From positions 62,001 to 126,000 of the forward strand of contig JAIXSO010000040.1 in NCBI GenBank assembly GCA_027484685.1: a DNA stretch of 64,000 bases, in the 5' to 3' direction. Under the pieces are notes generated by a model, which was given only the letters and a program-made list of their open reading frames with translations, was not told the DNA's origin and ran no database searches. Shown piece after piece: positions 1 to 64,000 of this stretch. Made by a program: the position numbers and the translations under genes. Source of the stretch: Bacteroidota bacterium (lineage in GTDB: Bacteria > Bacteroidota > Bacteroidia > UKL13-3). Positions within the stretch are counted from its first letter, which is position 1, and every line of letters starts with the position of its first letter.

Positions 1-660
1 AGTTATGCTAACCGAGATAGTTTAGGTTATATTGAGCCTTATGGCTTACAACATGCAAAAACAGTTCTACGAGGTACTTTACGCAAAAAAGGATTTAGCC
101 AAAGTTGGAATTTATTAGTAAAACTAGGATTGACAGACGATAGTTATACCATAACCAATAGCGAAAATTTAACTTATCGCAGTTTGGTTACCTCATTTTT
201 AAGTGGGGCAAACGAAAAAAATGTAGAAGATAAATTCTGCCAATTTTTTGATTTAACAAAAAACAGCAAGGATTTTAAACGTGTTAAATGGTTAGGATTA
301 TTTGAAAACACTGTTATTGGTTTAAAAAATGCCACACCAGCACAAATATTACAACAATTGTTACAAGAAAAATGGCGATTAGAAAATACTGATTTAGACA
401 TGATTGTAATGAAGCATGAAATAGAGTATAGCATTAACAATAAAAAATATAAAGCCAACAGCACTTTAATAGTTAAAGGAGAAGACAAAACTTATACCGC
501 CATGGCAAAAACTGTAGGATTGCCAATGGCCATAGCCACCAAATTAATATTACAAAATAAAATAAAGGCTAAAGGTGTTCAAATACCTATTACACCCGAG
601 TTTTACGAACCTATATTAAAAGAATTAGCTCAAAACAATATTTCGTTTACAGAGGAGTAA
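1..660 (+). CDS. Saccharopine dehydrogenase, C-terminal part (5' end off window)
   Basis: The frame is open from base 1 to the TAA at 658-660, giving 219 visible residues, so the gene starts before the window. The visible part reads like the C-terminal dimerisation/substrate domain of saccharopine dehydrogenase: a YIEPYGL segment near residue 11, RGTLRKKGF near residue 25, LVKLGLTD near residue 40, and a tail with MAKTVGLPMAIATKLIL followed by GVQIPITPEFYEPILKEL. The family converts saccharopine to glutamate and aminoadipate semialdehyde, or the reverse, in lysine metabolism in the cytoplasm. The NAD-binding N-terminal half is not visible. A methionine-like start near base 130 would cut conserved sequence and is not used. 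A strong hairpin terminator follows directly. Family assignment is fairly certain; direction of the reaction cannot be told. Confidence 0.85.
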   Translation, partial: SYANRDSLGYIEPYGLQHAKTVLRGTLRKKGFSQSWNLLVKLGLTDDSYTITNSENLTYRSLVTSFLSGANEKNVEDKFCQFFDLTKNSKDFKRVKWLGLFENTVIGLKNATPAQILQQLLQEKWRLENTDLDMIVMKHEIEYSINNKKYKANSTLIVKGEDKTYTAMAKTVGLPMAIATKLILQNKIKAKGVQIPITPEFYEPILKELAQNNISFTEE

Positions 661-663
661 AAC

Positions 664-698
664 AAAAAAGGGAAGCAATTAATTTGCTTCCCTTTTTT
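664..698. terminator. Bidirectional intrinsic terminator
   Basis: Perfect 15-bp inverted repeat (664-678 with 684-698, loop 679-683) whose ends are A-run and T-run, so it gives a U-tract on both strands. It lies 3 nt after the saccharopine dehydrogenase stop and 22 nt beyond the stop of the convergent lipoprotein gene, and serves both. Confidence 0.85.
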
Positions 699-720
699 AA
701 TTTTACAACTTTCTTACTGC

Positions 721-1197
721 TTATTGATAAGTTATATTATTGGTAGTAACAGTAATATTGCCACCGCTAATCCAACCACAATTTTTGGCAACTACTCCCA
801 TATCCAATAATTTGTTAGGTTCAATAATTGAGTAACTTTGATACTGCCATGTGTTTCCACCTGCTACATAAGTAATGGTGTAATCAAATAATAACTTTTT
901 TGCGGTAGCATTTTGAATAGATAAATTAACGCTACAATTAGGTTTCATGGCTTTGCAATTAGTGTCTAGGTAAGTTTCTAATTCTTGCGAAAACTTAAAA
1001 ACCGCCACCACAGGCTGATTACCGGCCGAAGTATTTGGATCACTTAAGTTAATACTTTTCATTAAACTTGGCAATGGAGTTGGCGTACACTTATTTGAAA
1101 GTGTAACCGGCTCAGTGGTTTCTTTTACACAACTTACCATAAATAGCAAGCTGATGAATGCAAAGCAAATTTGCATTGTTTGAATATTGTTTTTCAT
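721..1197 (-). CDS. Putative lipoprotein of unknown function
   Basis: 158 residues. The N-terminus is a lipoprotein signal: a short polar start, a hydrophobic stretch and a lipobox ending MVSC with Cys23 as the likely lipidated residue. The mature part has a Thr/Pro-rich linker, then a compact domain with a CKAMKPNC cysteine pair near residue 85 and another cysteine (KNCGW) near the end, so disulphides are likely. I do not recognise the family. The gene converges on the saccharopine dehydrogenase gene and shares its terminator. No partner gene lies upstream. The call as a real gene rests on the signal sequence, full-length frame and terminator placement. Confidence 0.75.
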   Translation of the reverse strand: MKNNIQTMQICFAFISLLFMVSCVKETTEPVTLSNKCTPTPLPSLMKSINLSDPNTSAGNQPVVAVFKFSQELETYLDTNCKAMKPNCSVNLSIQNATAKKLLFDYTITYVAGGNTWQYQSYSIIEPNKLLDMGVVAKNCGWISGGNITVTTNNITYQ

Positions 1198-1705
1198 ATG
1201 CTTAAATTTTGTTCAACAGCAAATTTACTATACGAAAGCACATAATTTGCGGCAGTTTTCCTATATAAATAGCGGTTATGACAAAAAATTGCAGGTGAAA
1301 ACAAAAAATAACACTTTAAATAATCAGTTAAGCTATCTATATCAAATTAAAGCTAATTCACCTAGTTATTAACACATGTATAAAATAATAGAATCTTTAC
1401 AAAATAGCACAAAATATAGGCTCCAATAGCGACATTTTTAGGCACCTTTATTTTTTTGAATAAATTGTATAAATCTTAAAGCAAAAATATTCCAAAATAG
1501 GAGCAATAAAAAACAAAATGCGACAAATGACAACCTTGTTTAATACTAGGATAACTAGCAGTAATCAAGCACTAACCTGCTAAAAAAATCAAAATAAGTT
1601 ATTCACAAAACCAGCTATAAATATGTGAAGATGCAGTACTGGCAGGGCTTAAAAAGAATATTTTTCCAAATAAGCAATATTGTATTTTTTTATATTAATT
1701 GCGCT
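1198..1705. other. Intergenic stretch, 508 bp, no gene seen
   Basis: AT-rich spacer between divergent genes. A plus-strand frame of about 60 codons at 1187-1372 has no signal, domain or start context and overlaps the lipoprotein start, so I do not call it. A TTATTCACA nonamer at 1599-1607 resembles a DnaA box but is solitary. Promoters for the two divergent genes must lie here, but I cannot place them. Confidence 0.4.
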
Positions 1706-2812
1706 ATGCAAAAAAAATTACTGGTTATTTTGCTTTTAACTGTAAATAATGCTTGGGCACAAGTTGATAATTCATTTTTAAGCGAACCTATAAATGTAAA
1801 TAAAAATGATAGCAACAAATTTGGCTTTTCGGGGCAAGTATTTAATTATATGCGAAATACCGAATACTTTAACAATGTAGAGTTAGGTAGAACATTATTT
1901 GGTAACCAATTCAGTCCATCAATTTCATATCAACCAAATGGAAATATAAAAATTCAAGGAGGTGTTTTTATTCGAAATGATTTTGGTGGAGAGGCATCAT
2001 TTACGCAAGTTATTCCAACATTTACTGTAAAAACCAAATACCGTAATTTTGAAATGCTTTTTGGTACTTTGGAGGGGGCAACAAGTCATAGAATGTTAGA
2101 ACCTATGTTTGATATAGCACGTAGCATTGAACATAGAATTGAAAATGGTTTTCAGGTAAAATACATTACCGAAAAAACCTTTTTAGATGGTTGGATAAAT
2201 TGGGAAAAATTTATAGAAAGAGGTTCGCCTTACAAAGAAAAGTTTACAGCAGGGTTAAACTACACTCATCAACTCAATAATCCTAAAAACGATTTTAAAG
2301 TTTATAGCATTTTACAAGGAATGCTTAGCCATGCTGGTGGGCAAATAGATAAAGATACTGTTAACCCACTTACCATGCAGGCTAATTACACCTTCGGCCT
2401 TAAAACTGCCTACCAAATAACTAAGAAACAAAGTATTACTTTTGATGCTTACTTTTTAGGATATAAAGATACAGGCGACAGTACAGCTATTCCTTTTAAT
2501 CAAGGTTTTGCAGTTTTTTCAAACCTTTCTTACCAAATTAGTAATTTTCAGCTAATGTGCAGTTTGTACTCAGGTCAAAAGTTCATAGCACCGCGAGGCA
2601 CAGCTATTTACCAATGCAATAGCATTGATTTTCCACGCTTTTATCCACCCTCAAGAGAATTGGTATTTATTAGATTATTTTATAATAAAGTACTGTTTAA
2701 CCAAATAAAAATGAGTGCTAGATTTGAACCTGTTATTGATTTGCAAAATCCTTATTTTGATTATTCTTATTCATTTTATTTAAGCTATAATTTTGACAAA
2801 ATAATTAAATAA
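1706..2812 (+). CDS. Probable outer-membrane beta-barrel protein, unknown function
   Basis: 368 residues from the ATG at 1706. The frame is open further upstream to 1625, but starting at 1706 puts a clean signal peptide (MQKKLLVILLLTVNNAWAQ) at the N-terminus, so I prefer it. The mature protein has the alternating aromatic/polar pattern of outer-membrane strands (for example INWEKFIERGSPYKEKFTAGLNY and FYLSYNF at the C-terminus) and few cysteines. No specific family is recognised. It sits 44 bp before the DUF1573 gene, same strand, but that gene seems to have its own promoter. It could alternatively be a periplasmic beta-rich protein. Confidence 0.65.
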   Translation: MQKKLLVILLLTVNNAWAQVDNSFLSEPINVNKNDSNKFGFSGQVFNYMRNTEYFNNVELGRTLFGNQFSPSISYQPNGNIKIQGGVFIRNDFGGEASFTQVIPTFTVKTKYRNFEMLFGTLEGATSHRMLEPMFDIARSIEHRIENGFQVKYITEKTFLDGWINWEKFIERGSPYKEKFTAGLNYTHQLNNPKNDFKVYSILQGMLSHAGGQIDKDTVNPLTMQANYTFGLKTAYQITKKQSITFDAYFLGYKDTGDSTAIPFNQGFAVFSNLSYQISNFQLMCSLYSGQKFIAPRGTAIYQCNSIDFPRFYPPSRELVFIRLFYNKVLFNQIKMSARFEPVIDLQNPYFDYSYSFYLSYNFDKIIK

Positions 2813-2824
2813 ATTTTACCTTTA
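2792..2824 (+). promoter_or_regulatory. Possible Bacteroidota-type promoter for the DUF1573 gene
   Basis: TTTG at 2792-2795, 21-nt spacer, TACCTTTA at 2817-2824 (one mismatch to TAnnTTTG). It overlaps the end of the upstream gene. A second perfect TATATTTG lies at 2840-2847 but would start transcription almost at the ATG; it also contains the TTG that would be the alternative start codon. Confidence 0.35.
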
Positions 2825-2856
2825 CACATACATAAAATTTATATTTGAAAAAATTT

Positions 2857-3303
2857 ATGAAAAAAATAATCACATTTACATTCATTGTTGTAGCAAGCTT
2901 AGGTAGCATATTTGCTCAAGATAAAAAAGAAGAACCAAAGCCAGAAATAGCTTTTGACAAAATAGTACATGATTTTGGAACCATTTGGGATGGCGTATCA
3001 AAAGAATACAGTTTTGAATTTACTAATAAAGGTAAAGTGCCCTTAATATTAAGTAATGTACAACCAAGTTGTGGATGCACAGCTCCTGCTTGGCCTCGTG
3101 AACCTATTATGCCAGGACAAAAAGCTAAAATTGTAGTTGTTTATAGCCCGGGTGGCTACAGAAATGCATTTTCGAAAACAATTACAGTTACAAGTAATGC
3201 AAGTAACAATAATGTGGTACTAACCATTAAAGGGGTAGTTAAAGATAAACCAAGAGACCCAGTTTCGCCAATTAAAACCCAACCTGCAGAAGGTGGTTTT
3301 TAA
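2857..3303 (+). CDS. DUF1573 domain secreted protein
   Basis: 148 residues from the ATG at 2857. An in-frame TTG at 2845 lies inside a promoter-like TATATTTG and only adds four residues before the signal peptide (MKKIITFTFIVVASLGSIFAQ). The mature part is a single Ig-like DUF1573 domain: DFGTIWDGVSKEYSFEFTN, then the family hallmark PSCGCTAPAWP near residue 75 and the PGQKAKIVVVYSPGG segment. DUF1573 proteins are common, small, exported proteins of Bacteroidota; their role is not established. The C-terminal 15 residues are Pro/Lys-rich and disordered. A bidirectional terminator follows. The family call is firm, the function unknown. Confidence 0.9.
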   Translation: MKKIITFTFIVVASLGSIFAQDKKEEPKPEIAFDKIVHDFGTIWDGVSKEYSFEFTNKGKVPLILSNVQPSCGCTAPAWPREPIMPGQKAKIVVVYSPGGYRNAFSKTITVTSNASNNNVVLTIKGVVKDKPRDPVSPIKTQPAEGGF

Positions 3304-3304
3304 T

Positions 3305-3340
3305 AAAAAAAGCACATTCAAAATTGGATGTGCTTTTTTT
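3305..3340. terminator. Bidirectional intrinsic terminator
   Basis: Inverted repeat 3305-3317 with 3328-3340 (13 bp, extended by two inner pairs), flanked by seven A and seven T. It sits between the stops of the convergent DUF1573 and efflux-adaptor genes. Confidence 0.85.
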
Positions 3341-3361
3341 ATATTCTTTAATATTTAACTC

Positions 3362-4720
3362 TTATTTCTTTACTTCAAATAAAGATTCTTTGCTAACATG
3401 TACAATTCTATCACCATGTTTAAGCGATTTAGAAACAATAGCATAAGGACCACTAATTACTTTATCGCCTTTTTGTAAACCGCTGGTTATTACAATTAAT
3501 TTATCATCTTGAATACCTGTAGTAACTTTCCTAATATTGGCCACATTGTTATTACTTACAAAAACTACTTCTACCTCATCCTTTTTTGAATCAGATACGC
3601 TTGCTACATTAAAATCATCCTTTGATTCACTCTTAGTAGTATCTAAATCATTTTGTTGGCGAACAGTAACAGCTTCAATTGGGATAGCCAATACATTTTG
3701 TTCAACTTCTGTTTGAATTTCAACACTTGCACTCATACCCGGGCGAAATACTGCTTTACGTTTTCCAAATTTAGCCGTTAAATCAGCGTAACTGCTTCTT
3801 AATATTTTTATTTTTACCACAAAGTTTGTTACTTGATCGCTGGTAGTGGCAGTTGTGGTGCTAGCACTGTTAGCTACTTCAGCTACAATTCCTTTAAACT
3901 TTCGAGTTCCATATGCATCTACTTCTATTAATACCGTATCGCCTAAACCTACTTTAATTATATCATTTTCGTTCACATCTACATTAACTTCCATGGCGTT
4001 TAAGTTTGCTATTCGCATCATTTCAGTACCCGCCATTTGTGATGTTCCAACAACTCTTTCACCTTTTTCAACCTTTAAAGCCGAAACAATACCACTAACT
4101 GGGGCAAAAATTTCGGTTCTTGTTAAATTTTTTCTGCTTTCTTTTAAACTTGCTTCAAAACTCTTAATGGTATAATCGGCCGCTATCACACTTTGTTTAA
4201 TAGCGTCTACCTCGGCTTTTGCATTTTTATAAGTAGATGTAGCAGTTTCAACCTCGGCATCACTAACTAATTTTTGTTCCGCCATTTTTTTTGTTCTGTT
4301 GTATTGTTTTTCAACTTCGGCAAAACGAGCCTCAGCTTGAGCCAAACGCGCTTTAGTTGTTGCAGCATTGGCCTTTGCATTGCTTAATGAAGCACTACTC
4401 CTGTCAAGTGCAGAAGCATATAATTCAGGGTCTATGCGAGCTAATAATTGTCCAGCAGTAACCGAATCACCTTCTTTTACATAAAGCTCTCTTATTTCAC
4501 CACTAACATCAGAACTGATTTTTACTTCGGTTTCAGGTTGAATTTTACCATTGGCACTAACTGTTTCAATAATAGTTTTAATTTCAGCTGTGGCAATACT
4601 TACTTTTGTTTCTGGCGGGCCGCCAAACCAACTTTTCTTTTTCCCAACTACAGCAATTATAACTAGCAATACAGCAGCTATACCAAGCCATTTCAACAAT
4701 TTATTATTCGATTTTTTCAT
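3362..4720 (-). CDS. Efflux RND/MacA-type periplasmic adaptor subunit (HlyD family)
   Basis: 452 residues. One N-terminal membrane anchor (LLKWLGIAAVLLVIIAVV, about residues 8-25) is followed by a lipoyl-like half motif (GKIQPETEVKISSDVSGEI), a long alanine/lysine/glutamate-rich coiled coil (about residues 100-195), the returning lipoyl half (TEIFAPVSGIVSALKVEKGERV), a beta-barrel domain and a C-terminal domain. This is the canonical membrane-fusion-protein plan; the protein would bridge an inner-membrane transporter and TolC. The permease and TolC genes are not adjacent in this window, which is common for Bacteroidota. A Lys/Asp/Ser-rich insertion near residues 365-385 is low complexity. A TAGCTTTG (-7-like) lies 27 bp upstream on the minus strand. 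Substrate cannot be inferred. Confidence 0.9.
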   Translation of the reverse strand: MKKSNNKLLKWLGIAAVLLVIIAVVGKKKSWFGGPPETKVSIATAEIKTIIETVSANGKIQPETEVKISSDVSGEIRELYVKEGDSVTAGQLLARIDPELYASALDRSSASLSNAKANAATTKARLAQAEARFAEVEKQYNRTKKMAEQKLVSDAEVETATSTYKNAKAEVDAIKQSVIAADYTIKSFEASLKESRKNLTRTEIFAPVSGIVSALKVEKGERVVGTSQMAGTEMMRIANLNAMEVNVDVNENDIIKVGLGDTVLIEVDAYGTRKFKGIVAEVANSASTTTATTSDQVTNFVVKIKILRSSYADLTAKFGKRKAVFRPGMSASVEIQTEVEQNVLAIPIEAVTVRQQNDLDTTKSESKDDFNVASVSDSKKDEVEVVFVSNNNVANIRKVTTGIQDDKLIVITSGLQKGDKVISGPYAIVSKSLKHGDRIVHVSKESLFEVKK

Positions 4721-4838
4721 GAAACTGATATTATAACACCAAATAGCAAAGCTATTATTTGAGTGCGAAAATTACATTTATTTTATAACAATGCTTATTT
4801 AGCTGAAAGTATTTTTATAAACGGCATTTTTAAGCAAA

Positions 4839-4863
4839 AAAGCTACCCTTTTGAGGTAGCTTT
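4839..4863 (-). terminator. Intrinsic terminator after the DUF3108 gene
   Basis: 9-bp inverted repeat 4839-4847 with 4855-4863, loop of 7. Read on the minus strand it is followed by a T-run. It lies 20 bp past the DUF3108 stop. Confidence 0.75.
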
Positions 4864-4883
4864 ATATTACGAATTAATAAATT

Positions 4884-5690
4884 TTACTTGATTTTAGAAG
4901 TTAAAGGATTTCTAATCCCACTCATTTCGGCAATATCTACTTTAATACTTCCCACAAAAATATCGCTTTCAACACGAATAGGAATTTTGTTTTCATCATC
5001 AGTAACCCAAAGAGTTAATGCTTCATTATCTTTAAACACACGACCTTCAATTAATTGTGGTTTTACTTTAATGGTTTTAAAAGTACCAATATCAGTTTTT
5101 AAAACTTCGCGGCTCACAAATTTAAAACGCAATTCATAAGTTTTACCATCTAAATAAAATGGAACAGGAAATACATCGCCAGCTTTTGCACTGGTCATAT
5201 CCATACTACGTGCATAATAAATAGCGCTAATAATATCTTGAGTATTGTTCAAAATTTCAGTTTTACCACGTTTACCAGAAGCAGTTTTTGCTGCATGGTC
5301 AAAAATGATAAAATCGCTATCAGTATATTTACCCTCTTTAATTTTTTTAGTTGCTTTTAAAGGTACTAAAGCTTCTTGATCTATATAACTTTCAAACTCA
5401 TCTTTTACCTTAAACATCATATCAACCAAGCCAGCCGATTTACCGTTTACCTTAACGTAATAAGTGCTACGGTTATTTACCATTTGAGGTGCATTATCAA
5501 CACTAAAATATGCTTTACCACCATCAAGCGGACCATAATGAACTCTATAAGTAAGTTTTTCGCCAAAGGTAAAAGCATTATTTACTTTTTTCATTTTCGA
5601 CAATACATCATCCAATTCTGATTGTTGACTCTTTATCTGTGGCATAAAAGAACACAGAAACAACAATGAAATAAAACTAAAGCGTTTCAT
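4884..5690 (-). CDS. DUF3108 domain exported protein
   Basis: 268 residues with a signal peptide ending near KSQ at residue 21. The mature protein opens with FTFGEKLTYRVHYGPLDGGKA, the typical start of DUF3108 proteins, and runs through the beta-rich body (FKVKDEFESYIDQEALVPLKATKKIKEGKYT split over about residues 92-122; GKTYELRFKFVSREVLKTDIG; LTLWVTDDENKIPIRVES) to the end. The predicted location is periplasm or outer membrane. DUF3108 proteins are widespread and without an established biochemical role. The gene stands alone between two minus-strand terminators (4839-4863 downstream, 5722-5755 upstream), so it is probably monocistronic. Confidence 0.85.
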   Translation of the reverse strand: MKRFSFISLLFLCSFMPQIKSQQSELDDVLSKMKKVNNAFTFGEKLTYRVHYGPLDGGKAYFSVDNAPQMVNNRSTYYVKVNGKSAGLVDMMFKVKDEFESYIDQEALVPLKATKKIKEGKYTDSDFIIFDHAAKTASGKRGKTEILNNTQDIISAIYYARSMDMTSAKAGDVFPVPFYLDGKTYELRFKFVSREVLKTDIGTFKTIKVKPQLIEGRVFKDNEALTLWVTDDENKIPIRVESDIFVGSIKVDIAEMSGIRNPLTSKIK

Positions 5691-5721
5691 ATTTTTAATA
5701 ATTTAGAATACAATATAACAA

Positions 5722-5755
5722 AAGATGAGCCAAATTTTACATTTTGGCTCATCTT
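5722..5755 (-). terminator. Intrinsic terminator after the giant repeat-protein gene
   Basis: Perfect 13-bp inverted repeat 5722-5734 with 5743-5755. Read on the minus strand, it ends in TTTTGTTAT. It lies 49 bp past the stop of the 10.5-kb gene and just upstream of the DUF3108 gene. Confidence 0.75.
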
Positions 5756-5803
5756 AAAAAACTTGGCTAAAGCAATAACTACAAAATATTAATAATCAGC
5801 ATA

Positions 5804-8800
5804 TTAATTTCTGATAATTTTTGTGGTAAATTGGTCTTTATCATTATATAATTTTAAGAAATAAATACCGCTACTATAATCCATTAAATCAATTTGATGA
5901 ATTTTTTGAACTTTAGCTCCAGATAAAATCTCTTTTCCACTCACATCATAAACAGTAAAATTTAAGTTTTGGTCAGCATCAATATTCACTATTCCGTTAT
6001 TTGGATTTGGATAAATATGAACTGAATTGATTAAATTTTGACGTTCATTGATAGAATTATATTTCAACTCAAAATCATCACTCATGGTACCACAGCCATT
6101 TGTACTATCAACCCTAACAGAATAAAAACCATATCCAGTAGTTACATAAGTATCAGAATTAGCACCACTAATAGGCGTTCCATTTAAGAACCATTGGTAG
6201 TAAACACCTTGAGTAACTTTTAATGTATTTCCAGCAGTTAAAGTAATAACAGGTTTTTTAGGACCAGGGTTAATGGTAATCACTTTTGAAATGGTATCGA
6301 AACAACCATTTGAAGCTAGCACACTTAATTGAACTCTGTAATCACCAGCTTGTGCGTATCGTTTGGTACTTGGGAATGTTGAAGTGGATGTAGTTGCATC
6401 ACCAAAATCCCATAATACACTAGTTATCCAACTTACTGTTCCACCTTGAGAGCTATTACTAAAGTCAAATCCGTTATCAATTAAGCATTGTGTAAATTTA
6501 TTTACATTAAAAATAGCTGCCGGCTTAATACTATTTACAATTACTTGACTAGCAACATTTTCCAAACATCCATTAGCACTACTTGCTTTTAATTTCACAT
6601 CAAAAATACCTACTTTTTTATATGCATGAATTGGATTGGCATTTGAAGAAGTTTCACTATCACCAAAATCCCATAAATAATTATTACCTAAACTTGTAGT
6701 GGTATTAATAAAACGAACAATTGTTGAATCGCAAGTAGCTAAAACTGTTTCAGTTGCAAAACTAACTAACGAATCTTTAAATTGTACAGCAATATCATCA
6801 AAGCCAGCAAAACAAGGACCTATAGGATCATCTGTAGTTATTGAAATTTGAATTGATTTAGCAGCTAAATCGGCAGCACTTGGCCTATACACAGTATTTA
6901 AAGCTGTAGGATCATCAAATGTACCTGTACCATTAGTAGTTACCCATAATATAGATGCGGCTCCACCACCAAAACTTCCGCTTAAATCTATACTATTTGC
7001 TGTAGCACAAAGTACTTGATCTGCACCAGCATTGGTGGTTACAGGTTGGTAAAATTTAACATTAACACTATCAACTACAGCAGGACAAGGACCAACGGGA
7101 TCGCTAGATGTTAAGATAAAGGTCATTTGTCCATTTGCTATATCAGCTGCAGTAGGATTATAAGTAAAAATTGAATCGTAAGAGTTAAACGCTGGAACAC
7201 TTGTATTAGTCCATTTTGCAAAAACTGCTACACTATTATAACTACCAAAAAAATTAACTGGACTATTGCCGCAAATATTTTGGTCAGGGCCAGCATTAAC
7301 CACAGCAACTGGACTTAATACAATAGTAACAGTATCACGTTTTAGAGGACATGGGCCAACAGGATCGTTGGTTGATAATACTAAATTTACAAAACCTCTA
7401 CTTTTATCAGAAGCTGAAGGAATATAAGTTGCCGTATCGTTAAGTCTATTTACAAATGAACCAATACCTGTTGTATTCCAAAAACAACTGCTAGCTGCTC
7501 CGCTTATTGTTCCTGTTAAGGCTATAGATGTAGCGTTAGCACAAACTGTTTGATCCATACCGGCAGTAACTTGTACAGGTTGATTGATGTTTAAAACTAA
7601 AGTATCTGTAACATTTGCACAAACATCGTTTGCATCAAAATTAGTATAAGCAATTTTTATACTTCCAGCCGCAATATCGGCTTCACTAGGGAAATAAGTA
7701 GGTGTTAAAGATGTGTTATTACTGAAGCCTCCATTACCAGTGGTAGACCAGAAACCGGTATTTCCTGTAACATTGGTTGTTACACCAAGTAAAATGTTAT
7801 CAGCAGCACAAATAGTTTTATCAACTCCAACATTTGCTGTTGCAAACGGTCGGTAAATTAATTCTAAAGTATCATTAACCGAAACACAAGGACCAGCAGG
7901 ATCATTGGTAATTAATATTAATTTAGTTAACCCACTCGCTTTATCGGCTACGCTTGGTGTATAAATAGCACCTAATAAATTAGAGTCATTAAATGTTCCT
8001 GTACCAGTAGTTTTCCAATAAGAACTTGTGGCTGAACCACCTATTAAACCAGAAAGTGTAACGGTACTTATATTTGAACAAACGGTTTGATCGGCACCTG
8101 CATCAACAAGTGGAATTTGATTTATAAAAATCTGAACTGAATCAACTGCCGCATCACAAGCACCAAAGGGATCGTTTGTTTTAAATGTTAAAACAACTTT
8201 TCCATTTGCATATTCAAGCGCATTTGGAGTGTAAGAAGTTGAGCTATTAAAACTTATAAAACTTGAGTTGGTAGATGAAGTCCAAGAACCAAAACTTGCT
8301 GCACCACCTGTAGTTGCAGCAACATTAATAGTTCCATTTGAACAAATAACTTGATCTAAACCAGCATTTACAGTAGCAGATTGATCAAAAGTAATTTTTA
8401 CAATGTCTTGTATTGGTCCGCAAGGACCAGCAGGGTCATTGGTTGTTAATACCAAGTTTACAAAACCAGTTGTTCTATCAGCTATGCTTGGAGTATAAAT
8501 AGCGTTTAAATTATTACTATTGTTAAATGTTCCAGAACCCAAAGTTGACCAAGTTCCCGTTGAAGCTGAGCCACCAACTGAACCTGATAAATTGATTGCA
8601 GTATTGCTTTCGCAAACGTTTATGTCGGTTCCTGCATCAACCAACGGCAATTGATTGAAGTTAATCAACACATTATCTGAAGCAAACGAACATGGAATGC
8701 TTGGATTAACAATACTGAATGTTAAAGTTACATTTCCATTTAAAATATCTGCATTACTTGGATAATAAGTTGGCGTTAATGAAGAATTATTATTAAAAAT

Positions 8801-11800
8801 ACCAGTTCCACTTGTGGTCCAAGTTACGTTACCCGAAATATTAGCCGAAGCCGATAAATTTATTGTATCGTTTGCACAAATAGTTCTGTCAATACCAGCA
8901 TTTGCAATGGTATTATAAGGCACAAATTGAATGTTAACCGTATCACTTTCGGCCGTGCAAGGGCCAGTTGGATTGTTGGTGGTATAAACTAATTTAACCA
9001 ATCCATTATTTTTATCGTTAGCCGAAGGTGTATAAATGGCATTTACTAAGTTGATATTATTAAACGTTCCAGTTCCAGTAGTGCTCCAAGTAGCACTCGA
9101 AGCTCCATTGCCAAAAGAACCTAACAATGAAACAGTAGTAGCATCGTTACATAAAATTTGGTCATTGCCAGCATTAACGGTAACAGCATTATTTATAAAA
9201 ATTTCTACTGAATCTTTAGCAGCACTACAAGGACCAAAAGGATCGTTAGTAGTAAATGTTAAAACAACTTTTCCATTTGCAATTTCGTTAGCAGTTGGAA
9301 TGTAGTTAGCAGAATTACTAAATGCAATAAAATTAGAGTTGGTTGAAGAAGTCCACGAACCAAAATTAGCAGAACCACCTAAGTTAGCAGTTACATTAAT
9401 AACTGAATTAGAACAAACAGTTTGATCTAAACCAGCATTAACAGTAGCGGCAGGGTTAAAGTTAATTCTTACAATATCTTGGGTAGCTGCACAAAATCCA
9501 CTAGGATCAATTGATGTAAGCACTAAATTAACAAAACCAGCATCTTTATCTGTTTGAGCAGGCGTATAGATAGCATTTAAATCATTTGCGTTGTTAAATG
9601 TTCCTGTACCTAATGTTGTCCAACTTCCAACAGATGCTGAACCTCCAATCAATCCATTTAAATTTACTTGATTATTATTGGCACAAATGGTTTGATCTGA
9701 ACCTGCATTAGCTATAGGCTGAGGATTAATATTAATAACCAAGTTATCAGAAGCAAATGAGCAAGGAATACTTGGATTATCTATAGTAAAAGTTAAAATA
9801 ATACTTCCACTATTTTTATCAGCATTACTTAAATAATAAGTAGGATTTAATGAAGAGCTATTGCTAAAAGCACCTGTGCCCGAAGTTGCCCAATTAATTA
9901 TTCCGGCAATGTTTGCAGAGGCTGAAAGTTTAACGCTGTCAACCGAACAAACCAATTGATCAGGTCCAGCATTTGCCACAGTTAAAAAAGGAAGTATTGT
10001 TATTTCAACAGTGTCTGATTTTGGTGTACATACACCACCTGGATTATTTGTTGTTAACACTAGTAAAACAGAACCATTACTTATATCATTATTGCTCGGG
10101 AAGTAATTGGTATTTAAATTATTGACATTATCAAAATTGCCTGTTCCTAAAGTAGACCAAATGGCACTTGTAGCCGTACCACCAATTAAACCCGACAGTG
10201 CTACATTCGGAGTTCTAACACATATTGTTTGATCTAAACCTGCATTTACTTGTGCTCCTTTATTTATTACAACTTCAACTGAATCTTTGGTAGCACTGCA
10301 AGGGCCAAAAGGATCATTAGTGGTAAATGTTAGCACAGCTCTTCCATTTGCAATTTCAGTTGCAGTTGGGAAATAAGTAAGGGGGTTAGTAAATGATATA
10401 AAATCTATGTTAGTGGAAGAGGTCCAAGAACCAATATTAGCAGAACCACCTAAAAGAGCGGTTAAATTAACTGATTGATTTTCACAAATATTTTGATTTA
10501 ATCCTGCGTCTACAATTGGAGCGGGATTAAACACTATTCTAACTGTATCAGCTGTTGCAACGCAAGGACCAGCAGGATCATTGGTATTTAATATCAAATC
10601 AACAAAACCCCTATTTTTATCTACGGTACTAGGTGTATAGATGGGATTTATAATATTTACATTATTAAACGTACCCGTTCCCAAAGTTGACCATTTACCA
10701 GAACTAGCTGTTCCTCCAACTGAACCTTTTAAACTTACAGTTGTGTTAGTTTCACAAACTGTTATGTCTGTACCAGCATTTACAGTAGGTAGTTGATTAA
10801 TTGTAACAATTAAATTATCAGAAGCAAAAGAGCAAGGAATTGTTGGATTTTCGATTGTGAAAGTTAAAATAACATTTCCATTTATTACATCTCCATTGCT
10901 TGGAAAATAAGTTGGTGTTAAAGAAGATGAGTTATCAAAAACACCTGTGCCAGAAGTTGTCCAGCTAACCGTTCCAACTATATTGGCAGAGGCAGATAAT
11001 TTAACGGTTTCAGTAGCGCAAATAATTCTATCTGTTCCAGCATCGGCCACTGTTGAAAACGGAAGTATTCTTAATTCTAAAGTATCAGTTATTGCTTCGC
11101 AATTTCCATCAGGATCGTTAGTAGTTAAAATTAATAAAATAGAACCTTTTTTTACATCATCATTACTAGGAAAATAAGTAGCATTTGGATTACGCAAATC
11201 ATCAAAAGTACCTGTCCCAGTGGTTGACCAATTGGCTTCGGTAGCTAATCCACCAATAAAACCAGATAAAATCACTTTTGAATTTTTCACACAGATACTT
11301 TGATCAACGCCAGCATTAACAATTGCCCCTTGTTCAATTAATACTTCTACAGAATCTTTTACTACACTGCAAGGGCCAAATGGATCATTAGTAGTATAAG
11401 TTAAAACCACTTTTCCATTTGCAATTTCACTTGACGTTGGAGCATAATCAATTGGATTACTAAAAGATATAAAACCAGGATTGGTAGATGAAGTCCAAGA
11501 ACCTATTGTAGCCGAACCTCCCAAACTCGCATTAATAGCTACTGTTTTATTTGAACAAATATTTTGATCAGGTCCTAAATCAACCCTTGCAGCCGGATTA
11601 AATACAATTCTTACAATATCTTCAACAGGTCCGCATGGCCCAGCAGGATCGTTGGTAGTTAATGTTAAATCAACAAAACCATTACTTTTATCTGCTACAC
11701 TTGGTGTGTAAATTGCACTTAAATCGCTTAAGTTATTAAATGTTCCAGAACCTTTTGTTAACCATGTTCCAAATGAAGCTGAACCTCCAATTGCACCAGC

Positions 11801-14800
11801 TAAATTAACTGTAGTATTGCTTTCGCAAACAACAATATCAGTTCCTGCATTTACCGTAGGTATTTGATTAAATACTACTACCATATTATCACTACCAAAT
11901 GAGCACCGAATACTAGGATTGATGATACTAAATGTTAAAGTTACATTTCCATTTAAAATATCTGCATTACTTGGATAATAAGTTGGCGTTAATGAAGAAT
12001 TATTATTAAAAATACCAGTTCCACTTGAAGTCCAAGTTACGTTACCCGAAATATTAGCCGAAGCCGATAAATTTACAGTATCGTTGGCACAAATAGTTCT
12101 ATCAATACCAGCATTAGCAATGGTATTATAAGGCACAAATTGAATGTTAAGCGTATCACTTTCGGCCGTGCAAGGGCCAGTTGGATCGTTGGTGGTAAAA
12201 ACCAACTTAACCAATCCATTGTTTTTATCATTTACCGAAGGTGTATAAATGGCATTTGCTAAGTTGATATTATTAAACGTTCCAGTTCCAGTAGTGCTCC
12301 AAGTAGCATTAGTAGCTCCATTGCCAAAAGAACCTAACAATGAAACGTTGGTAGCATCGTTACATAAAATTTGATCATTGCCAGCATTAACGGTAACAGC
12401 ATTATTTATAAAAATTTCTACTGAATCTTTAGCAGCACTACAAGGGCCAAAAGGATCGTTAGTAGTAAATGTTAAAACAACTTTTCCATTAGCAATTTCG
12501 TTAGCAGTTGGAATGTAGTTAGCAGAATTACTAAATGCAATAAAATTAGAGTTGGTTGAAGAAGTCCAAGAACCAAAATTAGCAGAACCACCTAAGTTAG
12601 CAGTTGCATTAATAACTGAATTAGAACAAACAGTTTGATCTAAACCAGCATTTACAGTAGCGGCAGGGTTAAAGTTAATTGTTACAATATCTTGATTAGG
12701 ACCACAAGGACCAGCAGGATCGTTGGTAGTTAAAACTAAATTTACAAAACCATTTAGTTTATCTGCTGTGCTTGGGAAATACAAAGCGTTTAGCGAATTG
12801 ATATTATTAAATGTTCCTGTTCCTTGAGTTGACCAAGTAGCTGAAGTAGCTGAACCGCCAATAGTACCATTTAAATTAATTGAAGCATCATTTTCGCAAA
12901 CAGTTTGATCTAAACCAGCATTAACACTTGGTAACTGATTGAAAGTAATCACCATATTATCACTTCCAAACGAGCAAGGAATACTAGGATTAATGATACT
13001 AAAAGTTAAAGTTACGTTTCCATTCAATACATCAGCATTACTTGGGAAATAAGTAGGAGTGAGAGATGAATTATTATTAAAAATACCCGTTCCACTTGAA
13101 GTCCAAGTAACATTACCCGAAATATTAGCCGAAGCCGATAAATTTACGGTATCGTTGACACAAATAGTTCTGTCGATACCAGCATTAGCAATGGTATTAT
13201 AAGGTACAAACTGAATATTAACGGTATCACTTTCGGCTGTACAAGGGCCAGTTGGATCGTTGGTGGTGTAAACCAACTTAACCAATCCATTGTTTTTATC
13301 GTTTACCGAAGGTGTATAAATGGCATTTGCTAGGTTTACATTATTAAACGTTCCAGTTCCAGTAGTGCTCCAAGTAGCGCTCGAAGCTCCGCTTCCAAAA
13401 GAACCTAATAATGAAACAGTTGTAGCATCGTTACATAAAATTTGATCATTACCAGCACTAACAGTAACAGCATTATTTATAACTATCTCAACAGAGTCTT
13501 TAGCAGCACTGCATGGACCAAAAGGATCGTTGGTAGTAAATGTTAAAACAACTTTACCATTTGCAATTTCGTCATTAGTTGGACTATAAGTTGTTGGGTT
13601 ATTAAATGAAATATATGCAGGATTGCTAGATGAAGTCCATGAACCAAAATTTGCCGAACCGCCTAAAACTGCACTAATATTTATTGCTTTATTAGAACAA
13701 ATATTTTGATTAATACCTGCATCTACTGTTGCAACAGGGTTAAAGTTAATTCTTACAATATCATTGGTGGCTCCACATGGACCAACAGGATCGTTGGTAG
13801 TTAAAACTAAATTCACAAAACCAGCAGCTTTATCGGCTACGCTTGGAAAATATAAAGCATTTAATGAATTAACATTATCAAATGTCCCTGTTCCTTGCGT
13901 TGACCAAGTTCCTGTCGATGCAGTTCCACTTACTGAACCTGATAAACTTACAGAAAGGTCATTTTCACAAACTGTTTGATCTAGTCCAGCATTTGCTGTT
14001 GGAAGCTGATTAAAAGTTACTAATAAATTGTCAGAAGCAAACGAACAAGGAATACTTGGATTGATAATACTAAAAGTTAAAATTACACTTCCATTTAACA
14101 CATCAGCATTACTTGGATAATAAGTTGGAGTAAGTGACGAATTATTATTAAACAACCCAGTTCCATTTGAAGTCCAAGTTACATTTCCCGTAATATTAGC
14201 AGATGCAGCTAAAATTACACTATCATTGGTACATCTTTGTTGGTCGGGACCAGCGTTAGCCACTGTGGTGTAAGGTACAAATTGAATATACACAGTATCT
14301 GTTTCCGCATTACATGGACCAGCAGGGTCGTTGGTAGTATATACCAATTTAACCAATCCACTGTTTTTATCATTAACCGAAGGTGTATAAATGGCGTTTG
14401 CTAGGTTTACATTGTTAAATGAACCAGTTCCAGTTGTACTCCAAGTTGCACTTGACGCACCGCTTCCAAAAGAACCTAATAATGAAACAGTTGTAGCATC
14501 GTTACATAATATTTGGTCATTACCAGCATTTACAACAACAGCTTGATTAATAGTTACTTCTAACGAATCTTTAACCGCGCTACATGGACCAAATGGATCG
14601 TTGGTGGTAAAAGTTAATACTACTTTACCATTAGCAATATCAGTTGCAGTTGGTAAATAACTTACTGGATTACTGAAAGATATATAACTAGGATTGCTTG
14701 ATGAAGTCCATGAACCAAAAGTAGCTGAACCTCCCAATGTGGCAGTTGCATTAATTGCTGTATTTGAACAAATTAACTGGTCAATTCCAGCATTGGTAGT

Positions 14801-16267
14801 TGCCGCCTGATTGAAGCTAATTTTCACCATATCTTGTGTAGCTCCGCATGGACCAATAGGATCGTTAGTGGTTAAAAACAAGTTTACAAAACCAACGGCT
14901 TTATCGGCCACACTTGGTGTATAAACTGCATTTAAAGAATTTATATTGTTAAATGTTCCGGTTCCTTGAGTAGACCAAGTACCACTACTAGCAGAACCCG
15001 ACAATGAACCATTTAATCCAACACTGTTACTGCTTTCACAAACTGTAAAATCTACTCCTGCATCTACTCCTGGCAATTGATTTATGTTTACTAATACATT
15101 ATCAGAAGAATTATCACATACAAAAGACGGATTAGAAGTTGTAAATGTAAAAGTAACAGACCCATTTTGAATATCGGCTGTACTTGGAAAATAGTTTGGT
15201 GTTAAAATAGCGTTGTTATCAAAAAAGCCAGTTCCTGAACTTGTCCAAATTTTACTTCCACCAGTAGCATTAGTGGTGGCACTTAACGAAACATTATTTC
15301 CTGCACAAATAGTTTGGTCAATTCCTGCATTAGAAACTGCCAATGGATTAAAATTAATTCTAACAGTATCGCGGTTTAAAGTACAAGGACCTGCAGGATC
15401 GTTGGTTGTTAAAACTAATTTTACAAAACCAGCACTTATATCATTTGCCGAAGGCGTATAAACTGCATTAAGTAAACTATTATTATTAAAAGAACCAGAG
15501 CCTAAAGTTGACCAAGTTGCAGACGTAGCTGTTCCACTAATACTGCCCGATAAATTAACACTTGTTGTATTTACACATAGATTTTGAGTAGTTCCCGCGC
15601 TAACAATTGGAGCTTGCAAAAACGAAACTGTCATAGAGTCTTTAGCTGCAACACAAGGCCCCGCAGGGTCGTTAGTTGTTAAAATTAATATAACTGACCC
15701 ATTTAACACATCGGCTGCGCTTGGTGTGTATTCAGCGTTTAAATTAGATGTATTATTAAAAGTACCTGTTCCTGTAGAAGACCAATTAGCAAAAGGCGCT
15801 ACTAGGCCAACCGAACCAGCTAAAGTCACGGTACTATTACCACATAATAATTGGTCAGGACCAGCACTAGCACTAGGTATTGGATTAATATTCAAGTTAT
15901 TGCCATTATCAGTTCCTACAATTGAAGGGTTATCTGCCACAACCCTAATACGGTAAATATAACTTGAAGTTGAACTTAGTGGAAAAACCACTGAAATATT
16001 ACCACTTGTAGTTGATACCACCGAACCAATATTAATTGGCGCGGCAAAACTCCCTGTTTCATCACTTAATTGTGCAGTAAAAGTATTTCCTACTGAAAAT
16101 GAACCTGTTACAGAATAACTTACAGTAGTTGCATCGCCAGCACAAAACGAAGTTCCTGCAACGCCAATGGTAGCAATAGTTTGCGCGCCAACTCTTGATG
16201 TTGCAAAAAATATCAAGGTTAAAAATAGGACATTTAAGCCTTTCCTGATACTGTTATTTTTTGTCAT
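5804..16267 (-). CDS. Giant secreted modular protein with 34 repeat modules, PKD domains and T9SS type A sorting domain
   Basis: 3487 residues in one uninterrupted frame. The signal peptide (about residues 1-29) ends SRVGAQ. After a short beta-rich domain come 34 modules of 88-90 residues. Each starts with a variant of VNAGxDQxxC, has a TWSTxGTGTFNN core, a TPSxxD segment and ends near TNDPxGPC, giving two cysteines per module. From module 3 on, the modules follow a fixed order of four types repeated eight times (357 residues, 1071 bp). Two PKD-like domains (YLWDFGDSETSS; VLWDFGDATTST), an Ig-like segment and a C-terminal sorting domain (VHIYPNPNNG to FTTKIIRN) follow. The architecture predicts type IX secretion and attachment at the cell surface, most likely as an adhesin or surface stalk. 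Function is inference; secretion route is well supported. A terminator follows and no other gene is co-transcribed. Confidence 0.92.
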   Translation of the reverse strand: MTKNNSIRKGLNVLFLTLIFFATSRVGAQTIATIGVAGTSFCAGDATTVSYSVTGSFSVGNTFTAQLSDETGSFAAPINIGSVVSTTSGNISVVFPLSSTSSYIYRIRVVADNPSIVGTDNGNNLNINPIPSASAGPDQLLCGNSTVTLAGSVGLVAPFANWSSTGTGTFNNTSNLNAEYTPSAADVLNGSVILILTTNDPAGPCVAAKDSMTVSFLQAPIVSAGTTQNLCVNTTSVNLSGSISGTATSATWSTLGSGSFNNNSLLNAVYTPSANDISAGFVKLVLTTNDPAGPCTLNRDTVRINFNPLAVSNAGIDQTICAGNNVSLSATTNATGGSKIWTSSGTGFFDNNAILTPNYFPSTADIQNGSVTFTFTTSNPSFVCDNSSDNVLVNINQLPGVDAGVDFTVCESSNSVGLNGSLSGSASSGTWSTQGTGTFNNINSLNAVYTPSVADKAVGFVNLFLTTNDPIGPCGATQDMVKISFNQAATTNAGIDQLICSNTAINATATLGGSATFGSWTSSSNPSYISFSNPVSYLPTATDIANGKVVLTFTTNDPFGPCSAVKDSLEVTINQAVVVNAGNDQILCNDATTVSLLGSFGSGASSATWSTTGTGSFNNVNLANAIYTPSVNDKNSGLVKLVYTTNDPAGPCNAETDTVYIQFVPYTTVANAGPDQQRCTNDSVILAASANITGNVTWTSNGTGLFNNNSSLTPTYYPSNADVLNGSVILTFSIINPSIPCSFASDNLLVTFNQLPTANAGLDQTVCENDLSVSLSGSVSGTASTGTWSTQGTGTFDNVNSLNALYFPSVADKAAGFVNLVLTTNDPVGPCGATNDIVRINFNPVATVDAGINQNICSNKAINISAVLGGSANFGSWTSSSNPAYISFNNPTTYSPTNDEIANGKVVLTFTTNDPFGPCSAAKDSVEIVINNAVTVSAGNDQILCNDATTVSLLGSFGSGASSATWSTTGTGTFNNVNLANAIYTPSVNDKNNGLVKLVYTTNDPTGPCTAESDTVNIQFVPYNTIANAGIDRTICVNDTVNLSASANISGNVTWTSSGTGIFNNNSSLTPTYFPSNADVLNGNVTLTFSIINPSIPCSFGSDNMVITFNQLPSVNAGLDQTVCENDASINLNGTIGGSATSATWSTQGTGTFNNINSLNALYFPSTADKLNGFVNLVLTTNDPAGPCGPNQDIVTINFNPAATVNAGLDQTVCSNSVINATANLGGSANFGSWTSSTNSNFIAFSNSANYIPTANEIANGKVVLTFTTNDPFGPCSAAKDSVEIFINNAVTVNAGNDQILCNDATNVSLLGSFGNGATNATWSTTGTGTFNNINLANAIYTPSVNDKNNGLVKLVFTTNDPTGPCTAESDTLNIQFVPYNTIANAGIDRTICANDTVNLSASANISGNVTWTSSGTGIFNNNSSLTPTYYPSNADILNGNVTLTFSIINPSIRCSFGSDNMVVVFNQIPTVNAGTDIVVCESNTTVNLAGAIGGSASFGTWLTKGSGTFNNLSDLSAIYTPSVADKSNGFVDLTLTTNDPAGPCGPVEDIVRIVFNPAARVDLGPDQNICSNKTVAINASLGGSATIGSWTSSTNPGFISFSNPIDYAPTSSEIANGKVVLTYTTNDPFGPCSVVKDSVEVLIEQGAIVNAGVDQSICVKNSKVILSGFIGGLATEANWSTTGTGTFDDLRNPNATYFPSNDDVKKGSILLILTTNDPDGNCEAITDTLELRILPFSTVADAGTDRIICATETVKLSASANIVGTVSWTTSGTGVFDNSSSLTPTYFPSNGDVINGNVILTFTIENPTIPCSFASDNLIVTINQLPTVNAGTDITVCETNTTVSLKGSVGGTASSGKWSTLGTGTFNNVNIINPIYTPSTVDKNRGFVDLILNTNDPAGPCVATADTVRIVFNPAPIVDAGLNQNICENQSVNLTALLGGSANIGSWTSSTNIDFISFTNPLTYFPTATEIANGRAVLTFTTNDPFGPCSATKDSVEVVINKGAQVNAGLDQTICVRTPNVALSGLIGGTATSAIWSTLGTGNFDNVNNLNTNYFPSNNDISNGSVLLVLTTNNPGGVCTPKSDTVEITILPFLTVANAGPDQLVCSVDSVKLSASANIAGIINWATSGTGAFSNSSSLNPTYYLSNADKNSGSIILTFTIDNPSIPCSFASDNLVININPQPIANAGSDQTICANNNQVNLNGLIGGSASVGSWTTLGTGTFNNANDLNAIYTPAQTDKDAGFVNLVLTSIDPSGFCAATQDIVRINFNPAATVNAGLDQTVCSNSVINVTANLGGSANFGSWTSSTNSNFIAFSNSANYIPTANEIANGKVVLTFTTNDPFGPCSAAKDSVEIFINNAVTVNAGNDQILCNDATTVSLLGSFGNGASSATWSTTGTGTFNNINLVNAIYTPSANDKNNGLVKLVYTTNNPTGPCTAESDTVNIQFVPYNTIANAGIDRTICANDTINLSASANISGNVTWTTSGTGIFNNNSSLTPTYYPSNADILNGNVTLTFSIVNPSIPCSFASDNVLINFNQLPLVDAGTDINVCESNTAINLSGSVGGSASTGTWSTLGSGTFNNSNNLNAIYTPSIADRTTGFVNLVLTTNDPAGPCGPIQDIVKITFDQSATVNAGLDQVICSNGTINVAATTGGAASFGSWTSSTNSSFISFNSSTSYTPNALEYANGKVVLTFKTNDPFGACDAAVDSVQIFINQIPLVDAGADQTVCSNISTVTLSGLIGGSATSSYWKTTGTGTFNDSNLLGAIYTPSVADKASGLTKLILITNDPAGPCVSVNDTLELIYRPFATANVGVDKTICAADNILLGVTTNVTGNTGFWSTTGNGGFSNNTSLTPTYFPSEADIAAGSIKIAYTNFDANDVCANVTDTLVLNINQPVQVTAGMDQTVCANATSIALTGTISGAASSCFWNTTGIGSFVNRLNDTATYIPSASDKSRGFVNLVLSTNDPVGPCPLKRDTVTIVLSPVAVVNAGPDQNICGNSPVNFFGSYNSVAVFAKWTNTSVPAFNSYDSIFTYNPTAADIANGQMTFILTSSDPVGPCPAVVDSVNVKFYQPVTTNAGADQVLCATANSIDLSGSFGGGAASILWVTTNGTGTFDDPTALNTVYRPSAADLAAKSIQISITTDDPIGPCFAGFDDIAVQFKDSLVSFATETVLATCDSTIVRFINTTTSLGNNYLWDFGDSETSSNANPIHAYKKVGIFDVKLKASSANGCLENVASQVIVNSIKPAAIFNVNKFTQCLIDNGFDFSNSSQGGTVSWITSVLWDFGDATTSTSTFPSTKRYAQAGDYRVQLSVLASNGCFDTISKVITINPGPKKPVITLTAGNTLKVTQGVYYQWFLNGTPISGANSDTYVTTGYGFYSVRVDSTNGCGTMSDDFELKYNSINERQNLINSVHIYPNPNNGIVNIDADQNLNFTVYDVSGKEILSGAKVQKIHQIDLMDYSSGIYFLKLYNDKDQFTTKIIRN
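8710..9470 (-). repeat. Nearly identical internal duplication, copy 1 (modules 25-27)
   Basis: This part of the giant gene matches 11923-12683 almost base for base, including a long identical run around the AATVNAGLDQTVC module. The offset is 3213 bp, exactly three four-module units (3 x 1071). Neighbouring modules are clearly more diverged, so this is a recent duplication or gene conversion. Confidence 0.8.
11923..12683 (-). repeat. Nearly identical internal duplication, copy 2 (modules 13-15)
   Basis: Partner of 8710-9470, at an offset of 3213 bp. At protein level the type-A modules of the two copies differ at a single residue. Confidence 0.8.
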
Positions 16268-16628
16268 AATTTATTAAAATAAGAGTGAGAAATTTTCTTT
16301 TTAATTGTGCAGAAAAATACAATTAAAACTACTTAATATGTTAAAAAGTTGTGGGCTGCTCAAAATTTTACACAAATCGCTTCTCTATTATGCTAATAGC
16401 GGTTAAATGAATAGAGAAAAGTTAGATATTTTTAAAAAAATTTGCTTTTTAAGCATAGTTATCCACAATTTAAAAGTCATTTTTGGGTAATATATTTACG
16501 AAAATAATTAATTAATTGTTAGGTGTATTTTTTCAAAAATTATTAAAAAACTAAAATTAACAAAAAAATCAAAATTGATAGTTTGGGTTTGCGTTTTTAT
16601 TCGCAAATTCGCAGCTTACTTTTCAATC
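16268..16628. other. Intergenic stretch between divergent genes, no gene seen
   Basis: 361 bp of AT-rich spacer holding the promoters of the giant gene (minus) and purL (plus). A TATATTTA at 16492-16499 could be the purL -7 box, without a clear partner. A single TTATCCACA at 16459-16467 matches the DnaA-box consensus, but no second box or AT-rich unwinding array accompanies it. Confidence 0.4.
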
Positions 16629-18896
16629 ATGAATCAATCTATTCCATCGGGCAATTTAGCCACACTTGAACAAGCACAACAATTAGGTCTTAGACCAGAA
16701 GAATTTGAAAAAATTAAGGAAATTTTAGGCCGCACTCCCACTTTTACCGAAATGAGTATTTTCTCAGTAATGTGGAGCGAGCATTGTTCATATAAAAATT
16801 CAATTGTTTGGTTAAAAACTTTGCCTAAAAAAGGCGAAAAAATGTTGGCCGAAGCAGGTGAAGAAAATGCAGGTTTGATTGATATTGGCGATGGATTAGC
16901 TTGTTGTTTTAAAATAGAAAGTCACAACCACCCAAGTGCCATTGAACCATATCAAGGTGCTGCAACGGGTGTGGGAGGAATTAACCGTGATATTTTTTCA
17001 ATGGGCGCTCGCCCAATTGCGCAACTAAACTCATTGCGTTTTGGAAATATAGAAAACGAAAGAACAAAATGGTTGGTTCGTGGTGTGGTTAAAGGAATTG
17101 GAAATTATGGAAATGCTTTTGGCATTCCAACAGTTGGTGGCGAAGTTTATTTTGACGATTGCTATCAAATCAACCCATTGGTAAATGCTATGAGCGTTGG
17201 AATTGCTAAAGTAGGAAAAACGGTTTCAGCTATTGCTGAAGGTGTTGGCAATCCTGTTTATATTTTTGGTTCAGCTACTGGAAAAGATGGAATTCATGGA
17301 GCTGCATTTGCAAGTAAAGACATTACGGAAGATTCAGCAAAAGATTTGCCTTCTGTTCAAGTAGGCGATCCATTTTGGGAGAAATTAATTTTGGAAGCCA
17401 GTATGGAATTGCTTGAAACCGATGCCATTGTTGGAATGCAAGATATGGGTGCTGCGGGTATTACTTGCTCAACTAGCGAAATGAGTGCAAAAAGCGGAAC
17501 AGGCATGAAAGTGTGGCTAGATAAAGTTCCTATGCGCCAAGAAGGCATGAAAGATTGGGAAATTCTTTTATCAGAAAGCCAAGAACGTATGTTGGTGATT
17601 GTAAAAAAAGGAATGGAAGCCCAAGTTGAAAAAGTATTAGAAAAATGGGATTTAACTTATAATATTATAGGAGAAGTAACTGATTCTGGAAGAGTTCAAT
17701 ATTATATGAATGATGAATTGCGTGCTGATATTCCAGGAGAAAGTTTGGTTTTAGGTGGTGGGGCTCCAGTTTATCACCGCGAATACACCGAGCCTAAATA
17801 TTTTGCAGAGATTGCAAAGTTTGATTTAAATAATATTGCTGATTGTACCTTAGAAAACAATTCAACATCCAACATTCAACATTCAGCATTAGAAATTGCT
17901 AAATTCCTAGCTGCTCACCCAAATATTGCATCAAAAAGATGGGTGTATAACCAATATGATAGCATGGTAGGAACTATTAACCAAACTACCAATGCACCAA
18001 GTGATGCCTCGGTGGTAAAAGTTAAAGGAACCGATAAATCAATTGCTATGACTGTAGATTGTAACAGCCGTTTTGTTTGGGCTGATCCATTTGTAGGTGG
18101 ACAAATTGCGGTAGCAGAAGCAGCACGTAATTTGGTTTGCGCTGGTGCTGAACCTGCGGCCATTACCAATTGCTTAAACTTTGGAAATCCATACAACCCT
18201 GAAGTGTATTACCAATTTGTGTATGCCATAAAAGGCATGGGCGAAGCTTGTAAAAAGTTTGATACACCAGTAACAGGTGGAAACGTAAGTTTTTATAACC
18301 AAAGCAGCGATAACGATGCTGTTTTCCCAACTCCAACTATTGGAATGGTTGGTTTAATTGGAAACAATAAAGCACATATGACCATGGATTTTAAAAATGC
18401 AGGTGATGTAATTTACATGCTTGGCAATAGCAAAAACGATATTGGTTCATCGCATTATTTGGCGCACTACCATAAAGTACAATACTCGCCAGCACCATAC
18501 TTTAACCTAGATGAAGAGCACCAATTACATAAAGTTTTATTAGGTTTAATTAACGGTAATCATATTGAATCGGCACACGATATTAGCGAAGGTGGGTTAT
18601 TTATTACTCTACTTGAAAGTGCTATGAACAGAAATCTTTCATTCAACATTCAAAATCCAACATCCAACATTCGTTCAGATGCTTTTCTATTTGGCGAAGC
18701 ACAAGGACGAGTAGTAATTTCAATAAAAGCTCATAATTGTGCTCAAGTGGAAAGTTATTTAAACGGATTAAACATGCCATTTGAAAAACTTGGAACTGTT
18801 ACCGAAAACACTATTCAAGTGAATGGTATTGATTTTGGCACAACTGCTGATTTTGCTAATATTTACAATAATTCGTTAGAAAGTAAATTAGCGTAG
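16629..18896 (+). CDS. purL: Phosphoribosylformylglycinamidine synthase, small-type PurL
   Basis: 755 residues from the ATG at 16629. The frame is open to 16575, but the extra residues are not PurL-like, while MNQSIPSGNLATLEQAQQLGL is. It catalyses the ATP-dependent amidation of FGAR to FGAM in purine synthesis. Diagnostic segments are SEHCSYKNSI near residue 40, ESHNHPSAIEPYQGAATGVGG near 98, DMGAAGITCSTSEMSAKSG near 275, GGNVSFYNQS near 550 and SAHDISEGGLF near 655. Length matches the small PurL that works with PurQ and PurS; neither lies in this window. Two Asn/Ser/Ile-rich loops (about residues 412-421 and 671-682) are encoded by a tandem CAACATTC/CAACATCC-type repeat and look like recent micro-insertions in variable positions. 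Confidence 0.95.
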   Translation: MNQSIPSGNLATLEQAQQLGLRPEEFEKIKEILGRTPTFTEMSIFSVMWSEHCSYKNSIVWLKTLPKKGEKMLAEAGEENAGLIDIGDGLACCFKIESHNHPSAIEPYQGAATGVGGINRDIFSMGARPIAQLNSLRFGNIENERTKWLVRGVVKGIGNYGNAFGIPTVGGEVYFDDCYQINPLVNAMSVGIAKVGKTVSAIAEGVGNPVYIFGSATGKDGIHGAAFASKDITEDSAKDLPSVQVGDPFWEKLILEASMELLETDAIVGMQDMGAAGITCSTSEMSAKSGTGMKVWLDKVPMRQEGMKDWEILLSESQERMLVIVKKGMEAQVEKVLEKWDLTYNIIGEVTDSGRVQYYMNDELRADIPGESLVLGGGAPVYHREYTEPKYFAEIAKFDLNNIADCTLENNSTSNIQHSALEIAKFLAAHPNIASKRWVYNQYDSMVGTINQTTNAPSDASVVKVKGTDKSIAMTVDCNSRFVWADPFVGGQIAVAEAARNLVCAGAEPAAITNCLNFGNPYNPEVYYQFVYAIKGMGEACKKFDTPVTGGNVSFYNQSSDNDAVFPTPTIGMVGLIGNNKAHMTMDFKNAGDVIYMLGNSKNDIGSSHYLAHYHKVQYSPAPYFNLDEEHQLHKVLLGLINGNHIESAHDISEGGLFITLLESAMNRNLSFNIQNPTSNIRSDAFLFGEAQGRVVISIKAHNCAQVESYLNGLNMPFEKLGTVTENTIQVNGIDFGTTADFANIYNNSLESKLA
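17861..17890 (+). repeat. CAACATCC/CAACATTC micro-repeat inside purL, copy 1
   Basis: About 30 bp of imperfect tandem 8-9-mers (TTCAACATCCAACATTCAAC and onward) that keeps the purL frame and encodes an NSTSNIQHS loop. The same motif recurs at 18640-18673 in the same gene. Confidence 0.6.
18640..18673 (+). repeat. CAACATCC/CAACATTC micro-repeat inside purL, copy 2
   Basis: Second in-frame block of the same 8-9-mer family, encoding FNIQNPTSNIR between the conserved NRNLSF and DAFLFGEAQGR segments, where PurL proteins are variable in length. Confidence 0.6.
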
Positions 18897-18918
18897 GTAC
18901 ATTTAAACCATAAATAAC

Positions 18919-20010
18919 ATGAACTCAAAAATTTATTTTTACATTGTATTTATAGGTTTAATCATACCTTTTTCGGCATGCACCCAAACAAAACAAGCTG
19001 AACAAACTTTGTTTGATGTTTTGGCAAACAAAAAGGAAGTGTTCTATTTTCAAGATGATTTTGGAGATGAAAAAGGACCTGCATATAAACTTGATGATAT
19101 TTTAAATATTAAAATTCCCACAAGCGAATTTCTTATATTTAATAAAAAAAATGCAAATCAAAACTATAGTGTTGAAACTGTTGATGGTGATGAGTATTAC
19201 AGTGAAGACGACCCCGACTTAGGTTTAAAAAAGTTAGAACCTTTGTATCAATCTGAACAGAGTAATTTTATTATGCATAAAAATAACGGAAAGGGTGATT
19301 ATTTTGTGGTAGCAATGAACAATAAAAATAACATGCCTTTGGTAATTAACTTTAAAACAGGTATAACAAATGATATAGCTATACAATTCGTTTTTAATGA
19401 CGTTACTGGACAATTAGATGAATATTTTTACCAAGAATCTGAGGCAATAAGTTCAGGGGGTTTAGACCCACACATTTCATATAAATTCATTGCAGAAAAG
19501 CTGTATGTGTACAATAAATCAATTCGTAAAGTTGAGCGTAATTTGAACCAAGTAGATAAAGATTTAATTTTAAATAAGGCTAATATTTTAAAAAGAATTG
19601 TTACCAATTTATGGTATTTATATAAAAAATGTCCTACTGTAAATTTTGAAATTACTTTAAACAAATCATCTATTACTAAAAGCATTGACTCTTTAATGGC
19701 ATTCTATAAAAATACTGGCGTTATTGATGGAAACAAAATGCCTATTTGGAATACCTTTGATAAAAATAAAATGCAAATTATATTTTCAATTAGTAAGGAA
19801 GGTTTAAATACGCAAAAAAAAATGAAATTGTATGGGTTAAGAAAATTGAGAGGAGAAGTTAGAGATGATAGGATTACAAGTGGAATTGAAGGAATTTTAA
19901 GAAATAATATTAGCTACAATAATCCAACTTACAGATGTTTGAAGAGGTTTGCATCAAAAGATATTGGTATTGTTATTGAAAATGGTAAAGTAATAAGTAT
20001 TTATGATTAA
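18919..20010 (+). CDS. Putative lipoprotein of unknown function
   Basis: 363 residues. The N-terminus (MNSKIYFYIVFIGLIIPFSAC) is a signal peptide with a plausible lipobox, Cys21. The mature protein is rich in Lys, Asn, Asp and Ile with no transmembrane segment. The C-terminal 80 residues (MQIIFSISKEGLNTQKKMKLYGLRK onward) look like a small alpha/beta domain. I do not recognise any family. It begins 22 bp after purL, so it may be read through from it; a TACATTTA at 18898-18905 is a possible own -7 box. A terminator follows about 65 bp after the stop. Confidence 0.7.
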   Translation: MNSKIYFYIVFIGLIIPFSACTQTKQAEQTLFDVLANKKEVFYFQDDFGDEKGPAYKLDDILNIKIPTSEFLIFNKKNANQNYSVETVDGDEYYSEDDPDLGLKKLEPLYQSEQSNFIMHKNNGKGDYFVVAMNNKNNMPLVINFKTGITNDIAIQFVFNDVTGQLDEYFYQESEAISSGGLDPHISYKFIAEKLYVYNKSIRKVERNLNQVDKDLILNKANILKRIVTNLWYLYKKCPTVNFEITLNKSSITKSIDSLMAFYKNTGVIDGNKMPIWNTFDKNKMQIIFSISKEGLNTQKKMKLYGLRKLRGEVRDDRITSGIEGILRNNISYNNPTYRCLKRFASKDIGIVIENGKVISIYD

Positions 20011-20074
20011 AGTATAGCATCTCAATACTTTACTAAATAATAAGTTGAATTAATTTTATTTTTAACAATTTTAT

Positions 20075-20109
20075 AAAAGCTTGACATTGAAAAGTGTCAA
20101 GCTTTTTTT
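20075..20109 (+). terminator. Intrinsic terminator after the 18.9-20.0 kb lipoprotein gene
   Basis: 12-bp perfect inverted repeat 20075-20086 with 20095-20106, followed by a T-run to 20109. It doubles as the upstream region of the toxin-antitoxin operon: the candidate -33 box lies in its loop and the -7 box begins in its T-run. Confidence 0.85.
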
Positions 20110-20116
20110 ATATTTG
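20087..20116 (+). promoter_or_regulatory. Candidate promoter of the toxin-antitoxin operon, nested in the preceding terminator
   Basis: TTG at 20087-20089, 19-nt spacer, perfect TATATTTG at 20109-20116. Transcription would begin within a few bases of the antitoxin ATG at 20121, so the mRNA would be leaderless or nearly so. Confidence 0.45.
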
Positions 20117-20120
20117 AAAT

Positions 20121-20303
20121 ATGCTATTAAAAAAACAAATAATAGAAGCCATAGAAAACATGCCCAATGAATCAAGTACAGAAGATTTAATTGAACGTAT
20201 CATTTTTATTCAAAAAATTGAGCAAGGAATTACCGATGTGCAACAGAACAATGTAGTTAACGAAGATAAAATAGATTATTTAATTGACGAATGGTCGAAA
20301 TAA
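20121..20303 (+). CDS. Putative antitoxin of a RelE/ParE-type pair
   Basis: 60 residues, highly charged and helical (MLLKKQIIEAIENMPNESST, then EDLIERIIFIQKIEQGI and a C-terminal IDYLIDEWSK). It resembles the short antitoxins that precede ParE/RelE toxins, which bind the toxin through a C-terminal helix and repress the operon. No clear DNA-binding fold can be seen at this length. The stop codon overlaps the toxin start by 13 nt, which suggests translational coupling. The role is inferred mainly from position, size and the recognisable toxin next door. Confidence 0.75.
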   Translation: MLLKKQIIEAIENMPNESSTEDLIERIIFIQKIEQGITDVQQNNVVNEDKIDYLIDEWSK

Positions 20304-20572
20304 AATGGACTAACAAATCAATAAATAATTTGAAAAACATCTTTGAATATATTGCCCAAGATTCAAAGAAATATGCGAGTTTGCAAGTAAAAAAGATCAA
20401 AGAAAGAACTAAGAAATTAAAAATACAGCCTCTTTCGGGTCGGATTGTTCCTGAATTTGATGATTTAAATATTAGAGAACTTATTGACGGCAATTATCGA
20501 ATTGTATACATGATAAGCGAACAAAATGTATTTATTTTAACCGTACATCATTCAGCTAAATTGTTATGCTAA
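20291..20572 (+). CDS. RelE/ParE family toxin
   Basis: 93 residues with the standard ParE/RelE layout: VEIKWTNKSINNLKNIFEYIA at the N-terminus, a basic helix pair (VKKIKERTKKLKIQPLSGR), the hallmark GRIVPEFDDLNIRELIDGNYRIVY near residues 55-77 and the terminal strand VFILTVHHSAKLL. ParE members poison DNA gyrase, RelE members cleave mRNA at the ribosome; the family call does not decide between them, though the GRIVPEF/IRELI pattern is closer to ParE. It overlaps the antitoxin by 13 nt. The frame is intact, so the system may be active. Confidence 0.88.
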   Translation: MVEIKWTNKSINNLKNIFEYIAQDSKKYASLQVKKIKERTKKLKIQPLSGRIVPEFDDLNIRELIDGNYRIVYMISEQNVFILTVHHSAKLLC

Positions 20573-20691
20573 CATCTATTTGAAATCGGTTATTCCGTTC
20601 AAATATTGCTTACTTTTTTTATCTTTTTTGTTTTATAATTTTTAAGCATAAAAAAATCAGTGATTATGGAAATATTTAAAGTTTTAATTAA

Positions 20692-21177
20692 TTAAAACTT
20701 AGCAACATCAATTAATTTGCCTTCGGTTATCGTTTTAGTATTATTCGAAGCGTCTTTTGCTACAAAATTAAAAGTACCAGATATTTTTTTTGCAACAGTG
20801 TCAATTTTACTAATGTACAGTGTACCTGATTGAGCAGTGTAAGTAACTGAATTAGAAAAAGGTCCATTGCTATAAGACGCATTTGCAACAGCATCAGTTG
20901 CTGACGAAATAGGGTAAGTGCCTATTGTATCTCCAAAAAATGAGATGCTAAAACTTGTAGAAACATTGGTATTTCCGTCTAGGTAATTAGCAGCAATGTT
21001 GTAACTTGTATCTAAAAAAGTTGAATAATAGTAAGTGGCATTGCTGCTAAAAGAAACACCATCAACTTTTGCTTGTAAACTTTTAGGCACAACGGTTTCT
21101 GTAATTGTTGTAGCACTCTCTTTAGTACATGAAAATAGAAAAAGAACGATGCCAAATGATAATAAAATTTTTTTCAT
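20692..21177 (-). CDS. Small lipoprotein, DUF6252-like
   Basis: 161 residues. A lipoprotein signal ends LFSC with Cys17. The mature part starts with LQAKVDGVSFSSNATYYYS, has a hydrophobic, Ser/Thr-rich beta body and ends with KKISGTFNFVAKDASNNTKT and ITEGKLIDV. This start (protein of interest contains a target-like VDG.F) and the SGTFNF...ITEGK ending match the small DUF6252-type lipoproteins of Bacteroidota as I know them. No function is known for the group. It converges with the toxin gene and no terminator is seen between them. Confidence 0.7.
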   Translation of the reverse strand: MKKILLSFGIVLFLFSCTKESATTITETVVPKSLQAKVDGVSFSSNATYYYSTFLDTSYNIAANYLDGNTNVSTSFSISFFGDTIGTYPISSATDAVANASYSNGPFSNSVTYTAQSGTLYISKIDTVAKKISGTFNFVAKDASNNTKTITEGKLIDVAKF

Positions 21178-21352
21178 AATGTATATTTAATATTTACGAA
21201 AATAAAAATAAAACCGAGAAAACAAATTTAATTTTAATTGAGTTGAAAATGGTAATTATTAATTTACATAATGGTGTTAGAAATTAACTTAATCTAATCA
21301 CTATAATTTAATGAGCAATAATTTTTTGTTCATACTTTATAAGCTTTTTAGT

Positions 21353-22522
21353 TTAAACTTCCCCTAAATACTTCTTCAAAAAATATTCTAAACTACAAAC
21401 CCAAATATTTTTTATTGGATAGGTGTCGCTGCTAGGTGTAATTACATAGTTTTTTGTGGTGCCTAAATCGTCAATACAATTATAAAACCCTCGACTAACA
21501 GTAGGTGCATTCGATAGTTTTATTTCGATACAAGCCAAAGGTTGATTGGCTTTAACCAATACCACATCCACCTCTGCACCATTTTGAGTTCTGTAATAAT
21601 ACATGTCAATTCCTTCGGGTCTACTTGCATAAATTTGTTGAATAACATAACCTTCCCACGAAGCACCGATAATTGGATGACTTTGCAGTGTGTCATTATC
21701 CATTATTCTGTTAACATAATGTACAATACCACTATCCTTTACATACACCTTTGGGGCTTTAACCATTCGTTTATTGGTATTGGCTGTAAAGGCTTGCAGC
21801 CTATGAACCAAAAACGCTCCTTCCAAAAACTCAAAATAACGATTTGCAGTTGGAGCACTTACTCCCAATGAATTGGCATACATTTCGGCCTTCCAAATAT
21901 TGCCTTGGTTATAAGCCAACATTTGCCAAAGTTTAGCAATGGCAACGGAATTTAAATTTACTCCAAAAAGCAACCTAAAATCGCGCTCGGTATAAGTTTT
22001 TATAAAAGCAGCCATCCAATCTGCCCAAGCAAAATTGTTTTCAATTAAAAATGCTTGTGGAAATCCGCCTTTTAACCAATGTGCGCGCCAATCGTAACCA
22101 CTATTTGCAATTTCTTGAAATTTTAAGGGCCCAAGTTCTAAAAACGAAATCCTTCCCGCTAATGATTCCGTTACACCTTGCACCAAATTTGGCGAAGCAG
22201 AACCTAATAATAAAAACCTTCCATTTCGTCTATTGGAGTCAATTACTGAGCGCAAAATTGAGAATATTTCAGGCATTAATTGTGCTTCGTCTATAATTAC
22301 AAGCTTTTCTTTATTTACTTTAAAATAAGCCTCCGCATCTGTTAGTTTGGCTTTATCGGTTGGACTTTCTAAATCTAGATAAATAAAGCCATTGCTTTGC
22401 AACTCACCAAATACTTTGGCAAGCGTAGTTTTGCCACATTGCCTTGGTCCCAAAATAGCAATGGCTGGTGCCCAGCCTGCTTTTAAGGTTAATTTGGCTA
22501 TATCATCTCTATTTATCACCAT
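21353..22522 (-). CDS. AAA-family ATPase with C-terminal DUF4143 domain
   Basis: 389 residues from the ATG ending at 22522. In-frame starts at 22543 and 22567 exist, but the latter falls next to the palindrome and adds a hydrophobic stretch not typical of the family; MVINRDDIAKLTLKAGWAP is the usual start. Walker A is GPRQCGKTTL, Walker B is KLVIIDEAQLMPEI, and a sensor-like FLLLGSASPNLV follows; the DUF4143 domain occupies the C-terminal half (ERDFRLLFGVN to VEVDVVLVKAN and ACIEIKLS, which resembles a nuclease-like core). These ATPases are common, often strain-specific, and of unknown role. The promoter region carries three palindromic half-sites. No partner gene in the same operon is evident. 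Confidence 0.9.
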   Translation of the reverse strand: MVINRDDIAKLTLKAGWAPAIAILGPRQCGKTTLAKVFGELQSNGFIYLDLESPTDKAKLTDAEAYFKVNKEKLVIIDEAQLMPEIFSILRSVIDSNRRNGRFLLLGSASPNLVQGVTESLAGRISFLELGPLKFQEIANSGYDWRAHWLKGGFPQAFLIENNFAWADWMAAFIKTYTERDFRLLFGVNLNSVAIAKLWQMLAYNQGNIWKAEMYANSLGVSAPTANRYFEFLEGAFLVHRLQAFTANTNKRMVKAPKVYVKDSGIVHYVNRIMDNDTLQSHPIIGASWEGYVIQQIYASRPEGIDMYYYRTQNGAEVDVVLVKANQPLACIEIKLSNAPTVSRGFYNCIDDLGTTKNYVITPSSDTYPIKNIWVCSLEYFLKKYLGEV

Positions 22523-22567
22523 ACAAATAAAGTCATTTACCATGAAAAACCAAAATGTAATTTTCAT

Positions 22568-22632
22568 TTTACTTGGTTAAAGTATGTTTAACCAAGTAAA
22601 TCAAAAATAAAGTTTTTGATTTACTTGGTTAA
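22568..22632. promoter_or_regulatory. Triple half-site palindrome, probable operator
   Basis: Three copies of a 14-bp half-site TTTACTTGGTTAAA lie at 22568-22581 (forward), 22587-22600 (reverse) and about 22620-22632 (forward). Copies 1 and 2 form a perfect 14-bp inverted repeat with a 5-nt loop. Copies 2 and 3 form a perfect 20-bp inverted repeat (22588-22607 with 22613-22632) with a 5-nt loop. The block lies between the divergent ATPase and hydrolase genes. Neither arm pair is followed by a T-run, so operator or alternating RNA structure is more likely than a terminator. Confidence 0.7.
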
Positions 22633-22705
22633 TTGGGTGTTTGAATTACTTTTCAAATTTTATTTATTACCTAAAAAACAACTTAATTTGCACCACCTTA
22701 AAGTT

Positions 22706-23347
22706 ATGCAAAAACACTTTTTAACCGTTGCCAAAACTGCTCGATACTTCACTAAAGGAAATTTAGATGAAAACACGCAATACATTTGGATTGTAATTCA
22801 TGGTTATGCTCAAACTGCTGATTCTTTCTTAAACAGCTTTGAAATATTGGGAGATGAACATTTTATAATTGCGCCTGAAGGTTTAAATAAGTTTTACTCG
22901 CGCGGGTTTAGCGGAAGCCCAGTTGCTAGTTGGATGACAAGCCTTGAGCGCGAAAATGAAATTATAGATTACAACAATTATTTAAACCAATTAGCAGAAA
23001 GTTTAAATTTTCAATCTTATAACAATGCTAAAATAGTGCTATTAGGTTTCAGTCAAGGAGTATCAACACAAACACGTTTTTTAAACCAAAGCACTTTAAA
23101 ATTTGATTTTTCGGTAATGATTGCTGGAGAAATTGGTAAAGAGTTCCAAGAGCACTTACCAGAAAAACTATCAAATATCAAAAGCCTATATTTGGCTGGT
23201 AATCAAGAAAATATAATTAAACCCGAAAAAATTGAATTTCATCAACAACTATTTAAAAACAGCAATTGTGTTTTTAAAAATTTTGAAGGAAAACATGAAG
23301 TAAACGAAAACGCTGTAAATGCCATTTTACAATGGCTAATTGCTTAA
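22706..23347 (+). CDS. Alpha/beta hydrolase, phospholipase/carboxylesterase-like
   Basis: 213 residues from the ATG at 22706 (MQKHFLTVAKTARYF). The frame is open from 22616, but that part overlaps the palindrome and has no family resemblance. An oxyanion-type WIVIHGYAQTADSF occurs near residue 30, the nucleophile elbow LLGFSQGVSTQTR near residue 115 (Ser in GFSQG), and a C-terminal His in FEGKHEVNENAV. The position that normally carries the acidic triad residue reads LAGNQENII, with Asn where Asp is expected, so either a nearby Glu acts or activity is altered. It belongs to the cytoplasmic dienelactone hydrolase/carboxylesterase group. The stop overlaps the convergent amidohydrolase gene by four bases. 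Confidence 0.8.
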   Translation: MQKHFLTVAKTARYFTKGNLDENTQYIWIVIHGYAQTADSFLNSFEILGDEHFIIAPEGLNKFYSRGFSGSPVASWMTSLERENEIIDYNNYLNQLAESLNFQSYNNAKIVLLGFSQGVSTQTRFLNQSTLKFDFSVMIAGEIGKEFQEHLPEKLSNIKSLYLAGNQENIIKPEKIEFHQQLFKNSNCVFKNFEGKHEVNENAVNAILQWLIA

Positions 23348-24591
23348 TCTTTTAAATTATACTTTTTTAAGTATTTGCTGTTCAATTCGTTTTGCTCGTT
23401 GGTTAAAGTAACGGCTTCACCATTTATAAATGCATTGGTTAAAACATTGGTGCGCATATCTAACACATCGCCATTGCTAATAATTAACGAGGCACTTTTA
23501 CCTTGTTCAATGCTTCCGTAAGTTGAATCAATACCAACAATTTTAGCAGCATTTAAAGTAATGGCTTGCAATGCTTCTTCTTTGGTTAATCCGTATGCAA
23601 CGGTTGTTCCGGCATTAAACATTAAGTTACGTGTTTGCCAGCTTTCCTTATGGCTTATGGCAAATACAATTCCTGCTTTTTGTAATTGTGCAGCCGTTTT
23701 AAATGGTTGATCTACATCTTTATTGGCAGTACTTGGTAGGCTATGAATATTGCTTAACACCACAGGTACTTTGCTTTCTTTAATAAATGCCAAACATAAA
23801 TTGGCTTCGCTTGCTTCGGCTAAAACCAACTGAATGGTTGGAAAATTTTTCTTAAAAAACTGAACGCTGTTTATAATGCCTTTAGCGGTATTTACGTGAA
23901 TAAATAACTTTTTGGTTTGATTAAATAAACCTTTCATGGCATCAAGTCTGGCATTAAACACCTTGTTGGTATTGGCTTGGTATTGCATAGCATCCGAAAA
24001 AAAAGTATTTAATTGTTTTACTCTTTCGTTTACTTGCTCGCGTTGTTTTTCGCTGCCATGTGTGTATTCTGGCCAATTTAAATGGATGGCATCATCTTGT
24101 TTAACAGTGGCATCTTCCCAATTCCAGCCTTCGGTTTTCATAATGCTGGATGTACCACTAATCAAACCACCTTGTGGAACAGATTGTACAAACATAATTC
24201 CGTTTACTTTTAAAGTCGGCAATATTTTAGAGTCGGTATTATAAGCTATTTGCGAACGCACATTTGGGTTTATACTGCCTTGTTCGTTAAAATCGTGCGT
24301 AGCTCTAACAGCTTCTATTTCGCTTAATCCTACATAATTATTTAAACAAATAATACCTGGGTAAACATGTTTACCTTTTCCATCTATAATGGTAGCATTT
24401 TTATAAAGCGTTTTATTTTCGGTGCCTACATAATCAATTTTACCATTGCTAAAAGCCACAATTCCATTTTCAATTACTTGTCCATTTCCAACATGCACAG
24501 TGGCATTAATTACTACGGTTGGAATAGTTTGCGCATATATTTTAGTAAAAAATAACAACGCGGCTGCAATACAAAACGATTTAATTTTCAT
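23344..24591 (-). CDS. Amidohydrolase-fold exported protein lacking the HxH metal motif
   Basis: 415 residues from the ATG ending at 24591, which gives a clean signal peptide (MKIKSFCIAAALLFFTKIYAQ). The body follows the imidazolonepropionase-like amidohydrolase plan: NATVHVGNGQVIENGIVAFSN near residue 30, GKGKHVYPGIICLNNYVGL near 70, then DSTYGSIEQGKSASLIISNGDVLDM near 370. In catalytic members the second motif reads PGxIDxHxH; here it is PGIICLNNYVG, so the first two metal ligands are missing. It is probably a non-catalytic or atypical, periplasmic member. A related gene begins at 63319. It converges with the hydrolase gene, both stops sharing the TTAA at 23344-23347. Confidence 0.82.
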   Translation of the reverse strand: MKIKSFCIAAALLFFTKIYAQTIPTVVINATVHVGNGQVIENGIVAFSNGKIDYVGTENKTLYKNATIIDGKGKHVYPGIICLNNYVGLSEIEAVRATHDFNEQGSINPNVRSQIAYNTDSKILPTLKVNGIMFVQSVPQGGLISGTSSIMKTEGWNWEDATVKQDDAIHLNWPEYTHGSEKQREQVNERVKQLNTFFSDAMQYQANTNKVFNARLDAMKGLFNQTKKLFIHVNTAKGIINSVQFFKKNFPTIQLVLAEASEANLCLAFIKESKVPVVLSNIHSLPSTANKDVDQPFKTAAQLQKAGIVFAISHKESWQTRNLMFNAGTTVAYGLTKEEALQAITLNAAKIVGIDSTYGSIEQGKSASLIISNGDVLDMRTNVLTNAFINGEAVTLTNEQNELNSKYLKKYNLKD

Positions 24592-24642
24592 GGTGAGCAA
24601 GTTTATTAAAAGTTTAGCATTTTACAAGTTGGCATTTTTATT

Positions 24643-24684
24643 AAAAAAAATGCTCCTTAATTTTAAAAACTAAAGAGCATTTTT
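24643..24684 (-). terminator. Intrinsic terminator after the metalloprotease gene
   Basis: 10-bp arms 24646-24655 and 24675-24684. Read on the minus strand it ends in a run of eight T (24643-24650 complement). It lies 23 bp past the protease stop. Confidence 0.7.
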
Positions 24685-24706
24685 AAATTATTTTATTTCA
24701 AAAAAC

Positions 24707-27244
24707 CTATTTATCTGCCAAAGCTTGATCAATTTTTAGTTTGATATTAGCAAAATGTGCTCTAGCCTCATCGGTTGAACCACCTTTAGCAAAGTTTAAT
24801 ACTTGTTTTAACTGAGCCAATGCAGCAGCCTGCGAAATAGCATCGTATCTACTTGATTTGTATATGCTAATTAATTGTTCGGTATAAGCGTTTTGTAAAT
24901 TTTGACGGAAAGTATTTGGGTTACTTGCATCGGTTACAAAGCAAGCTTTGGTTAAATCGCCCATCATTTCAAGCACACTGTACTTATTGCCATATAATTT
25001 CGAATCGGTTAAACGTCTTAAAGTGGTAGCGTTTAACAAATGAGCCATTATCATACTTTGATAATTTAAAATACGGCTGTGAATTTTTGGGTCTTCGTTA
25101 TTTCCAAAAAAGTTAAAACCTCTGCGTTGAATTTGTAAATAATTGTACAAATCAGTTTGAACAGTAAATGCATCAGGAGCAAAAGCATATTTAGTCAATA
25201 CATCCATAGCACGTTTTTGCTCTTTGTAATCAACCGGAATTAAAGGTTTGGTAGCACCATTTTGACCAATAAAACTTCTATCAACTTGAACACCGCCCAC
25301 ATAACGAGCAATTACATTTACTTGGTTAAAATACTCAGTTTGGGCAATGCTGTAAGCTTGGCGCAACTCTTGGTAAGTTTGACCTTTTTTGCTGTATTTT
25401 TCTTTTAGTTTGGTAAATAATTGATTGGCCAATTTAATTCTATCAACACCAAAAGCTATGGCATCACCGCTCATATCATTTACATTAACTCTAGGGTCAA
25501 TTCCACTACCAATACCACGCATATCATCCGCATCGTTTCCAAAAATTAATAACGTATCGCTTGAGCGAGTAAGAATTTTTTCTAAACGTTCTTTTTCTTT
25601 TGCTTCGTCAGTTAAACCTTGCGAGTAAGCAAATTCAATTGCCCATAAATCGTAAGGGCCCGGACGGGTAGTGAAGTAATCTCCTTGTTTGGCTTTATCT
25701 AAAGCTACGTTTACCGCAGGATAATCCATAACCGAAGCCGTTAAACCAATTTTGCGGGTAATTTCTTTGTTATGAATTAAGCTTGGTTTCAACATTTGGC
25801 TGGCTTTCATATTATGGTTTAAACCCATGGTATGACCCATTTCGTGCAATACCAAATAGTATAACGATTGCTTGATGTATTCTCTTTTTTCTACATCGTT
25901 TAAACCTTGCAATTGCAAAGCATTTAAACCAAATAACGAAGTTTGGTGCAATTGATGGCTTGCATCGCAAAAGTTTGTTTTATTAAATGAACTTGGAAGA
26001 TTTAAACCACTTGCACCTGCATCAAATAATTCTTCTTGACGCAAACGGTTGGTAACAAAAATGTATTCAAACATAATATCAGCACCTAAAATTTGACCCG
26101 TTCTTGGGTCAACAAAACTTGGTCCGTAGCCACCAAATGGCGGTTGAGGAGAAGATGTCCAACGTAAAACATTATAACGAATATCGCCTGCATCCCAAGT
26201 GGCTGTATCAGGTTGTTCTTTAATAACTACTGCATTTTTAAAACCAGCAGTTTCAAAAGCTAAATTCCATTTTTCACCTGCTTCTTTAATAGTGGCTTTA
26301 AATTCAGGAGGCGTTGTGTTTTCAATCCACCAAGTAATTGGTTCAACTGGTTCAGAAATAGCAGAATTGGTATCTTTTTTTTCTAAATGCCAACGATGAA
26401 TTACATCTTTATAGGCCACAGCATTGGTGGTAGTCATATCTTCTACTTGTTCACCAAAATAACCTACTCTTGGGTCATCTGCTCTTGGTTTAAAATTATT
26501 TTTTGGTGCTTCAATTAAAGTATGTTGTAAAAAAATACTTACTGCGCGTTCATCTGTTACTTCTTTACCACCGCCTACTGTAGGCATTGGATTATCGTAA
26601 ACATATTCAACTATTAAATCAGTATTTTTTTCATAATTTCTTAAACTAGTGAATTTGGTTTTTTCGCGACTCAATCCACCTAAACTAAACATTTGAAAAC
26701 CGGGAGGCAAACCAAAAAATGGAGAAGGTTTTACTTGGCACATGCTTTCGCTTAAAAATATGGCACTTGCATCTAAAAGCATTTCGCCTTTTTTAGCATC
26801 TTCAGCTACTATTTTTTGGTTTACCAAAATAGCATTACTGATATTGGCGTTAGCGGCTTTACTTATTGGGTTATTTTTATCGAAATAATAGCCTGTGTTT
26901 TGAACTACAAATTCCAATTTATCAAAATAACGCTTAATGGTAAAAACTTTGTTATCTCGGAAACTACCTCTAAAATGGCCCGCTGCCACTACACCATCCA
27001 CTGTGTACGAAAAGTAAATGTATTCTTTATCTAATTGTTCTTTTTTTACAATCATAAATACATTTCCAGTAACAGTATCTTGATATAATGGAAATAATCC
27101 TTCTTTCTTTTTGCACGATTTTATTTTATCGGCAATTGAACTGGTTTTAGGTGCCATTGGAGCTGCTGAAGCTACTGGCTTTTTTTTAGTAGCACACGAG
27201 GCCACAATTAAAAAGGCAATGGCAATTAGTGAAATTTTACGCAT
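24707..27244 (-). CDS. Zinc-dependent metalloprotease, DUF5117/DUF5118 type, lipoprotein
   Basis: 845 residues. The N-terminus has a lipobox (IVASC, Cys17) followed by a Lys/Pro/Ala linker. The N-terminal third (residues about 60-290) carries the DUF5118/DUF5117 features, including LYQDTVTGNVFMIVKKEQL. The catalytic motif HEMGHTMGLNHN lies at about residues 465-476, matching the extended zinc-binding HExxHxxGxxH of metzincin-like proteases. Downstream are ASVMDYPAVN (a Met-turn-like segment) and GPYDLWAIEFAYSQG. These proteins are common, large and exported in Bacteroidota; substrates are unknown. It forms its own unit with a terminator behind it. Confidence 0.92.
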   Translation of the reverse strand: MRKISLIAIAFLIVASCATKKKPVASAAPMAPKTSSIADKIKSCKKKEGLFPLYQDTVTGNVFMIVKKEQLDKEYIYFSYTVDGVVAAGHFRGSFRDNKVFTIKRYFDKLEFVVQNTGYYFDKNNPISKAANANISNAILVNQKIVAEDAKKGEMLLDASAIFLSESMCQVKPSPFFGLPPGFQMFSLGGLSREKTKFTSLRNYEKNTDLIVEYVYDNPMPTVGGGKEVTDERAVSIFLQHTLIEAPKNNFKPRADDPRVGYFGEQVEDMTTTNAVAYKDVIHRWHLEKKDTNSAISEPVEPITWWIENTTPPEFKATIKEAGEKWNLAFETAGFKNAVVIKEQPDTATWDAGDIRYNVLRWTSSPQPPFGGYGPSFVDPRTGQILGADIMFEYIFVTNRLRQEELFDAGASGLNLPSSFNKTNFCDASHQLHQTSLFGLNALQLQGLNDVEKREYIKQSLYYLVLHEMGHTMGLNHNMKASQMLKPSLIHNKEITRKIGLTASVMDYPAVNVALDKAKQGDYFTTRPGPYDLWAIEFAYSQGLTDEAKEKERLEKILTRSSDTLLIFGNDADDMRGIGSGIDPRVNVNDMSGDAIAFGVDRIKLANQLFTKLKEKYSKKGQTYQELRQAYSIAQTEYFNQVNVIARYVGGVQVDRSFIGQNGATKPLIPVDYKEQKRAMDVLTKYAFAPDAFTVQTDLYNYLQIQRRGFNFFGNNEDPKIHSRILNYQSMIMAHLLNATTLRRLTDSKLYGNKYSVLEMMGDLTKACFVTDASNPNTFRQNLQNAYTEQLISIYKSSRYDAISQAAALAQLKQVLNFAKGGSTDEARAHFANIKLKIDQALADK

Positions 27245-27481
27245 AGTTTATGTTTAAGTATAAAAAGCAAAAGTGCTTTTAAATTCATTTAAATCAAAAT
27301 CAATTATGTAATTAAATGTGCTTCAGTTTATTTTAGAATAATTTGCTGTTAAAATTGTAATAAGGCTTTTTAAATTCGTGAGCAAAAATTTTTAACACAA
27401 AATGAAAATCAATAATTTAACTGATGAGGTTTTTTATTTCATTAATAATTATATTTTCGAAGCAATTAAATAAACTAGAAT

Positions 27482-30421
27482 TTGAAAACATTTATACTTT
27501 CTATCTCACTCATTTTCATAAGCTTTAGTGCAGCAATTGCACAAACTACTTTAAAAGGAAGCGTAGTAGATACCAAAACAAACGAAAAACTAATTGGTGT
27601 ATCGGTTTTGGTAAAGGGTTCAACCAAAGGTGCTCAAACCGATTATGATGGACAATTTGTTTTAAAAACCACAGCTGAATTACCGTTGGTATTGGTGGTA
27701 AAATATTTAGGTTACGAAACCAAAGAAGTGAATGTAACAGATGCTAAAGCAAAAATAAATGTAAAACTTAGCAAATCGGAAAAGGCACTAAAAGAAGTAA
27801 GTGTGCGCGATAGCCGTATAACTGAAAAAATAAAGCAAAATCCATTAACAGTTGAAACCATGGATGCCATTGCTATAAAAACTACTCCTGCTGCTAATTT
27901 TTACGAAGGTTTAGCTCATTTAAAAGGAGTTGACATAACATCTGCAAGTATTGGTTTTAAAATTATTAATACCCGTGGTTTTAACTCTACTTCGCCTGTG
28001 CGTTCGCTTCAATTAATTGATGGTGTTGATAATCAATCACCTGGATTAAACTTTAGTTTGGGTAATTTTTTAGGTGCATCAGAACTTGATATTCAAAAAG
28101 TAGATTTAGTAGTAGGTGCAAGCTCGGCTTATTATGGACCAAACGCTTTTAATGGTGTAATTAATATGCAAACCAAAAGTCCATTTTTATATCCTGGATT
28201 AAGTGCACAAGTTAAAGTTGGCGAAAGAAGTTTAACTGAAACAGCAATCCGTTGGGCTCAAATTATTAAAAACAAAGATGGCGTTGAAAAATTTGCATAT
28301 AAAATGAATGTATTTTATATGCAAGCAAATGATTGGAATGCAACCAATATGGACCCAACTTCTCAGTCGCCTGTGGGCAGAAGCAATGCAGGAAGTTACG
28401 ATGCTGTAAATCGTTATGGAGATGAGTTTACCAGTAATATTTTTTATACTCCACTTTCGTTGGCATCAAGTGTTGGAAAAGGTTACTATTTAAGAAATGG
28501 CTACGATGAAAGAGATTTGGTTGACTATAATTCAAAAAATTTAAAATTAAGTGGCGCTGCACATTATAAAGTAACAAAAAATACTGAGTTAATTTATGCA
28601 ACAAGTTTTGGTACTGGAACTACTGTTTACCAAGGAGAAAACCGTTTTAGCTTGCGCGATATTTTATTTTTTCAAAATAAATTAGAGCTTAAAAAAGACA
28701 ATCGTTTTTTTATTCGTGCTTACGCTACTAACGAAGATGCTGGTAACAGTTACGATGCTTACAACACAGCATTGCTTTTACAAAAAGCAGCAAAAAGCGA
28801 TGAACAATGGGGAAAGGATTATAACAACTCGTTAACGGCTAATCTTTCGCCAGTAATTAACCGTTGGATACAAGATAATTTAGGACAAGGAATTAGGCTT
28901 GATACTATTCCTGGGGCAAATAACCAACGTTTGAACTTTATTGATAATTATTGGAGAACTTTTTTTACTGATTCATTAGATAAATACCACAGTTTGGCAC
29001 GCGATATTGCTAATGCTGCCGGAATTGGAGGTGTAAATGGAATAGATCGTTTTGTACCAGGCACAGCGCGTTTTGATTCGGCTTTTAAAGCCATCACATC
29101 GCGCACCAACCAAAATGGAGGCTCTCGTTTTTTTGATCAATCGGCTTTATACCATGTAGCTGCCGAATTTAAATTTAACACTGATGAACTATCAAAAAAG
29201 AATGCCAGCAAAGCAAATGTAGATGTTACTTTAGGTGGAAATTACAGAATTTATGTACCATACTCGCAAGGAACCATTTTTAAAGATGGGGAAGAAATAA
29301 GAACCGTTTATGCAAGAGATGCGCAAGGCAATATTTTAAAACAACAAAGCGATGGAAAAGACTCCATAATTGGCAAAGAAAGTATTGGCTTTATTCAAAT
29401 TACCAATCAAGAGTTTGGTGCTTATATTGGTTTTGAACGTAAGTTTATAGAAAATAAATTAAAAGTAAGTGTTACCAACAGGGTTGATAAAAACCAAAAT
29501 TTTAACTTTTTATGGTCGCCAGCAGCCACTTTGGTTTATACCCAAAAGAAAAATGTATTCCGTTTTTCACTTTCATCAGCGGTAAGAAACCCAACTTTAA
29601 CCGACCAATACTTTAACTTAAACGTAGGTAGGGCAACACTTTTAGGAAATTTAACCGGTTACAAAGGTCTTATTACTATAGATACTTTACGCGATATATT
29701 AGTGAATAACAATCGCTTTAGAAACGGAGAAGACAGGCTTAAAACATCATCATTCGATATTGATGCCATTAGGCCCGAAAGATGCCGAACCATAGAGTTT
29801 GGTTACAGAGGAAATATTACTGAAAAACTTTTTGTAGATGCAAGTTATTATTACAGTTGGTACGAAGATTTTTTAGGCTTTAAAATTGGTGCGCAAGTAG
29901 TTTGGGATTCGTTAAACCCTTTCCCAACTTCGGTAAACGCGTTTAGGGTTACCACTAACTCAAAAGACATTGTAACAACACAAGGCTTTACTATTGGACT
30001 AAACTATTTCTACAAAAATTATTTAGGTTTTACAGGAAATTATAGTTGGAATAAATTAGACAGAGGAGGCAGTACAGATCCAATTATTCCGGCATTTAAC
30101 ACGCCAGAACACAAGTTTAACTTAGGTGTAAATGGCCGCGATATTGTTTATTTAAAGAAAAAAGAAAAATGGGGTTACGGTATAAATTTCAAATGGCAAG
30201 AAGGCTTCTTGTTTGAAGGTTCTCCGCAATTTACTGGCTTTGTACCTTCGTACGGAATGCTTGATGTTCAATGGAATAGTACCATTTCAAAATTAAATGC
30301 AGTTTTTAAATTAGGAGCAAGCAATATTTTAAACAACACAGTTTATCAGGTTTATGGCGGTCCGTTTGTGGGTAGAATGGCATATGCTTCCATTACTTTT
30401 GAGCTGAATAAATGGAAATAA
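27482..30421 (+). CDS. TonB-dependent receptor with N-terminal carboxypeptidase-like domain
   Basis: 979 residues. The start must be the TTG at 27482: it directly precedes a good signal peptide (KTFILSISLIFISFSAAIAQ) and no in-frame ATG lies before residue 120. Residues 22-105 form a carboxypeptidase-D regulatory-like domain (TTLKGSVVDTKTNEKLIGVSV), residues about 110-235 the plug (TPAANFYEGLAHLKGVDITS; NTRGFNSTSPVRSLQLIDGV), and the rest the 22-strand barrel ending RMAYASITFELNKWK. It imports an unknown ligand, probably a siderophore or peptide/oligosaccharide, across the outer membrane with TonB energy. No SusD-like gene follows, so it is not a classical SusCD pair. Confidence 0.92.
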   Translation: MKTFILSISLIFISFSAAIAQTTLKGSVVDTKTNEKLIGVSVLVKGSTKGAQTDYDGQFVLKTTAELPLVLVVKYLGYETKEVNVTDAKAKINVKLSKSEKALKEVSVRDSRITEKIKQNPLTVETMDAIAIKTTPAANFYEGLAHLKGVDITSASIGFKIINTRGFNSTSPVRSLQLIDGVDNQSPGLNFSLGNFLGASELDIQKVDLVVGASSAYYGPNAFNGVINMQTKSPFLYPGLSAQVKVGERSLTETAIRWAQIIKNKDGVEKFAYKMNVFYMQANDWNATNMDPTSQSPVGRSNAGSYDAVNRYGDEFTSNIFYTPLSLASSVGKGYYLRNGYDERDLVDYNSKNLKLSGAAHYKVTKNTELIYATSFGTGTTVYQGENRFSLRDILFFQNKLELKKDNRFFIRAYATNEDAGNSYDAYNTALLLQKAAKSDEQWGKDYNNSLTANLSPVINRWIQDNLGQGIRLDTIPGANNQRLNFIDNYWRTFFTDSLDKYHSLARDIANAAGIGGVNGIDRFVPGTARFDSAFKAITSRTNQNGGSRFFDQSALYHVAAEFKFNTDELSKKNASKANVDVTLGGNYRIYVPYSQGTIFKDGEEIRTVYARDAQGNILKQQSDGKDSIIGKESIGFIQITNQEFGAYIGFERKFIENKLKVSVTNRVDKNQNFNFLWSPAATLVYTQKKNVFRFSLSSAVRNPTLTDQYFNLNVGRATLLGNLTGYKGLITIDTLRDILVNNNRFRNGEDRLKTSSFDIDAIRPERCRTIEFGYRGNITEKLFVDASYYYSWYEDFLGFKIGAQVVWDSLNPFPTSVNAFRVTTNSKDIVTTQGFTIGLNYFYKNYLGFTGNYSWNKLDRGGSTDPIIPAFNTPEHKFNLGVNGRDIVYLKKKEKWGYGINFKWQEGFLFEGSPQFTGFVPSYGMLDVQWNSTISKLNAVFKLGASNILNNTVYQVYGGPFVGRMAYASITFELNKWK

Positions 30422-30722
30422 ATGTATGAAAAGCTAAAATTGGTAGCTATTCAATTGTGGTATTTTCAAAAAAAATAAATTTTAAGCATTTTCAAGCGCT
30501 TAATGATTAATAATATATTAATCATACACTCCGATTTTTCAAATTCTTACCATTCTTTTACTATTTTTTTTTATTTAAAATAATGCTAAGCCTAAACTTA
30601 ACAAGGCTTTACGCCTGTTATCATTTAAAATAAATGATATAAAATATTTTTGAATTAAAATTTTCAAAAATCAAAAGGTGGCTGTAAATTAGCGTACTTT
30701 TTAGTAAATAAATAATACAAAA
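30422..30722. other. Intergenic stretch with small palindromes, no gene seen
   Basis: 301 bp between the TonB receptor and recQ. It contains a palindrome with 9-bp arms at 30503-30525 (ATGATTAAT / ATTAATCAT) and two adjoining hairpins at about 30598-30637 (AACAAGGC..GCCTGTT and ATCATTTA..TAAATGAT). None has a T-run. The recQ promoter must lie here but is not clear. Confidence 0.45.
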
Positions 30723-32981
30723 ATGAAAGAAGCGAAAAGTGCCCCCAAGAAAGCCGCTAGCGAAAAGAAAACAGTAGCTAAGGCAAACAAAAATACCAGC
30801 ACTGTGGATTTGAAGGAAGCCTTAAAAAAATATTTTGGCTTTGAGGGATTTAAAGACGAACAAGAACAAATTATTCAAACGCTATTAAATGGCGATGATG
30901 TGTTTGTGATAATGCCAACAGGGGGCGGAAAATCCCTGTGCTATCAATTGCCAGCATTGATTAAAGAAGGAACAGCAATTATTATTTCTCCTTTAATAGC
31001 TTTGATGAAAAATCAAGTAGATGCTATTCGCTCACTTGGAAGTGATAAAATTGCACATTTTTTAAACTCATCGCTAAATAAAACTGAAATTACTGCGGTA
31101 AAACAAGACATTACCGATGGTAAAACTAAGTTGCTTTACATAGCTCCAGAAACTTTGAAAAAAGACGAAACCATTGATTTTTTAAAATCAATCAATATTT
31201 CGTTTGTGGCGGTAGATGAGGCACATTGTATTTCGGAATGGGGCCATGATTTTAGACCAGAGTACCGCAGAATTAAAGCCATGATTAAGGAAATAAAAGA
31301 TGTTCCCGTTATGGCATTAACAGCTACAGCTACACCTAAAGTTCAACAAGATATTCAGAAGAATTTACAAATGTTGGATGCTACGGTTTTTAAATCATCG
31401 TTCAATAGAGATAATTTATATTACGAAGTTCGTTCAAAAGGCAAAAAAGGCGAGGCAATGAAAGACATTGTATCGTACATTAAGCAAAGAATGAATGGCA
31501 AATCAGGAATTATTTATTGCTTAAGCCGCAAAAAAGTAGAAGAAATAGCCAGTATTTTGCAAGCCAATGGCGTTAAAGCACTTCCATACCACGCAGGTTT
31601 AGATGCTAAAATGCGTGCCGACCACCAAGATAAATTTTTAATGGAAGATGCCGATGTAATTGTAGCAACTATTGCTTTTGGAATGGGGATTGATAAACCA
31701 GATGTGCGTTTTGTAATTCATTACGATATTCCAAAAAGTATTGAAGGTTATTACCAAGAAACAGGCCGTGCTGGTAGAGATGGATTAGATGGAGAGTGTG
31801 TAATGTATTACAATCCGGCTGATGCTGAAAAACTAGAAAAATTTTTAAAAGATAAACCAGTTGCCGAACGAGAAATTGGCGAACTCTTGATATTTGAAAT
31901 GCAAGCTTTTGCTGAAACTTCGGCTTGCAGACGTAAGTTTTTATTGAGTTATTTTGGAGAGGAATATGCTGAAAGTCGCTGCTCAAGCAAATGCGATAAC
32001 TGTAAACATCCTAAAGATAAAATGGATGCTAGAGAAGAAGCTGTTTTAGCCCTACAAGCCATTAACTCAACCAAAGGTAAGCAAATTCTGAAAGTAACAG
32101 TTGATATGATTGTTGGCAAAAAAAGTCATGAAGTGCAACTGGGAGGTTTGGATAAATCGCCATATTTTGGAAAAGGTAAAGACAAAGAAGAAAATTTCTG
32201 GAAATCGGTTTTACGCGGTTTATTATTAAATGGCCAAGTAACTAAAAATATTGAAACTTACGGATTATTAAGCGTAAGCGAAAAAGGCGAAGAGTTTATT
32301 AAAAATCCTACTCCTTTTGAAATAGCTTTAGACACCAAATTTGAGCGCTTTACCGATGATGATGACGATGGTGGAAATGTAGAAATGGTGTACGATGAAG
32401 TGCTTTTTGCTATGTTAAAAGATCTTTGTAAAAAAGAGGCTAAAGCCAAAAACCTACCGCCATATATTATTTTTCAAGAAACATCGCTACAAGAAATGGC
32501 TTTTAAATATCCAATTACCATGGATGAATTGAGCAAAATTGTAGGTGTTAACCCAGGAAAAGCACAAAAATATGGCAAGCCTTTTTTAGCAGTTATTGAT
32601 AAATACGTTAAAGAAAACGATATTGAAAGAACTGAAGATGTAGTTATCAAATCGGTAGTAAATAAATCGGCTAAAAAGGTGGTTATTATTACCAATATTG
32701 ACAAAAAAATTGCTTTGGCTGATATTGCTCGTAGTCAAAATATTAAGTTAGATGAATTATTAACCGAAATAGAAAACATTGTTTACTCAGGTACTAAATT
32801 AAACTTAAAAAAATACGTGAATGATTTAGCTGATGAAGAAACCATTGGTTATGTAATGGATTTTTATAGAGAAACCAACGAAAACCCTGTAGAAGCAGCA
32901 TTAGGCGAGTTTGGCGATGAATTTAGCCGTGATGATTTGCATTTAATGCACATTCACTTTGTAAGCGAAATGGCTAATTAA
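30723..32981 (+). CDS. recQ: ATP-dependent DNA helicase RecQ
   Basis: 752 residues. A Lys/Ala-rich extension (1-28) precedes the helicase core: Walker A MPTGGGKSLCYQLPA near residue 65, DEAHCISEWGHDFRPEY at 165-181, and the domain-2 motifs ATIAFGMGIDKPDVRFVIHY and GYYQETGRAGRDG near 340. A zinc domain (C..R at SACRRKFLLSYFGEE, then SRCSSKCDNC), an RQC winged helix, and an HRDC-like segment (LPPYIIFQETSLQEMAFKYP near residue 580) follow. It unwinds DNA 3'-5' in recombination and fork repair. The C-terminal 120 residues after the HRDC are longer than in the E. coli protein, as in many Bacteroidota. A terminator follows. Confidence 0.96.
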   Translation: MKEAKSAPKKAASEKKTVAKANKNTSTVDLKEALKKYFGFEGFKDEQEQIIQTLLNGDDVFVIMPTGGGKSLCYQLPALIKEGTAIIISPLIALMKNQVDAIRSLGSDKIAHFLNSSLNKTEITAVKQDITDGKTKLLYIAPETLKKDETIDFLKSINISFVAVDEAHCISEWGHDFRPEYRRIKAMIKEIKDVPVMALTATATPKVQQDIQKNLQMLDATVFKSSFNRDNLYYEVRSKGKKGEAMKDIVSYIKQRMNGKSGIIYCLSRKKVEEIASILQANGVKALPYHAGLDAKMRADHQDKFLMEDADVIVATIAFGMGIDKPDVRFVIHYDIPKSIEGYYQETGRAGRDGLDGECVMYYNPADAEKLEKFLKDKPVAEREIGELLIFEMQAFAETSACRRKFLLSYFGEEYAESRCSSKCDNCKHPKDKMDAREEAVLALQAINSTKGKQILKVTVDMIVGKKSHEVQLGGLDKSPYFGKGKDKEENFWKSVLRGLLLNGQVTKNIETYGLLSVSEKGEEFIKNPTPFEIALDTKFERFTDDDDDGGNVEMVYDEVLFAMLKDLCKKEAKAKNLPPYIIFQETSLQEMAFKYPITMDELSKIVGVNPGKAQKYGKPFLAVIDKYVKENDIERTEDVVIKSVVNKSAKKVVIITNIDKKIALADIARSQNIKLDELLTEIENIVYSGTKLNLKKYVNDLADEETIGYVMDFYRETNENPVEAALGEFGDEFSRDDLHLMHIHFVSEMAN

Positions 32982-33000
32982 AAGTTACCTATTATAAATA

Positions 33001-33040
33001 AAAAAATCCCTTAAGTGCTTTAACTTAAAGGGATTTTTTT
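33001..33040 (+). terminator. Intrinsic terminator after recQ
   Basis: About 16-bp stem with one bulge (33001-33016 with 33024-33039) and a T-run, 20 bp past the recQ stop. Confidence 0.8.
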
Positions 33041-33140
33041 ATGTTAAATGAACCATTTTACATTTTAAAAAAACTAATTTGCGTCCGCATAGTAAAGCGC
33101 TAAAGCCTTAATAAAACTTGGCCAATAATTGAATTAAACC

Positions 33141-34019
33141 GTGATAGTAAAACAAAAAATTCATTTCATTATCAATCCTATTTCGGGTGGGTTAAGTAAA
33201 ACGCATATACCTGATTTGATTTTTAAAACGCTGGATAAAAACCTATACGATATTCAAATATTTTATACCCAAGGACAAGAAAGCAACCACCATTTGGCAG
33301 CGGCTAGTGCTATGGAAGCTGATGTAATAGTAGCTGTTGGTGGTGATGGAACCATTAATAATGTGGCGCAATATGTGGCCAATACCAACAAAATTTTTGG
33401 TGTAATACCTATGGGCAGTGGCAATGGTTTGGCACGCGAGCTAAATATTCCTACCAATCCCGAAAAGGCTTTACAAATAATAAACCAACAAAAAATAAAA
33501 GCCATTGATACTTGCAAAGCCAATAACCAATTTTTTATAAACATAGCTGGAGTTGGTTTTGATGCACATATAGCTCATTTATTTTCAAAGGCTAAAACTC
33601 GAGGATTTAAAACTTATGCTAAAATTACTTTAAAAGAATTTGCCAGTTATAAAAACCGCGAATACCGCATTCATTACAACGGACAACAAGAAGATATTAA
33701 AGCGTTTATGGTTTGCGTTTGTAATGGAACTCAATTTGGAAACAATGCTTATGCTGCACCAAAAGCTATTTATAATGATGGTTTGTTTGATGTAGTGGTT
33801 TTTAATTCGTTCAAAATTTGGCAAGTACCGTTAATTGCCTATAAACTATTTAAAGGCGATGTAGCCGATTTACCTTTTGTAAAAACCTTTAAAACCAATC
33901 ATATTAGCATAAGCCGAAACGAAAAAGAAGTGGCCAATATTGATGGTGAAGCCATGCAACTTGATAAAGACATTCATTTCAAAATATTTAAGCAAAGCCT
34001 TAAAGTATTTGCAGGTTAA
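33141..34019 (+). CDS. Diacylglycerol kinase-type lipid kinase (YegS/BmrU family)
   Basis: 292 residues starting with GTG at 33141; no in-frame ATG lies near and the family core starts immediately (KIHFIINPISGG). Motifs are INPISGG, VAVGGDGTINNVAQ at about residue 67, and IPMGSGNGLARELNIP at about 90, all from the DAGK catalytic domain; the C-terminal beta-sandwich follows (NIDGEAMQLD). It phosphorylates diacylglycerol or a sphingoid/ceramide lipid using ATP, at the inner membrane face. Bacteroidota make sphingolipids, so a sphingosine-like substrate is possible but only inferred. Its stop shares a TTAA with the convergent gene. Confidence 0.9.
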   Translation: MIVKQKIHFIINPISGGLSKTHIPDLIFKTLDKNLYDIQIFYTQGQESNHHLAAASAMEADVIVAVGGDGTINNVAQYVANTNKIFGVIPMGSGNGLARELNIPTNPEKALQIINQQKIKAIDTCKANNQFFINIAGVGFDAHIAHLFSKAKTRGFKTYAKITLKEFASYKNREYRIHYNGQQEDIKAFMVCVCNGTQFGNNAYAAPKAIYNDGLFDVVVFNSFKIWQVPLIAYKLFKGDVADLPFVKTFKTNHISISRNEKEVANIDGEAMQLDKDIHFKIFKQSLKVFAG

Positions 34020-34771
34020 TTGGGTATTATATATCGTAAACCAATACTAATATCACCTAACTTAAAAGCAGGAGTTAACGCACCTGCCAGATTAAAGCCA
34101 AAGTTACTATTTTCTATCTTGCGAAAATTACCCAAATAGGTATCTGAATTTTTAGTATAATTTAAATTTGCAGTAAATACATTGATTTGACTAAACAACA
34201 AAAAATGTTTGTTTAAAACATAATAGGTTCCCAAATTTCCTGATATTGCTAATTGATAATAATACCCATCCGACTGTCCCTCTAAAACAAAGGCTGAATC
34301 GTTTGAACTATAATAATAACTACTTTTTGATGCACTATATAAAGGATTATAACTAACTAAACTCTTAATACTATAACTGATTCCCCAATTGCTTTTTATT
34401 GGTATAAAATTAAGTTTTTCTGCAAATGCAGTATATCTATAATTATGATTTGTACTAATTGAATTGATAGTTCTACTTGTATCGGAAAACATTCTATTGG
34501 ATTCAGAATATATATACGTGTAACCTATTCCAAATATCCAAACACTGTTTTCTTTTTTAAACTTTCCATAGCCTAACTCTATACCGAAGCCATAATTATT
34601 TTCTTCGTTATTAATTTTAGTAAAAGGACTTACAAAATCTTCTGAATTATTTTTAGAACTGCCAAAATCAAAATTTATATTACCGCTTAAAATTTGTGAA
34701 CCTTTACCAAACTGAGCTTGACAAAGGCTTACATTTATTAAAGTAAATATTATTAACGCATAAAATTTCAT
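34016..34771 (-). CDS. Outer-membrane beta-barrel protein, unknown
   Basis: 251 residues with signal peptide MKFYALIIFTLINVSLCQAQ. The rest alternates hydrophobic and polar residues with many aromatic turns (NYGFGIELGYGKFKKENSVW; IFGIGYTYIYSES; FGFNLAGALTPAFKLG; GDISIGLRYIIPN), typical of an eight- to twelve-strand barrel. No specific family is recognised. Its start codon overlaps the stop of the upstream gene as ATGA (34768-34771), so the two are translationally coupled and probably act together. Confidence 0.75.
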   Translation of the reverse strand: MKFYALIIFTLINVSLCQAQFGKGSQILSGNINFDFGSSKNNSEDFVSPFTKINNEENNYGFGIELGYGKFKKENSVWIFGIGYTYIYSESNRMFSDTSRTINSISTNHNYRYTAFAEKLNFIPIKSNWGISYSIKSLVSYNPLYSASKSSYYYSSNDSAFVLEGQSDGYYYQLAISGNLGTYYVLNKHFLLFSQINVFTANLNYTKNSDTYLGNFRKIENSNFGFNLAGALTPAFKLGDISIGLRYIIPN

Positions 34772-35358
34772 GGTGTAGTGGTATTAAAATAGTAAGACAA
34801 GCCAATTTGAAAGGCATTTAAATTATACAATGGATTTAATCTTAAAGAAAATGCTTGTGTATTTTGATTTATAATTCCATCCGTACTTTTTGAGGTGTAA
34901 GTACTGGTTTTATAGGTTAAAATGGAATAATTTAAATTTAAATTTAAACCCTTATGGAGCATAATATAAAATCCTAAATTGTTTTCTAAAACAATATCGC
35001 TAGAAGCTATTTCCTTCTTACTAAAGGTGCTGTAACTCCAGCGTATTTGATTGCTAAATCCTATTTTTGAATTGATTGGAAAATAATATCTAATAAAAGC
35101 ATCATAGCTCAATTTATCAGAGTCTATACTTTTAATATTTGAAATAATGTTTGTACTTGAAGTACCCAATCCAAATTCGATTTTAGGCGATAAAAACACA
35201 CTTGCACTTAACCCCAAATTTATATTGCCAAAATAATCGTATTCAAATCTATTATAATTAATATTAGTATTTGCTCCCACACCAAAAGTGCCCAATTTAA
35301 ACTGAGCATTTGCAGCAAGCTGAGTTAATAAAAATAATATGCAAAAAGTCTTTTTCAA
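34768..35358 (-). CDS. Outer-membrane beta-barrel protein, unknown, coupled to the next gene
   Basis: 196 residues with signal peptide MKKTFCILFLLTQLAANAQ. The mature protein resembles its coupled neighbour: FGVGANTNINYNRFEYDYFGN, INLGLSASVFLSPKIEFGLG, and a terminal FQIGLSYYFNTTTP strand. The two genes may be diverged duplicates. The stop TGA lies within the ATGA that starts the 34016-34771 gene. Function is unknown. Confidence 0.75.
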   Translation of the reverse strand: MKKTFCILFLLTQLAANAQFKLGTFGVGANTNINYNRFEYDYFGNINLGLSASVFLSPKIEFGLGTSSTNIISNIKSIDSDKLSYDAFIRYYFPINSKIGFSNQIRWSYSTFSKKEIASSDIVLENNLGFYIMLHKGLNLNLNYSILTYKTSTYTSKSTDGIINQNTQAFSLRLNPLYNLNAFQIGLSYYFNTTTP

Positions 35359-35472
35359 TTATTTGCAATATAAAATTCTTTACATAAAATCCTAAATACT
35401 AAATGGTTTAAGTTATAATTATTATCAACTACATAACGTCCACTCATTTAGTAAGTAGATGTTTTAATTTTA

Positions 35473-37305
35473 TTACTTCTTATAATTTATTTTAAATTGA
35501 ATTCCTGCGCTGCTCCAAGTACCAGGCATAGGTGCATAACCTGCTTCTAAATATTTTTTATTTAAAATATTGCTTACATCCACAAAAGCAGTTAAGGCTT
35601 TATAGCTCCAATTTAATCGTGCATCTAATAATTGATAATCAACAAAAACAACACGTTCTATATGTCTAAAACTAGCAATTAATAAAAACTGATAAGGCAA
35701 TTTTAGCGAAGCGCTTACAATTAATTGGTGTTTTAAATTACTCAATACATATCTACTTTTATAGTTTTCGGTATTTACCAATTGCATATCAATATAAGTG
35801 TATTCAACCGAAAATTTATTTATAATGCCTTTAGTAAAATAATTAAAAGCTAAATCTAAACCATCGGTTTGCACATGGTTAATATTTAAAGGCTGCCATT
35901 TTAAACTATCGGCTGTTCTGGCCCAATCGATGGTATTGTTTGAGTTTTTGTTAAAGTACGAAACTGCCAAATTATAATTTTTTCTTTTATACTCCACCCC
36001 TATTTCTGAGTTAATTGATTCTTCAGCTACTAGTTGAGCATTGCCAATATTGGTAGAACCACTGTAATACAAATCGGTATAGGTAGGCAAGCGCATGGCT
36101 TTATCTACACCACCAAAAACCGTAATATTAGGCATGGCTTTATAAGTAAAATCAAAACCCGGAAATAAATCTATACTACTGCCATTTAATAAATTGGTAT
36201 AAAAGCCAGGTGTAACGGTAATTTGGTTTTTATAAAACACAAATTGATGCTCTACAAAAAATCCATTTATTTGGCGACTTCTATTGCCTAGCTGAGGCTT
36301 GCGTACATTGCCTGAATAATTATAACTATTTAAATTTTCTTGCCTCCATTCAAAACCAATACCCGTTACCCCTAACTTGCTGCTGTATGTGGCATGCAAT
36401 TCAGCACCATAAGTATTGGTATAATGTTGGTTAGTAAATGCACTTGGGTTGGCACGCAAATAAATATAATTATCATCGTGGTTACGGTAATAACCTTGTG
36501 CCAAAAAGGTAAAATTGCCAACTTTGTATTTATTTTTTACTCCCACAAAACCACTTTTGGTAGTTTCAAACTCGGTAGAATTAGGTACATAAAAACCCCT
36601 TGCACCAAAAGCTCTTTCAGCATATCCACCAAAAATATCTAATTGGTAATTGCCTTTTTTATATTCAGTTTGATAAAATACTTCCTTTGTTTTAAAATCG
36701 GTATTGGTGGTGTAACCATTGCTTTCGGTATTTTTAACCGTAATATGATGCCCCCAATTATTTTGCCTAAACGATACACCTAAGTGTGCAGCCCACAAAC
36801 CATAATCGCCTGCCATAAAGCCCGCGTAAACTAAATTTTGCTTAGGTACTTGTGTTACTAAATTAATATAACCACTGTAGGCATTTAAACCATATTTGCG
36901 CGCAGCAGAGTTTTTACTGATTACAATATTTTCAATAGCCTCGGTTGGAAAAGGTAAGTTCATGTTATGATGCCCTGTTTGCGCATCATTTAACTTTAAT
37001 CCATTCCAAAGTACTTGAGTTTGATCGAACGAACCACCTCTAATTGATACATCGGTTTGCACACCCACGGGGCCGCGTTGGCGCATATCTATACCCGAAA
37101 CTTGACCCAACACATCGGCTATACTTTTATGTGCCTGTTGGTTAAAATTAGCGGCTTTTAAAACCAATAAACTATTAGTTATATTTTTAACCTCAAATCG
37201 ATTTTCTTTAATAACCACCGGCTGTAAATTATTGCTATCTGTTTGAGCCAACAATACACCCGAAACACCAGTAAAAACAAGTGTTTTAACAAATTTTTTC
37301 ATCAT
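35473..37305 (-). CDS. TonB-dependent receptor, BtuB-like, no carboxypeptidase-like extension
   Basis: 610 residues; starts at 37305 or at the adjacent ATG ending 37302. The signal peptide ends SGVLLAQ. The plug domain contains KSIADVLGQVSGIDMRQRGP, then GVQTDVSIRGGSFDQTQVLWN and GLKLNDAQTGHHNMNLPFP, a segment typical of one Bacteroidota BtuB-like subfamily. The rest is a barrel ending WSSAGIQFKINYKK. The resemblance suggests cobalamin-type ligands, but I found no cobalamin riboswitch in the 250 bp upstream, so the ligand stays open. The gene stands alone. Confidence 0.88.
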   Translation of the reverse strand: MMKKFVKTLVFTGVSGVLLAQTDSNNLQPVVIKENRFEVKNITNSLLVLKAANFNQQAHKSIADVLGQVSGIDMRQRGPVGVQTDVSIRGGSFDQTQVLWNGLKLNDAQTGHHNMNLPFPTEAIENIVISKNSAARKYGLNAYSGYINLVTQVPKQNLVYAGFMAGDYGLWAAHLGVSFRQNNWGHHITVKNTESNGYTTNTDFKTKEVFYQTEYKKGNYQLDIFGGYAERAFGARGFYVPNSTEFETTKSGFVGVKNKYKVGNFTFLAQGYYRNHDDNYIYLRANPSAFTNQHYTNTYGAELHATYSSKLGVTGIGFEWRQENLNSYNYSGNVRKPQLGNRSRQINGFFVEHQFVFYKNQITVTPGFYTNLLNGSSIDLFPGFDFTYKAMPNITVFGGVDKAMRLPTYTDLYYSGSTNIGNAQLVAEESINSEIGVEYKRKNYNLAVSYFNKNSNNTIDWARTADSLKWQPLNINHVQTDGLDLAFNYFTKGIINKFSVEYTYIDMQLVNTENYKSRYVLSNLKHQLIVSASLKLPYQFLLIASFRHIERVVFVDYQLLDARLNWSYKALTAFVDVSNILNKKYLEAGYAPMPGTWSSAGIQFKINYKK

Positions 37306-37571
37306 TATTTTATTAAAAATTTGCCGCGATTATATAAGCTTAAATTTTTTTTGATGTAAAACCTCTATTGATAAAAATTAGATTGGCTTTAACCATTTGA
37401 TTTTATGTAAACTGAAATGTTTTTGGAGTAATTAAATAAAAAATTCTAGTAAAAGCCAAAGGTTTGCAGTATTTGGAAAGGCATAAGTTTAAGGAACACA
37501 AACTGCAATTTATTAATTTTCAGATATTTATTAAAAAAACTTCAAATTATACATATTCACAAATACCAACT

Positions 37572-38039
37572 TTAATAATCGTAAACCGAAACCATTAAAT
37601 TATTTTCAATAAGTGTGGAGTTGATTATTGGTTCAATTTTATCCCAAGTTCCACCAGCTAGGCCACAACCTATTCTCGGCATATGAATTGTTGCATTGTT
37701 TTCAATTGCAAATTTTGCTACAAGCTCTAGTCCTATTAAAATAGCTTCATAACGAATTGGTGAATTGCCATTTTCATCCTTATTTATTTTATGCTGCCCA
37801 ATTAAATTTGCAATCCAAAGTTCGTTTTCAACTTGAACAAATTGTACCTGTCCAAGATTGAAGTTTTCTTTTGATTTAAACCACTCACGGTATTTTTGTT
37901 CTGGAAGTTTCCATCTTTTTGAAATTGCCTTCACAAAACCTTTACCCCAACCACCCACGTCATTACAAATATGAACAATGATTTTGTTTCCTTTAGCCAT
38001 AGGCTTTGTAGCATCTCCGTTTAGGTAATTTATTTCCAT
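37572..38039 (-). CDS. Macro domain protein (ADP-ribose binding/hydrolysing)
   Basis: 155 residues, essentially one macro domain. MEINYLNGDATKPMAKGNKIIVHICNDVG is the ADP-ribose pocket start, split as NGDAT (residues 6-10) and the HICNDVGGWGKGFVKAI loop; HMPRIGCGLAGGTWDKI is the second loop near residue 120. This is closest to the single-domain Appr-1''-p phosphatase/TARG1-like group, which removes ADP-ribose from substrates, including DNA or protein. No ADP-ribosyltransferase gene lies nearby. It is 13 bp from the membrane-protein gene upstream, same strand, so they may be one operon. Confidence 0.88.
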   Translation of the reverse strand: MEINYLNGDATKPMAKGNKIIVHICNDVGGWGKGFVKAISKRWKLPEQKYREWFKSKENFNLGQVQFVQVENELWIANLIGQHKINKDENGNSPIRYEAILIGLELVAKFAIENNATIHMPRIGCGLAGGTWDKIEPIINSTLIENNLMVSVYDY

Positions 38040-38052
38040 TTAAATACTATAA

Positions 38053-38889
38053 TTAATCCTTTATATCAAAACTGTCATTAATAGCTAAATCAGGTTCAGT
38101 GGTTTCGTCTTTGGCAATTTCTTGTTCTGTCTTATTTATTTTGGTTTGCTTTAATTTCCAAAACCAATAAAATGCACCTAAAGGTAATCCTAATGTCCAA
38201 GTTGAACTGATATAACCAACAAAACTGAAACTAAAGCCTAACATAATTTGAAAACTTAAAAGATCAAAAGAAAGTCCATTTACGGCTGCATATGTTATGG
38301 CTGGAACATTGAAAAAAATAACCGCAATATACTTTAACCACTTTTTTCTTAAGTTGCTCTTTTTAATTTGTTTGATTACGTAAATATTAAATATAGGCAC
38401 ACAAATAGTAAGCAAGCCAAATAACCAAAACATTGTCATGTTAGGAATTGGTTGTTTTACATCAAGTATTTTTATAAAAATAACCTTTTTGGAATTATCG
38501 TCAAACAGAACCTTTAAAACGCCAAACTCATTATTGTTGGCAAATTGCATTAACACAACAGTGGCATTGGGTGGTGTACTCGCTCCTTCTTCTGTAGACC
38601 ATTTTTTTTCAGTAGTCATCATGGTAAGCTCCAATTGCTCACCAAAATTTCCAACAATCTTGTTATGAAAAACAGGAAGTTTTGACCTTAAAGTATCTAA
38701 ACTTACACCAGCAAAATCAGGGTGTTCCAATGCTAAAAATTTAATTGCATTATCGTAATCCTTTTTTAAAATACAATTTACAAATTCCTTTGTTGTATTT
38801 CTATATTCAAAAAAATTATTTACCAAGTTGCATCCTGCAAGCATTGTAATTGTTAAAACTATCAGTAAAAATTGTTTTATTCTTATCAT
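38053..38889 (-). CDS. Lipoprotein-like N-terminus with C-terminal membrane helices, unknown
   Basis: 278 residues from the ATG ending at 38889 (MIRIKQFLLIVLTITMLAGC); an upstream ATG at 38913 only adds polar residues before the signal. Cys20 follows a good lipobox. A soluble DUF-like region (residues 25-140: YDNAIKFLALEHPDFAGVSLD) is followed by about four hydrophobic helices (MFWLFGLLTICVPIFNIYVI; KYIAVIFFNVPAITYAAV; FQIMLGFSFSFVGYISS; LGLPLGAFYWFWKL) and an acidic tail. A lipobox with several later membrane spans is unusual; the cysteine may simply lie in the first helix. Family not recognised. Confidence 0.7.
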   Translation of the reverse strand: MIRIKQFLLIVLTITMLAGCNLVNNFFEYRNTTKEFVNCILKKDYDNAIKFLALEHPDFAGVSLDTLRSKLPVFHNKIVGNFGEQLELTMMTTEKKWSTEEGASTPPNATVVLMQFANNNEFGVLKVLFDDNSKKVIFIKILDVKQPIPNMTMFWLFGLLTICVPIFNIYVIKQIKKSNLRKKWLKYIAVIFFNVPAITYAAVNGLSFDLLSFQIMLGFSFSFVGYISSTWTLGLPLGAFYWFWKLKQTKINKTEQEIAKDETTEPDLAINDSFDIKD

Positions 38890-39055
38890 TGGGTATCTTT
38901 TAAATTGAAACAAAGCAGCCTTACTATTCTATGCTAAATAGGCTGTAAACATGCAAATGAAACTATAATAATACGAAATTTTCATACTACCTATTTAATA
39001 TTGAACAGTAAAAGATTAAATAATGGGTGAGCATAGACTGCAAAATGCATTTGCA

Positions 39056-39724
39056 TTATGAATCAAACCTGTTAGGATCCCATTCAACTCCTTCGGGAAA
39101 CAGTTCTGCTTTTCTTTTTATCAACTCATTAGCTATTAAAGCACTACTTCCGCCTATTTCTTGAAGTTTTGAAATAATATTATTATAGCTTTTTTCATCT
39201 CTATTTTGACTTAATTTAAATACATTTTCTAGCTTCTCTACTTTTATCTCAAAGCCTGCAATGGCTGGCATCATTTTACTTAAAAATTGTTCAGGAAGAT
39301 TATCGTAAAAGGTAAGAGATTGTGTATTTCCTTTTTCAAATTTTAAAGTTAGTTTTCGCATAAAAGCTATCAGTGCTTCATTAGTCATAAAATTAACTTG
39401 CCCCGAAACATGCACACTCATATAATTCCAAGTAGAGCCAATTTGAGGATTGCTATACCAAGATGCGCTTACATAACAACTTGGACCCGTAAATACAATT
39501 AACGCGTTTGGATTCTCTACAAAAGCTTTATAATGGTCGGTGTTTCGCATAATATGGCCTTGCAAAAAAAGTTCACCATTGCGCTCCTCCAGTAAAATGG
39601 GTATTTGCGTAGCCACTTGTTGTCCTGATAAATAACTCCCTGTTAAAAAAGCAAAAGGATTTTCTTCTATAAAACCCAAAATGGCTTGTTTGTCTTTTTC
39701 CTTAAAATATGAAAAATTGTACAT
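39056..39724 (-). CDS. FMN-binding negative transcriptional regulator, PaiB family
   Basis: 222 residues. The family's split-barrel flavin fold is recognisable from LGFIEENPFAFLTGSYLSG, QIPILLEERNGELFLQGHI and MRNTDHYKAF, then VFTGPSCYVSASWY near residue 80 and IGSTWNYMSVHVSGQVNF. PaiB proteins bind FMN and regulate protease and sporulation genes in Bacillus; whether this member regulates anything is unknown and it may be an enzyme. It lies 9 bp after the truncated methyltransferase frame, same strand. Confidence 0.88.
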   Translation of the reverse strand: MYNFSYFKEKDKQAILGFIEENPFAFLTGSYLSGQQVATQIPILLEERNGELFLQGHIMRNTDHYKAFVENPNALIVFTGPSCYVSASWYSNPQIGSTWNYMSVHVSGQVNFMTNEALIAFMRKLTLKFEKGNTQSLTFYDNLPEQFLSKMMPAIAGFEIKVEKLENVFKLSQNRDEKSYNNIISKLQEIGGSSALIANELIKRKAELFPEGVEWDPNRFDS

Positions 39725-39733
39725 TTTATTCGT

Positions 39734-40126
39734 TTATGTTTTCATGGCAATTATAACAGAATGTATTTCCATTTCATTGTCAAGTTTTTCATAGCTTATA
39801 TCGAAAGACTTAATGATTTCAAAATTGTTTAAATTGAGGGTTTGATGAATTTTGCTGGAGTCATGAAAGTAAAAATAAGTTCTATTACCACTAATACCTT
39901 TTTGATACCCTGATTTTTCGTCACTTCCTGCCACAAAACTTATATACAAAAGCCCTTTTTTATGAAGCATATTTCTGGCATCGTGTATTAGTTTTTCAGC
40001 ATCAAAAGGCGATAAATATGGTAAACAAAAACCGCATACAATTGCATCAAATTTTGTGTTGATTTGGTCAATATTTCTGGCATCTATTTCTGCAAAGTTT
40101 GCAGTTGGATTATTCCTTTTTAGTTG
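39734..40126 (-). pseudogene. 5'-truncated class I SAM methyltransferase remnant
   Basis: The open frame runs from a stop at 40127-40129 down to 39734. Family-like sequence begins at about 40108 (NPTANFAEIDARNID) and continues with FDAIVCGFCLPYLSPFDAEK and LIHDARNMLHKKGLLYISF, the late motifs of small SAM methyltransferases. The N-terminal half with the glycine-rich SAM motif is missing and the sequence runs directly into the end of the phosphodiester glycosidase gene. There is no ATG, GTG or TTG before the ATG ending at 39970. A 78-residue product from that ATG is possible but would lack the cofactor site. I read this as a deletion remnant. Confidence 0.75.
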
Positions 40127-40847
40127 TTACACCAATCATTACTCCAAAAATTCCGTCAGTTTGTACCCAACTCTTTTCTGGCAAATAAGTTCTAGAAACA
40201 AATCCATCTAAATACAAGGCATTTGTACAACCTAAACTTTGAAAGTATTTGGCAAAATCGTAAAAGTTTATTTCAGTTTTCGACATAGCAAAAACTACTT
40301 TGTTATCAGGTAAAATGCCAACACCATTCCTAATGTTTAAGTTTGCTGAACCTGGTTTAAAAGCATCATGAATTTGCCCATCAATAACCAACATTGGACC
40401 TGATTGAGTGGCGTATTTTATATTTCTGTTATCTTTAAAGTCGGTGGTTTTACAAATGATTGCCGCGTTATCGGTAGTAATATAAAAAACGCCATTTGGC
40501 TTTAAATAAAAATTACCGTTGCCATCAACAGTATCTAATGCTGCAAGTGTTTGTTTGTTTTCAATAAAAAGTCCTTGTGGCAAAAAATCTTTGTTAAACA
40601 TGCCACCATTCATGGCAAAAGTTAGCGTTAAATTTTTACGCTCTACGTACTGCTTTAAATTTTGAAAACTTTTCAGTATTTCACCTTTTTCGTCTTTCCA
40701 AAAAAGTTGTAGGTTTTGTGTTTTTGTATTAACGGTATAAGATAAAATTTGGTCGTCAATTGGGTTTTTATTAACCGCAAAGGCAATCAGTCCTGCTGCT
40801 AGCAAAACAAAAAAACTTAGTAATATTATCTTCCTCTTAGGTATCAA
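40110..40847 (-). CDS. Phosphodiester glycosidase family protein (NAGPA-like)
   Basis: 245 residues with a TTG start (bases 40845-40847); no in-frame ATG is available upstream. A single N-terminal anchor (KIILLSFFVLLAAGLIAFAV) precedes the domain. Family features are LTFAMNGGMFNKDFLPQGL near residue 77, GVFYITTDNAAII, QSGPMLVIDGQIH near 150, NIRNGVGILPDNKVVFAMS near 170 and NALYLDGFVSRTYLP near 215. The family includes the enzyme that removes GlcNAc from phosphodiester-linked glycans; here the substrate is unknown and the protein is likely membrane-anchored and periplasmic. A remnant of a second copy's 5' end lies at 43385-43456. Confidence 0.88.
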   Translation of the reverse strand: MIPKRKIILLSFFVLLAAGLIAFAVNKNPIDDQILSYTVNTKTQNLQLFWKDEKGEILKSFQNLKQYVERKNLTLTFAMNGGMFNKDFLPQGLFIENKQTLAALDTVDGNGNFYLKPNGVFYITTDNAAIICKTTDFKDNRNIKYATQSGPMLVIDGQIHDAFKPGSANLNIRNGVGILPDNKVVFAMSKTEINFYDFAKYFQSLGCTNALYLDGFVSRTYLPEKSWVQTDGIFGVMIGVTTKKE

Positions 40848-40975
40848 TTTGTTTGAGTGTTTTGATATTTTTTAGTTTTGAAGTTATTGATGTCTCTTCT
40901 TAATGTCACAAAAATAGCTAAAAAAATACTGCTCCACTTAGTTCCACGCGTTTAATCCTTATAGGTTGTACGCAG

Positions 40976-41404
40976 TTATTTTAACTTAAGAAATTCAAAT
41001 TTATCCGCTCTACTGTCATAAGAATCCTTTGTTAATAAAGCTGTAAATAGATTGCCGTCTACTTTAAAGTCAAAAAAGTACCTATACAGCAGGAAGGTTT
41101 CGACCTTTAGATTAGGGTCTCCCGCAAACTTGCTAAAACTATTCGTGTCATTTTTTGAATTTGAGAAAGTATATTTTGTAAATGTCAATCGGTCAGATTT
41201 ATTGTTCTTACAAGTCGACTTAAAATAAATTGTGTCTCCAGACTTAGTGGTCTCCCAACCAAGGAGGGAAACCGAAGCTTTCTCAACTTTCAGAAAATAA
41301 TTTGTCCTAAATGAACTGGCGGTGCTTCCGTAAGTACCTTCTGCAATCTGTGCTCTTACAGAATTGAAGAAAGTTGAAAGTAATATAATAAATACCAGTC
41401 TCAT
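40976..41404 (-). CDS. Small exported protein of unknown function
   Basis: 142 residues from the ATG ending at 41404, chosen because it starts a signal peptide (MRLVFIILLSTFFNSVRAQ). The frame is open to 41473 with a hydrophilic extension. The mature part is a compact beta-rich domain (IAEGTYGSTASSFRTNYFL; LLGWETTKSGDTIYFKSTC) without recognised family. Two cysteines are present at most. No clear operon partner. Confidence 0.6.
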   Translation of the reverse strand: MRLVFIILLSTFFNSVRAQIAEGTYGSTASSFRTNYFLKVEKASVSLLGWETTKSGDTIYFKSTCKNNKSDRLTFTKYTFSNSKNDTNSFSKFAGDPNLKVETFLLYRYFFDFKVDGNLFTALLTKDSYDSRADKFEFLKLK

Positions 41405-41555
41405 ATTGTTCAGTTTTTTATAATTGAGTACAACGTTTTTAAAGATTTGCGATGGGCATTTGTTTGAACTCAAAAATAACTTGTGAAAACTAATTTACCA
41501 ACCACCAAAATCCCGTCAAACGAAGACCAATTGCACGCCTATTGCAAATCCGTTT

Positions 41556-43235
41556 TTATTTCCTGTCGTCTTTATAATAAACAAATTTGCCATTTGTCAG
41601 AATGTAATGATTTTTACCAATTTTTATTTTCACTCCATTTATAGTTTCACCTATATTCACAATATCTTCTTCTATTGTGTGCACAGAACCTTTTGTATGA
41701 TATGCAATATCCAAATAATCTGTATTTACATACCCTTTATTAGCACCGCATAAGATAATTTTGATAGGCTTATTTATTAATTTCAGAAGTTCAATATCTT
41801 TAACATCGCTGTAATTGTCAACAACCAATATTATATCTGTAAAATTTCTACAATTATTAATAGCGGCAATTGTTGCTTCTAAATCATTTTCAGGCCCATC
41901 TCCACCACTACCTGCCCTTCTAGCATAGTTTAATGAATCACTAAAGGTTTTAATATCACAATATAAACAATAATGTATACCTCCTGTTTTACCTATAATT
42001 TTCTCATTTTCTGGAATATTATCTCCATCATTAAATAAAACAAATTGAATAGGGTCTTTTTTAGAATAATTAAGCTTGTACCACATTTCAACTTGATCGT
42101 TATATGGCTGCATGCTACCTGTTACATCCATAATTATAAGTTTATTTTTCCATTGTTTATTTCTATTTAAAACAGTAGAAAAAACGGTATCAGTTATTGG
42201 AGAGTATGCAATAGCAAATAAGGCTTCACTGCTTTTTACATACTCTTCATATTCTTTTTTCTTTTCCTCCCATTCTTTTTTCTTTTTCTCCCACTCCATT
42301 TCTCTTTCTTTTAAAAGTCTTTCTTGCTCTGCTTTCCGTGTTAAGTACTCTTTACTACTAATAAATAAAAGGGTAACATCAACCCGATACAATGCTTGTT
42401 TAGATTCAATAGACCTAAATCCAAAATTTTTAAAGTATTCTGAATTTACACTGTATGAATCGCCCAATGGTACAAGTAAAAAGCTTTCACCTTTTTTATC
42501 AGTCGATGTTTTGTAAACAGTACCAGTTTTTTTTGATATGAGATAAAGATTTTCATTTGGAACGGGAATAGAATCCAAATCAAGAAATTTAAATGTAAAT
42601 AAAGCTTTTGTAATACTAGGATAAATTGCACCAACATATGATCCCTCATATGTTAAAGAATAATTCATTTCGTAACTGAGTAAATTAGGCACTTCAACCT
42701 TAGCATAATCTGGTGCAGATTTCATGCTAATTAAATAAGTATCATTATTTGGAACTATAATATCTGATTGACCATTTTTGTCTGTCTTTAAAATGTATTT
42801 TAGTTTTGTTTTCTCACTTGTTAATGTAACTTCTTCTGATAAGGGTATTCCATTTGGTTTTGACAATACAAAGTGAATTATAGAATTAGTTGCCTTTTTC
42901 AATCTGTCTTTATCATAAAAAATCTTGTAGTTTAGCGAGTAATACTCCTCATTTGGAATTTGTATACTATCATAGTTTGGCTCAAATTCCAAGCTTATAG
43001 TATATGTATCGTTGTTAGGCACTAAAATTTCTGCTATTCCATTACTATTGCTGTTTACAAAAAAGTCTTTATTTGTTTTAACTGAATGAATCGCTATTTT
43101 TTCTTCTATAGGTTTATCATCTTTATTTACAATCAACATATAGAGCAATGCTTCATTTTTTGTCGCTTGTCTTGTCTGAGAAAAGCTTAGTGAATAGCAG
43201 AAAAATAACGCTAATAATAAAAATTGTTTTCTCAT
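41556..43235 (-). CDS. Three Ig-like repeats, charged coiled coil and von Willebrand A-like domain
   Basis: 559 residues with signal peptide MRKQFLLLALFFCYSLSFS. Three related repeats of about 85 residues follow (positions about 24-110, 115-200, 205-290). Each has a Kx3Dx(G/S) turn and an IxVPNNDTYxIS strand. A charged coiled coil follows at about 293-335, alternating EWEKKKKEWEEKKKEYEEY. The C-terminal domain begins NKLIIMDVTGSMQPYNDQVE (residues about 365-385), where DVTGS fits the MIDAS metal-binding pattern DxT/SxS, and continues through TDIILVVDNYSDV. The protein is exported. Similar vWA proteins act in adhesion or envelope complexes, but no specific role can be assigned. Confidence 0.75.
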   Translation of the reverse strand: MRKQFLLLALFFCYSLSFSQTRQATKNEALLYMLIVNKDDKPIEEKIAIHSVKTNKDFFVNSNSNGIAEILVPNNDTYTISLEFEPNYDSIQIPNEEYYSLNYKIFYDKDRLKKATNSIIHFVLSKPNGIPLSEEVTLTSEKTKLKYILKTDKNGQSDIIVPNNDTYLISMKSAPDYAKVEVPNLLSYEMNYSLTYEGSYVGAIYPSITKALFTFKFLDLDSIPVPNENLYLISKKTGTVYKTSTDKKGESFLLVPLGDSYSVNSEYFKNFGFRSIESKQALYRVDVTLLFISSKEYLTRKAEQERLLKEREMEWEKKKKEWEEKKKEYEEYVKSSEALFAIAYSPITDTVFSTVLNRNKQWKNKLIIMDVTGSMQPYNDQVEMWYKLNYSKKDPIQFVLFNDGDNIPENEKIIGKTGGIHYCLYCDIKTFSDSLNYARRAGSGGDGPENDLEATIAAINNCRNFTDIILVVDNYSDVKDIELLKLINKPIKIILCGANKGYVNTDYLDIAYHTKGSVHTIEEDIVNIGETINGVKIKIGKNHYILTNGKFVYYKDDRK

Positions 43236-43359
43236 TGTCTTTGTTTTTTTAAATTACATATAACGGCAGAATGTGATTCCTATTGCATCGGCACTATTCA
43301 AAAAACGGTATCCAAACATGCAGATAAAAGCACAAAAAACAAAGTAAAAACACTTTTTG

Positions 43360-43381
43360 TTGCAGGCGAGGACGCCTGCAA
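43360..43381. repeat. Family A palindrome, copy A1
   Basis: Perfect 9-bp arms TTGCAGGCG / CGCCTGCAA with an AGGA loop. It directly abuts the stop codon of the glycosidase 5' remnant (4 bp away). Confidence 0.75.
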
Positions 43382-43384
43382 CGG

Positions 43385-43456
43385 CTAAAAAGCAATTAGC
43401 CCTGCTGTTAGCAAAACAAAAAAACTTAGTAATATTATTTTCTTTTTAGGTATCAA
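43385..43456 (-). pseudogene. 24-codon 5' remnant of a phosphodiester glycosidase gene
   Basis: The minus strand reads TTG then codons for IPKKKIILLSFFVLLTAGLIAF and a TAG. It is nearly identical, base for base, to the start of the intact glycosidase gene at 40785-40847, including the unusual TTG start and about 20 bp before it. Homology stops at the family A hairpin at 43360-43381. The TTG overlaps the TGA of the 43453-43854 gene as TTGA. Confidence 0.75.
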
Positions 43457-43854
43457 TTTGTTTGAGTGTTTCTGTTTTTTTTAGTTACAAAATACATTGT
43501 TATCAGGTTAAGAAACAATAATATTAAATTTAGTATAAAAAACTCATTTTGATTAACTTTCCAAAAATACAATTCTATTTGACCAGCCTTAATTATATAC
43601 CAAACTATTAATACAAATGAGGTAGATAAAGCCCCCAACCATTTAAACAAATTTGATTTAAAGTAGTTAAGTCCAAATGCCAAAAATGTTGAATTCAAAA
43701 AAGTTAAGCCAATTAGATATGGCACATAAATAAATGTGCCAAAAACTATTACATCCATATCTTCATGTTCTTTGTAGTTAAAACAAAGAAATAAAGCAAT
43801 AGCTAATACTGTTAAGTGTATAATACTAATTTTTTTGATGGTCTTAAATTCCAT
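43453..43854 (-). CDS. Small four-helix membrane protein, unknown
   Basis: 133 residues with four hydrophobic segments (SIIHLTVLAIALFLCF; VIVFGTFIYVPYLIGLTFL; FKWLGALSTSFVLIVWYI; FFILNLILLFLNLITMYFV) and short charged loops. The C-terminus (VTKKNRNTQTN) overlaps the TTG start of the glycosidase remnant by TTGA, suggesting that in the ancestral arrangement this gene was translationally coupled to a glycosidase gene. Family not recognised. Confidence 0.7.
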   Translation of the reverse strand: MEFKTIKKISIIHLTVLAIALFLCFNYKEHEDMDVIVFGTFIYVPYLIGLTFLNSTFLAFGLNYFKSNLFKWLGALSTSFVLIVWYIIKAGQIELYFWKVNQNEFFILNLILLFLNLITMYFVTKKNRNTQTN

Positions 43855-43948
43855 TTTTTTTGAGCCTTATAAATTATTTGAATTGTAAAAGTTACTTTGT
43901 TTACAAAAAAACAAAGGCAAAATAATTAGTAATAAATTTTATTCCGGC

Positions 43949-43972
43949 ATTGCAGGCGTCCTTGCCTGCAAT
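43949..43972. repeat. Family A palindrome, copy A2
   Basis: 9-bp arms ATTGCAGGC / GCCTGCAAT around GTCCTT. It lies in the gap between the membrane-protein gene and the T9SS protein gene. Confidence 0.7.
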
Positions 43973-44049
43973 CATAAATTATTTTTCAGACGCATATTCT
44001 ATTAATTAATAATAATGAATAAAGCCCCTAAAAGTTGATTTTTTCAATC

Positions 44050-46260
44050 CTATTTTTGAATGATTAGTTTTTGACTTTCTGACCCATCATTACCTCTAAT
44101 TTCAATAATATAAACTCCATTGCTTATATCAGATACATTTAATTGGTGGTTGTTATTATTTAGTGTTTCCGATTTAACCAAAGCTCCAACTAAATTATAA
44201 ATATTTACTGTTACAGGATTTGTGCTTTGATTTTTGTATTTTAAATTTACAATGTCGGATGCAGGATTTGGATATAGGATTGTTCGTTTATCTACCTCCA
44301 ATTCTTTTGTTCCTAACCGCGAATACATTATTTCTATTGTGCTATCACTAATGCAACCAAAACTATTATAGGTTTTTAAATTTACCAAATATTTTCCGCT
44401 TTTTGCAAACAAGTGAATTGGCATTTTTTGAGTTGAAAAACTGCTATCGCCAAAACTCCATTGATAGCTTGTTAAGCTAGTGTCGGTTGGTGTAAAATAA
44501 AAAGTATCACTCTTTAATATATAGGTAAAACTTGCTCTTGGCAGTTCGTTCACGTTCACTTTTATGTTTAACGAATTTGCACTGCAACCTTCGTTGCCTA
44601 AAAAAGGCCATAACACAAACTCTTGTGTGGCTGAATTTTTGTTTTGTAAATATAAAGTTTGATTCAACACCAAACCGCTATCTGCTTTGGCTCCTGTAAT
44701 TTGGTTGTTTTGAATTGGACTCCAATAAAATATGGCTTGCGGAGTTGATTGAATGCTATCGCTTAAAGGTATTCCACTGCATGTATTAAATAAAGTATCA
44801 TTTAAGTTCAAGGTATTAGAAATAGTGCTAACTGAAATTATAATTGATTTTGGTTCGCTTCCACATTGGGCATCGGCTAATACATGTTTTACCAAATATT
44901 CTTGGCTACCAGCTGTTGTTCCGCTGTTGGTAAGTGTTTGAAAAATGCCCGTTTTAGATTGTAACATAGTTGTAGCTCCACTAATATTACCTGTTTTTGC
45001 GCCTAATGTCCATATAAAAAATCCAGGGTAATCAGTGGTTGGAATAAGATTGGTATTGCTGCCATTACAAATTAATTTACTGGTTGGCCCAACAATTTTG
45101 GGTGTGGGAGCTACATAAAGCCTCAATGGTAAACTATCGCTAATACAACTACCTGTAACGGTAGTTAGCTTAATCAAATAATTAACATAACCATATGAAC
45201 TAGTACTGTTGTTAATTAACGATTGACGCATCACAAAACCAGTTCCACTTTGCGCACCTTGCACTCCTCGCGATTGAATAGTAGTCCAATTCATATTGCT
45301 GTAAATGGAATTTTGAAAATACACTTGTTCGTTCACAAGGCCGCTACAAATGGTATCTCCTTCAAAACTGCTAATGGTTGGAAGTGCCCTCACTGTAATG
45401 GTAAAATTTACGGGATTGCTTTTACAAGTGCCTGCAGTAGAAGTTGCTTCAACCGCATAAACAGCATTGCCATTGGTGGTATTACTTGCATTAAATAGTT
45501 TAAGTAACATAGTTGTTCCACTTGAATCATTTCCACCAGTAATTCCAGCACCCATTGATTGTTTTATCCAACTAAAGGTAGAAGGTACACTTGCAGTTAA
45601 TGGAATACTTAATACTGAGCCACTACAAACACTATGTGAAGAAATATTGGTAACTTGTGGTTTTGGCAAAACACTATAAGTAATATCCTTTACATTACCT
45701 ACACAGCCGCCATCTATAGCCGTTGGTGTTATACGATAAACAATGCCACCAGAAGAATTGTTACTTGAATTATTTAATACCTGATTTATTTGAGAACCTG
45801 TTCCAGCAGAAGCACCTGTTGTACCATTTATAGTTGTTATAGGCATAAAAGTAAAGGTGCTTGGTTTGTTTGCTGTTAGCGTTAATTGCGTGTTTGCACC
45901 ATTACACATGCTATAATTAGTTAAATTGGTTACAACTGGTTTTGAAACATAACGTATCTTTAACCAATTGCTTGTATCGCTATAATCACTGCTTAACCTT
46001 CGGTAATACATTACAGAGTCTGATTGTGTTACTGTAATGAATGAAGTGTACTCGAATATTACTCCTGGGGTTTGGGTAGTATCGAAAGCAGTTTGCCAAC
46101 GAACTGAAACAGCATTAGGACCATAAATATTAAATTCCATACTTGGGTCACAAACTACATTGTTTGTTAGTGAAGATTGAATAATGGTATTACGTGTAGC
46201 AAAAGCAGTGGAGCAAAATATAAATATTGTAACTAGCTGTATAATTATCTTTTTGTTCAT
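44050..46260 (-). CDS. PKD-type repeat protein with T9SS type A sorting domain
   Basis: 736 residues from the ATG ending at 46260 (MNKKIIIQLVTIFIFCSTAFA). The body has about six Ig/PKD-like repeats of 85-95 residues with motifs such as CNGANTQLTLTANKPSTF and TNGNAVYAVEATSTAGTC, two or more cysteines each. A PKD domain follows (YQWSFGDSSFSTQKMP, near residue 610), then the C-terminal sorting domain from RTILYPNPASD to SQKLIIQK. It should be exported by Sec, then carried across the outer membrane by the type IX system. It is smaller than, but built like, the giant protein at 5.8-16.3 kb. A surface adhesin role is likely but inferred. Confidence 0.88.
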   Translation of the reverse strand: MNKKIIIQLVTIFIFCSTAFATRNTIIQSSLTNNVVCDPSMEFNIYGPNAVSVRWQTAFDTTQTPGVIFEYTSFITVTQSDSVMYYRRLSSDYSDTSNWLKIRYVSKPVVTNLTNYSMCNGANTQLTLTANKPSTFTFMPITTINGTTGASAGTGSQINQVLNNSSNNSSGGIVYRITPTAIDGGCVGNVKDITYSVLPKPQVTNISSHSVCSGSVLSIPLTASVPSTFSWIKQSMGAGITGGNDSSGTTMLLKLFNASNTTNGNAVYAVEATSTAGTCKSNPVNFTITVRALPTISSFEGDTICSGLVNEQVYFQNSIYSNMNWTTIQSRGVQGAQSGTGFVMRQSLINNSTSSYGYVNYLIKLTTVTGSCISDSLPLRLYVAPTPKIVGPTSKLICNGSNTNLIPTTDYPGFFIWTLGAKTGNISGATTMLQSKTGIFQTLTNSGTTAGSQEYLVKHVLADAQCGSEPKSIIISVSTISNTLNLNDTLFNTCSGIPLSDSIQSTPQAIFYWSPIQNNQITGAKADSGLVLNQTLYLQNKNSATQEFVLWPFLGNEGCSANSLNIKVNVNELPRASFTYILKSDTFYFTPTDTSLTSYQWSFGDSSFSTQKMPIHLFAKSGKYLVNLKTYNSFGCISDSTIEIMYSRLGTKELEVDKRTILYPNPASDIVNLKYKNQSTNPVTVNIYNLVGALVKSETLNNNNHQLNVSDISNGVYIIEIRGNDGSESQKLIIQK

Positions 46261-46618
46261 ATCAATTAAAATTAAAAGCAATCAACTAAAAAATTTCCAA
46301 ACATCCATATTATAAAATAAATTACGGTGAAATTTTACTTAAAACACCAAACAATCTAACGCCAACACAGGTTTACTGTTCATTATCTGAACTGTGTCAA
46401 GCATTTCGTGATTGATTTAAATGATTTATTTACCAAAAAGTGCGGGCAAAAATAAGAACTGAAAACTTCAACTAAAAACTAAAAAACAAATGCTCCATAA
46501 GAGCGAAAGTATGGTAACAAAACAAACAAACATAACCTAAAGCCCCATAGGAGCGACACTCAATAATTGTTGGTGACACTTCGCAAAAAACAAACAAAGG
46601 CAAAATTGCAACATTATT
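46261..46618. other. Intergenic stretch holding repeat B1, no gene seen
   Basis: 358 bp between the T9SS protein and the DUF4431-like gene. The left 200 bp are featureless AT-rich DNA; the right part is the family B repeat at 46488-46603. Confidence 0.5.
46488..46603 (+). repeat. Family B repeat, copy B1
   Basis: Shares GAGCGAAAGTATGGTAACAA, AACCTAAAGCCCCATAGGAGC and a TTCGC tail with copies B2 and B3. Each family member has two short hairpins with a TA-containing loop (CTCC-ATA-GGAG and CCCC-ATA-GGGG types); here both are slightly decayed. Confidence 0.75.
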
Positions 46619-47041
46619 TCACTTTACATCAAAAATAATATCAGTTTGATGATGACCACTTATAGGTATAGAAAAAACACCATTAACTTTAATCTTTTTC
46701 CCTATTTTATTTTTCAAATACGTTAGTTTAGAACCAACCAATTGAAATGTAAAAATATCTTGAATAGTATCTTTGGTTTTAGTTTCATTATCCAAATTTA
46801 TAACAGTTATAGCCTTATCTAATTTCAATTTATAAATTATTTCTTGAGTGTCCATGCTAGGAGTTTCTCCATAATTTGGAGGTCCAAACACGGTGTCTGA
46901 TTCTAAAATACCTTCAATAGCAGAAATATTTGTTTCAGTGTAATATAATGAAGTTGCAGTTTGATTTGATTTTTCATCATTACAAGAACATATTAGCATC
47001 AATAAAAAAACAAAATGGTAAATATGGTTTTTCATTTTCAT
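46619..47041 (-). CDS. Lipoprotein with DUF4431-like domain
   Basis: 140 residues. The signal ends LMLICSC (Cys20). The mature part contains ISAIEGILESDTVFGPPNYG, the short ETPSMDTQEIIYKLKLDKAI strand and a C-terminal GKKIKVNGVFSIPISGHHQT/DIIFDV. The GPPNYGExP start and the terminal GxxxxxxTGHHxTDV-like ending are the recognisable DUF4431 pattern. These small exported domains have no established function. Gene is followed by the family B repeat. Confidence 0.75.
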   Translation of the reverse strand: MKMKNHIYHFVFLLMLICSCNDEKSNQTATSLYYTETNISAIEGILESDTVFGPPNYGETPSMDTQEIIYKLKLDKAITVINLDNETKTKDTIQDIFTFQLVGSKLTYLKNKIGKKIKVNGVFSIPISGHHQTDIIFDVK

Positions 47042-47135
47042 TGAATTTAAAACTTAGTAATTTTACCTCAATAATTTATATCAAATATACTAATTTGGGT
47101 TATTACATAAACAATAACAGAAATTGTTTGAAAAT

Positions 47136-47303
47136 AATCCCGTAGGGATGTGCTTATGGTAGCAAAGAATTAACCCACCAATTAAGCCCTGTAAGGCCGG
47201 CCTTATTTTTTTAATTATACAAATAAGCTCGTCCCGATGGAACTTAACAAAGCTAACTATTATTTACTACCATAAGTTCGCCTCTACGAGGCTAATAATA
47301 AAA
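47136..47303 (+). repeat. Family C element, copy C1
   Basis: About 168 bp closely matching C2 and C3. It has four hairpins (TCCCGTAGGGA; AAGCCCTGTAAGGCcGG; GTCCCGATGGaAC; GCCTCTACGAGGC) and subterminal inverted arms CTTATGGTAG (47153-47162) / CTACCATAAG (47277-47286). C1 is the most decayed copy. Confidence 0.8.
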
Positions 47304-47324
47304 TTTACCTTTATGTACTACTTT

Positions 47325-47357
47325 TTAAAAATAAATGCCCGTTCCATATTGGTTTCG
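47325..47357 (-). pseudogene. 3'-end remnant of a gene like 50457-50801
   Basis: The minus strand encodes NQYGTGIYF plus stop, the same ending as the 114-residue protein at 50457-50801 (NQYGTGIYFYF). In both places a family C element lies just downstream. Here the coding match ends at the A3 palindrome. Confidence 0.55.
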
Positions 47358-47359
47358 CC

Positions 47360-47383
47360 ATTGCAGGCGTCCTCGCCTGCAAT
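47360..47383. repeat. Family A palindrome, copy A3
   Basis: Perfect 10-bp arms ATTGCAGGCG / CGCCTGCAAT with TCCT loop; cleanest copy in the window. Confidence 0.8.
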
Positions 47384-47419
47384 AAATTGGGATCATTAAC
47401 TCCAAATGTTCCCAAAAAC

Positions 47420-47530
47420 AAATGCTCCATAGGAGCGAAAGTATGGTAACAAAACATATAAATCTCACCAACCTAAAGCCCCATAGGGGCGATACTTCGC
47501 TAAACAACAACGTGGGCAAATGCTGTAAAG
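47420..47530 (+). repeat. Family B repeat, copy B2
   Basis: Perfect CTCCATAGGAG and CCCCATAGGGG hairpins separated by GTATGGTAACAAAAC and a spacer, then TTCGCTAAA and GGGCAAATGCTGTAAAG. It is directly followed by D1. Confidence 0.8.
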
Positions 47531-47537
47531 AAGTTTA

Positions 47538-47680
47538 ATTAAACGTCTCTATCTTGCCCCAAGAAAACCATTATATTTCCCAACAACCATGAAGAGACGT
47601 TGCACGCAACGTCTTTTTAGATCAAGACGTAACATGTTACGTCTCTACAATTTCCCGCACCAAATAATACTACTTTCATA
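47538..47680. repeat. Family D element, copy D1 (two tandem palindromes)
   Basis: Two hairpins with 9-bp arms: AGACGTTGC/GCAACGTCT (47595-47614, followed by TTTTT) and AGACGTAAC/GTTACGTCT (47625-47644). The flanks (CTTGCCCC, AAGAAAACCATT, ACAATTTCC, CACCAAATAA) are shared with D2. Confidence 0.8.
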
Positions 47681-47685
47681 ACACC

Positions 47686-47762
47686 ATTGCAGCTTGTCCT
47701 CGTCTGCAATTATTAGCTTTATTCAAATTTATTGATTTTGGCGAGGACGGTAACATCGGATC
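47686..47762. repeat. Family A composite, copy A4
   Basis: Long form of family A: the palindrome (here decayed) followed by TATTAGCTTTATTCAAATTT, TATTGATTTTG and a right-hand GGCGAGGACGGTAACATCGG. The right-hand GGCGAGGAC is complementary to the palindrome's GTCCTCGCC. It ends 10 bp before the next gene's stop. Confidence 0.75.
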
Positions 47763-47771
47763 AAAAGAAAA

Positions 47772-48059
47772 TCAATCAATATGTGTTTTACCTTGCCCGA
47801 AAAATGGATGAATTCCCTTAATTCCGTCTTTACATAACTCACAATAAAATCCTGATTCCATACCTGATTTATTGTCTAAGTTTTTATGGATTTTAACGAA
47901 ATCAGGGAAATTAAATCTTTTCTTTATTTTATCTAAGTCTAAAACGCAATCATAATATACCCAATCACGACAATTTTCGCCCCAAGCCTCTCCACGAAAT
48001 GTTTCTTGAATTCCTCTTGTTTTTAGTTCGTCATCTAGTCTTAACAAATGTTCACACAT
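47772..48059 (-). CDS. Small cysteine-containing protein of unknown function
   Basis: 95 residues, cytoplasmic, no signal. It has MCEHLLRLDDELKTRGIQET, a tryptophan-rich GEAWGENCRDWVYYDCVLDL and a C-terminal GFYCELCKDGIKGIHPFFG, with CELC a possible metal site. I recognise similar short proteins in other bacteria but know no assigned function. It lies at the left edge of a run of small minus-strand genes. Confidence 0.7.
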   Translation of the reverse strand: MCEHLLRLDDELKTRGIQETFRGEAWGENCRDWVYYDCVLDLDKIKKRFNFPDFVKIHKNLDNKSGMESGFYCELCKDGIKGIHPFFGQGKTHID

Positions 48060-48159
48060 AATTTTTCTTATGGTTTGTTTTTTGTAACAATTGGCGCGAT
48101 TTTTTATTAGCTATTTCAAATTTATTTTGGTAAAGAAGCAAACAACAGCAGCAATAAAC

Positions 48160-48552
48160 TCAATAAGCTCCTTCAAATGAGACTTCCTTTAAAGGGTCAA
48201 TTAAAGAAAATTCCTCCAAACTGTAAGGGCCTTTAACTCCTGAACTTAACTCTTGCCTTGGGTCTGCCATGTATTTATTCATATCAATAATAAAGTAACA
48301 TTCTTTAGCTATTGAACATCTCCATTTATCGCTTTTTGTTACAATGATTAAATCGTTCCATTTGGCAGAATCGCAGCCAGATGGCAATACAGCCATTCCT
48401 CCAAGATAAACATTGCAATAGTCGTAATTATCATAATAATATAATTTAAAGTCATCTCTGATTACTTTTTTACGATTTTTAAAATACAAAAACATCAACA
48501 GGCTCGCAAATAATGTAATTAAGACTGTTGTTTTAAAAGATAACTTCATCAT
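48160..48552 (-). CDS. Small membrane-anchored protein, unknown
   Basis: 130 residues with one N-terminal membrane anchor (TTVLITLFASLLMFLYF) and a cytoplasmic or periplasmic domain containing four cysteines (YDYCNVYLGG, PSGCDSAKW, KWRCSIAKECYF). No family recognised. Six bp downstream of the 48558-48905 gene, so the two are probably co-transcribed. Confidence 0.65.
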   Translation of the reverse strand: MMKLSFKTTVLITLFASLLMFLYFKNRKKVIRDDFKLYYYDNYDYCNVYLGGMAVLPSGCDSAKWNDLIIVTKSDKWRCSIAKECYFIIDMNKYMADPRQELSSGVKGPYSLEEFSLIDPLKEVSFEGAY

Positions 48553-48557
48553 ATAAT

Positions 48558-48905
48558 TTAATCCTCGTACTTTATGGATTGTATGGTATATATAGAGGTT
48601 TCTTTTTTATTAAACACAACACCTACCACACTTTTCTTTTCAAAATCATTGTATATTTTAAAATACAATTTACTTTTATAGGTACTATCGTTTTCATCAA
48701 AAATATTTAAGTCACCAATAACAAAAAAACCAAATCCAATATTTTGATTCTTTTCTTTATAAAATGTGGCAATAGAATCTTGTAAAACTTTATATTGTGT
48801 AGAATTTTTAAAAGTAATCTGCGATTCAATTAACATGAAAACGCCCATGATTATTGCTATTAACAAGAAGATTTTGATAACCTTTGTGCTAAAAAATTCA
48901 TCCAT
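48558..48905 (-). CDS. Small membrane-anchored protein, unknown
   Basis: 115 residues, one membrane segment (KIFLLIAIIMGVFMLIESQ) then a basic/acidic beta-like domain (GFGFFVIGDLNIFDEND; SVVGVVFNKKETSIYTIQSI). Overlaps the upstream 61-residue gene by 8 nt and precedes 48160-48552 by 5 bp, suggesting a three-gene transcript. Confidence 0.6.
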   Translation of the reverse strand: MDEFFSTKVIKIFLLIAIIMGVFMLIESQITFKNSTQYKVLQDSIATFYKEKNQNIGFGFFVIGDLNIFDENDSTYKSKLYFKIYNDFEKKSVVGVVFNKKETSIYTIQSIKYED

Positions 48906-49083
48906 TTCTTTTATATTTATGGGTAAATATTAAAATTAATAGTCCCGTTATAAGTGCTAAAAAATCAAACTCTTTTACAATAATAGAATTAATAATACCT
49001 ATAACAATAAATACTAATCCTAAACTATATAGGTATTTCTTATCAACCGTATTTAAAAAATTTCTAATTTTCATTGTTTTCAA
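48898..49083 (-). CDS. Very small two-helix membrane protein
   Basis: 61 residues with two hydrophobic helices (YLYSLGLVFIVIGIINSIIV and FDFLALITGLLILIFT). Overlap of 8 nt with the next gene supports it as real. Function unknown. Confidence 0.5.
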   Translation of the reverse strand: MKTMKIRNFLNTVDKKYLYSLGLVFIVIGIINSIIVKEFDFLALITGLLILIFTHKYKRNG

Positions 49084-49097
49084 TTATTGACTTTATG

Positions 49098-49138
49098 CAA
49101 ATTTATTGATATTGGTGAGCACACTAACATTGGCTTGA
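49098..49138. repeat. Family A composite, partial right half
   Basis: Contains AATTTATTGATATTGGTGAG and ACTAACATTGGCTTG, a decayed version of the right arm of the long family A form. No left palindrome is left. Confidence 0.5.
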
Positions 49139-49158
49139 ATATAACTTCATCATATAAT

Positions 49159-49617
49159 TTAATCCTCATGCTTGATTTGGTCTATAATATATCGAATTTC
49201 TTTTTTTGATTTCAAACTCAGGAAAACTATTGATTGAATTTCTCCTGAAATATTTTTATACTGTATTCTGTAATTCAAATAATCATTAAATGTAAACAAA
49301 TTGGTTAATGTAATGATGTCTGTTTTCTTCACCACTACCATCTTTTTTGAATACATGGAACGATAATAAATATGGTCAATATCATAGTAAACAAATTTCC
49401 AGTTTAAGAGAGTGATCATATTAACCAAAGCAGCAATTGTTAGCCAAAAATTAATGATAAACTTTATGTTGTAAGGAATGGAATTATCGTCTTTCCAATT
49501 AATAATAAAGAAAAGTGCAACAATAGTAACACTAAAAAACAGTGTACCAAAAACTATTAAATTTGAATGTATTTGATTATTTTTCATTAGTAAAATTATC
49601 AGCAATATAATAATCAC
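49159..49617 (-). CDS. Small three-helix membrane protein, unknown
   Basis: 152 residues with hydrophobic stretches at about 1-10, 18-38 (IVFGTLFFSVTIVALFFII) and 50-70, then a PH-like soluble C-terminus (YYDIDHIYYRSMYSKKMVVV, KKTDIITLTNLFTFNDY). The layout membrane pair plus PH-like tail is common in small bacterial envelope proteins, but I cannot name a family. Confidence 0.6.
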   Translation of the reverse strand: MIIILLIILLMKNNQIHSNLIVFGTLFFSVTIVALFFIINWKDDNSIPYNIKFIINFWLTIAALVNMITLLNWKFVYYDIDHIYYRSMYSKKMVVVKKTDIITLTNLFTFNDYLNYRIQYKNISGEIQSIVFLSLKSKKEIRYIIDQIKHED

Positions 49618-49708
49618 ATTAAATTATATACAACCCTATGATTATTCATGATTGTAATTTTATTGATATTACCCTATAAGCTAACATTGGTTGAAAAGCA
49701 AAAGCTAG

Positions 49709-50164
49709 CTAATCATAATAAAATTTTTGACCATTGGAGTCAGCCTCCGGGTGATTAGGAGGTAAAGGTCGATAATATTTTAAGTTTTCTTTTTTTATTA
49801 GCGCCTTTTGCATGATACTAAAAAAAGAGTATACAAACCATATAGTTAACACTATAAAAAGAGTATTTAAAAGTGCTTTACTTTGATATATTTTATTGTT
49901 TGGGATAGTAATTTTCCAATACAATTTTTCAAATATAAAATAGTTGCTAACTGGAATTATTATGAAACCAAATATAAATAACGCACCGGTAAATTGAGTT
50001 TTAAAAATAATATTTGCAAAAATAATGACCTCATAAAAAGAAAGGAGATGATAGGCTTCATCATCAGTAAAGCTAGTTCTGATATGACGTTGAAAAATTT
50101 CTGTGATTCTTTTCCATAATGAAATATATAAATATATAATTGGCATAATAAATTTTTTCGCCAT
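49709..50164 (-). CDS. Membrane protein of unknown function whose start lies in a family A repeat
   Basis: 151 residues from the ATG ending 50164. The possible starts at 50185 and 50164 both fall inside repeat A5; the first outside it is the ATG ending 50146 (MPIIYLYISLWKRI). The protein has three or four membrane segments (MPIIYLYISLWK; VIIFANIIFKTQFTG; ALFIFGFIIIPVSNYFI; ALLNTLFIVLTIWFVYSFF) and a hydrophilic PPNHPEADSNGQ tail. It looks as if the repeat replaced or touches the original 5' end. No family recognised. Confidence 0.55.
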   Translation of the reverse strand: MAKKFIMPIIYLYISLWKRITEIFQRHIRTSFTDDEAYHLLSFYEVIIFANIIFKTQFTGALFIFGFIIIPVSNYFIFEKLYWKITIPNNKIYQSKALLNTLFIVLTIWFVYSFFSIMQKALIKKENLKYYRPLPPNHPEADSNGQKFYYD

Positions 50165-50239
50165 TGCAAGCTTCTTCGCCTGCATTTATCAGCGTTATTC
50201 AAATATATTAATTTTGGCGAGGACGAGAACATCGGCTAG
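50161..50239. repeat. Family A composite, copy A5
   Basis: Long form: CCATTGCAAGCTTCTTCGCC with TGCATTTATCAGCG, TTATTCAAATATATTAATTT and GGCGAGGACGAGAACATCGG. Palindrome decayed. Overlaps the 5' end of the 49709-50164 gene. Confidence 0.75.
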
Positions 50240-50267
50240 AAAAGTTTACACAAATTTTTATAATTAC

Positions 50268-50435
50268 TAATCCCGTAGGGATTTACTTATGGTAGCAAAG
50301 AATTAACCCACCAATTAAGCCCTGTAAGGGCGGTCTTATTTTTTCAATTATACTAATAAGTTCGTCCCTATGGGACTTAACAAAAATGCCTCTAATTTAC
50401 TACCATAAGTTCGCCTCTACGAGGCTAATAATAAA
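50268..50435 (+). repeat. Family C element, copy C2
   Basis: Nearly identical to C3 over more than 150 bp, including about 20 bp before the first hairpin. Arms ACTTATGGTAG (50285-50295) / CTACCATAAGT (50400-50410); inner hairpins TCCCGTAGGGA, GTCCCTATGGGAC, GCCTCTACGAGGC. Confidence 0.85.
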
Positions 50436-50456
50436 TTTACTTTTATGCGCTAATTT

Positions 50457-50801
50457 CTAAAAATAAAAATAAATGCCCGTTCCGTATTGGTTTGCTAATG
50501 CAAAGAAGCTGTTCAGCTTTGTTAGTAATTCAATTAAATAAATGTCATTGGCTTTGCACTTTAAGTTATCAATTACTTTTTTAGCCTCATTTACTTTATC
50601 AATGCTAATTTTTTCATCTTCAAAATCGTCAATTACTATTCCTAAAGATTTATTCAATTCGACAAAAGCACTTCTAAATAATAATAAAAAATCCTTTTCT
50701 GACAAGGCATAAATAAATAAGTCACTATTTTTAGCTTTATCAAAATCAAGTGCTAATTCTGCTTTTTTTGTTTTGGGGATCATTATTGTTCTTTGCTTCA
50801 T
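50457..50801 (-). CDS. Small soluble protein of unknown function
   Basis: 114 residues; possible starts at 50801 and 50783. Helical, charged, no signal (KAELALDFDKAKNSDLFIYA; LSEKDFLLLFRSAFVELNKS; ANDIYLIELLTKLNSFFALA), ending NQYGTGIYFYF. A remnant of the same 3' end lies at 47325-47357, so the gene or its tail was once duplicated together with a family C element. Flanked by C2 (downstream) and A6 (upstream). Size and setting fit an immunity- or orphan-type gene, but that is conjecture. Confidence 0.6.
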   Translation of the reverse strand: MKQRTIMIPKTKKAELALDFDKAKNSDLFIYALSEKDFLLLFRSAFVELNKSLGIVIDDFEDEKISIDKVNEAKKVIDNLKCKANDIYLIELLTKLNSFFALANQYGTGIYFYF

Positions 50802-50811
50802 TTATTTTCTG

Positions 50812-50890
50812 CCATTGCAGGCGTCCTCGCCTGAAATTATTAGCTTTGTTCAAATTTATTGATTTTGCCGAGGACGGCAACATCGGCTAG
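50812..50890. repeat. Family A composite, copy A6
   Basis: Long form with CCATTGCAGGCGTCCTCGCC, TTATTGATTTTGCCGAGGAC and GGCAACATCGGCTAG. It fills almost all of the gap between two small minus-strand genes. Confidence 0.8.
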
Positions 50891-50907
50891 AATATTTACT
50901 ATAAAAC

Positions 50908-51465
50908 TTATAAAAAATCTAAGTCAAAATAATACATATGGTTATCATCTTTATCAATGTATAATAAGGTTTCTTTTTGGCTATAAAGCTTCATTAGTAG
51001 TGTTTCTCTATCGCAATAAATTAATTGACTTACATAACTTTCTTCTTCATCATTTTTGCTAACAGTATAAATGAGCCTCATTTGGTTTACTGGTAAATAT
51101 TCATCTTTGGAGTTGGAGTCTATCAAAGCATCCCAAAACTTAATATTACTGTAAATACCTATATTGTTGTTTTCTTTTTCTTCCAAATAACTATTCTGAA
51201 TTATTTCACACTTTAATAAATCAACTTGTACTTTATTTCCATTCCTTTTTATGTTTGAGAGTTGTGTTTCTATATTTTGTTCATTTTGCAATATCAGGGT
51301 TCGGTATGTCCAATAAAATAAAGCTATACCAACCACCAATGCTAAAAAACCAATGAGTTGAAATAACCAAGGATTTTGAATTGCGGTGCCATTGTATTCC
51401 ACAAAAAATACAAGAGTTAAAAATCCAAGTGTAAATAAAACACTACTTAAAATTAGTTTAAACAT
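50908..51465 (-). CDS. Two-helix membrane protein with soluble C-terminal domain, unknown
   Basis: 185 residues. Two membrane helices (FKLILSSVLFTLGFLTLVFF; LFQLIGFLALVVGIALFYW) are followed by a 120-residue soluble domain with EENNNIGIYSNIKFWDALID-like acidic/aromatic content and a terminal IDKDDNHMYYFDLDFL. Reminiscent of DUF3592-type small membrane proteins by layout, but I see no firm family. No operon partner in frame overlap. Confidence 0.6.
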   Translation of the reverse strand: MFKLILSSVLFTLGFLTLVFFVEYNGTAIQNPWLFQLIGFLALVVGIALFYWTYRTLILQNEQNIETQLSNIKRNGNKVQVDLLKCEIIQNSYLEEKENNNIGIYSNIKFWDALIDSNSKDEYLPVNQMRLIYTVSKNDEEESYVSQLIYCDRETLLMKLYSQKETLLYIDKDDNHMYYFDLDFL

Positions 51466-51575
51466 TTAAATTCAGGTTTATAACAAACATAAATAAATAG
51501 GATGTATTTTTCATTTTTTCTATCATTAAATCCTGTTCTCACCTGCAATAAATTCTAAAATGCCTCTCAAAAACT

Positions 51576-51705
51576 GAAAGCTCCATAGGAGCGAAAGTAT
51601 GGTAACAAAACAAACACACCCATAACCTAAAGCCCCGTAGGGGCGACACTTATTAAGTTTTTGGTGATGCTTCGCTAAAAACAAACATGGGCGAATGCTG
51701 TAAAG
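51576..51705 (+). repeat. Family B repeat, copy B3
   Basis: Hairpins CTCCATAGGAG and CCCCGTAGGGG, joined by GTATGGTAACAAAAC; ends GGGCGAATGCTGTAAAG, as B2. Confidence 0.8.
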
Positions 51706-51854
51706 ACTTTTAATTAAACGTTTCTACCTTGCCCAAAGAAAACCATTGTATTTCCCAACAACCATGCAAAGACGTTGCACACAACGTCTTTTTAGCAAGA
51801 GACGTAACATATTACGTCTCTACAATTTCCTGCACCAAATAAAACTACTTTCAT
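51706..51854. repeat. Family D element, copy D2
   Basis: Palindromes AGACGTTG..CAACGTCT (51770-51789) and AGACGTAA..TTACGTCT (51800-51819) in the same flanking sequence as D1. Confidence 0.8.
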
Positions 51855-51860
51855 TTCAAC

Positions 51861-51938
51861 ATTGCATGCGTCCTCGCCTGCAATTATTAGCTTTATTTAA
51901 ATATATTGATTTTGGCAAGGAGGCCGACAACAGATAAG
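51861..51938. repeat. Family A composite, copy A7
   Basis: Long form with ATTGCATGCGTCCTCGCCTG and ATATATTGATTTTGGCAAGG. It ends 12 bp before the stop of the next gene. Confidence 0.75.
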
Positions 51939-51949
51939 AAGGAATTAAT

Positions 51950-52213
51950 TCACCAATTTATTTTATGATTAGGAGAACAATAGTCGTATAATCTATTGCC
52001 AATTTCCATAACTACTTCATCTTGCCAATCACTTAATGGCATTTGACATATTTGCGAAATTGCATTTTTTACAGCATCTTTTGATAAACCCAATTCTTTA
52101 AATTTATAAATAATAGACACTAATCCATCATAACATAAATGAAAGTTTTCTTTATTTACATACTCTAAATAAATAATCACTTCGTTTTTAAATTCTAATT
52201 CTAAGCTATCCAT
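51950..52213 (-). CDS. Small protein of unknown function, possible paralogue of the next gene
   Basis: 87 residues, soluble, helical. It ends EIGNRLYDYCSPNHKINW, which parallels LADYVYGWCVPPKRIW at the end of the 78-residue protein at 52248-52484; both have a mid segment of the form GxxxxxA(K/I). The two genes are 34 bp apart on the same strand and are likely diverged copies. Paired short paralogues of this sort occur among immunity genes of polymorphic toxins, but no toxin is nearby. Confidence 0.65.
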   Translation of the reverse strand: MDSLELEFKNEVIIYLEYVNKENFHLCYDGLVSIIYKFKELGLSKDAVKNAISQICQMPLSDWQDEVVMEIGNRLYDYCSPNHKINW

Positions 52214-52247
52214 ATTTATTAACTATTTTTCTTACTTTAATTACCAA

Positions 52248-52484
52248 TTACCAAATTCTTTTTGGAGGGACACACCAACCATATACATAGTCTGCCAAAT
52301 CCAAAATAGTATCATGTTTTATTTCATCTTCTTTGTAAAGTTCCATTAGTTCATCTAATATCTTTTTGGCCTCACCTTGGGTTCCCCCATTTTCTTTAAA
52401 TTCAATAAATATTAGCCTTAATTCTAACGTTCCTTTCAATAACAATTGTTGTTCTATCTGCTCTTTAATTTTTGTCTTTTCCAT
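52248..52484 (-). CDS. Small protein of unknown function, possible paralogue of the previous gene
   Basis: 78 residues, soluble (MEKTKIKEQIEQQLLLKGTL, then ELRLIFIEFKENGGTQGEAK, KILDELMELYKEDEIKHD). The terminal DLADYVYGWCVPPKRIW is the recognisable part shared with its neighbour. No known function. Confidence 0.65.
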   Translation of the reverse strand: MEKTKIKEQIEQQLLLKGTLELRLIFIEFKENGGTQGEAKKILDELMELYKEDEIKHDTILDLADYVYGWCVPPKRIW

Positions 52485-52575
52485 ATTCGCTATAATTATA
52501 GTTTTTTACATCTGCTTAAGGAAAGGGACAAAACCATTTAACAAAAGGTATCATGTTCTTTTGCCTAACCAGTAA

Positions 52576-52974
52576 TTATTGCTCAACTTTACCTAAAATC
52601 CAATTTGTTTTTTCTCTATTTCTAACAATTGTTATTGAATAATCCAATTTGGATTTATAAATAGAATCTCCAATTTTTAAAAAATAGGATAATGTGTTGG
52701 GACTATACTTTAATGACCTCGTATAAGGTAGAGAATAAGTTAATGAATCATTGAATAATTCAACATAAGTATGGCTTTTCTCTGTATGCACATATTTAAT
52801 ACGTCCCTTTATTTCTAGCATATAAGTCTCCTCCTTTTCCTCTTTTTCATAATCTTGGTATGATTTCCTCCGAAAAAAATAATTATTTATTCTAATCAAT
52901 AATAAATAGCCTATAATTATTAATATCAGGATAGTCACATTTTTTTTGTTGAAGAAATTACGGTTTATATCCAT
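52576..52974 (-). CDS. Small single-anchor membrane protein, unknown
   Basis: 132 residues. One N-terminal membrane helix (NVTILILIIIGYLLLIRI) then a charged KEEKEETYM linker and a beta-rich domain (LEIKGRIKYVHTEKSHTYVE; FLKIGDSIYKSKLDYSITIV). It lies just upstream of repeat C3 in the plus direction. No family recognised. Confidence 0.6.
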   Translation of the reverse strand: MDINRNFFNKKNVTILILIIIGYLLLIRINNYFFRRKSYQDYEKEEKEETYMLEIKGRIKYVHTEKSHTYVELFNDSLTYSLPYTRSLKYSPNTLSYFLKIGDSIYKSKLDYSITIVRNREKTNWILGKVEQ

Positions 52975-53030
52975 TTTTATATCAAATTCAAATATACCTT
53001 TTTGCTTTATTACTTAAATAAAAACACAAA

Positions 53031-53210
53031 TTTTTATAATTACTAATCCCGTAGGGATTTACTTATGGTAGCAAAGAATTAACCCACCAATTAAGCCCTG
53101 TAAGGGCGGTCTTATTTTTTCAATTATACAAATAAGCTCGTCCCTATGGGACTTAACAAAAAATGCCTTTAATTTACTACCATAAGTTCGCCTCTACGAG
53201 GCTAATAATG
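53031..53210 (+). repeat. Family C element, copy C3
   Basis: Close copy of C2, including the leading AAATTTTTATAATTACTAAT. Arms ACTTATGGTAG (53061-53071) / CTACCATAAGT (53177-53187). Fills most of the 295-bp gap here. Confidence 0.85.
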
Positions 53211-53269
53211 AATATTGACGTGTAATTAGCCATTTACAAACCTAACTATTTACAAATATGAAAAAGAGG

Positions 53270-53989
53270 TTAGTTCTTGAATTTATTAAACTCAAAAATT
53301 AAAGGTAATCTAAATTTAAAGTTCTTTCGCCTATTCATATTTTGAGTAATATAATTTTCAGGATTTGGTTTACAAGTAGTGCATGGCATAAAATAATATA
53401 AATCTCCTGCCAATGGGGTGGTTTTGCCTTTATAAACCTTTTCTATTTCTTGTAATGTTGAATCGTTAAGTATCTTATACCTCACCTCCACTACTTTCCA
53501 TACTAAAATTGCAGGCAAAGGAAATGGTGAATCCCAATGATGCTTGAAGGTTTGTACTTTTAGCGTATCGTTAGAAATAGCATAACAGCCCCAACCATAA
53601 CTTTGCTTAGCTAAATCTTTTGAATAACTGGTATCTATTGGATTTAAAATGAGTGTATCCTTAATACCAGAATTGTTATAAAATAAACCCTTGTTATAAT
53701 AAGTACCATTTTTATAAAGTGTAAAACCAAAATATTCGGTTATTGCTATGCTATCACCTATCAATTTAAAATCACTTGATTCAATTCTATAATAAATGGT
53801 ATCTGTTGAAGATTCCATTTTAAATTTATAATTATATTTATTTATAAAATAACCATTGGTTTTAATAACCAAAGTATCAAAACTGCTATTGTAATAGCTC
53901 ATTTCTTTATAATTATGAATAATAATGCAGCCTTGAAAAAATACTACAAATACTACACAAAGCAGAAAATATTTTAGCTTATTAAACAT
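53270..53989 (-). CDS. Lipoprotein of unknown function
   Basis: 239 residues from the ATG ending at 53989; an ATG four codons earlier adds MCKQ only. Signal MFNKLKYFLLCVVFVVFFQGC has a lipobox with Cys21. The mature part is beta-rich and ends in a basic tail (NMNRRKNFKFRLPLIFEF), with a CTTC motif near residue 210 (YFMPCTTCKPNPENY). No family recognised. Confidence 0.7.
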   Translation of the reverse strand: MFNKLKYFLLCVVFVVFFQGCIIIHNYKEMSYYNSSFDTLVIKTNGYFINKYNYKFKMESSTDTIYYRIESSDFKLIGDSIAITEYFGFTLYKNGTYYNKGLFYNNSGIKDTLILNPIDTSYSKDLAKQSYGWGCYAISNDTLKVQTFKHHWDSPFPLPAILVWKVVEVRYKILNDSTLQEIEKVYKGKTTPLAGDLYYFMPCTTCKPNPENYITQNMNRRKNFKFRLPLIFEFNKFKN

Positions 53990-54158
53990 CTGTTTACACA
54001 TAATATCTTCTCAAACTTAAATTATTATTTTAAATATGTTTATTCAATCAACACAAATTTTTGCATTTAAACTTCCACCTACCAAACATTTGGTTTTTTA
54101 TTACGTGAATTTATTTTTAAAAAAATGACACTTTTTTAGATTAAATGTTTTTAAACTG

Positions 54159-54189
54159 TTTGAAATTCAGCACACTAAATGTATGTTTG
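54159..54189 (+). promoter_or_regulatory. Bacteroidota-type promoter
   Basis: TTTG at 54159-54162, 19-nt spacer, perfect TATGTTTG at 54182-54189. It precedes the small membrane-protein gene by about 46 bp and is the best consensus promoter in the window. Confidence 0.65.
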
Positions 54190-54235
54190 TTAAAAGTCAT
54201 ATTTTCAACCATCAACCCTTTTAAACCGAAAACCT

Positions 54236-54484
54236 ATGGAAAACTTAGACACTGACATGTTAGAAAACAACTTAGAAATGAATTTAGAAAATAAAACAGC
54301 TAGAGAAGCAAGAACTCAAAAAGGGTTTAAGTTATTGGCCATTGGAGCTGTTATTTTGTTTTTAGGATGTATAACCAATTTAACCATGCCCATCTCTAAC
54401 GAGTATTATCATTTTATACTTTATGGTATAACCAGTATTGGTGCAGCTATGGTTGTTTGGGGTTTATACCTAATTATGGAATAA
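54236..54484 (+). CDS. Small two-helix membrane protein
   Basis: 82 residues: an acidic, Asn-rich N-terminus (residues 1-30, MENLDTDMLENNLEMNLENK), then two membrane helices (FKLLAIGAVILFLGCITNL; FILYGITSIGAAMVVWGLYLI). No family recognised. It has its own strong promoter at 54159-54189 and lies about 105 bp before mrdA, same strand. The strong promoter suggests good expression. Confidence 0.7.
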   Translation: MENLDTDMLENNLEMNLENKTAREARTQKGFKLLAIGAVILFLGCITNLTMPISNEYYHFILYGITSIGAAMVVWGLYLIME

Positions 54485-54562
54485 TTGGTTTATTAAACCA
54501 AATGTTAACTAATTTATAAAAAATATTTTTAGCCAATATGCAATAAGCAATTTTTTAGATAT

Positions 54563-54570
54563 TACATTTG
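54563..54570 (+). promoter_or_regulatory. Candidate -7 box for mrdA-rodA
   Basis: TACATTTG matches TAnnTTTG, 21 bp before the mrdA start. No good -33 element is found at the usual distance, so this is tentative. Confidence 0.35.
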
Positions 54571-54590
54571 CGTTGAGTTGAACAAGCTAA

Positions 54591-56456
54591 ATGGAAAGTC
54601 AAATTAAGCAAAAAATTTTATTAGGAGTATTTATTTTTATAGCATTTGTTTATGTTATCAGATTGCTTACTCTTCAAATATTTGACGATAGCTACATACG
54701 TTCAGCCCAAAATAATGTATTGCAAGAGCAAACCATTTACCCTGCCCGCGGTTTGCTTATGGATAGAAATAACGATTTGTTGGTTTACAACGATAATATT
54801 TACGATTTATTTGTTACTCCAGAACAAGTTAAAAACCTTGATACCAATGCCTTTTGCGAAGTAATAGGCATTACCAAACAAGAGTTTATTGATAGATTTG
54901 AAAAAATAAAACGACAAAAAGGTTACGCCATTTACAGACCTTCGGTTTTCGAAAAACAATTGACCATGGCTACTTACGCTCGTTTTCAAGAAATGCTTTT
55001 CGATTTTCAAGGTTTTGATGTAGTAGTTAGAACCGATAGAAAATACAAATACAAAAATGCAGCTCATATAATGGGTTACATTGGCGAGGTTACCGAAAAA
55101 ATGATTGAAAACTCAAACGGTTATTACCGCATGGGCGATTTTATTGGAATTAGTGGCGTGGAGCGTACTTATGAAAAAGAACTAGGTGGCGTAAAAGGTG
55201 TAAGATATGTTTTGGTTGATAGCAAAAGCCGCGCCCAAGGCCGTTATAAAGATGGTGAATTTGATACTGTAGCCGTAGCAGGTAAAAAAATAAATTTAAC
55301 CATTGACCAAAAACTGCAAGAGTTAGGCGAACAATTGATGCAGAATAAAATTGGAAGTATTGTAGCCATTGAACCCAGCACAGGCGAAATTCTTTCTATG
55401 GTAAGCAGCCCCACTTACGATCCAAACTTATTTGTTGGCCGAGATAGAGGAAATCATTACATGGAGCTTTTACGCGATCCAAGTAAACCATTGTTTAACA
55501 GACCAATAGCCGCACCATATCCTCCAGGTTCTATTTTTAAAGTAATTATGAGCTTAATAGGTCAGCAGGAACAAGTTCTTTATCCAAACACTGCTTATGG
55601 CTGTTATGGTGGATTTAATTCAGGTGGATTGCATGTAGGTTGTCATCCGCATGGCTCGCCTTTACCATTGCAAGGAGCCATAGCTGTTAGTTGTAACGCC
55701 TATTTTTGCCATGTTTATAGAACTGTAGTAAATAACCCTAAATACCGCAGAGTAGAAGATGCCTATAATAAACTTTACGACCATTTGGCAAGTTTTGGAA
55801 TGGGCCGAAAATTAGGAGTAGATTTATATGGCGAAGGAACAGGATTTGTACCAAAAGCTACTTATTACGATAAAATTTATGGTCGAAATCATTGGCAAGC
55901 ATTAACCACTATTTCTTTAGGAATTGGGCAAGGCGAATTAGGAATAACACCTTTACAAATGGCAAATGCTACCGCATTGGTAGCTAACCGAGGGTACTAT
56001 ATTACACCTCATATTGTAAAAAGCATTGAAGGTAAAAAAAATCCAAATCCTGAATACAATGTAAAACATTGGTGCACGGTTGATACCAGTTATTTTCCGG
56101 TGGTAATAAATGGAATGGAAGATGTGGTAAATCACGGAACAGCATACATAGCTAAAATTCCAGGAATAGCCATTTGTGGTAAAACAGGAACAGCTCAAAA
56201 TCCACATGGAAAAGACCACAGTATTTTCTTTGCCTTTGCACCAAAAGATAATCCTAAAATTGCCATAGCGGTAGTAGTAGAAAATGCAGGTTTTGGAGCC
56301 ACTTGGGCTGCCCCAATAGCCAGCTTAATGATAGAACAATATTTAACCAAAAAACATGATACGCGCCCTTATTTGGTGGAACGTATGATGAAAGGAAATT
56401 TAACACACAAACCAATTTTAAATGACTCAACAGCAACCAAAACCGGCAAGCATTGA
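54591..56456 (+). CDS. mrdA: Penicillin-binding protein 2, elongation-specific transpeptidase
   Basis: 621 residues. An N-terminal membrane anchor (ILLGVFIFIAFVYVIRLLTL) precedes the PBP dimerisation domain (YPARGLLMDRNNDLLVYND) and the transpeptidase domain. The active-site motifs are SIFK (Ser near residue 315, in PYPPGSIFKVIM), SCN near residue 367 (AVSCNAYF), and KTG near residue 530 (GKTGTAQNPHGKDH). The protein crosslinks peptidoglycan during lateral wall growth and works with RodA. Its last 35 bp overlap the rodA frame, so the pair is translationally coupled. Confident assignment by motifs and by the following rodA gene. Confidence 0.95.
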   Translation: MESQIKQKILLGVFIFIAFVYVIRLLTLQIFDDSYIRSAQNNVLQEQTIYPARGLLMDRNNDLLVYNDNIYDLFVTPEQVKNLDTNAFCEVIGITKQEFIDRFEKIKRQKGYAIYRPSVFEKQLTMATYARFQEMLFDFQGFDVVVRTDRKYKYKNAAHIMGYIGEVTEKMIENSNGYYRMGDFIGISGVERTYEKELGGVKGVRYVLVDSKSRAQGRYKDGEFDTVAVAGKKINLTIDQKLQELGEQLMQNKIGSIVAIEPSTGEILSMVSSPTYDPNLFVGRDRGNHYMELLRDPSKPLFNRPIAAPYPPGSIFKVIMSLIGQQEQVLYPNTAYGCYGGFNSGGLHVGCHPHGSPLPLQGAIAVSCNAYFCHVYRTVVNNPKYRRVEDAYNKLYDHLASFGMGRKLGVDLYGEGTGFVPKATYYDKIYGRNHWQALTTISLGIGQGELGITPLQMANATALVANRGYYITPHIVKSIEGKKNPNPEYNVKHWCTVDTSYFPVVINGMEDVVNHGTAYIAKIPGIAICGKTGTAQNPHGKDHSIFFAFAPKDNPKIAIAVVVENAGFGATWAAPIASLMIEQYLTKKHDTRPYLVERMMKGNLTHKPILNDSTATKTGKH

Positions 56457-57693
56457 TTGGCTTGTACTAACGCTTTATTGCGTTTTTGTAATAGCCGGTT
56501 TGCTTTGCATTTACGCATCGGTGTACTCTGAAACCAATCCTGATATTTACGATATGGACAAAAACTATGGCAAGCAATTGTTATGGATTGTGGTATCGGC
56601 ATTTTTAGGGCTGCTTATTTTATTGGTTGATGAAAAACTTTTTTATGCGTTTGCCTATGGGTTTTATGGCATTACCATCCTCATGCTTTTGGCTACTTTT
56701 GCAATAGGTGCCGAAATTAAAGGAAGTAGCAGTTGGATTAGAATTGGAAGTTTTCAAATTCAGCCGGCAGAGTTTGCCAAATTTGGAACTGCATTGGCTT
56801 TGGCCAAATACCTCAGTGGTTATAATATTGATTTTAAAAACTGGAAAGTAAAAGCCATTTCAATGGCCATTATTGCTTTACCCATGGCCATTATTTTATT
56901 ACAAAACGAAACTGGCTCCGCATTGGTATTTGCTTCATTTTCGTTGGTTTTGTATCGCGAAGGCTTACCTGGTTGGCTTTTGGTAGTAGGTGTTTTATTG
57001 GCAGTTTTAGGAGTAATGGCTTTGCTGATAAAGCCATTGTATATTATTATTGGATTGGCGGTAATTGCCATTGCTTTTTTGGCCTTGGTGAGGCGCACAC
57101 AATTACTTGTTTTTCTTACAACTGGAATAGTAATTTTTGCAAGTGCTTATGTAAGCAGTATTGATTATGTTTTTGAAAATGTAATGCAAGCCCATCAACG
57201 TACTAGGATAAATGTACTTTTAGGCAAAGAGGTAGATTTAAAAGGTGCAGGTTATAATGTACAACAATCGCTAATAGCCATTGGCTCCGGAGGACCCTTT
57301 GGAAAAGGATTTTTAGAAGGAACTCAAAATAAATTTAGGTTTGTTCCCGAACAAAGTACCGATTTTATTTTTTGTACCATTGGCGAAGAATTTGGGTTTT
57401 TCGGCTCGCTTACATTTATATCGCTTTACATGCTTTTTTTATGGCGATTAATGGTAATGGCCGAAAGGCAACGCAATAAGTTTAACCGAATTTATGGTTA
57501 TAGCTTGGTTTCAATCTTATTTTTTCATTTCCTAATCAATATTGGAATGACTTTAGGACTGATGCCTGTTATAGGTATTCCACTACCCTTTTTTAGTTAT
57601 GGCGGTTCAGCATTATTAAGCTTTACCATTTTATTATTTATATTTATTAGGCTTGATGCAAACCGGGTAAACGAACTAAAAAGTTTTGAATAA
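56422..57693 (+). CDS. rodA: Rod shape-determining SEDS glycosyltransferase RodA
   Basis: 423 residues, about ten membrane helices. The SEDS signatures are visible: IQPAEFAKFGTALALAKYLS near residue 112, LLQNETGSALVFASFSLVLY near 155, and the C-terminal GIPLPFFSYGGSALLSFTIL near 390. RodA polymerises glycan strands from lipid II in the elongation complex and needs PBP2 as partner, encoded just upstream with a 35-bp overlap. An insertion of extra membrane sequence (residues about 185-235) is longer than in the E. coli protein, as in other Bacteroidota. Convergent with the gene at 57701 with 7 bp between the stops. Confidence 0.95.
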   Translation: MTQQQPKPASIDWLVLTLYCVFVIAGLLCIYASVYSETNPDIYDMDKNYGKQLLWIVVSAFLGLLILLVDEKLFYAFAYGFYGITILMLLATFAIGAEIKGSSSWIRIGSFQIQPAEFAKFGTALALAKYLSGYNIDFKNWKVKAISMAIIALPMAIILLQNETGSALVFASFSLVLYREGLPGWLLVVGVLLAVLGVMALLIKPLYIIIGLAVIAIAFLALVRRTQLLVFLTTGIVIFASAYVSSIDYVFENVMQAHQRTRINVLLGKEVDLKGAGYNVQQSLIAIGSGGPFGKGFLEGTQNKFRFVPEQSTDFIFCTIGEEFGFFGSLTFISLYMLFLWRLMVMAERQRNKFNRIYGYSLVSILFFHFLINIGMTLGLMPVIGIPLPFFSYGGSALLSFTILLFIFIRLDANRVNELKSFE

Positions 57694-57700
57694 CAACATG

Positions 57701-58741
57701 TTAATCAAAAACTACTTTGGCAATTTTACCTTTACTTCCTGCTAGAAAAATTACTTTTCCTTGTTTGGCTTTTTTTACCACGTTAAAGCTTTGTTTGCTT
57801 AATTGCTCCCACAGTTTGTTTTTGTAATTAAATACATCAACTCCATTGGTGCCGCAGGCAATAAAAATATTTGGAGCCACCTTTTCAATGCACGACCTAT
57901 AACCTGAAGGCTTAGTACCAATTTCTTCGTAAATGGCGTTTACGCCTATTTCTTCAAAATTTTTATAACAAACACTGTCTTTTAAAAAATCGCCACCCAC
58001 TGCAAAAAACGATTTATTATGCCTAACCAATGAAAATGCACCTTTAGAAGTTGCACCTTGCTGAATATTAAGTCCTGAGCGAACTGACCTGCTATAAGGC
58101 GAAGCAAAATAATAATAACTAGATGAACTGCCTCCACTTACAAAACCAAATTCGCTTTTACCCCAACACCTAATAGATGTGCCACTTGCCGCAAATACAG
58201 CCTCGCCACTCATAGCTTTAGGAGTAATATTTCTGTCCATTTGTTTCCAATTAGCACCACCATCAATGGTATGTAACAATAAAAAATGGTTTTTAATAGG
58301 GTCACCAACTATTACACCACGGGTTTTATTCCAAAAATCCATTCCATCTAAAAACACTGCCGAATCCATGTTTTTATAAACTTCTTCCCATGTATTACCG
58401 CCATCTTCGGTTTTTAAAATATAAGCTGGCGTGCCGCTGCTAATCATAATGGCTTCCTTTTCATCAAAGGCTTCTATATCTCTAAAATCACTTTTTGTGT
58501 AATCAGGCAATTGCGTAAAAACAAAAGTTTTACCGCCATCCACACTTTTAGCAAAAGTACCTTTGCTGCCACTAACCCAAATTATTGAATCGTTTACCAC
58601 ACTCAAACCCCTAAACGATGTTTTATTGAGATCGACCCCATTGCCTAAATTAAAGGTATTACTATCAAGCAATTGCACTGAATATTGAGCAGTTAACTTT
58701 TGACCTAATAACCATAATAGCCCCACCGCAAACACTTTCAT
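57701..58741 (-). CDS. Exported BNR/YCF48-like beta-propeller protein
   Basis: 346 residues from the ATG ending at 58741 (MKVFAVGLLWLLGQKLTAQ signal). Asp-box-like repeats of a YCF48/sialidase-type propeller are visible: AKSVDGGKTFVFTQLP, LKTEDGGNTWEEVYKNM, LHTIDGGANWKQMDRNI. Such proteins fold as propellers; in Bacteroidota they are usually called oxidoreductases or photosystem-assembly-like proteins without evidence of either. A Ser/Tyr-rich insertion lies near residue 215. No partner gene identified. Confidence 0.8.
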   Translation of the reverse strand: MKVFAVGLLWLLGQKLTAQYSVQLLDSNTFNLGNGVDLNKTSFRGLSVVNDSIIWVSGSKGTFAKSVDGGKTFVFTQLPDYTKSDFRDIEAFDEKEAIMISSGTPAYILKTEDGGNTWEEVYKNMDSAVFLDGMDFWNKTRGVIVGDPIKNHFLLLHTIDGGANWKQMDRNITPKAMSGEAVFAASGTSIRCWGKSEFGFVSGGSSSSYYYFASPYSRSVRSGLNIQQGATSKGAFSLVRHNKSFFAVGGDFLKDSVCYKNFEEIGVNAIYEEIGTKPSGYRSCIEKVAPNIFIACGTNGVDVFNYKNKLWEQLSKQSFNVVKKAKQGKVIFLAGSKGKIAKVVFD

Positions 58742-58864
58742 TTTGTTCATAGTGCCAAATAAAACCCATAGTTATTAAAAGATAAAATTTTACCTGTTGA
58801 TAACCTAAAAAATCAGTTTTAATATTTATAGGAAACAGGAATGACCCAAGAAGAGACTTTTAGT

Positions 58865-59524
58865 TTAGTTTTTTAAAATTATACTTACAAATAGTATAGG
58901 AGGTAAAATTATAAATAAATGAAATAAGAACTTTACTTCAAGGTAATACCTTAACTGAATTTGCATTTTCTTTATTCTATCAATTTCTTTGTAATATTTA
59001 GGTTTTTGCAATTGAAATTTTTCAAAATCTATTGGCTCATGATTTTGATAATGAGTTAATATACTTTCATACTGGGCTGAAATATTATTACAAAATTCTA
59101 TTATTTCATCCTCGGGAGTCTCTGGCTTTAGTTTAATGGTTTTAAAGGTTCTTACTTTGTTATATAACACGCCAATTTCCAAAGAACATTGATGCATTAA
59201 GTGTGCATTTAGCCTGTAATCTTTACCGTTTTCTATTTGACCTAATACCAATATTAAAATAGAAAGAGCCACCGAAATAAAGCCAAGCAAATTATTAATA
59301 GTAGTATCGGTAGTAAAATTAAACTTATAAACTGCAAATAAACTTACTAGTATTAAATAACAAGAAACAAGCGTTAACGATAAATTAGATAATGAAGCCT
59401 GCTTATTTAGCCTTGAACTTGCATTAAACCTTGCTCCTTTTGTTGACCAAAGTTTATAGCTTAATTCCTCTACAAATGTTTTATGTAAATAATCGTCTTC
59501 GCTTTTAAATTGTTTTTCTGTCAT
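58865..59524 (-). CDS. SLATT-like three-helix membrane protein, probable defence effector
   Basis: 219 residues from the ATG ending at 59524, 5 nt past the previous stop; an upstream ATG at 59557 would overlap that gene by 29 nt. N-terminal YLHKTFVEELSYKLWSTKGA with RFNASSRLNKQASLSNLSL is the aromatic/basic run-up typical of SLATT domains, followed by two membrane helices (LTLVSCYLILVSLFAVYKF; NLLGFISVALSILILVLGQ), an LMHQCSLEIGVLYNKVRTF helix, and a third C-terminal helix (FLFHLFIILPPILFVSIIL). SLATT proteins are predicted pore-forming effectors that act with nucleotide-based or other sensors in bacterial conflict systems. Here the neighbours are a small unknown protein and an RM enzyme. Pattern is closest to the SLATT_5 group from memory. 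Confidence 0.72.
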   Translation of the reverse strand: MTEKQFKSEDDYLHKTFVEELSYKLWSTKGARFNASSRLNKQASLSNLSLTLVSCYLILVSLFAVYKFNFTTDTTINNLLGFISVALSILILVLGQIENGKDYRLNAHLMHQCSLEIGVLYNKVRTFKTIKLKPETPEDEIIEFCNNISAQYESILTHYQNHEPIDFEKFQLQKPKYYKEIDRIKKMQIQLRYYLEVKFLFHLFIILPPILFVSIILKN

Positions 59525-59528
59525 TACT

Positions 59529-59798
59529 TTAGTATTTACAATGTTCTTCAATTTCAAAATTTACATTCAAAACATCTTTGTTTTTAAACATATCATAAGT
59601 TAAAGTATAAGTTGCCAAATGTTTTGTTTTATAATCGTCTGAATAAATATCAATTAAGTAGCCATCTACAAAGTTTCCAGCCCAAAGTAATTCGTTAATA
59701 GAAATAAAGTACTTATACCATCTTCTTTCCCCTAATTTGGTTGGATTTAATTTACCCGTATTTATTGCACTTAATATTTTAGTTTGAAGTCTACTCAT
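59529..59798 (-). CDS. Unknown 89-residue protein of the defence operon
   Basis: 89 residues, soluble: MSRLQTKILSAINTGKLNPT, then KLGERRWYKYFISINELLWA, GNFVDGYLIDIYSDDYKTKH and a C-terminal NVNFEIEEHCKY. A short basic/aromatic alpha-beta domain is likely; no family recognised. It begins 8 nt inside the RM gene and ends 4 nt before the SLATT gene start, so the three are almost certainly co-translated. It might be an adaptor or sensor between the RM enzyme and the membrane protein, or a regulator. That is inference from position only. Confidence 0.65.
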   Translation of the reverse strand: MSRLQTKILSAINTGKLNPTKLGERRWYKYFISINELLWAGNFVDGYLIDIYSDDYKTKHLATYTLTYDMFKNKDVLNVNFEIEEHCKY

Positions 59799-62700
59799 AA
59801 TCTATATCAATATTGACAATTTTATCTAATTCTGCTGAAATGCTTTTTTTTATTTGTTCTACTTTGCGATATTTTTCTGCAATTTCTTTTTGTGCTTTCA
59901 AATCAAATACTCCTTTTGAGTTGATTGGGATTTTAAAATTAATTTGATTTAGATTTTTTCTACTAAGATTGTTGTTTTGTCCATTCCCTAAACTATTAAG
60001 CTCTTGATAAATATCTGTAATTAATATTTCTATATAATCTTCAATCAAATTTGAACTAAATTCATCCTTTAATTTTATTTTAGTAATTCTCTGATTTAAG
60101 TATCCTTCTTCTCCCAACCATTTGATAAGATTAAATCCAGCAGCACCTGATAAAGATAGTAAATAATCATCTTTTTTTACTAAATATTTTTCTTTGTTGT
60201 TAAATTGATAATCTCTTGGAATTCTTACTTCCTTAGGCTCGGATTTTAGGTTTACGTCTTGAATTCTAATCAATTTTATATCATTTTTATTTGTTGTGTA
60301 TAAAGATGATGAAAAAGCAAAACCGTCTTGTAAATCAAAAACCTTTTGAATATTTATTTCTTTAAAATTACTATCTTTAAGAATTTCAACATTCAAGTCT
60401 TCAATTTGCTTCTTGTAATCTAAAATTTTAGATTTTATTTCTTGGATTGATTTTATTTTATTAACTATTTTATTTTGAGCTTCTAAATCAAAACTACCAT
60501 CAGGATTTATGGGCAATTTAATTTCTAAATCTTTAACCATAAATGGCGGTAAAGCTGTATATTCATTTTTTCCGTCTTCTGAACCTCTTCCTTTTCTGTT
60601 TTTCCTAAATATTGGTTCTAATTCAAATTTGATAAACTCTAGATTCAGATTAGAATCTTTGGGTATTAAAATACCTCTATGACTTGTAGATGAAAACGGA
60701 ATATTATGAGTCATAATATAACCAGCAAAGCCATCTATTGCCCATGTTAAACAAGGCACATCATAATCAAATGTATTTATTCTTGCAAATTCACCAACAG
60801 TATTTCCGGAAAACAGAGCAAATTCACCTTTGTTGATGTCAATATATTTTTTTATAAATTTTGACTGCCCTCTTTTAATTATAAACAAATCAGCTACTTT
60901 GAAAACCTTGTATTCTAATTTAGTTTTTTTTTTTTCGCTTAATGAAAGTATCTCTTCTTTAAAACTTAAAATATTATTTGCAATATCTTCTATAATGTCA
61001 GGAAACTCTTCAAATTTCGTGAGTTTATCTTCCTCAATAACGCCTAATTCAATTTGCTCTTCTTTAGTCCACCAACGCTCAATACTCCAATGACTTTCAG
61101 GAGTGAAATTTTCAATTGGTTGTATTTTACAGCGATTATCGGTGTTTATCTTATCAAACTCTGTTTTATTTCCTTTAAAGAAATTATATAAACTAACTGC
61201 TTTTTCTAAGTCATTCTGTTCAATATCAAAACGATAAATATCTCTACTCTCTCCCATTTCACTAACTAAATAAGTAAATACTGGGTCTGTTTGTTTTTCT
61301 GCTTTATTTTTCTTTTTTGTTATCGCAAGTATATAAGTCTTTTTTGGTGTAGTAAAAAATGTTTTTAATGGAAGTGAAATAATACCATCAATCAAACACT
61401 CGTCTAAGATAAACTGACGAAGGTTTTTATCATTTTGTCTATTAAAAATTCCATCAGGTACTACAATAAATGCTTTACCTCCGGGCCTTAAAGAACGTAT
61501 TATCCATTCCATAAATAACCCTTCAACACCCATTGCGCTAATTTTATAGAAATCTTTAAGTTCTTGAACTTTGCTAATTTCTTCTTTTAAATTGCTACTT
61601 CCTGTTGTTACATAAGGTGGATTTGTTAAAATTAAATCTATACTGTTTTCATAATTAACATCACGCAATGTTCCCAATATATTCTTAGTTTTTAACTCAA
61701 ATGTCTCGTTGAAAACTTCTGCAAACTGATTTGTAATACCTGGGTTTTTTCTTATTTGGTCAGATAAATATATAAGCATATTGGCTTTAGCAAGGATGAT
61801 TGTTTTTTGCTCTTCTTTATCAAAACCTTTATCAATTCCAATCAGTTTAATTTTTGGTTTTAAAACGCCATTTTCAACTGGAAAAAAATCTTCGATTTCA
61901 TTATTAATCAATAGTGGTTCAAGCAAAAATTTCCCTACTCCACACGCTGGATCACACATAGTAATATTGGGTTTAATATCGCTTTGTGCCATTTTTGCAA
62001 CTGCTCTTACTACTTTTAAAGGTGTAAAATATTGCCCCCAATTTTTCTTACTAATACTTTCTTTTAGAAAGGTTTCAAATAATTTACTTTTAAAATCCCT
62101 ATCGATATTTTTTAACTCCCCACCACCTTCTTTTTCATCACCGAATTTTTTTAAAATTTTAATAAAAACAGTTCCGTAACCTTTTACCGCCTCCTCATCT
62201 TTACTAACGAATATTGTTCCATTTATTATAGTAGTATTATCTTTTTCAGATGATTTGAAGAGTTTTTTTATTTCTTTTCTTATCGTTCCTGCATAATAGT
62301 TTAGTGTTTCTTCTGCATCATCATTAGACTTATAAATACTCATTAGATTATCATAACTCAAATGATTTGGCAACACCTTTAAATCACTTAAATACTTAAA
62401 TATAAACAACTCTACAAACGAATACAAGCAATTTTCTGGGGTAGCACCAGCTGCCATCCACAAATCCTGCCATATACTTTTAGCCAATTTTGTAGGATCT
62501 TTTAGTCTTGGTTCTATTAATTGTGAATTGTGTTCATCTACACTTTCAATAATTTTTTCAATTAATTTGGCTAAATCAGGATTTTTGGGGTCAAAAGGAG
62601 TTTTTATTTCTCTACCTTTTTCATCCAAAATACACTTTCCGTTTTTTGCATTCACCCAGATAGTATCAACTGTATCTGTCAACACAACAAATTTTGCCTC

Positions 62701-63003
62701 CAAAACTTGTGCTACTTCTAAACCTTGTTGAAGTGCAGCTTCCTTTTGTTTTTTAGTTTTAAATTGGGTAGTTGATTTATTTTCTACTATTCCTAAAGTT
62801 GTTTTTATTTTTGATTTTACAACCTCAGGAATAGAAATAATTGCATCTGGTTTTCTTTTCTCAAAACCATTATAGTCTTTCCCGTGAATAATTCCAGCTT
62901 TTTTTAATTGCAAAAGCGAGGTACTTCCAATATTTCGGAAGTCAAATTTTCCAATCTTTTCGGGATTATTTATTAAATCTCGTTGATTAAGTTCTTCGCT
63001 CAT
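59791..63003 (-). CDS. Single-chain restriction-modification enzyme: PD-(D/E)xK nuclease, N6-adenine methylase, two specificity domains
   Basis: 1070 residues. Residues 45-110 form a PD-(D/E)xK-like unit: PDAII (52-56), GIVENK with E74 and K76, and the following helix KKQKEAALQQGLEVAQVLEA. Residues about 160-310 are the HsdM-like helical region. The methylase core has GQYFTPLKVV (323-332), motif I DPACGVGKFLL (351-361) and motif IV NPPY (461-464), the N6-adenine type. From about 698 two HsdS-like target recognition domains follow (YKVFKVADLFIIKRGQSKF; INIQKVFDLQDGFAFSS), each ending in a PINxxGxFDLxAQ helix. No helicase domain exists. This resembles type IIG rather than type I enzymes. The next gene overlaps by 8 nt. 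Confidence 0.9.
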   Translation of the reverse strand: MSEELNQRDLINNPEKIGKFDFRNIGSTSLLQLKKAGIIHGKDYNGFEKRKPDAIISIPEVVKSKIKTTLGIVENKSTTQFKTKKQKEAALQQGLEVAQVLEAKFVVLTDTVDTIWVNAKNGKCILDEKGREIKTPFDPKNPDLAKLIEKIIESVDEHNSQLIEPRLKDPTKLAKSIWQDLWMAAGATPENCLYSFVELFIFKYLSDLKVLPNHLSYDNLMSIYKSNDDAEETLNYYAGTIRKEIKKLFKSSEKDNTTIINGTIFVSKDEEAVKGYGTVFIKILKKFGDEKEGGGELKNIDRDFKSKLFETFLKESISKKNWGQYFTPLKVVRAVAKMAQSDIKPNITMCDPACGVGKFLLEPLLINNEIEDFFPVENGVLKPKIKLIGIDKGFDKEEQKTIILAKANMLIYLSDQIRKNPGITNQFAEVFNETFELKTKNILGTLRDVNYENSIDLILTNPPYVTTGSSNLKEEISKVQELKDFYKISAMGVEGLFMEWIIRSLRPGGKAFIVVPDGIFNRQNDKNLRQFILDECLIDGIISLPLKTFFTTPKKTYILAITKKKNKAEKQTDPVFTYLVSEMGESRDIYRFDIEQNDLEKAVSLYNFFKGNKTEFDKINTDNRCKIQPIENFTPESHWSIERWWTKEEQIELGVIEEDKLTKFEEFPDIIEDIANNILSFKEEILSLSEKKKTKLEYKVFKVADLFIIKRGQSKFIKKYIDINKGEFALFSGNTVGEFARINTFDYDVPCLTWAIDGFAGYIMTHNIPFSSTSHRGILIPKDSNLNLEFIKFELEPIFRKNRKGRGSEDGKNEYTALPPFMVKDLEIKLPINPDGSFDLEAQNKIVNKIKSIQEIKSKILDYKKQIEDLNVEILKDSNFKEINIQKVFDLQDGFAFSSSLYTTNKNDIKLIRIQDVNLKSEPKEVRIPRDYQFNNKEKYLVKKDDYLLSLSGAAGFNLIKWLGEEGYLNQRITKIKLKDEFSSNLIEDYIEILITDIYQELNSLGNGQNNNLSRKNLNQINFKIPINSKGVFDLKAQKEIAEKYRKVEQIKKSISAELDKIVNIDIDYE

Positions 63004-63318
63004 GGTAATTATCTACTAAATTTGAATTTAAAATGCTATGCGTAAAAGTGTGCAAAAATGACTAAATAACACAAAAAAACAACACAATTATGTACACATT
63101 TGAATCATTATCGGTCATATATGAATCATAACAATACACAAATGCACATACAAATGCATACTGCTTATCCACAAAAAAGCTAATTAATTAAAATTATAAC
63201 TCCCAACTCTCATTTCCCATCTCTCAACTCTCATCTCCCATTTCTCAAAACCAAAACCCATCCTTGTCAGTAATAAAATTTTTATATATTGCTCTTCGTT
63301 TCAGCTAACTATTATTAC
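63004..63318. other. Intergenic stretch with pyrimidine-rich repeat, no gene seen
   Basis: 315 bp between the divergent RM operon and the last gene. It contains the promoter(s) of the defence operon, a TTATCCACA at 63164-63172, and at about 63199-63250 a run of imperfect CTCTCAACTCTCAT/CTCCCATTTCTC units. No structured element is clear. Confidence 0.45.
63199..63250 (+). repeat. Pyrimidine-rich degenerate tandem repeat
   Basis: Imperfect units of about 8-9 bp built on CTCTCAACTCTCATCTCCC. One strand is nearly free of G. It lies 70-120 bp before the last gene's start. Confidence 0.5.
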
Positions 63319-64000
63319 ATGAAAAATACTTATAAAACACTTATTTTTTCTTTACTTACCTATTGCATTTTGCCTATTTCTTATTGCTTATTAGCAACAA
63401 ATTCATGGGCTCAAGAAGCAAATCCGGTTAATGGACCACGCAATATTAAACCCAATTACTTTGCATTTACCAATGCCACTATTTTTGTAGATGGAAGTAA
63501 AAAATTAACCAACGCCACTTTAATAGTAAAAGATGGAATAATTGAAAATGTAGGTAACGGAATTACCATTCCTGCCGAGGCTAAAGTAATTGATTTAAAA
63601 GGCAAATATGTTTACCCTTCGTTTATTGATTTGTATAGTAATTATGGTATAAATTATACCAATACAGCCAAAGGAAACGAACAATACAAAACCAACAGAA
63701 AAGGTGCTTATGCTTGGAACGATGCCATAAAAACAGAGTTAAACGCAGTAGATTATTTTAGCTATGATGAAAAAAAATCGAGCCAACTAATGGAAAGCGG
63801 TTTTGGTTTGACACTTTCGGGTGTAAACGATGGCATTAGTCGCGGAACAGCAGCTTTGGTTTTAACTGGAAATAATAACGAAAATGAATTGGCAATTATG
63901 CCAAAAGCCGCAGCAGGATTGAGTTTAAACAAAGGCAGTTCGGTACAAGATTATCCAAACTCATTAATGGGAAGTATAGCTTTATTACGCCAAACCTATT
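63319..64000 (+). CDS. Amidohydrolase-fold exported protein (3' end off window)
   Basis: 227 codons visible from the ATG at 63319; the frame is open at the window end. Signal peptide MKNTYKTLIFSLLTYCILPI through SWAQ is followed by NATIFVDGSKKLTNATLIVK, DGIIENVGNGITIPAEAKVI and KGKYVYPSFIDLYSNYGI. This is the amidohydrolase/imidazolonepropionase N-terminal plan, with YPSFIDLYSNYG where catalytic members have PGxIDxHxH, so the first metal ligands are absent, as in the related protein at 23344-24591. Probably periplasmic. Note that many such genes in Bacteroidota come as tandem pairs; here the two copies are far apart. Confidence 0.82.
   Translation, partial: MKNTYKTLIFSLLTYCILPISYCLLATNSWAQEANPVNGPRNIKPNYFAFTNATIFVDGSKKLTNATLIVKDGIIENVGNGITIPAEAKVIDLKGKYVYPSFIDLYSNYGINYTNTAKGNEQYKTNRKGAYAWNDAIKTELNAVDYFSYDEKKSSQLMESGFGLTLSGVNDGISRGTAALVLTGNNNENELAIMPKAAAGLSLNKGSSVQDYPNSLMGSIALLRQTY

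Follow-up and report, generated by a model that had tools for sequence, protein, structure and literature searches.

A predicted surface-stalk protein with 34 immunoglobulin-like modules in a fixed alternating order from a lake-type Bacteroidota bacterium

The giant gene and its locus

The stretch of DNA analysed here (the window, 64,000 nucleotides) comes from a lake-type Bacteroidota bacterium and contains a gene for a predicted surface-stalk protein of 3,487 residues, built from 34 immunoglobulin-like beads whose order alternates strictly. The gene lies at 5804..16267 on the minus strand, and its assignment to the giant surface proteins exported by the type IX secretion system (T9SS) is based on the open reading frame and domain matches. 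A putative N-terminal signal peptide (aa about 1-28; 16184..16267, minus strand) was read from the sequence, and the orthologues keep ...AQTI after it. The next domain (aa 28-130; 15878..16186, minus strand) is the predicted distal end of the protein. It was modelled by AF2 as an Ig-like beta-sandwich of ~103 residues (pLDDT 90, pTM 0.82) and has relatives in 70 of 118 class genomes. It has no Pfam match here, and the fold search returned generic Ig folds alone with weak E-values; therefore no binding function can be read from this domain. The array of 34 modules occupies aa 131-3164 (6776..15877, minus strand) and is followed by two PKD domains (6269..6712, minus strand; PF18911, E 3.4e-21; collagenase PKD matches) and a T9SS type A C-terminal sorting domain, Por_Secre_tail (5813..6016, minus strand; PF18962, E 3.2e-13; TIGR04183, E 2.3e-13). 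The sorting domain covers aa 3418-3486, the very C-terminal end, as in T9SS type A cargo. SprA of the T9SS translocon scored over the cut-off in all ten genus genomes, so export by this system is plausible. A promoter scan upstream of the giant gene gave a number of sites not above chance.

On the C-terminal side of the gene lies a DUF3108 gene (4884..5690, minus strand), which adjoins the giant gene in most species and is located elsewhere in G003 and G006. On the N-terminal side is the FGAM synthase (PurL-type) gene (16575..18896, plus strand), which has 84-96% identity across the genus and adjoins the giant gene in every related species with that side readable. G005 (L234:12052-15217) has no giant gene, and its DUF3108 and FGAM synthase genes are adjacent; this locus is an empty site or a clean loss.

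Other features were noted in the window. A second T9SS cargo of 743 aa, with PKD_5, PKD_4 and a sorting tail, is encoded at 44050-46281. The region 46600-54000 has low GC (down to 0.265) and many short minus-strand ORFs. The product of 59791-63003 (1070 aa) carries an N6 adenine DNA methylase domain and may belong to a restriction system or another kind of defence.

Module types and repeat order in the window

The array contains exactly 34 two-cysteine modules of 88-91 aa each, with the two cysteines 62-64 residues apart. Self-comparison of the protein gave an identity of 0.53 at a lag of 357 aa, against about 0.10 off-period, and the DNA gave 0.62 at a lag of 1071 bp, with further peaks at multiples of these lags. 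A first-pass annotation had described 34 modules that follow the order C-D-A-B eight times from the third module on, and had expected self-comparison to reveal a 1071-bp period; our data agree with both. Its unit of 357 aa or 1071 bp was also correct, but the breakdown into 89+90+88+90 residues is off by one, the lengths being 88 for C (89 in C1 and C8), 90 for D, 88 for A and mostly 91 for B.

Modules 1 and 2 (15341..15877) are not in the tetrad register, and the other 32 modules fill it. All on the minus strand, the units are unit 1 (C1-D1-A1-B1; 14267..15340), unit 2 (13196..14266), unit 3 (12125..13195), unit 4 with the variant B4 (11054..12124), unit 5 with the variant B5 (9983..11053), unit 6 (8912..9982), unit 7 with a D-like B7 (7844..8911) and unit 8 (6773..7843). 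Unit 8 is strongly diverged, with 43-54% identity to its best matches, which are sometimes of another type. The window array is made of seven clear units and this diverged one.

Mean identity was 0.57-0.62 between modules of the same type and 0.34-0.50 between modules of different types; for adjacent modules it was 0.36 and for modules four apart 0.64. In the module tree of the window, C formed one clade (100/98) and A formed one clade (93/88), and D and B were intermixed. Type labels needed 4 changes on this tree and unit-number labels needed 27. Modules therefore cluster by type and not by position, as had been proposed, but of the four clades expected for the four types those of C and A were recovered and those of D and B were not. 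B1, B2, B3 and B6 are mutually 84-93% identical, B4 and B5 are a separate pair, and B7 and B8 are D-like. A single B clade was not rejected (p-AU 0.39). B is a loose fourth type and not a clean one, with four near-identical members and a remainder that is mostly D-like. The idea that each type has its own signature likewise held in part, as the B signature fits only 4 of the 8 B modules.

Between modules of the same type, dS was mostly near or above 0.7 (around 1 for most duplications) and dN/dS was often about 0.05-0.3; for B1 and B2, dN was 0.05 and dS 0.76. The mostly high dS and low dN/dS show that the repeats are old and that the types have been kept by purifying selection. The array is no young expansion, and most of its duplications are old. 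A 770-bp tract at 11925..12694 (minus strand), comprising most of A3-B3-C4, has 96% identity to its partner at 8712..9481 (minus strand), comprising most of A6-B6-C7. The tracts are three units apart and their flanking modules are not so alike, which looks like in-register gene conversion.

An assembly artefact or a repeat chimera could also produce such an array, and the contigs of two other species do break within it. However, the longest exact internal repeat found was 97 bp, so short-read collapse is unlikely and the assembly is believable. The gene is also a single open frame of 3487 codons on a contig of 152 kb, and the same design was found in seven complete arrays. An artefact is hardly credible.

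Length change, alternation and exchange among related species

The complete arrays have 34 (window), 28 (G009), 18 (G001), 16 (G004) and 10 modules (G003, G006 and G008). The counts are all even, and are not all congruent modulo 4. Types were assigned by profile, independent of position, and odd positions were scored from the third on; by this measure D-class modules stood at even positions and C or A at odd positions, with no violation at 119 sites in the seven complete orthologues. The orders among orthologues include CDAD, CDCD (as CD-CD-CD) and ADAD. G001 and G004 differ by one missing D-A pair, a two-module block, which is the smallest step observed. In the genus-wide module tree, an A clade (99) and a C clade (100) both span all species, and in the window species the units stand in C-D-A-D/B register, in line with the earlier suggestion that blocks were duplicated after the types had diverged. 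First modules cluster across species, module 1 of the window among them, and likewise last modules, including that of unit 8; interior modules cluster mostly by lineage. The ends of the array are therefore fixed and the interior dynamic.

The conserved quantum is the dimodule, an odd/even pair, and the tetramodule a higher-order repeat that was made regular in the window species. Changes in stalk length seem to come in steps of two beads, with neighbours staying unlike. The closest genomes available for comparison belong to other species and are mostly metagenome assemblies, with one genome per species, and the length variation is that seen between species. The even counts could reflect few independent events.

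The tetramodule had been put forward as the structural or functional unit itself, possibly a fibre turn. On such a view, in which the unit might also be a binding site, arrays would be kept in multiples of four. The eightfold C-D-A-B register of the window species is consistent with this, the rest of the genus shows C-D-A-D more often than any other order, and a Flavobacteriales contig (L100:1-10300) carries an unrelated array of 34 modules from this family that has its own period of four, with near-identical module sets 01/05/09, 02/06/10, 03/07 and 04/08. However, orthologues with 10, 16, 18 and 28 modules, the CDCD and ADAD stretches and the two-module difference between G001 and G004 speak against it, and other arrays of the module family had their best lags at 1, 2, 3, 4, 5 or 7. 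Our data did not bear out this proposal, and we consider it improbable.

In a class sample (L209-L228) best lags were 1 to 5 with a small lag-2 contrast, and a general law of alternation for the module family was rejected. Loci fetched by the tetramodule query may be biased towards alternation. Strong alternation has arisen separately in L098, in L071, and in L108 and its relatives. A single ancient dimodule was ruled out, as odd and even types are array-specific among unrelated proteins. Control HYR arrays from the same class (L193, L198-L202), with giants up to 10,249 aa, showed little two-module alternation. Alternation is lineage-specific.

The order might record duplication history only, if an early two-module duplication was preserved by recombination between like modules without selection on order. 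In domain repeats, several domains are commonly duplicated together, most often two (PMC1553488), and block sizes vary freely among arrays of the module family. On the other side, the types are under purifying selection at saturated silent sites, and the order is free of violations although unlike modules share about 60% DNA identity. History alone is possible, though less likely than not. The type of duplication event is ordinary; the strict alternation and the two-level layout are unusual.

The alternation itself may have been selected, if look-alike adjacent Ig domains misfold and unlike neighbours, together with alike non-adjacent modules, permit length change by recombination. In the window, adjacent identity (0.36, with 0.52 as the highest value) was lower than in all 2000 of 2000 order shuffles, and non-adjacent pairs reached 0.99. 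The same trend was found in all seven orthologues and was weaker in the short arrays. Adjacent domains in large multidomain proteins usually have <50% identity, a rule that Periscope proteins break (PMC8201768), and tandem identical titin Ig domains misfold via domain swapping (PMC4862688). However, block duplication alone also yields low neighbour identity. Neighbours are 70-80% identical in other arrays of the module family, which argues against a general requirement, and because those arrays tolerate such neighbours, dissimilarity can be at most one factor. Selection against misfolding is somewhat doubtful as the explanation. It is also rather doubtful that the two-level repeat is an adaptive solution, in which spaced like modules keep DNA homology, neighbours below about 50% identity fold correctly and the steps preserve alternation. 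With same-type modules at up to 99% identity and neighbours at ~36%, the layout could reconcile recombination with folding.

The giant gene and its neighbour differ in divergence. Between the window and sister species, FGAM synthase has 95% aa identity and dS of 0.38-0.53, and the ends of the giant protein have 51-55% aa identity and dS of 1.2-1.4. The reverse was found between G003 and G006, where dS was 0.22-0.28 at the giant-gene ends and 0.55 in the FGAM gene. For G001 and G004, the N-terminal end of the giant gene had a dS of 0.04, its C-terminal end one of 0.53 and the FGAM gene one of 0.33. Module-by-module identities between species form a mosaic. Allele swapping by recombination is common for exposed surface proteins. 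The simplest reading is that the giant gene, too, appears to have been exchanged between lineages by recombination, as divergent alleles or parts thereof. The sister-species tree is weakly supported. Fast divergence could explain part of the pattern, but would not account for a dS as unusually low as that in the segments of G003/G006 and G001/G004.

Fold, distant relatives and a model for the stalk

The tetramodule of unit 3 was chosen for an AlphaFold model (104 sequences), which gave Ig/PKD-like sandwiches with pLDDT 94.9 and pTM 0.71, so that the structure prediction called for by the first-pass annotation returned a confident fold. The best fold matches included fragments of GhpA (Foldseek E 6e-16, VIA Z 11-13), together with cadherin and Ig chains. 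The broader family profile A2 matched the GhpA sequence with E 8e-75 over 17 stretches (best stretch 2.8e-12). The genus-level profile A1 had no match in the PDB, GhpA included, and phmmer with the full giant protein and with both ends did not match GhpA. A scan of genome contigs with the single protein gave no matches, and profile A1 was required. No module passed the curated cut-offs of Pfam or NCBIfam, the best single-member matches being K319L-like_PKD (5e-5), PKD_4 (1.7e-4) and Ig_7 (0.014). DUF7137 was over its cut-off only when summed across the 34 modules, and none of the stretches was significant by itself. The Pfam matches that stand alone are the C-terminal PKD and tail domains, and NCBIfam has no module-level model. 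In a profile search the module family was found in 108 of 119 sampled Bacteroidia genomes (~90%). This widespread family, related to the Aureispira grappling-hook domains, is thus without a curated module-level model.

GhpA of Aureispira sp. CCB-QB1 (PDB 9flp-9fly, 9g8b; Lien et al. 2024) is likewise a giant surface protein with Ig-like stalk modules in a T9SS-bearing bacteroidote, and is described as T9SS-secreted (PMC11205867). From profile and fold, the modules are distant relatives of the solved GhpA stalk domain, a shared building block and not a shared function. GhpA has 5,898 residues and assembles as a heptamer (PMC13319060) with neck and hook, whereas the protein here, known from sequence and model, has a regular two-level module order. 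A grappling-hook-type appendage, with several chains joined in an oligomeric filament for catching other cells, would by analogy fit the GhpA matches and the fact that both are T9SS-type giants. However, the genus-level profile and single sequence fail to match GhpA, the protein is shorter (3487 vs 5898 aa), and cadherin and Ig chains match equally well, so that the fold alone says little. We consider such an appendage quite improbable.

Our preferred model, which we consider probable, is a T9SS-exported stalk of two alternating module classes that changes length in even steps by recombination, is exchanged as alleles and has an adhesive or shielding function. The T9SS would export the protein to the outer surface, where the C-terminal sorting tail and the two PKD domains would lie near the cell. 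The Ig/PKD-like modules, of which there are 34 and which probably hold one disulfide each, would form a long semi-rigid rod with the Ig-like N-terminal domain at its far end. Homologous recombination between same-class modules may lead to gain or loss of even numbers of modules, mostly of C-D-A-D tetrads in the window species. Each lineage would keep the ends of the array unchanged but duplicate its interior and make it in part more uniform. Lineages would swap divergent alleles of the gene next to flanking genes that are conserved, and the gene can be absent. Most likely it serves as a stalk of variable length for adhesion or shielding. The sequences show the domain order, the type clades, the alternation with its even counts, the two-module step between close species, the in-register tract, the fixed ends, the allele mosaics and the absence from G005. 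The display on the surface, the adhesive or shielding role, the recombination mechanism, the disulfides and the outward N-terminus are the parts of the model that we infer.

Similar designs are known in other systems. The gliding adhesin SprB carries a type B tail and differs in this from the giant protein with its type A sorting tail. SprB and RemA resemble it as very large T9SS-exported surface proteins (PMC11205867). The A-band super-repeats of titin and the seven-domain blocks of nebulin (PMC10665226; PMC1553488) also consist of unlike domains of one fold that are kept in a fixed order and block-duplicated, but those are eukaryotic muscle proteins, and the block length here is not conserved across the genus. 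Periscope proteins (SasG, Rib, Sgo_0707; PMC8201768) are surface stalks of tandem folded domains in variable number, and the 10 to 34 modules across species match this, with the stalk shape taken from the model. The high identity between adjacent repeats of Periscope proteins was not found in the window array. Their neighbours are near-identical, whereas here neighbours are 36% identical and near-identical modules are four or more apart; anchoring here is by the T9SS, and length variation is seen between species only. Periscope proteins raise the question of length against misfolding because their near-identical neighbours break the usual rule. The orthologues of 10, 16, 18, 28 and 34 modules provide a natural series for studying how a bacterial stalk changes length without misfolding.
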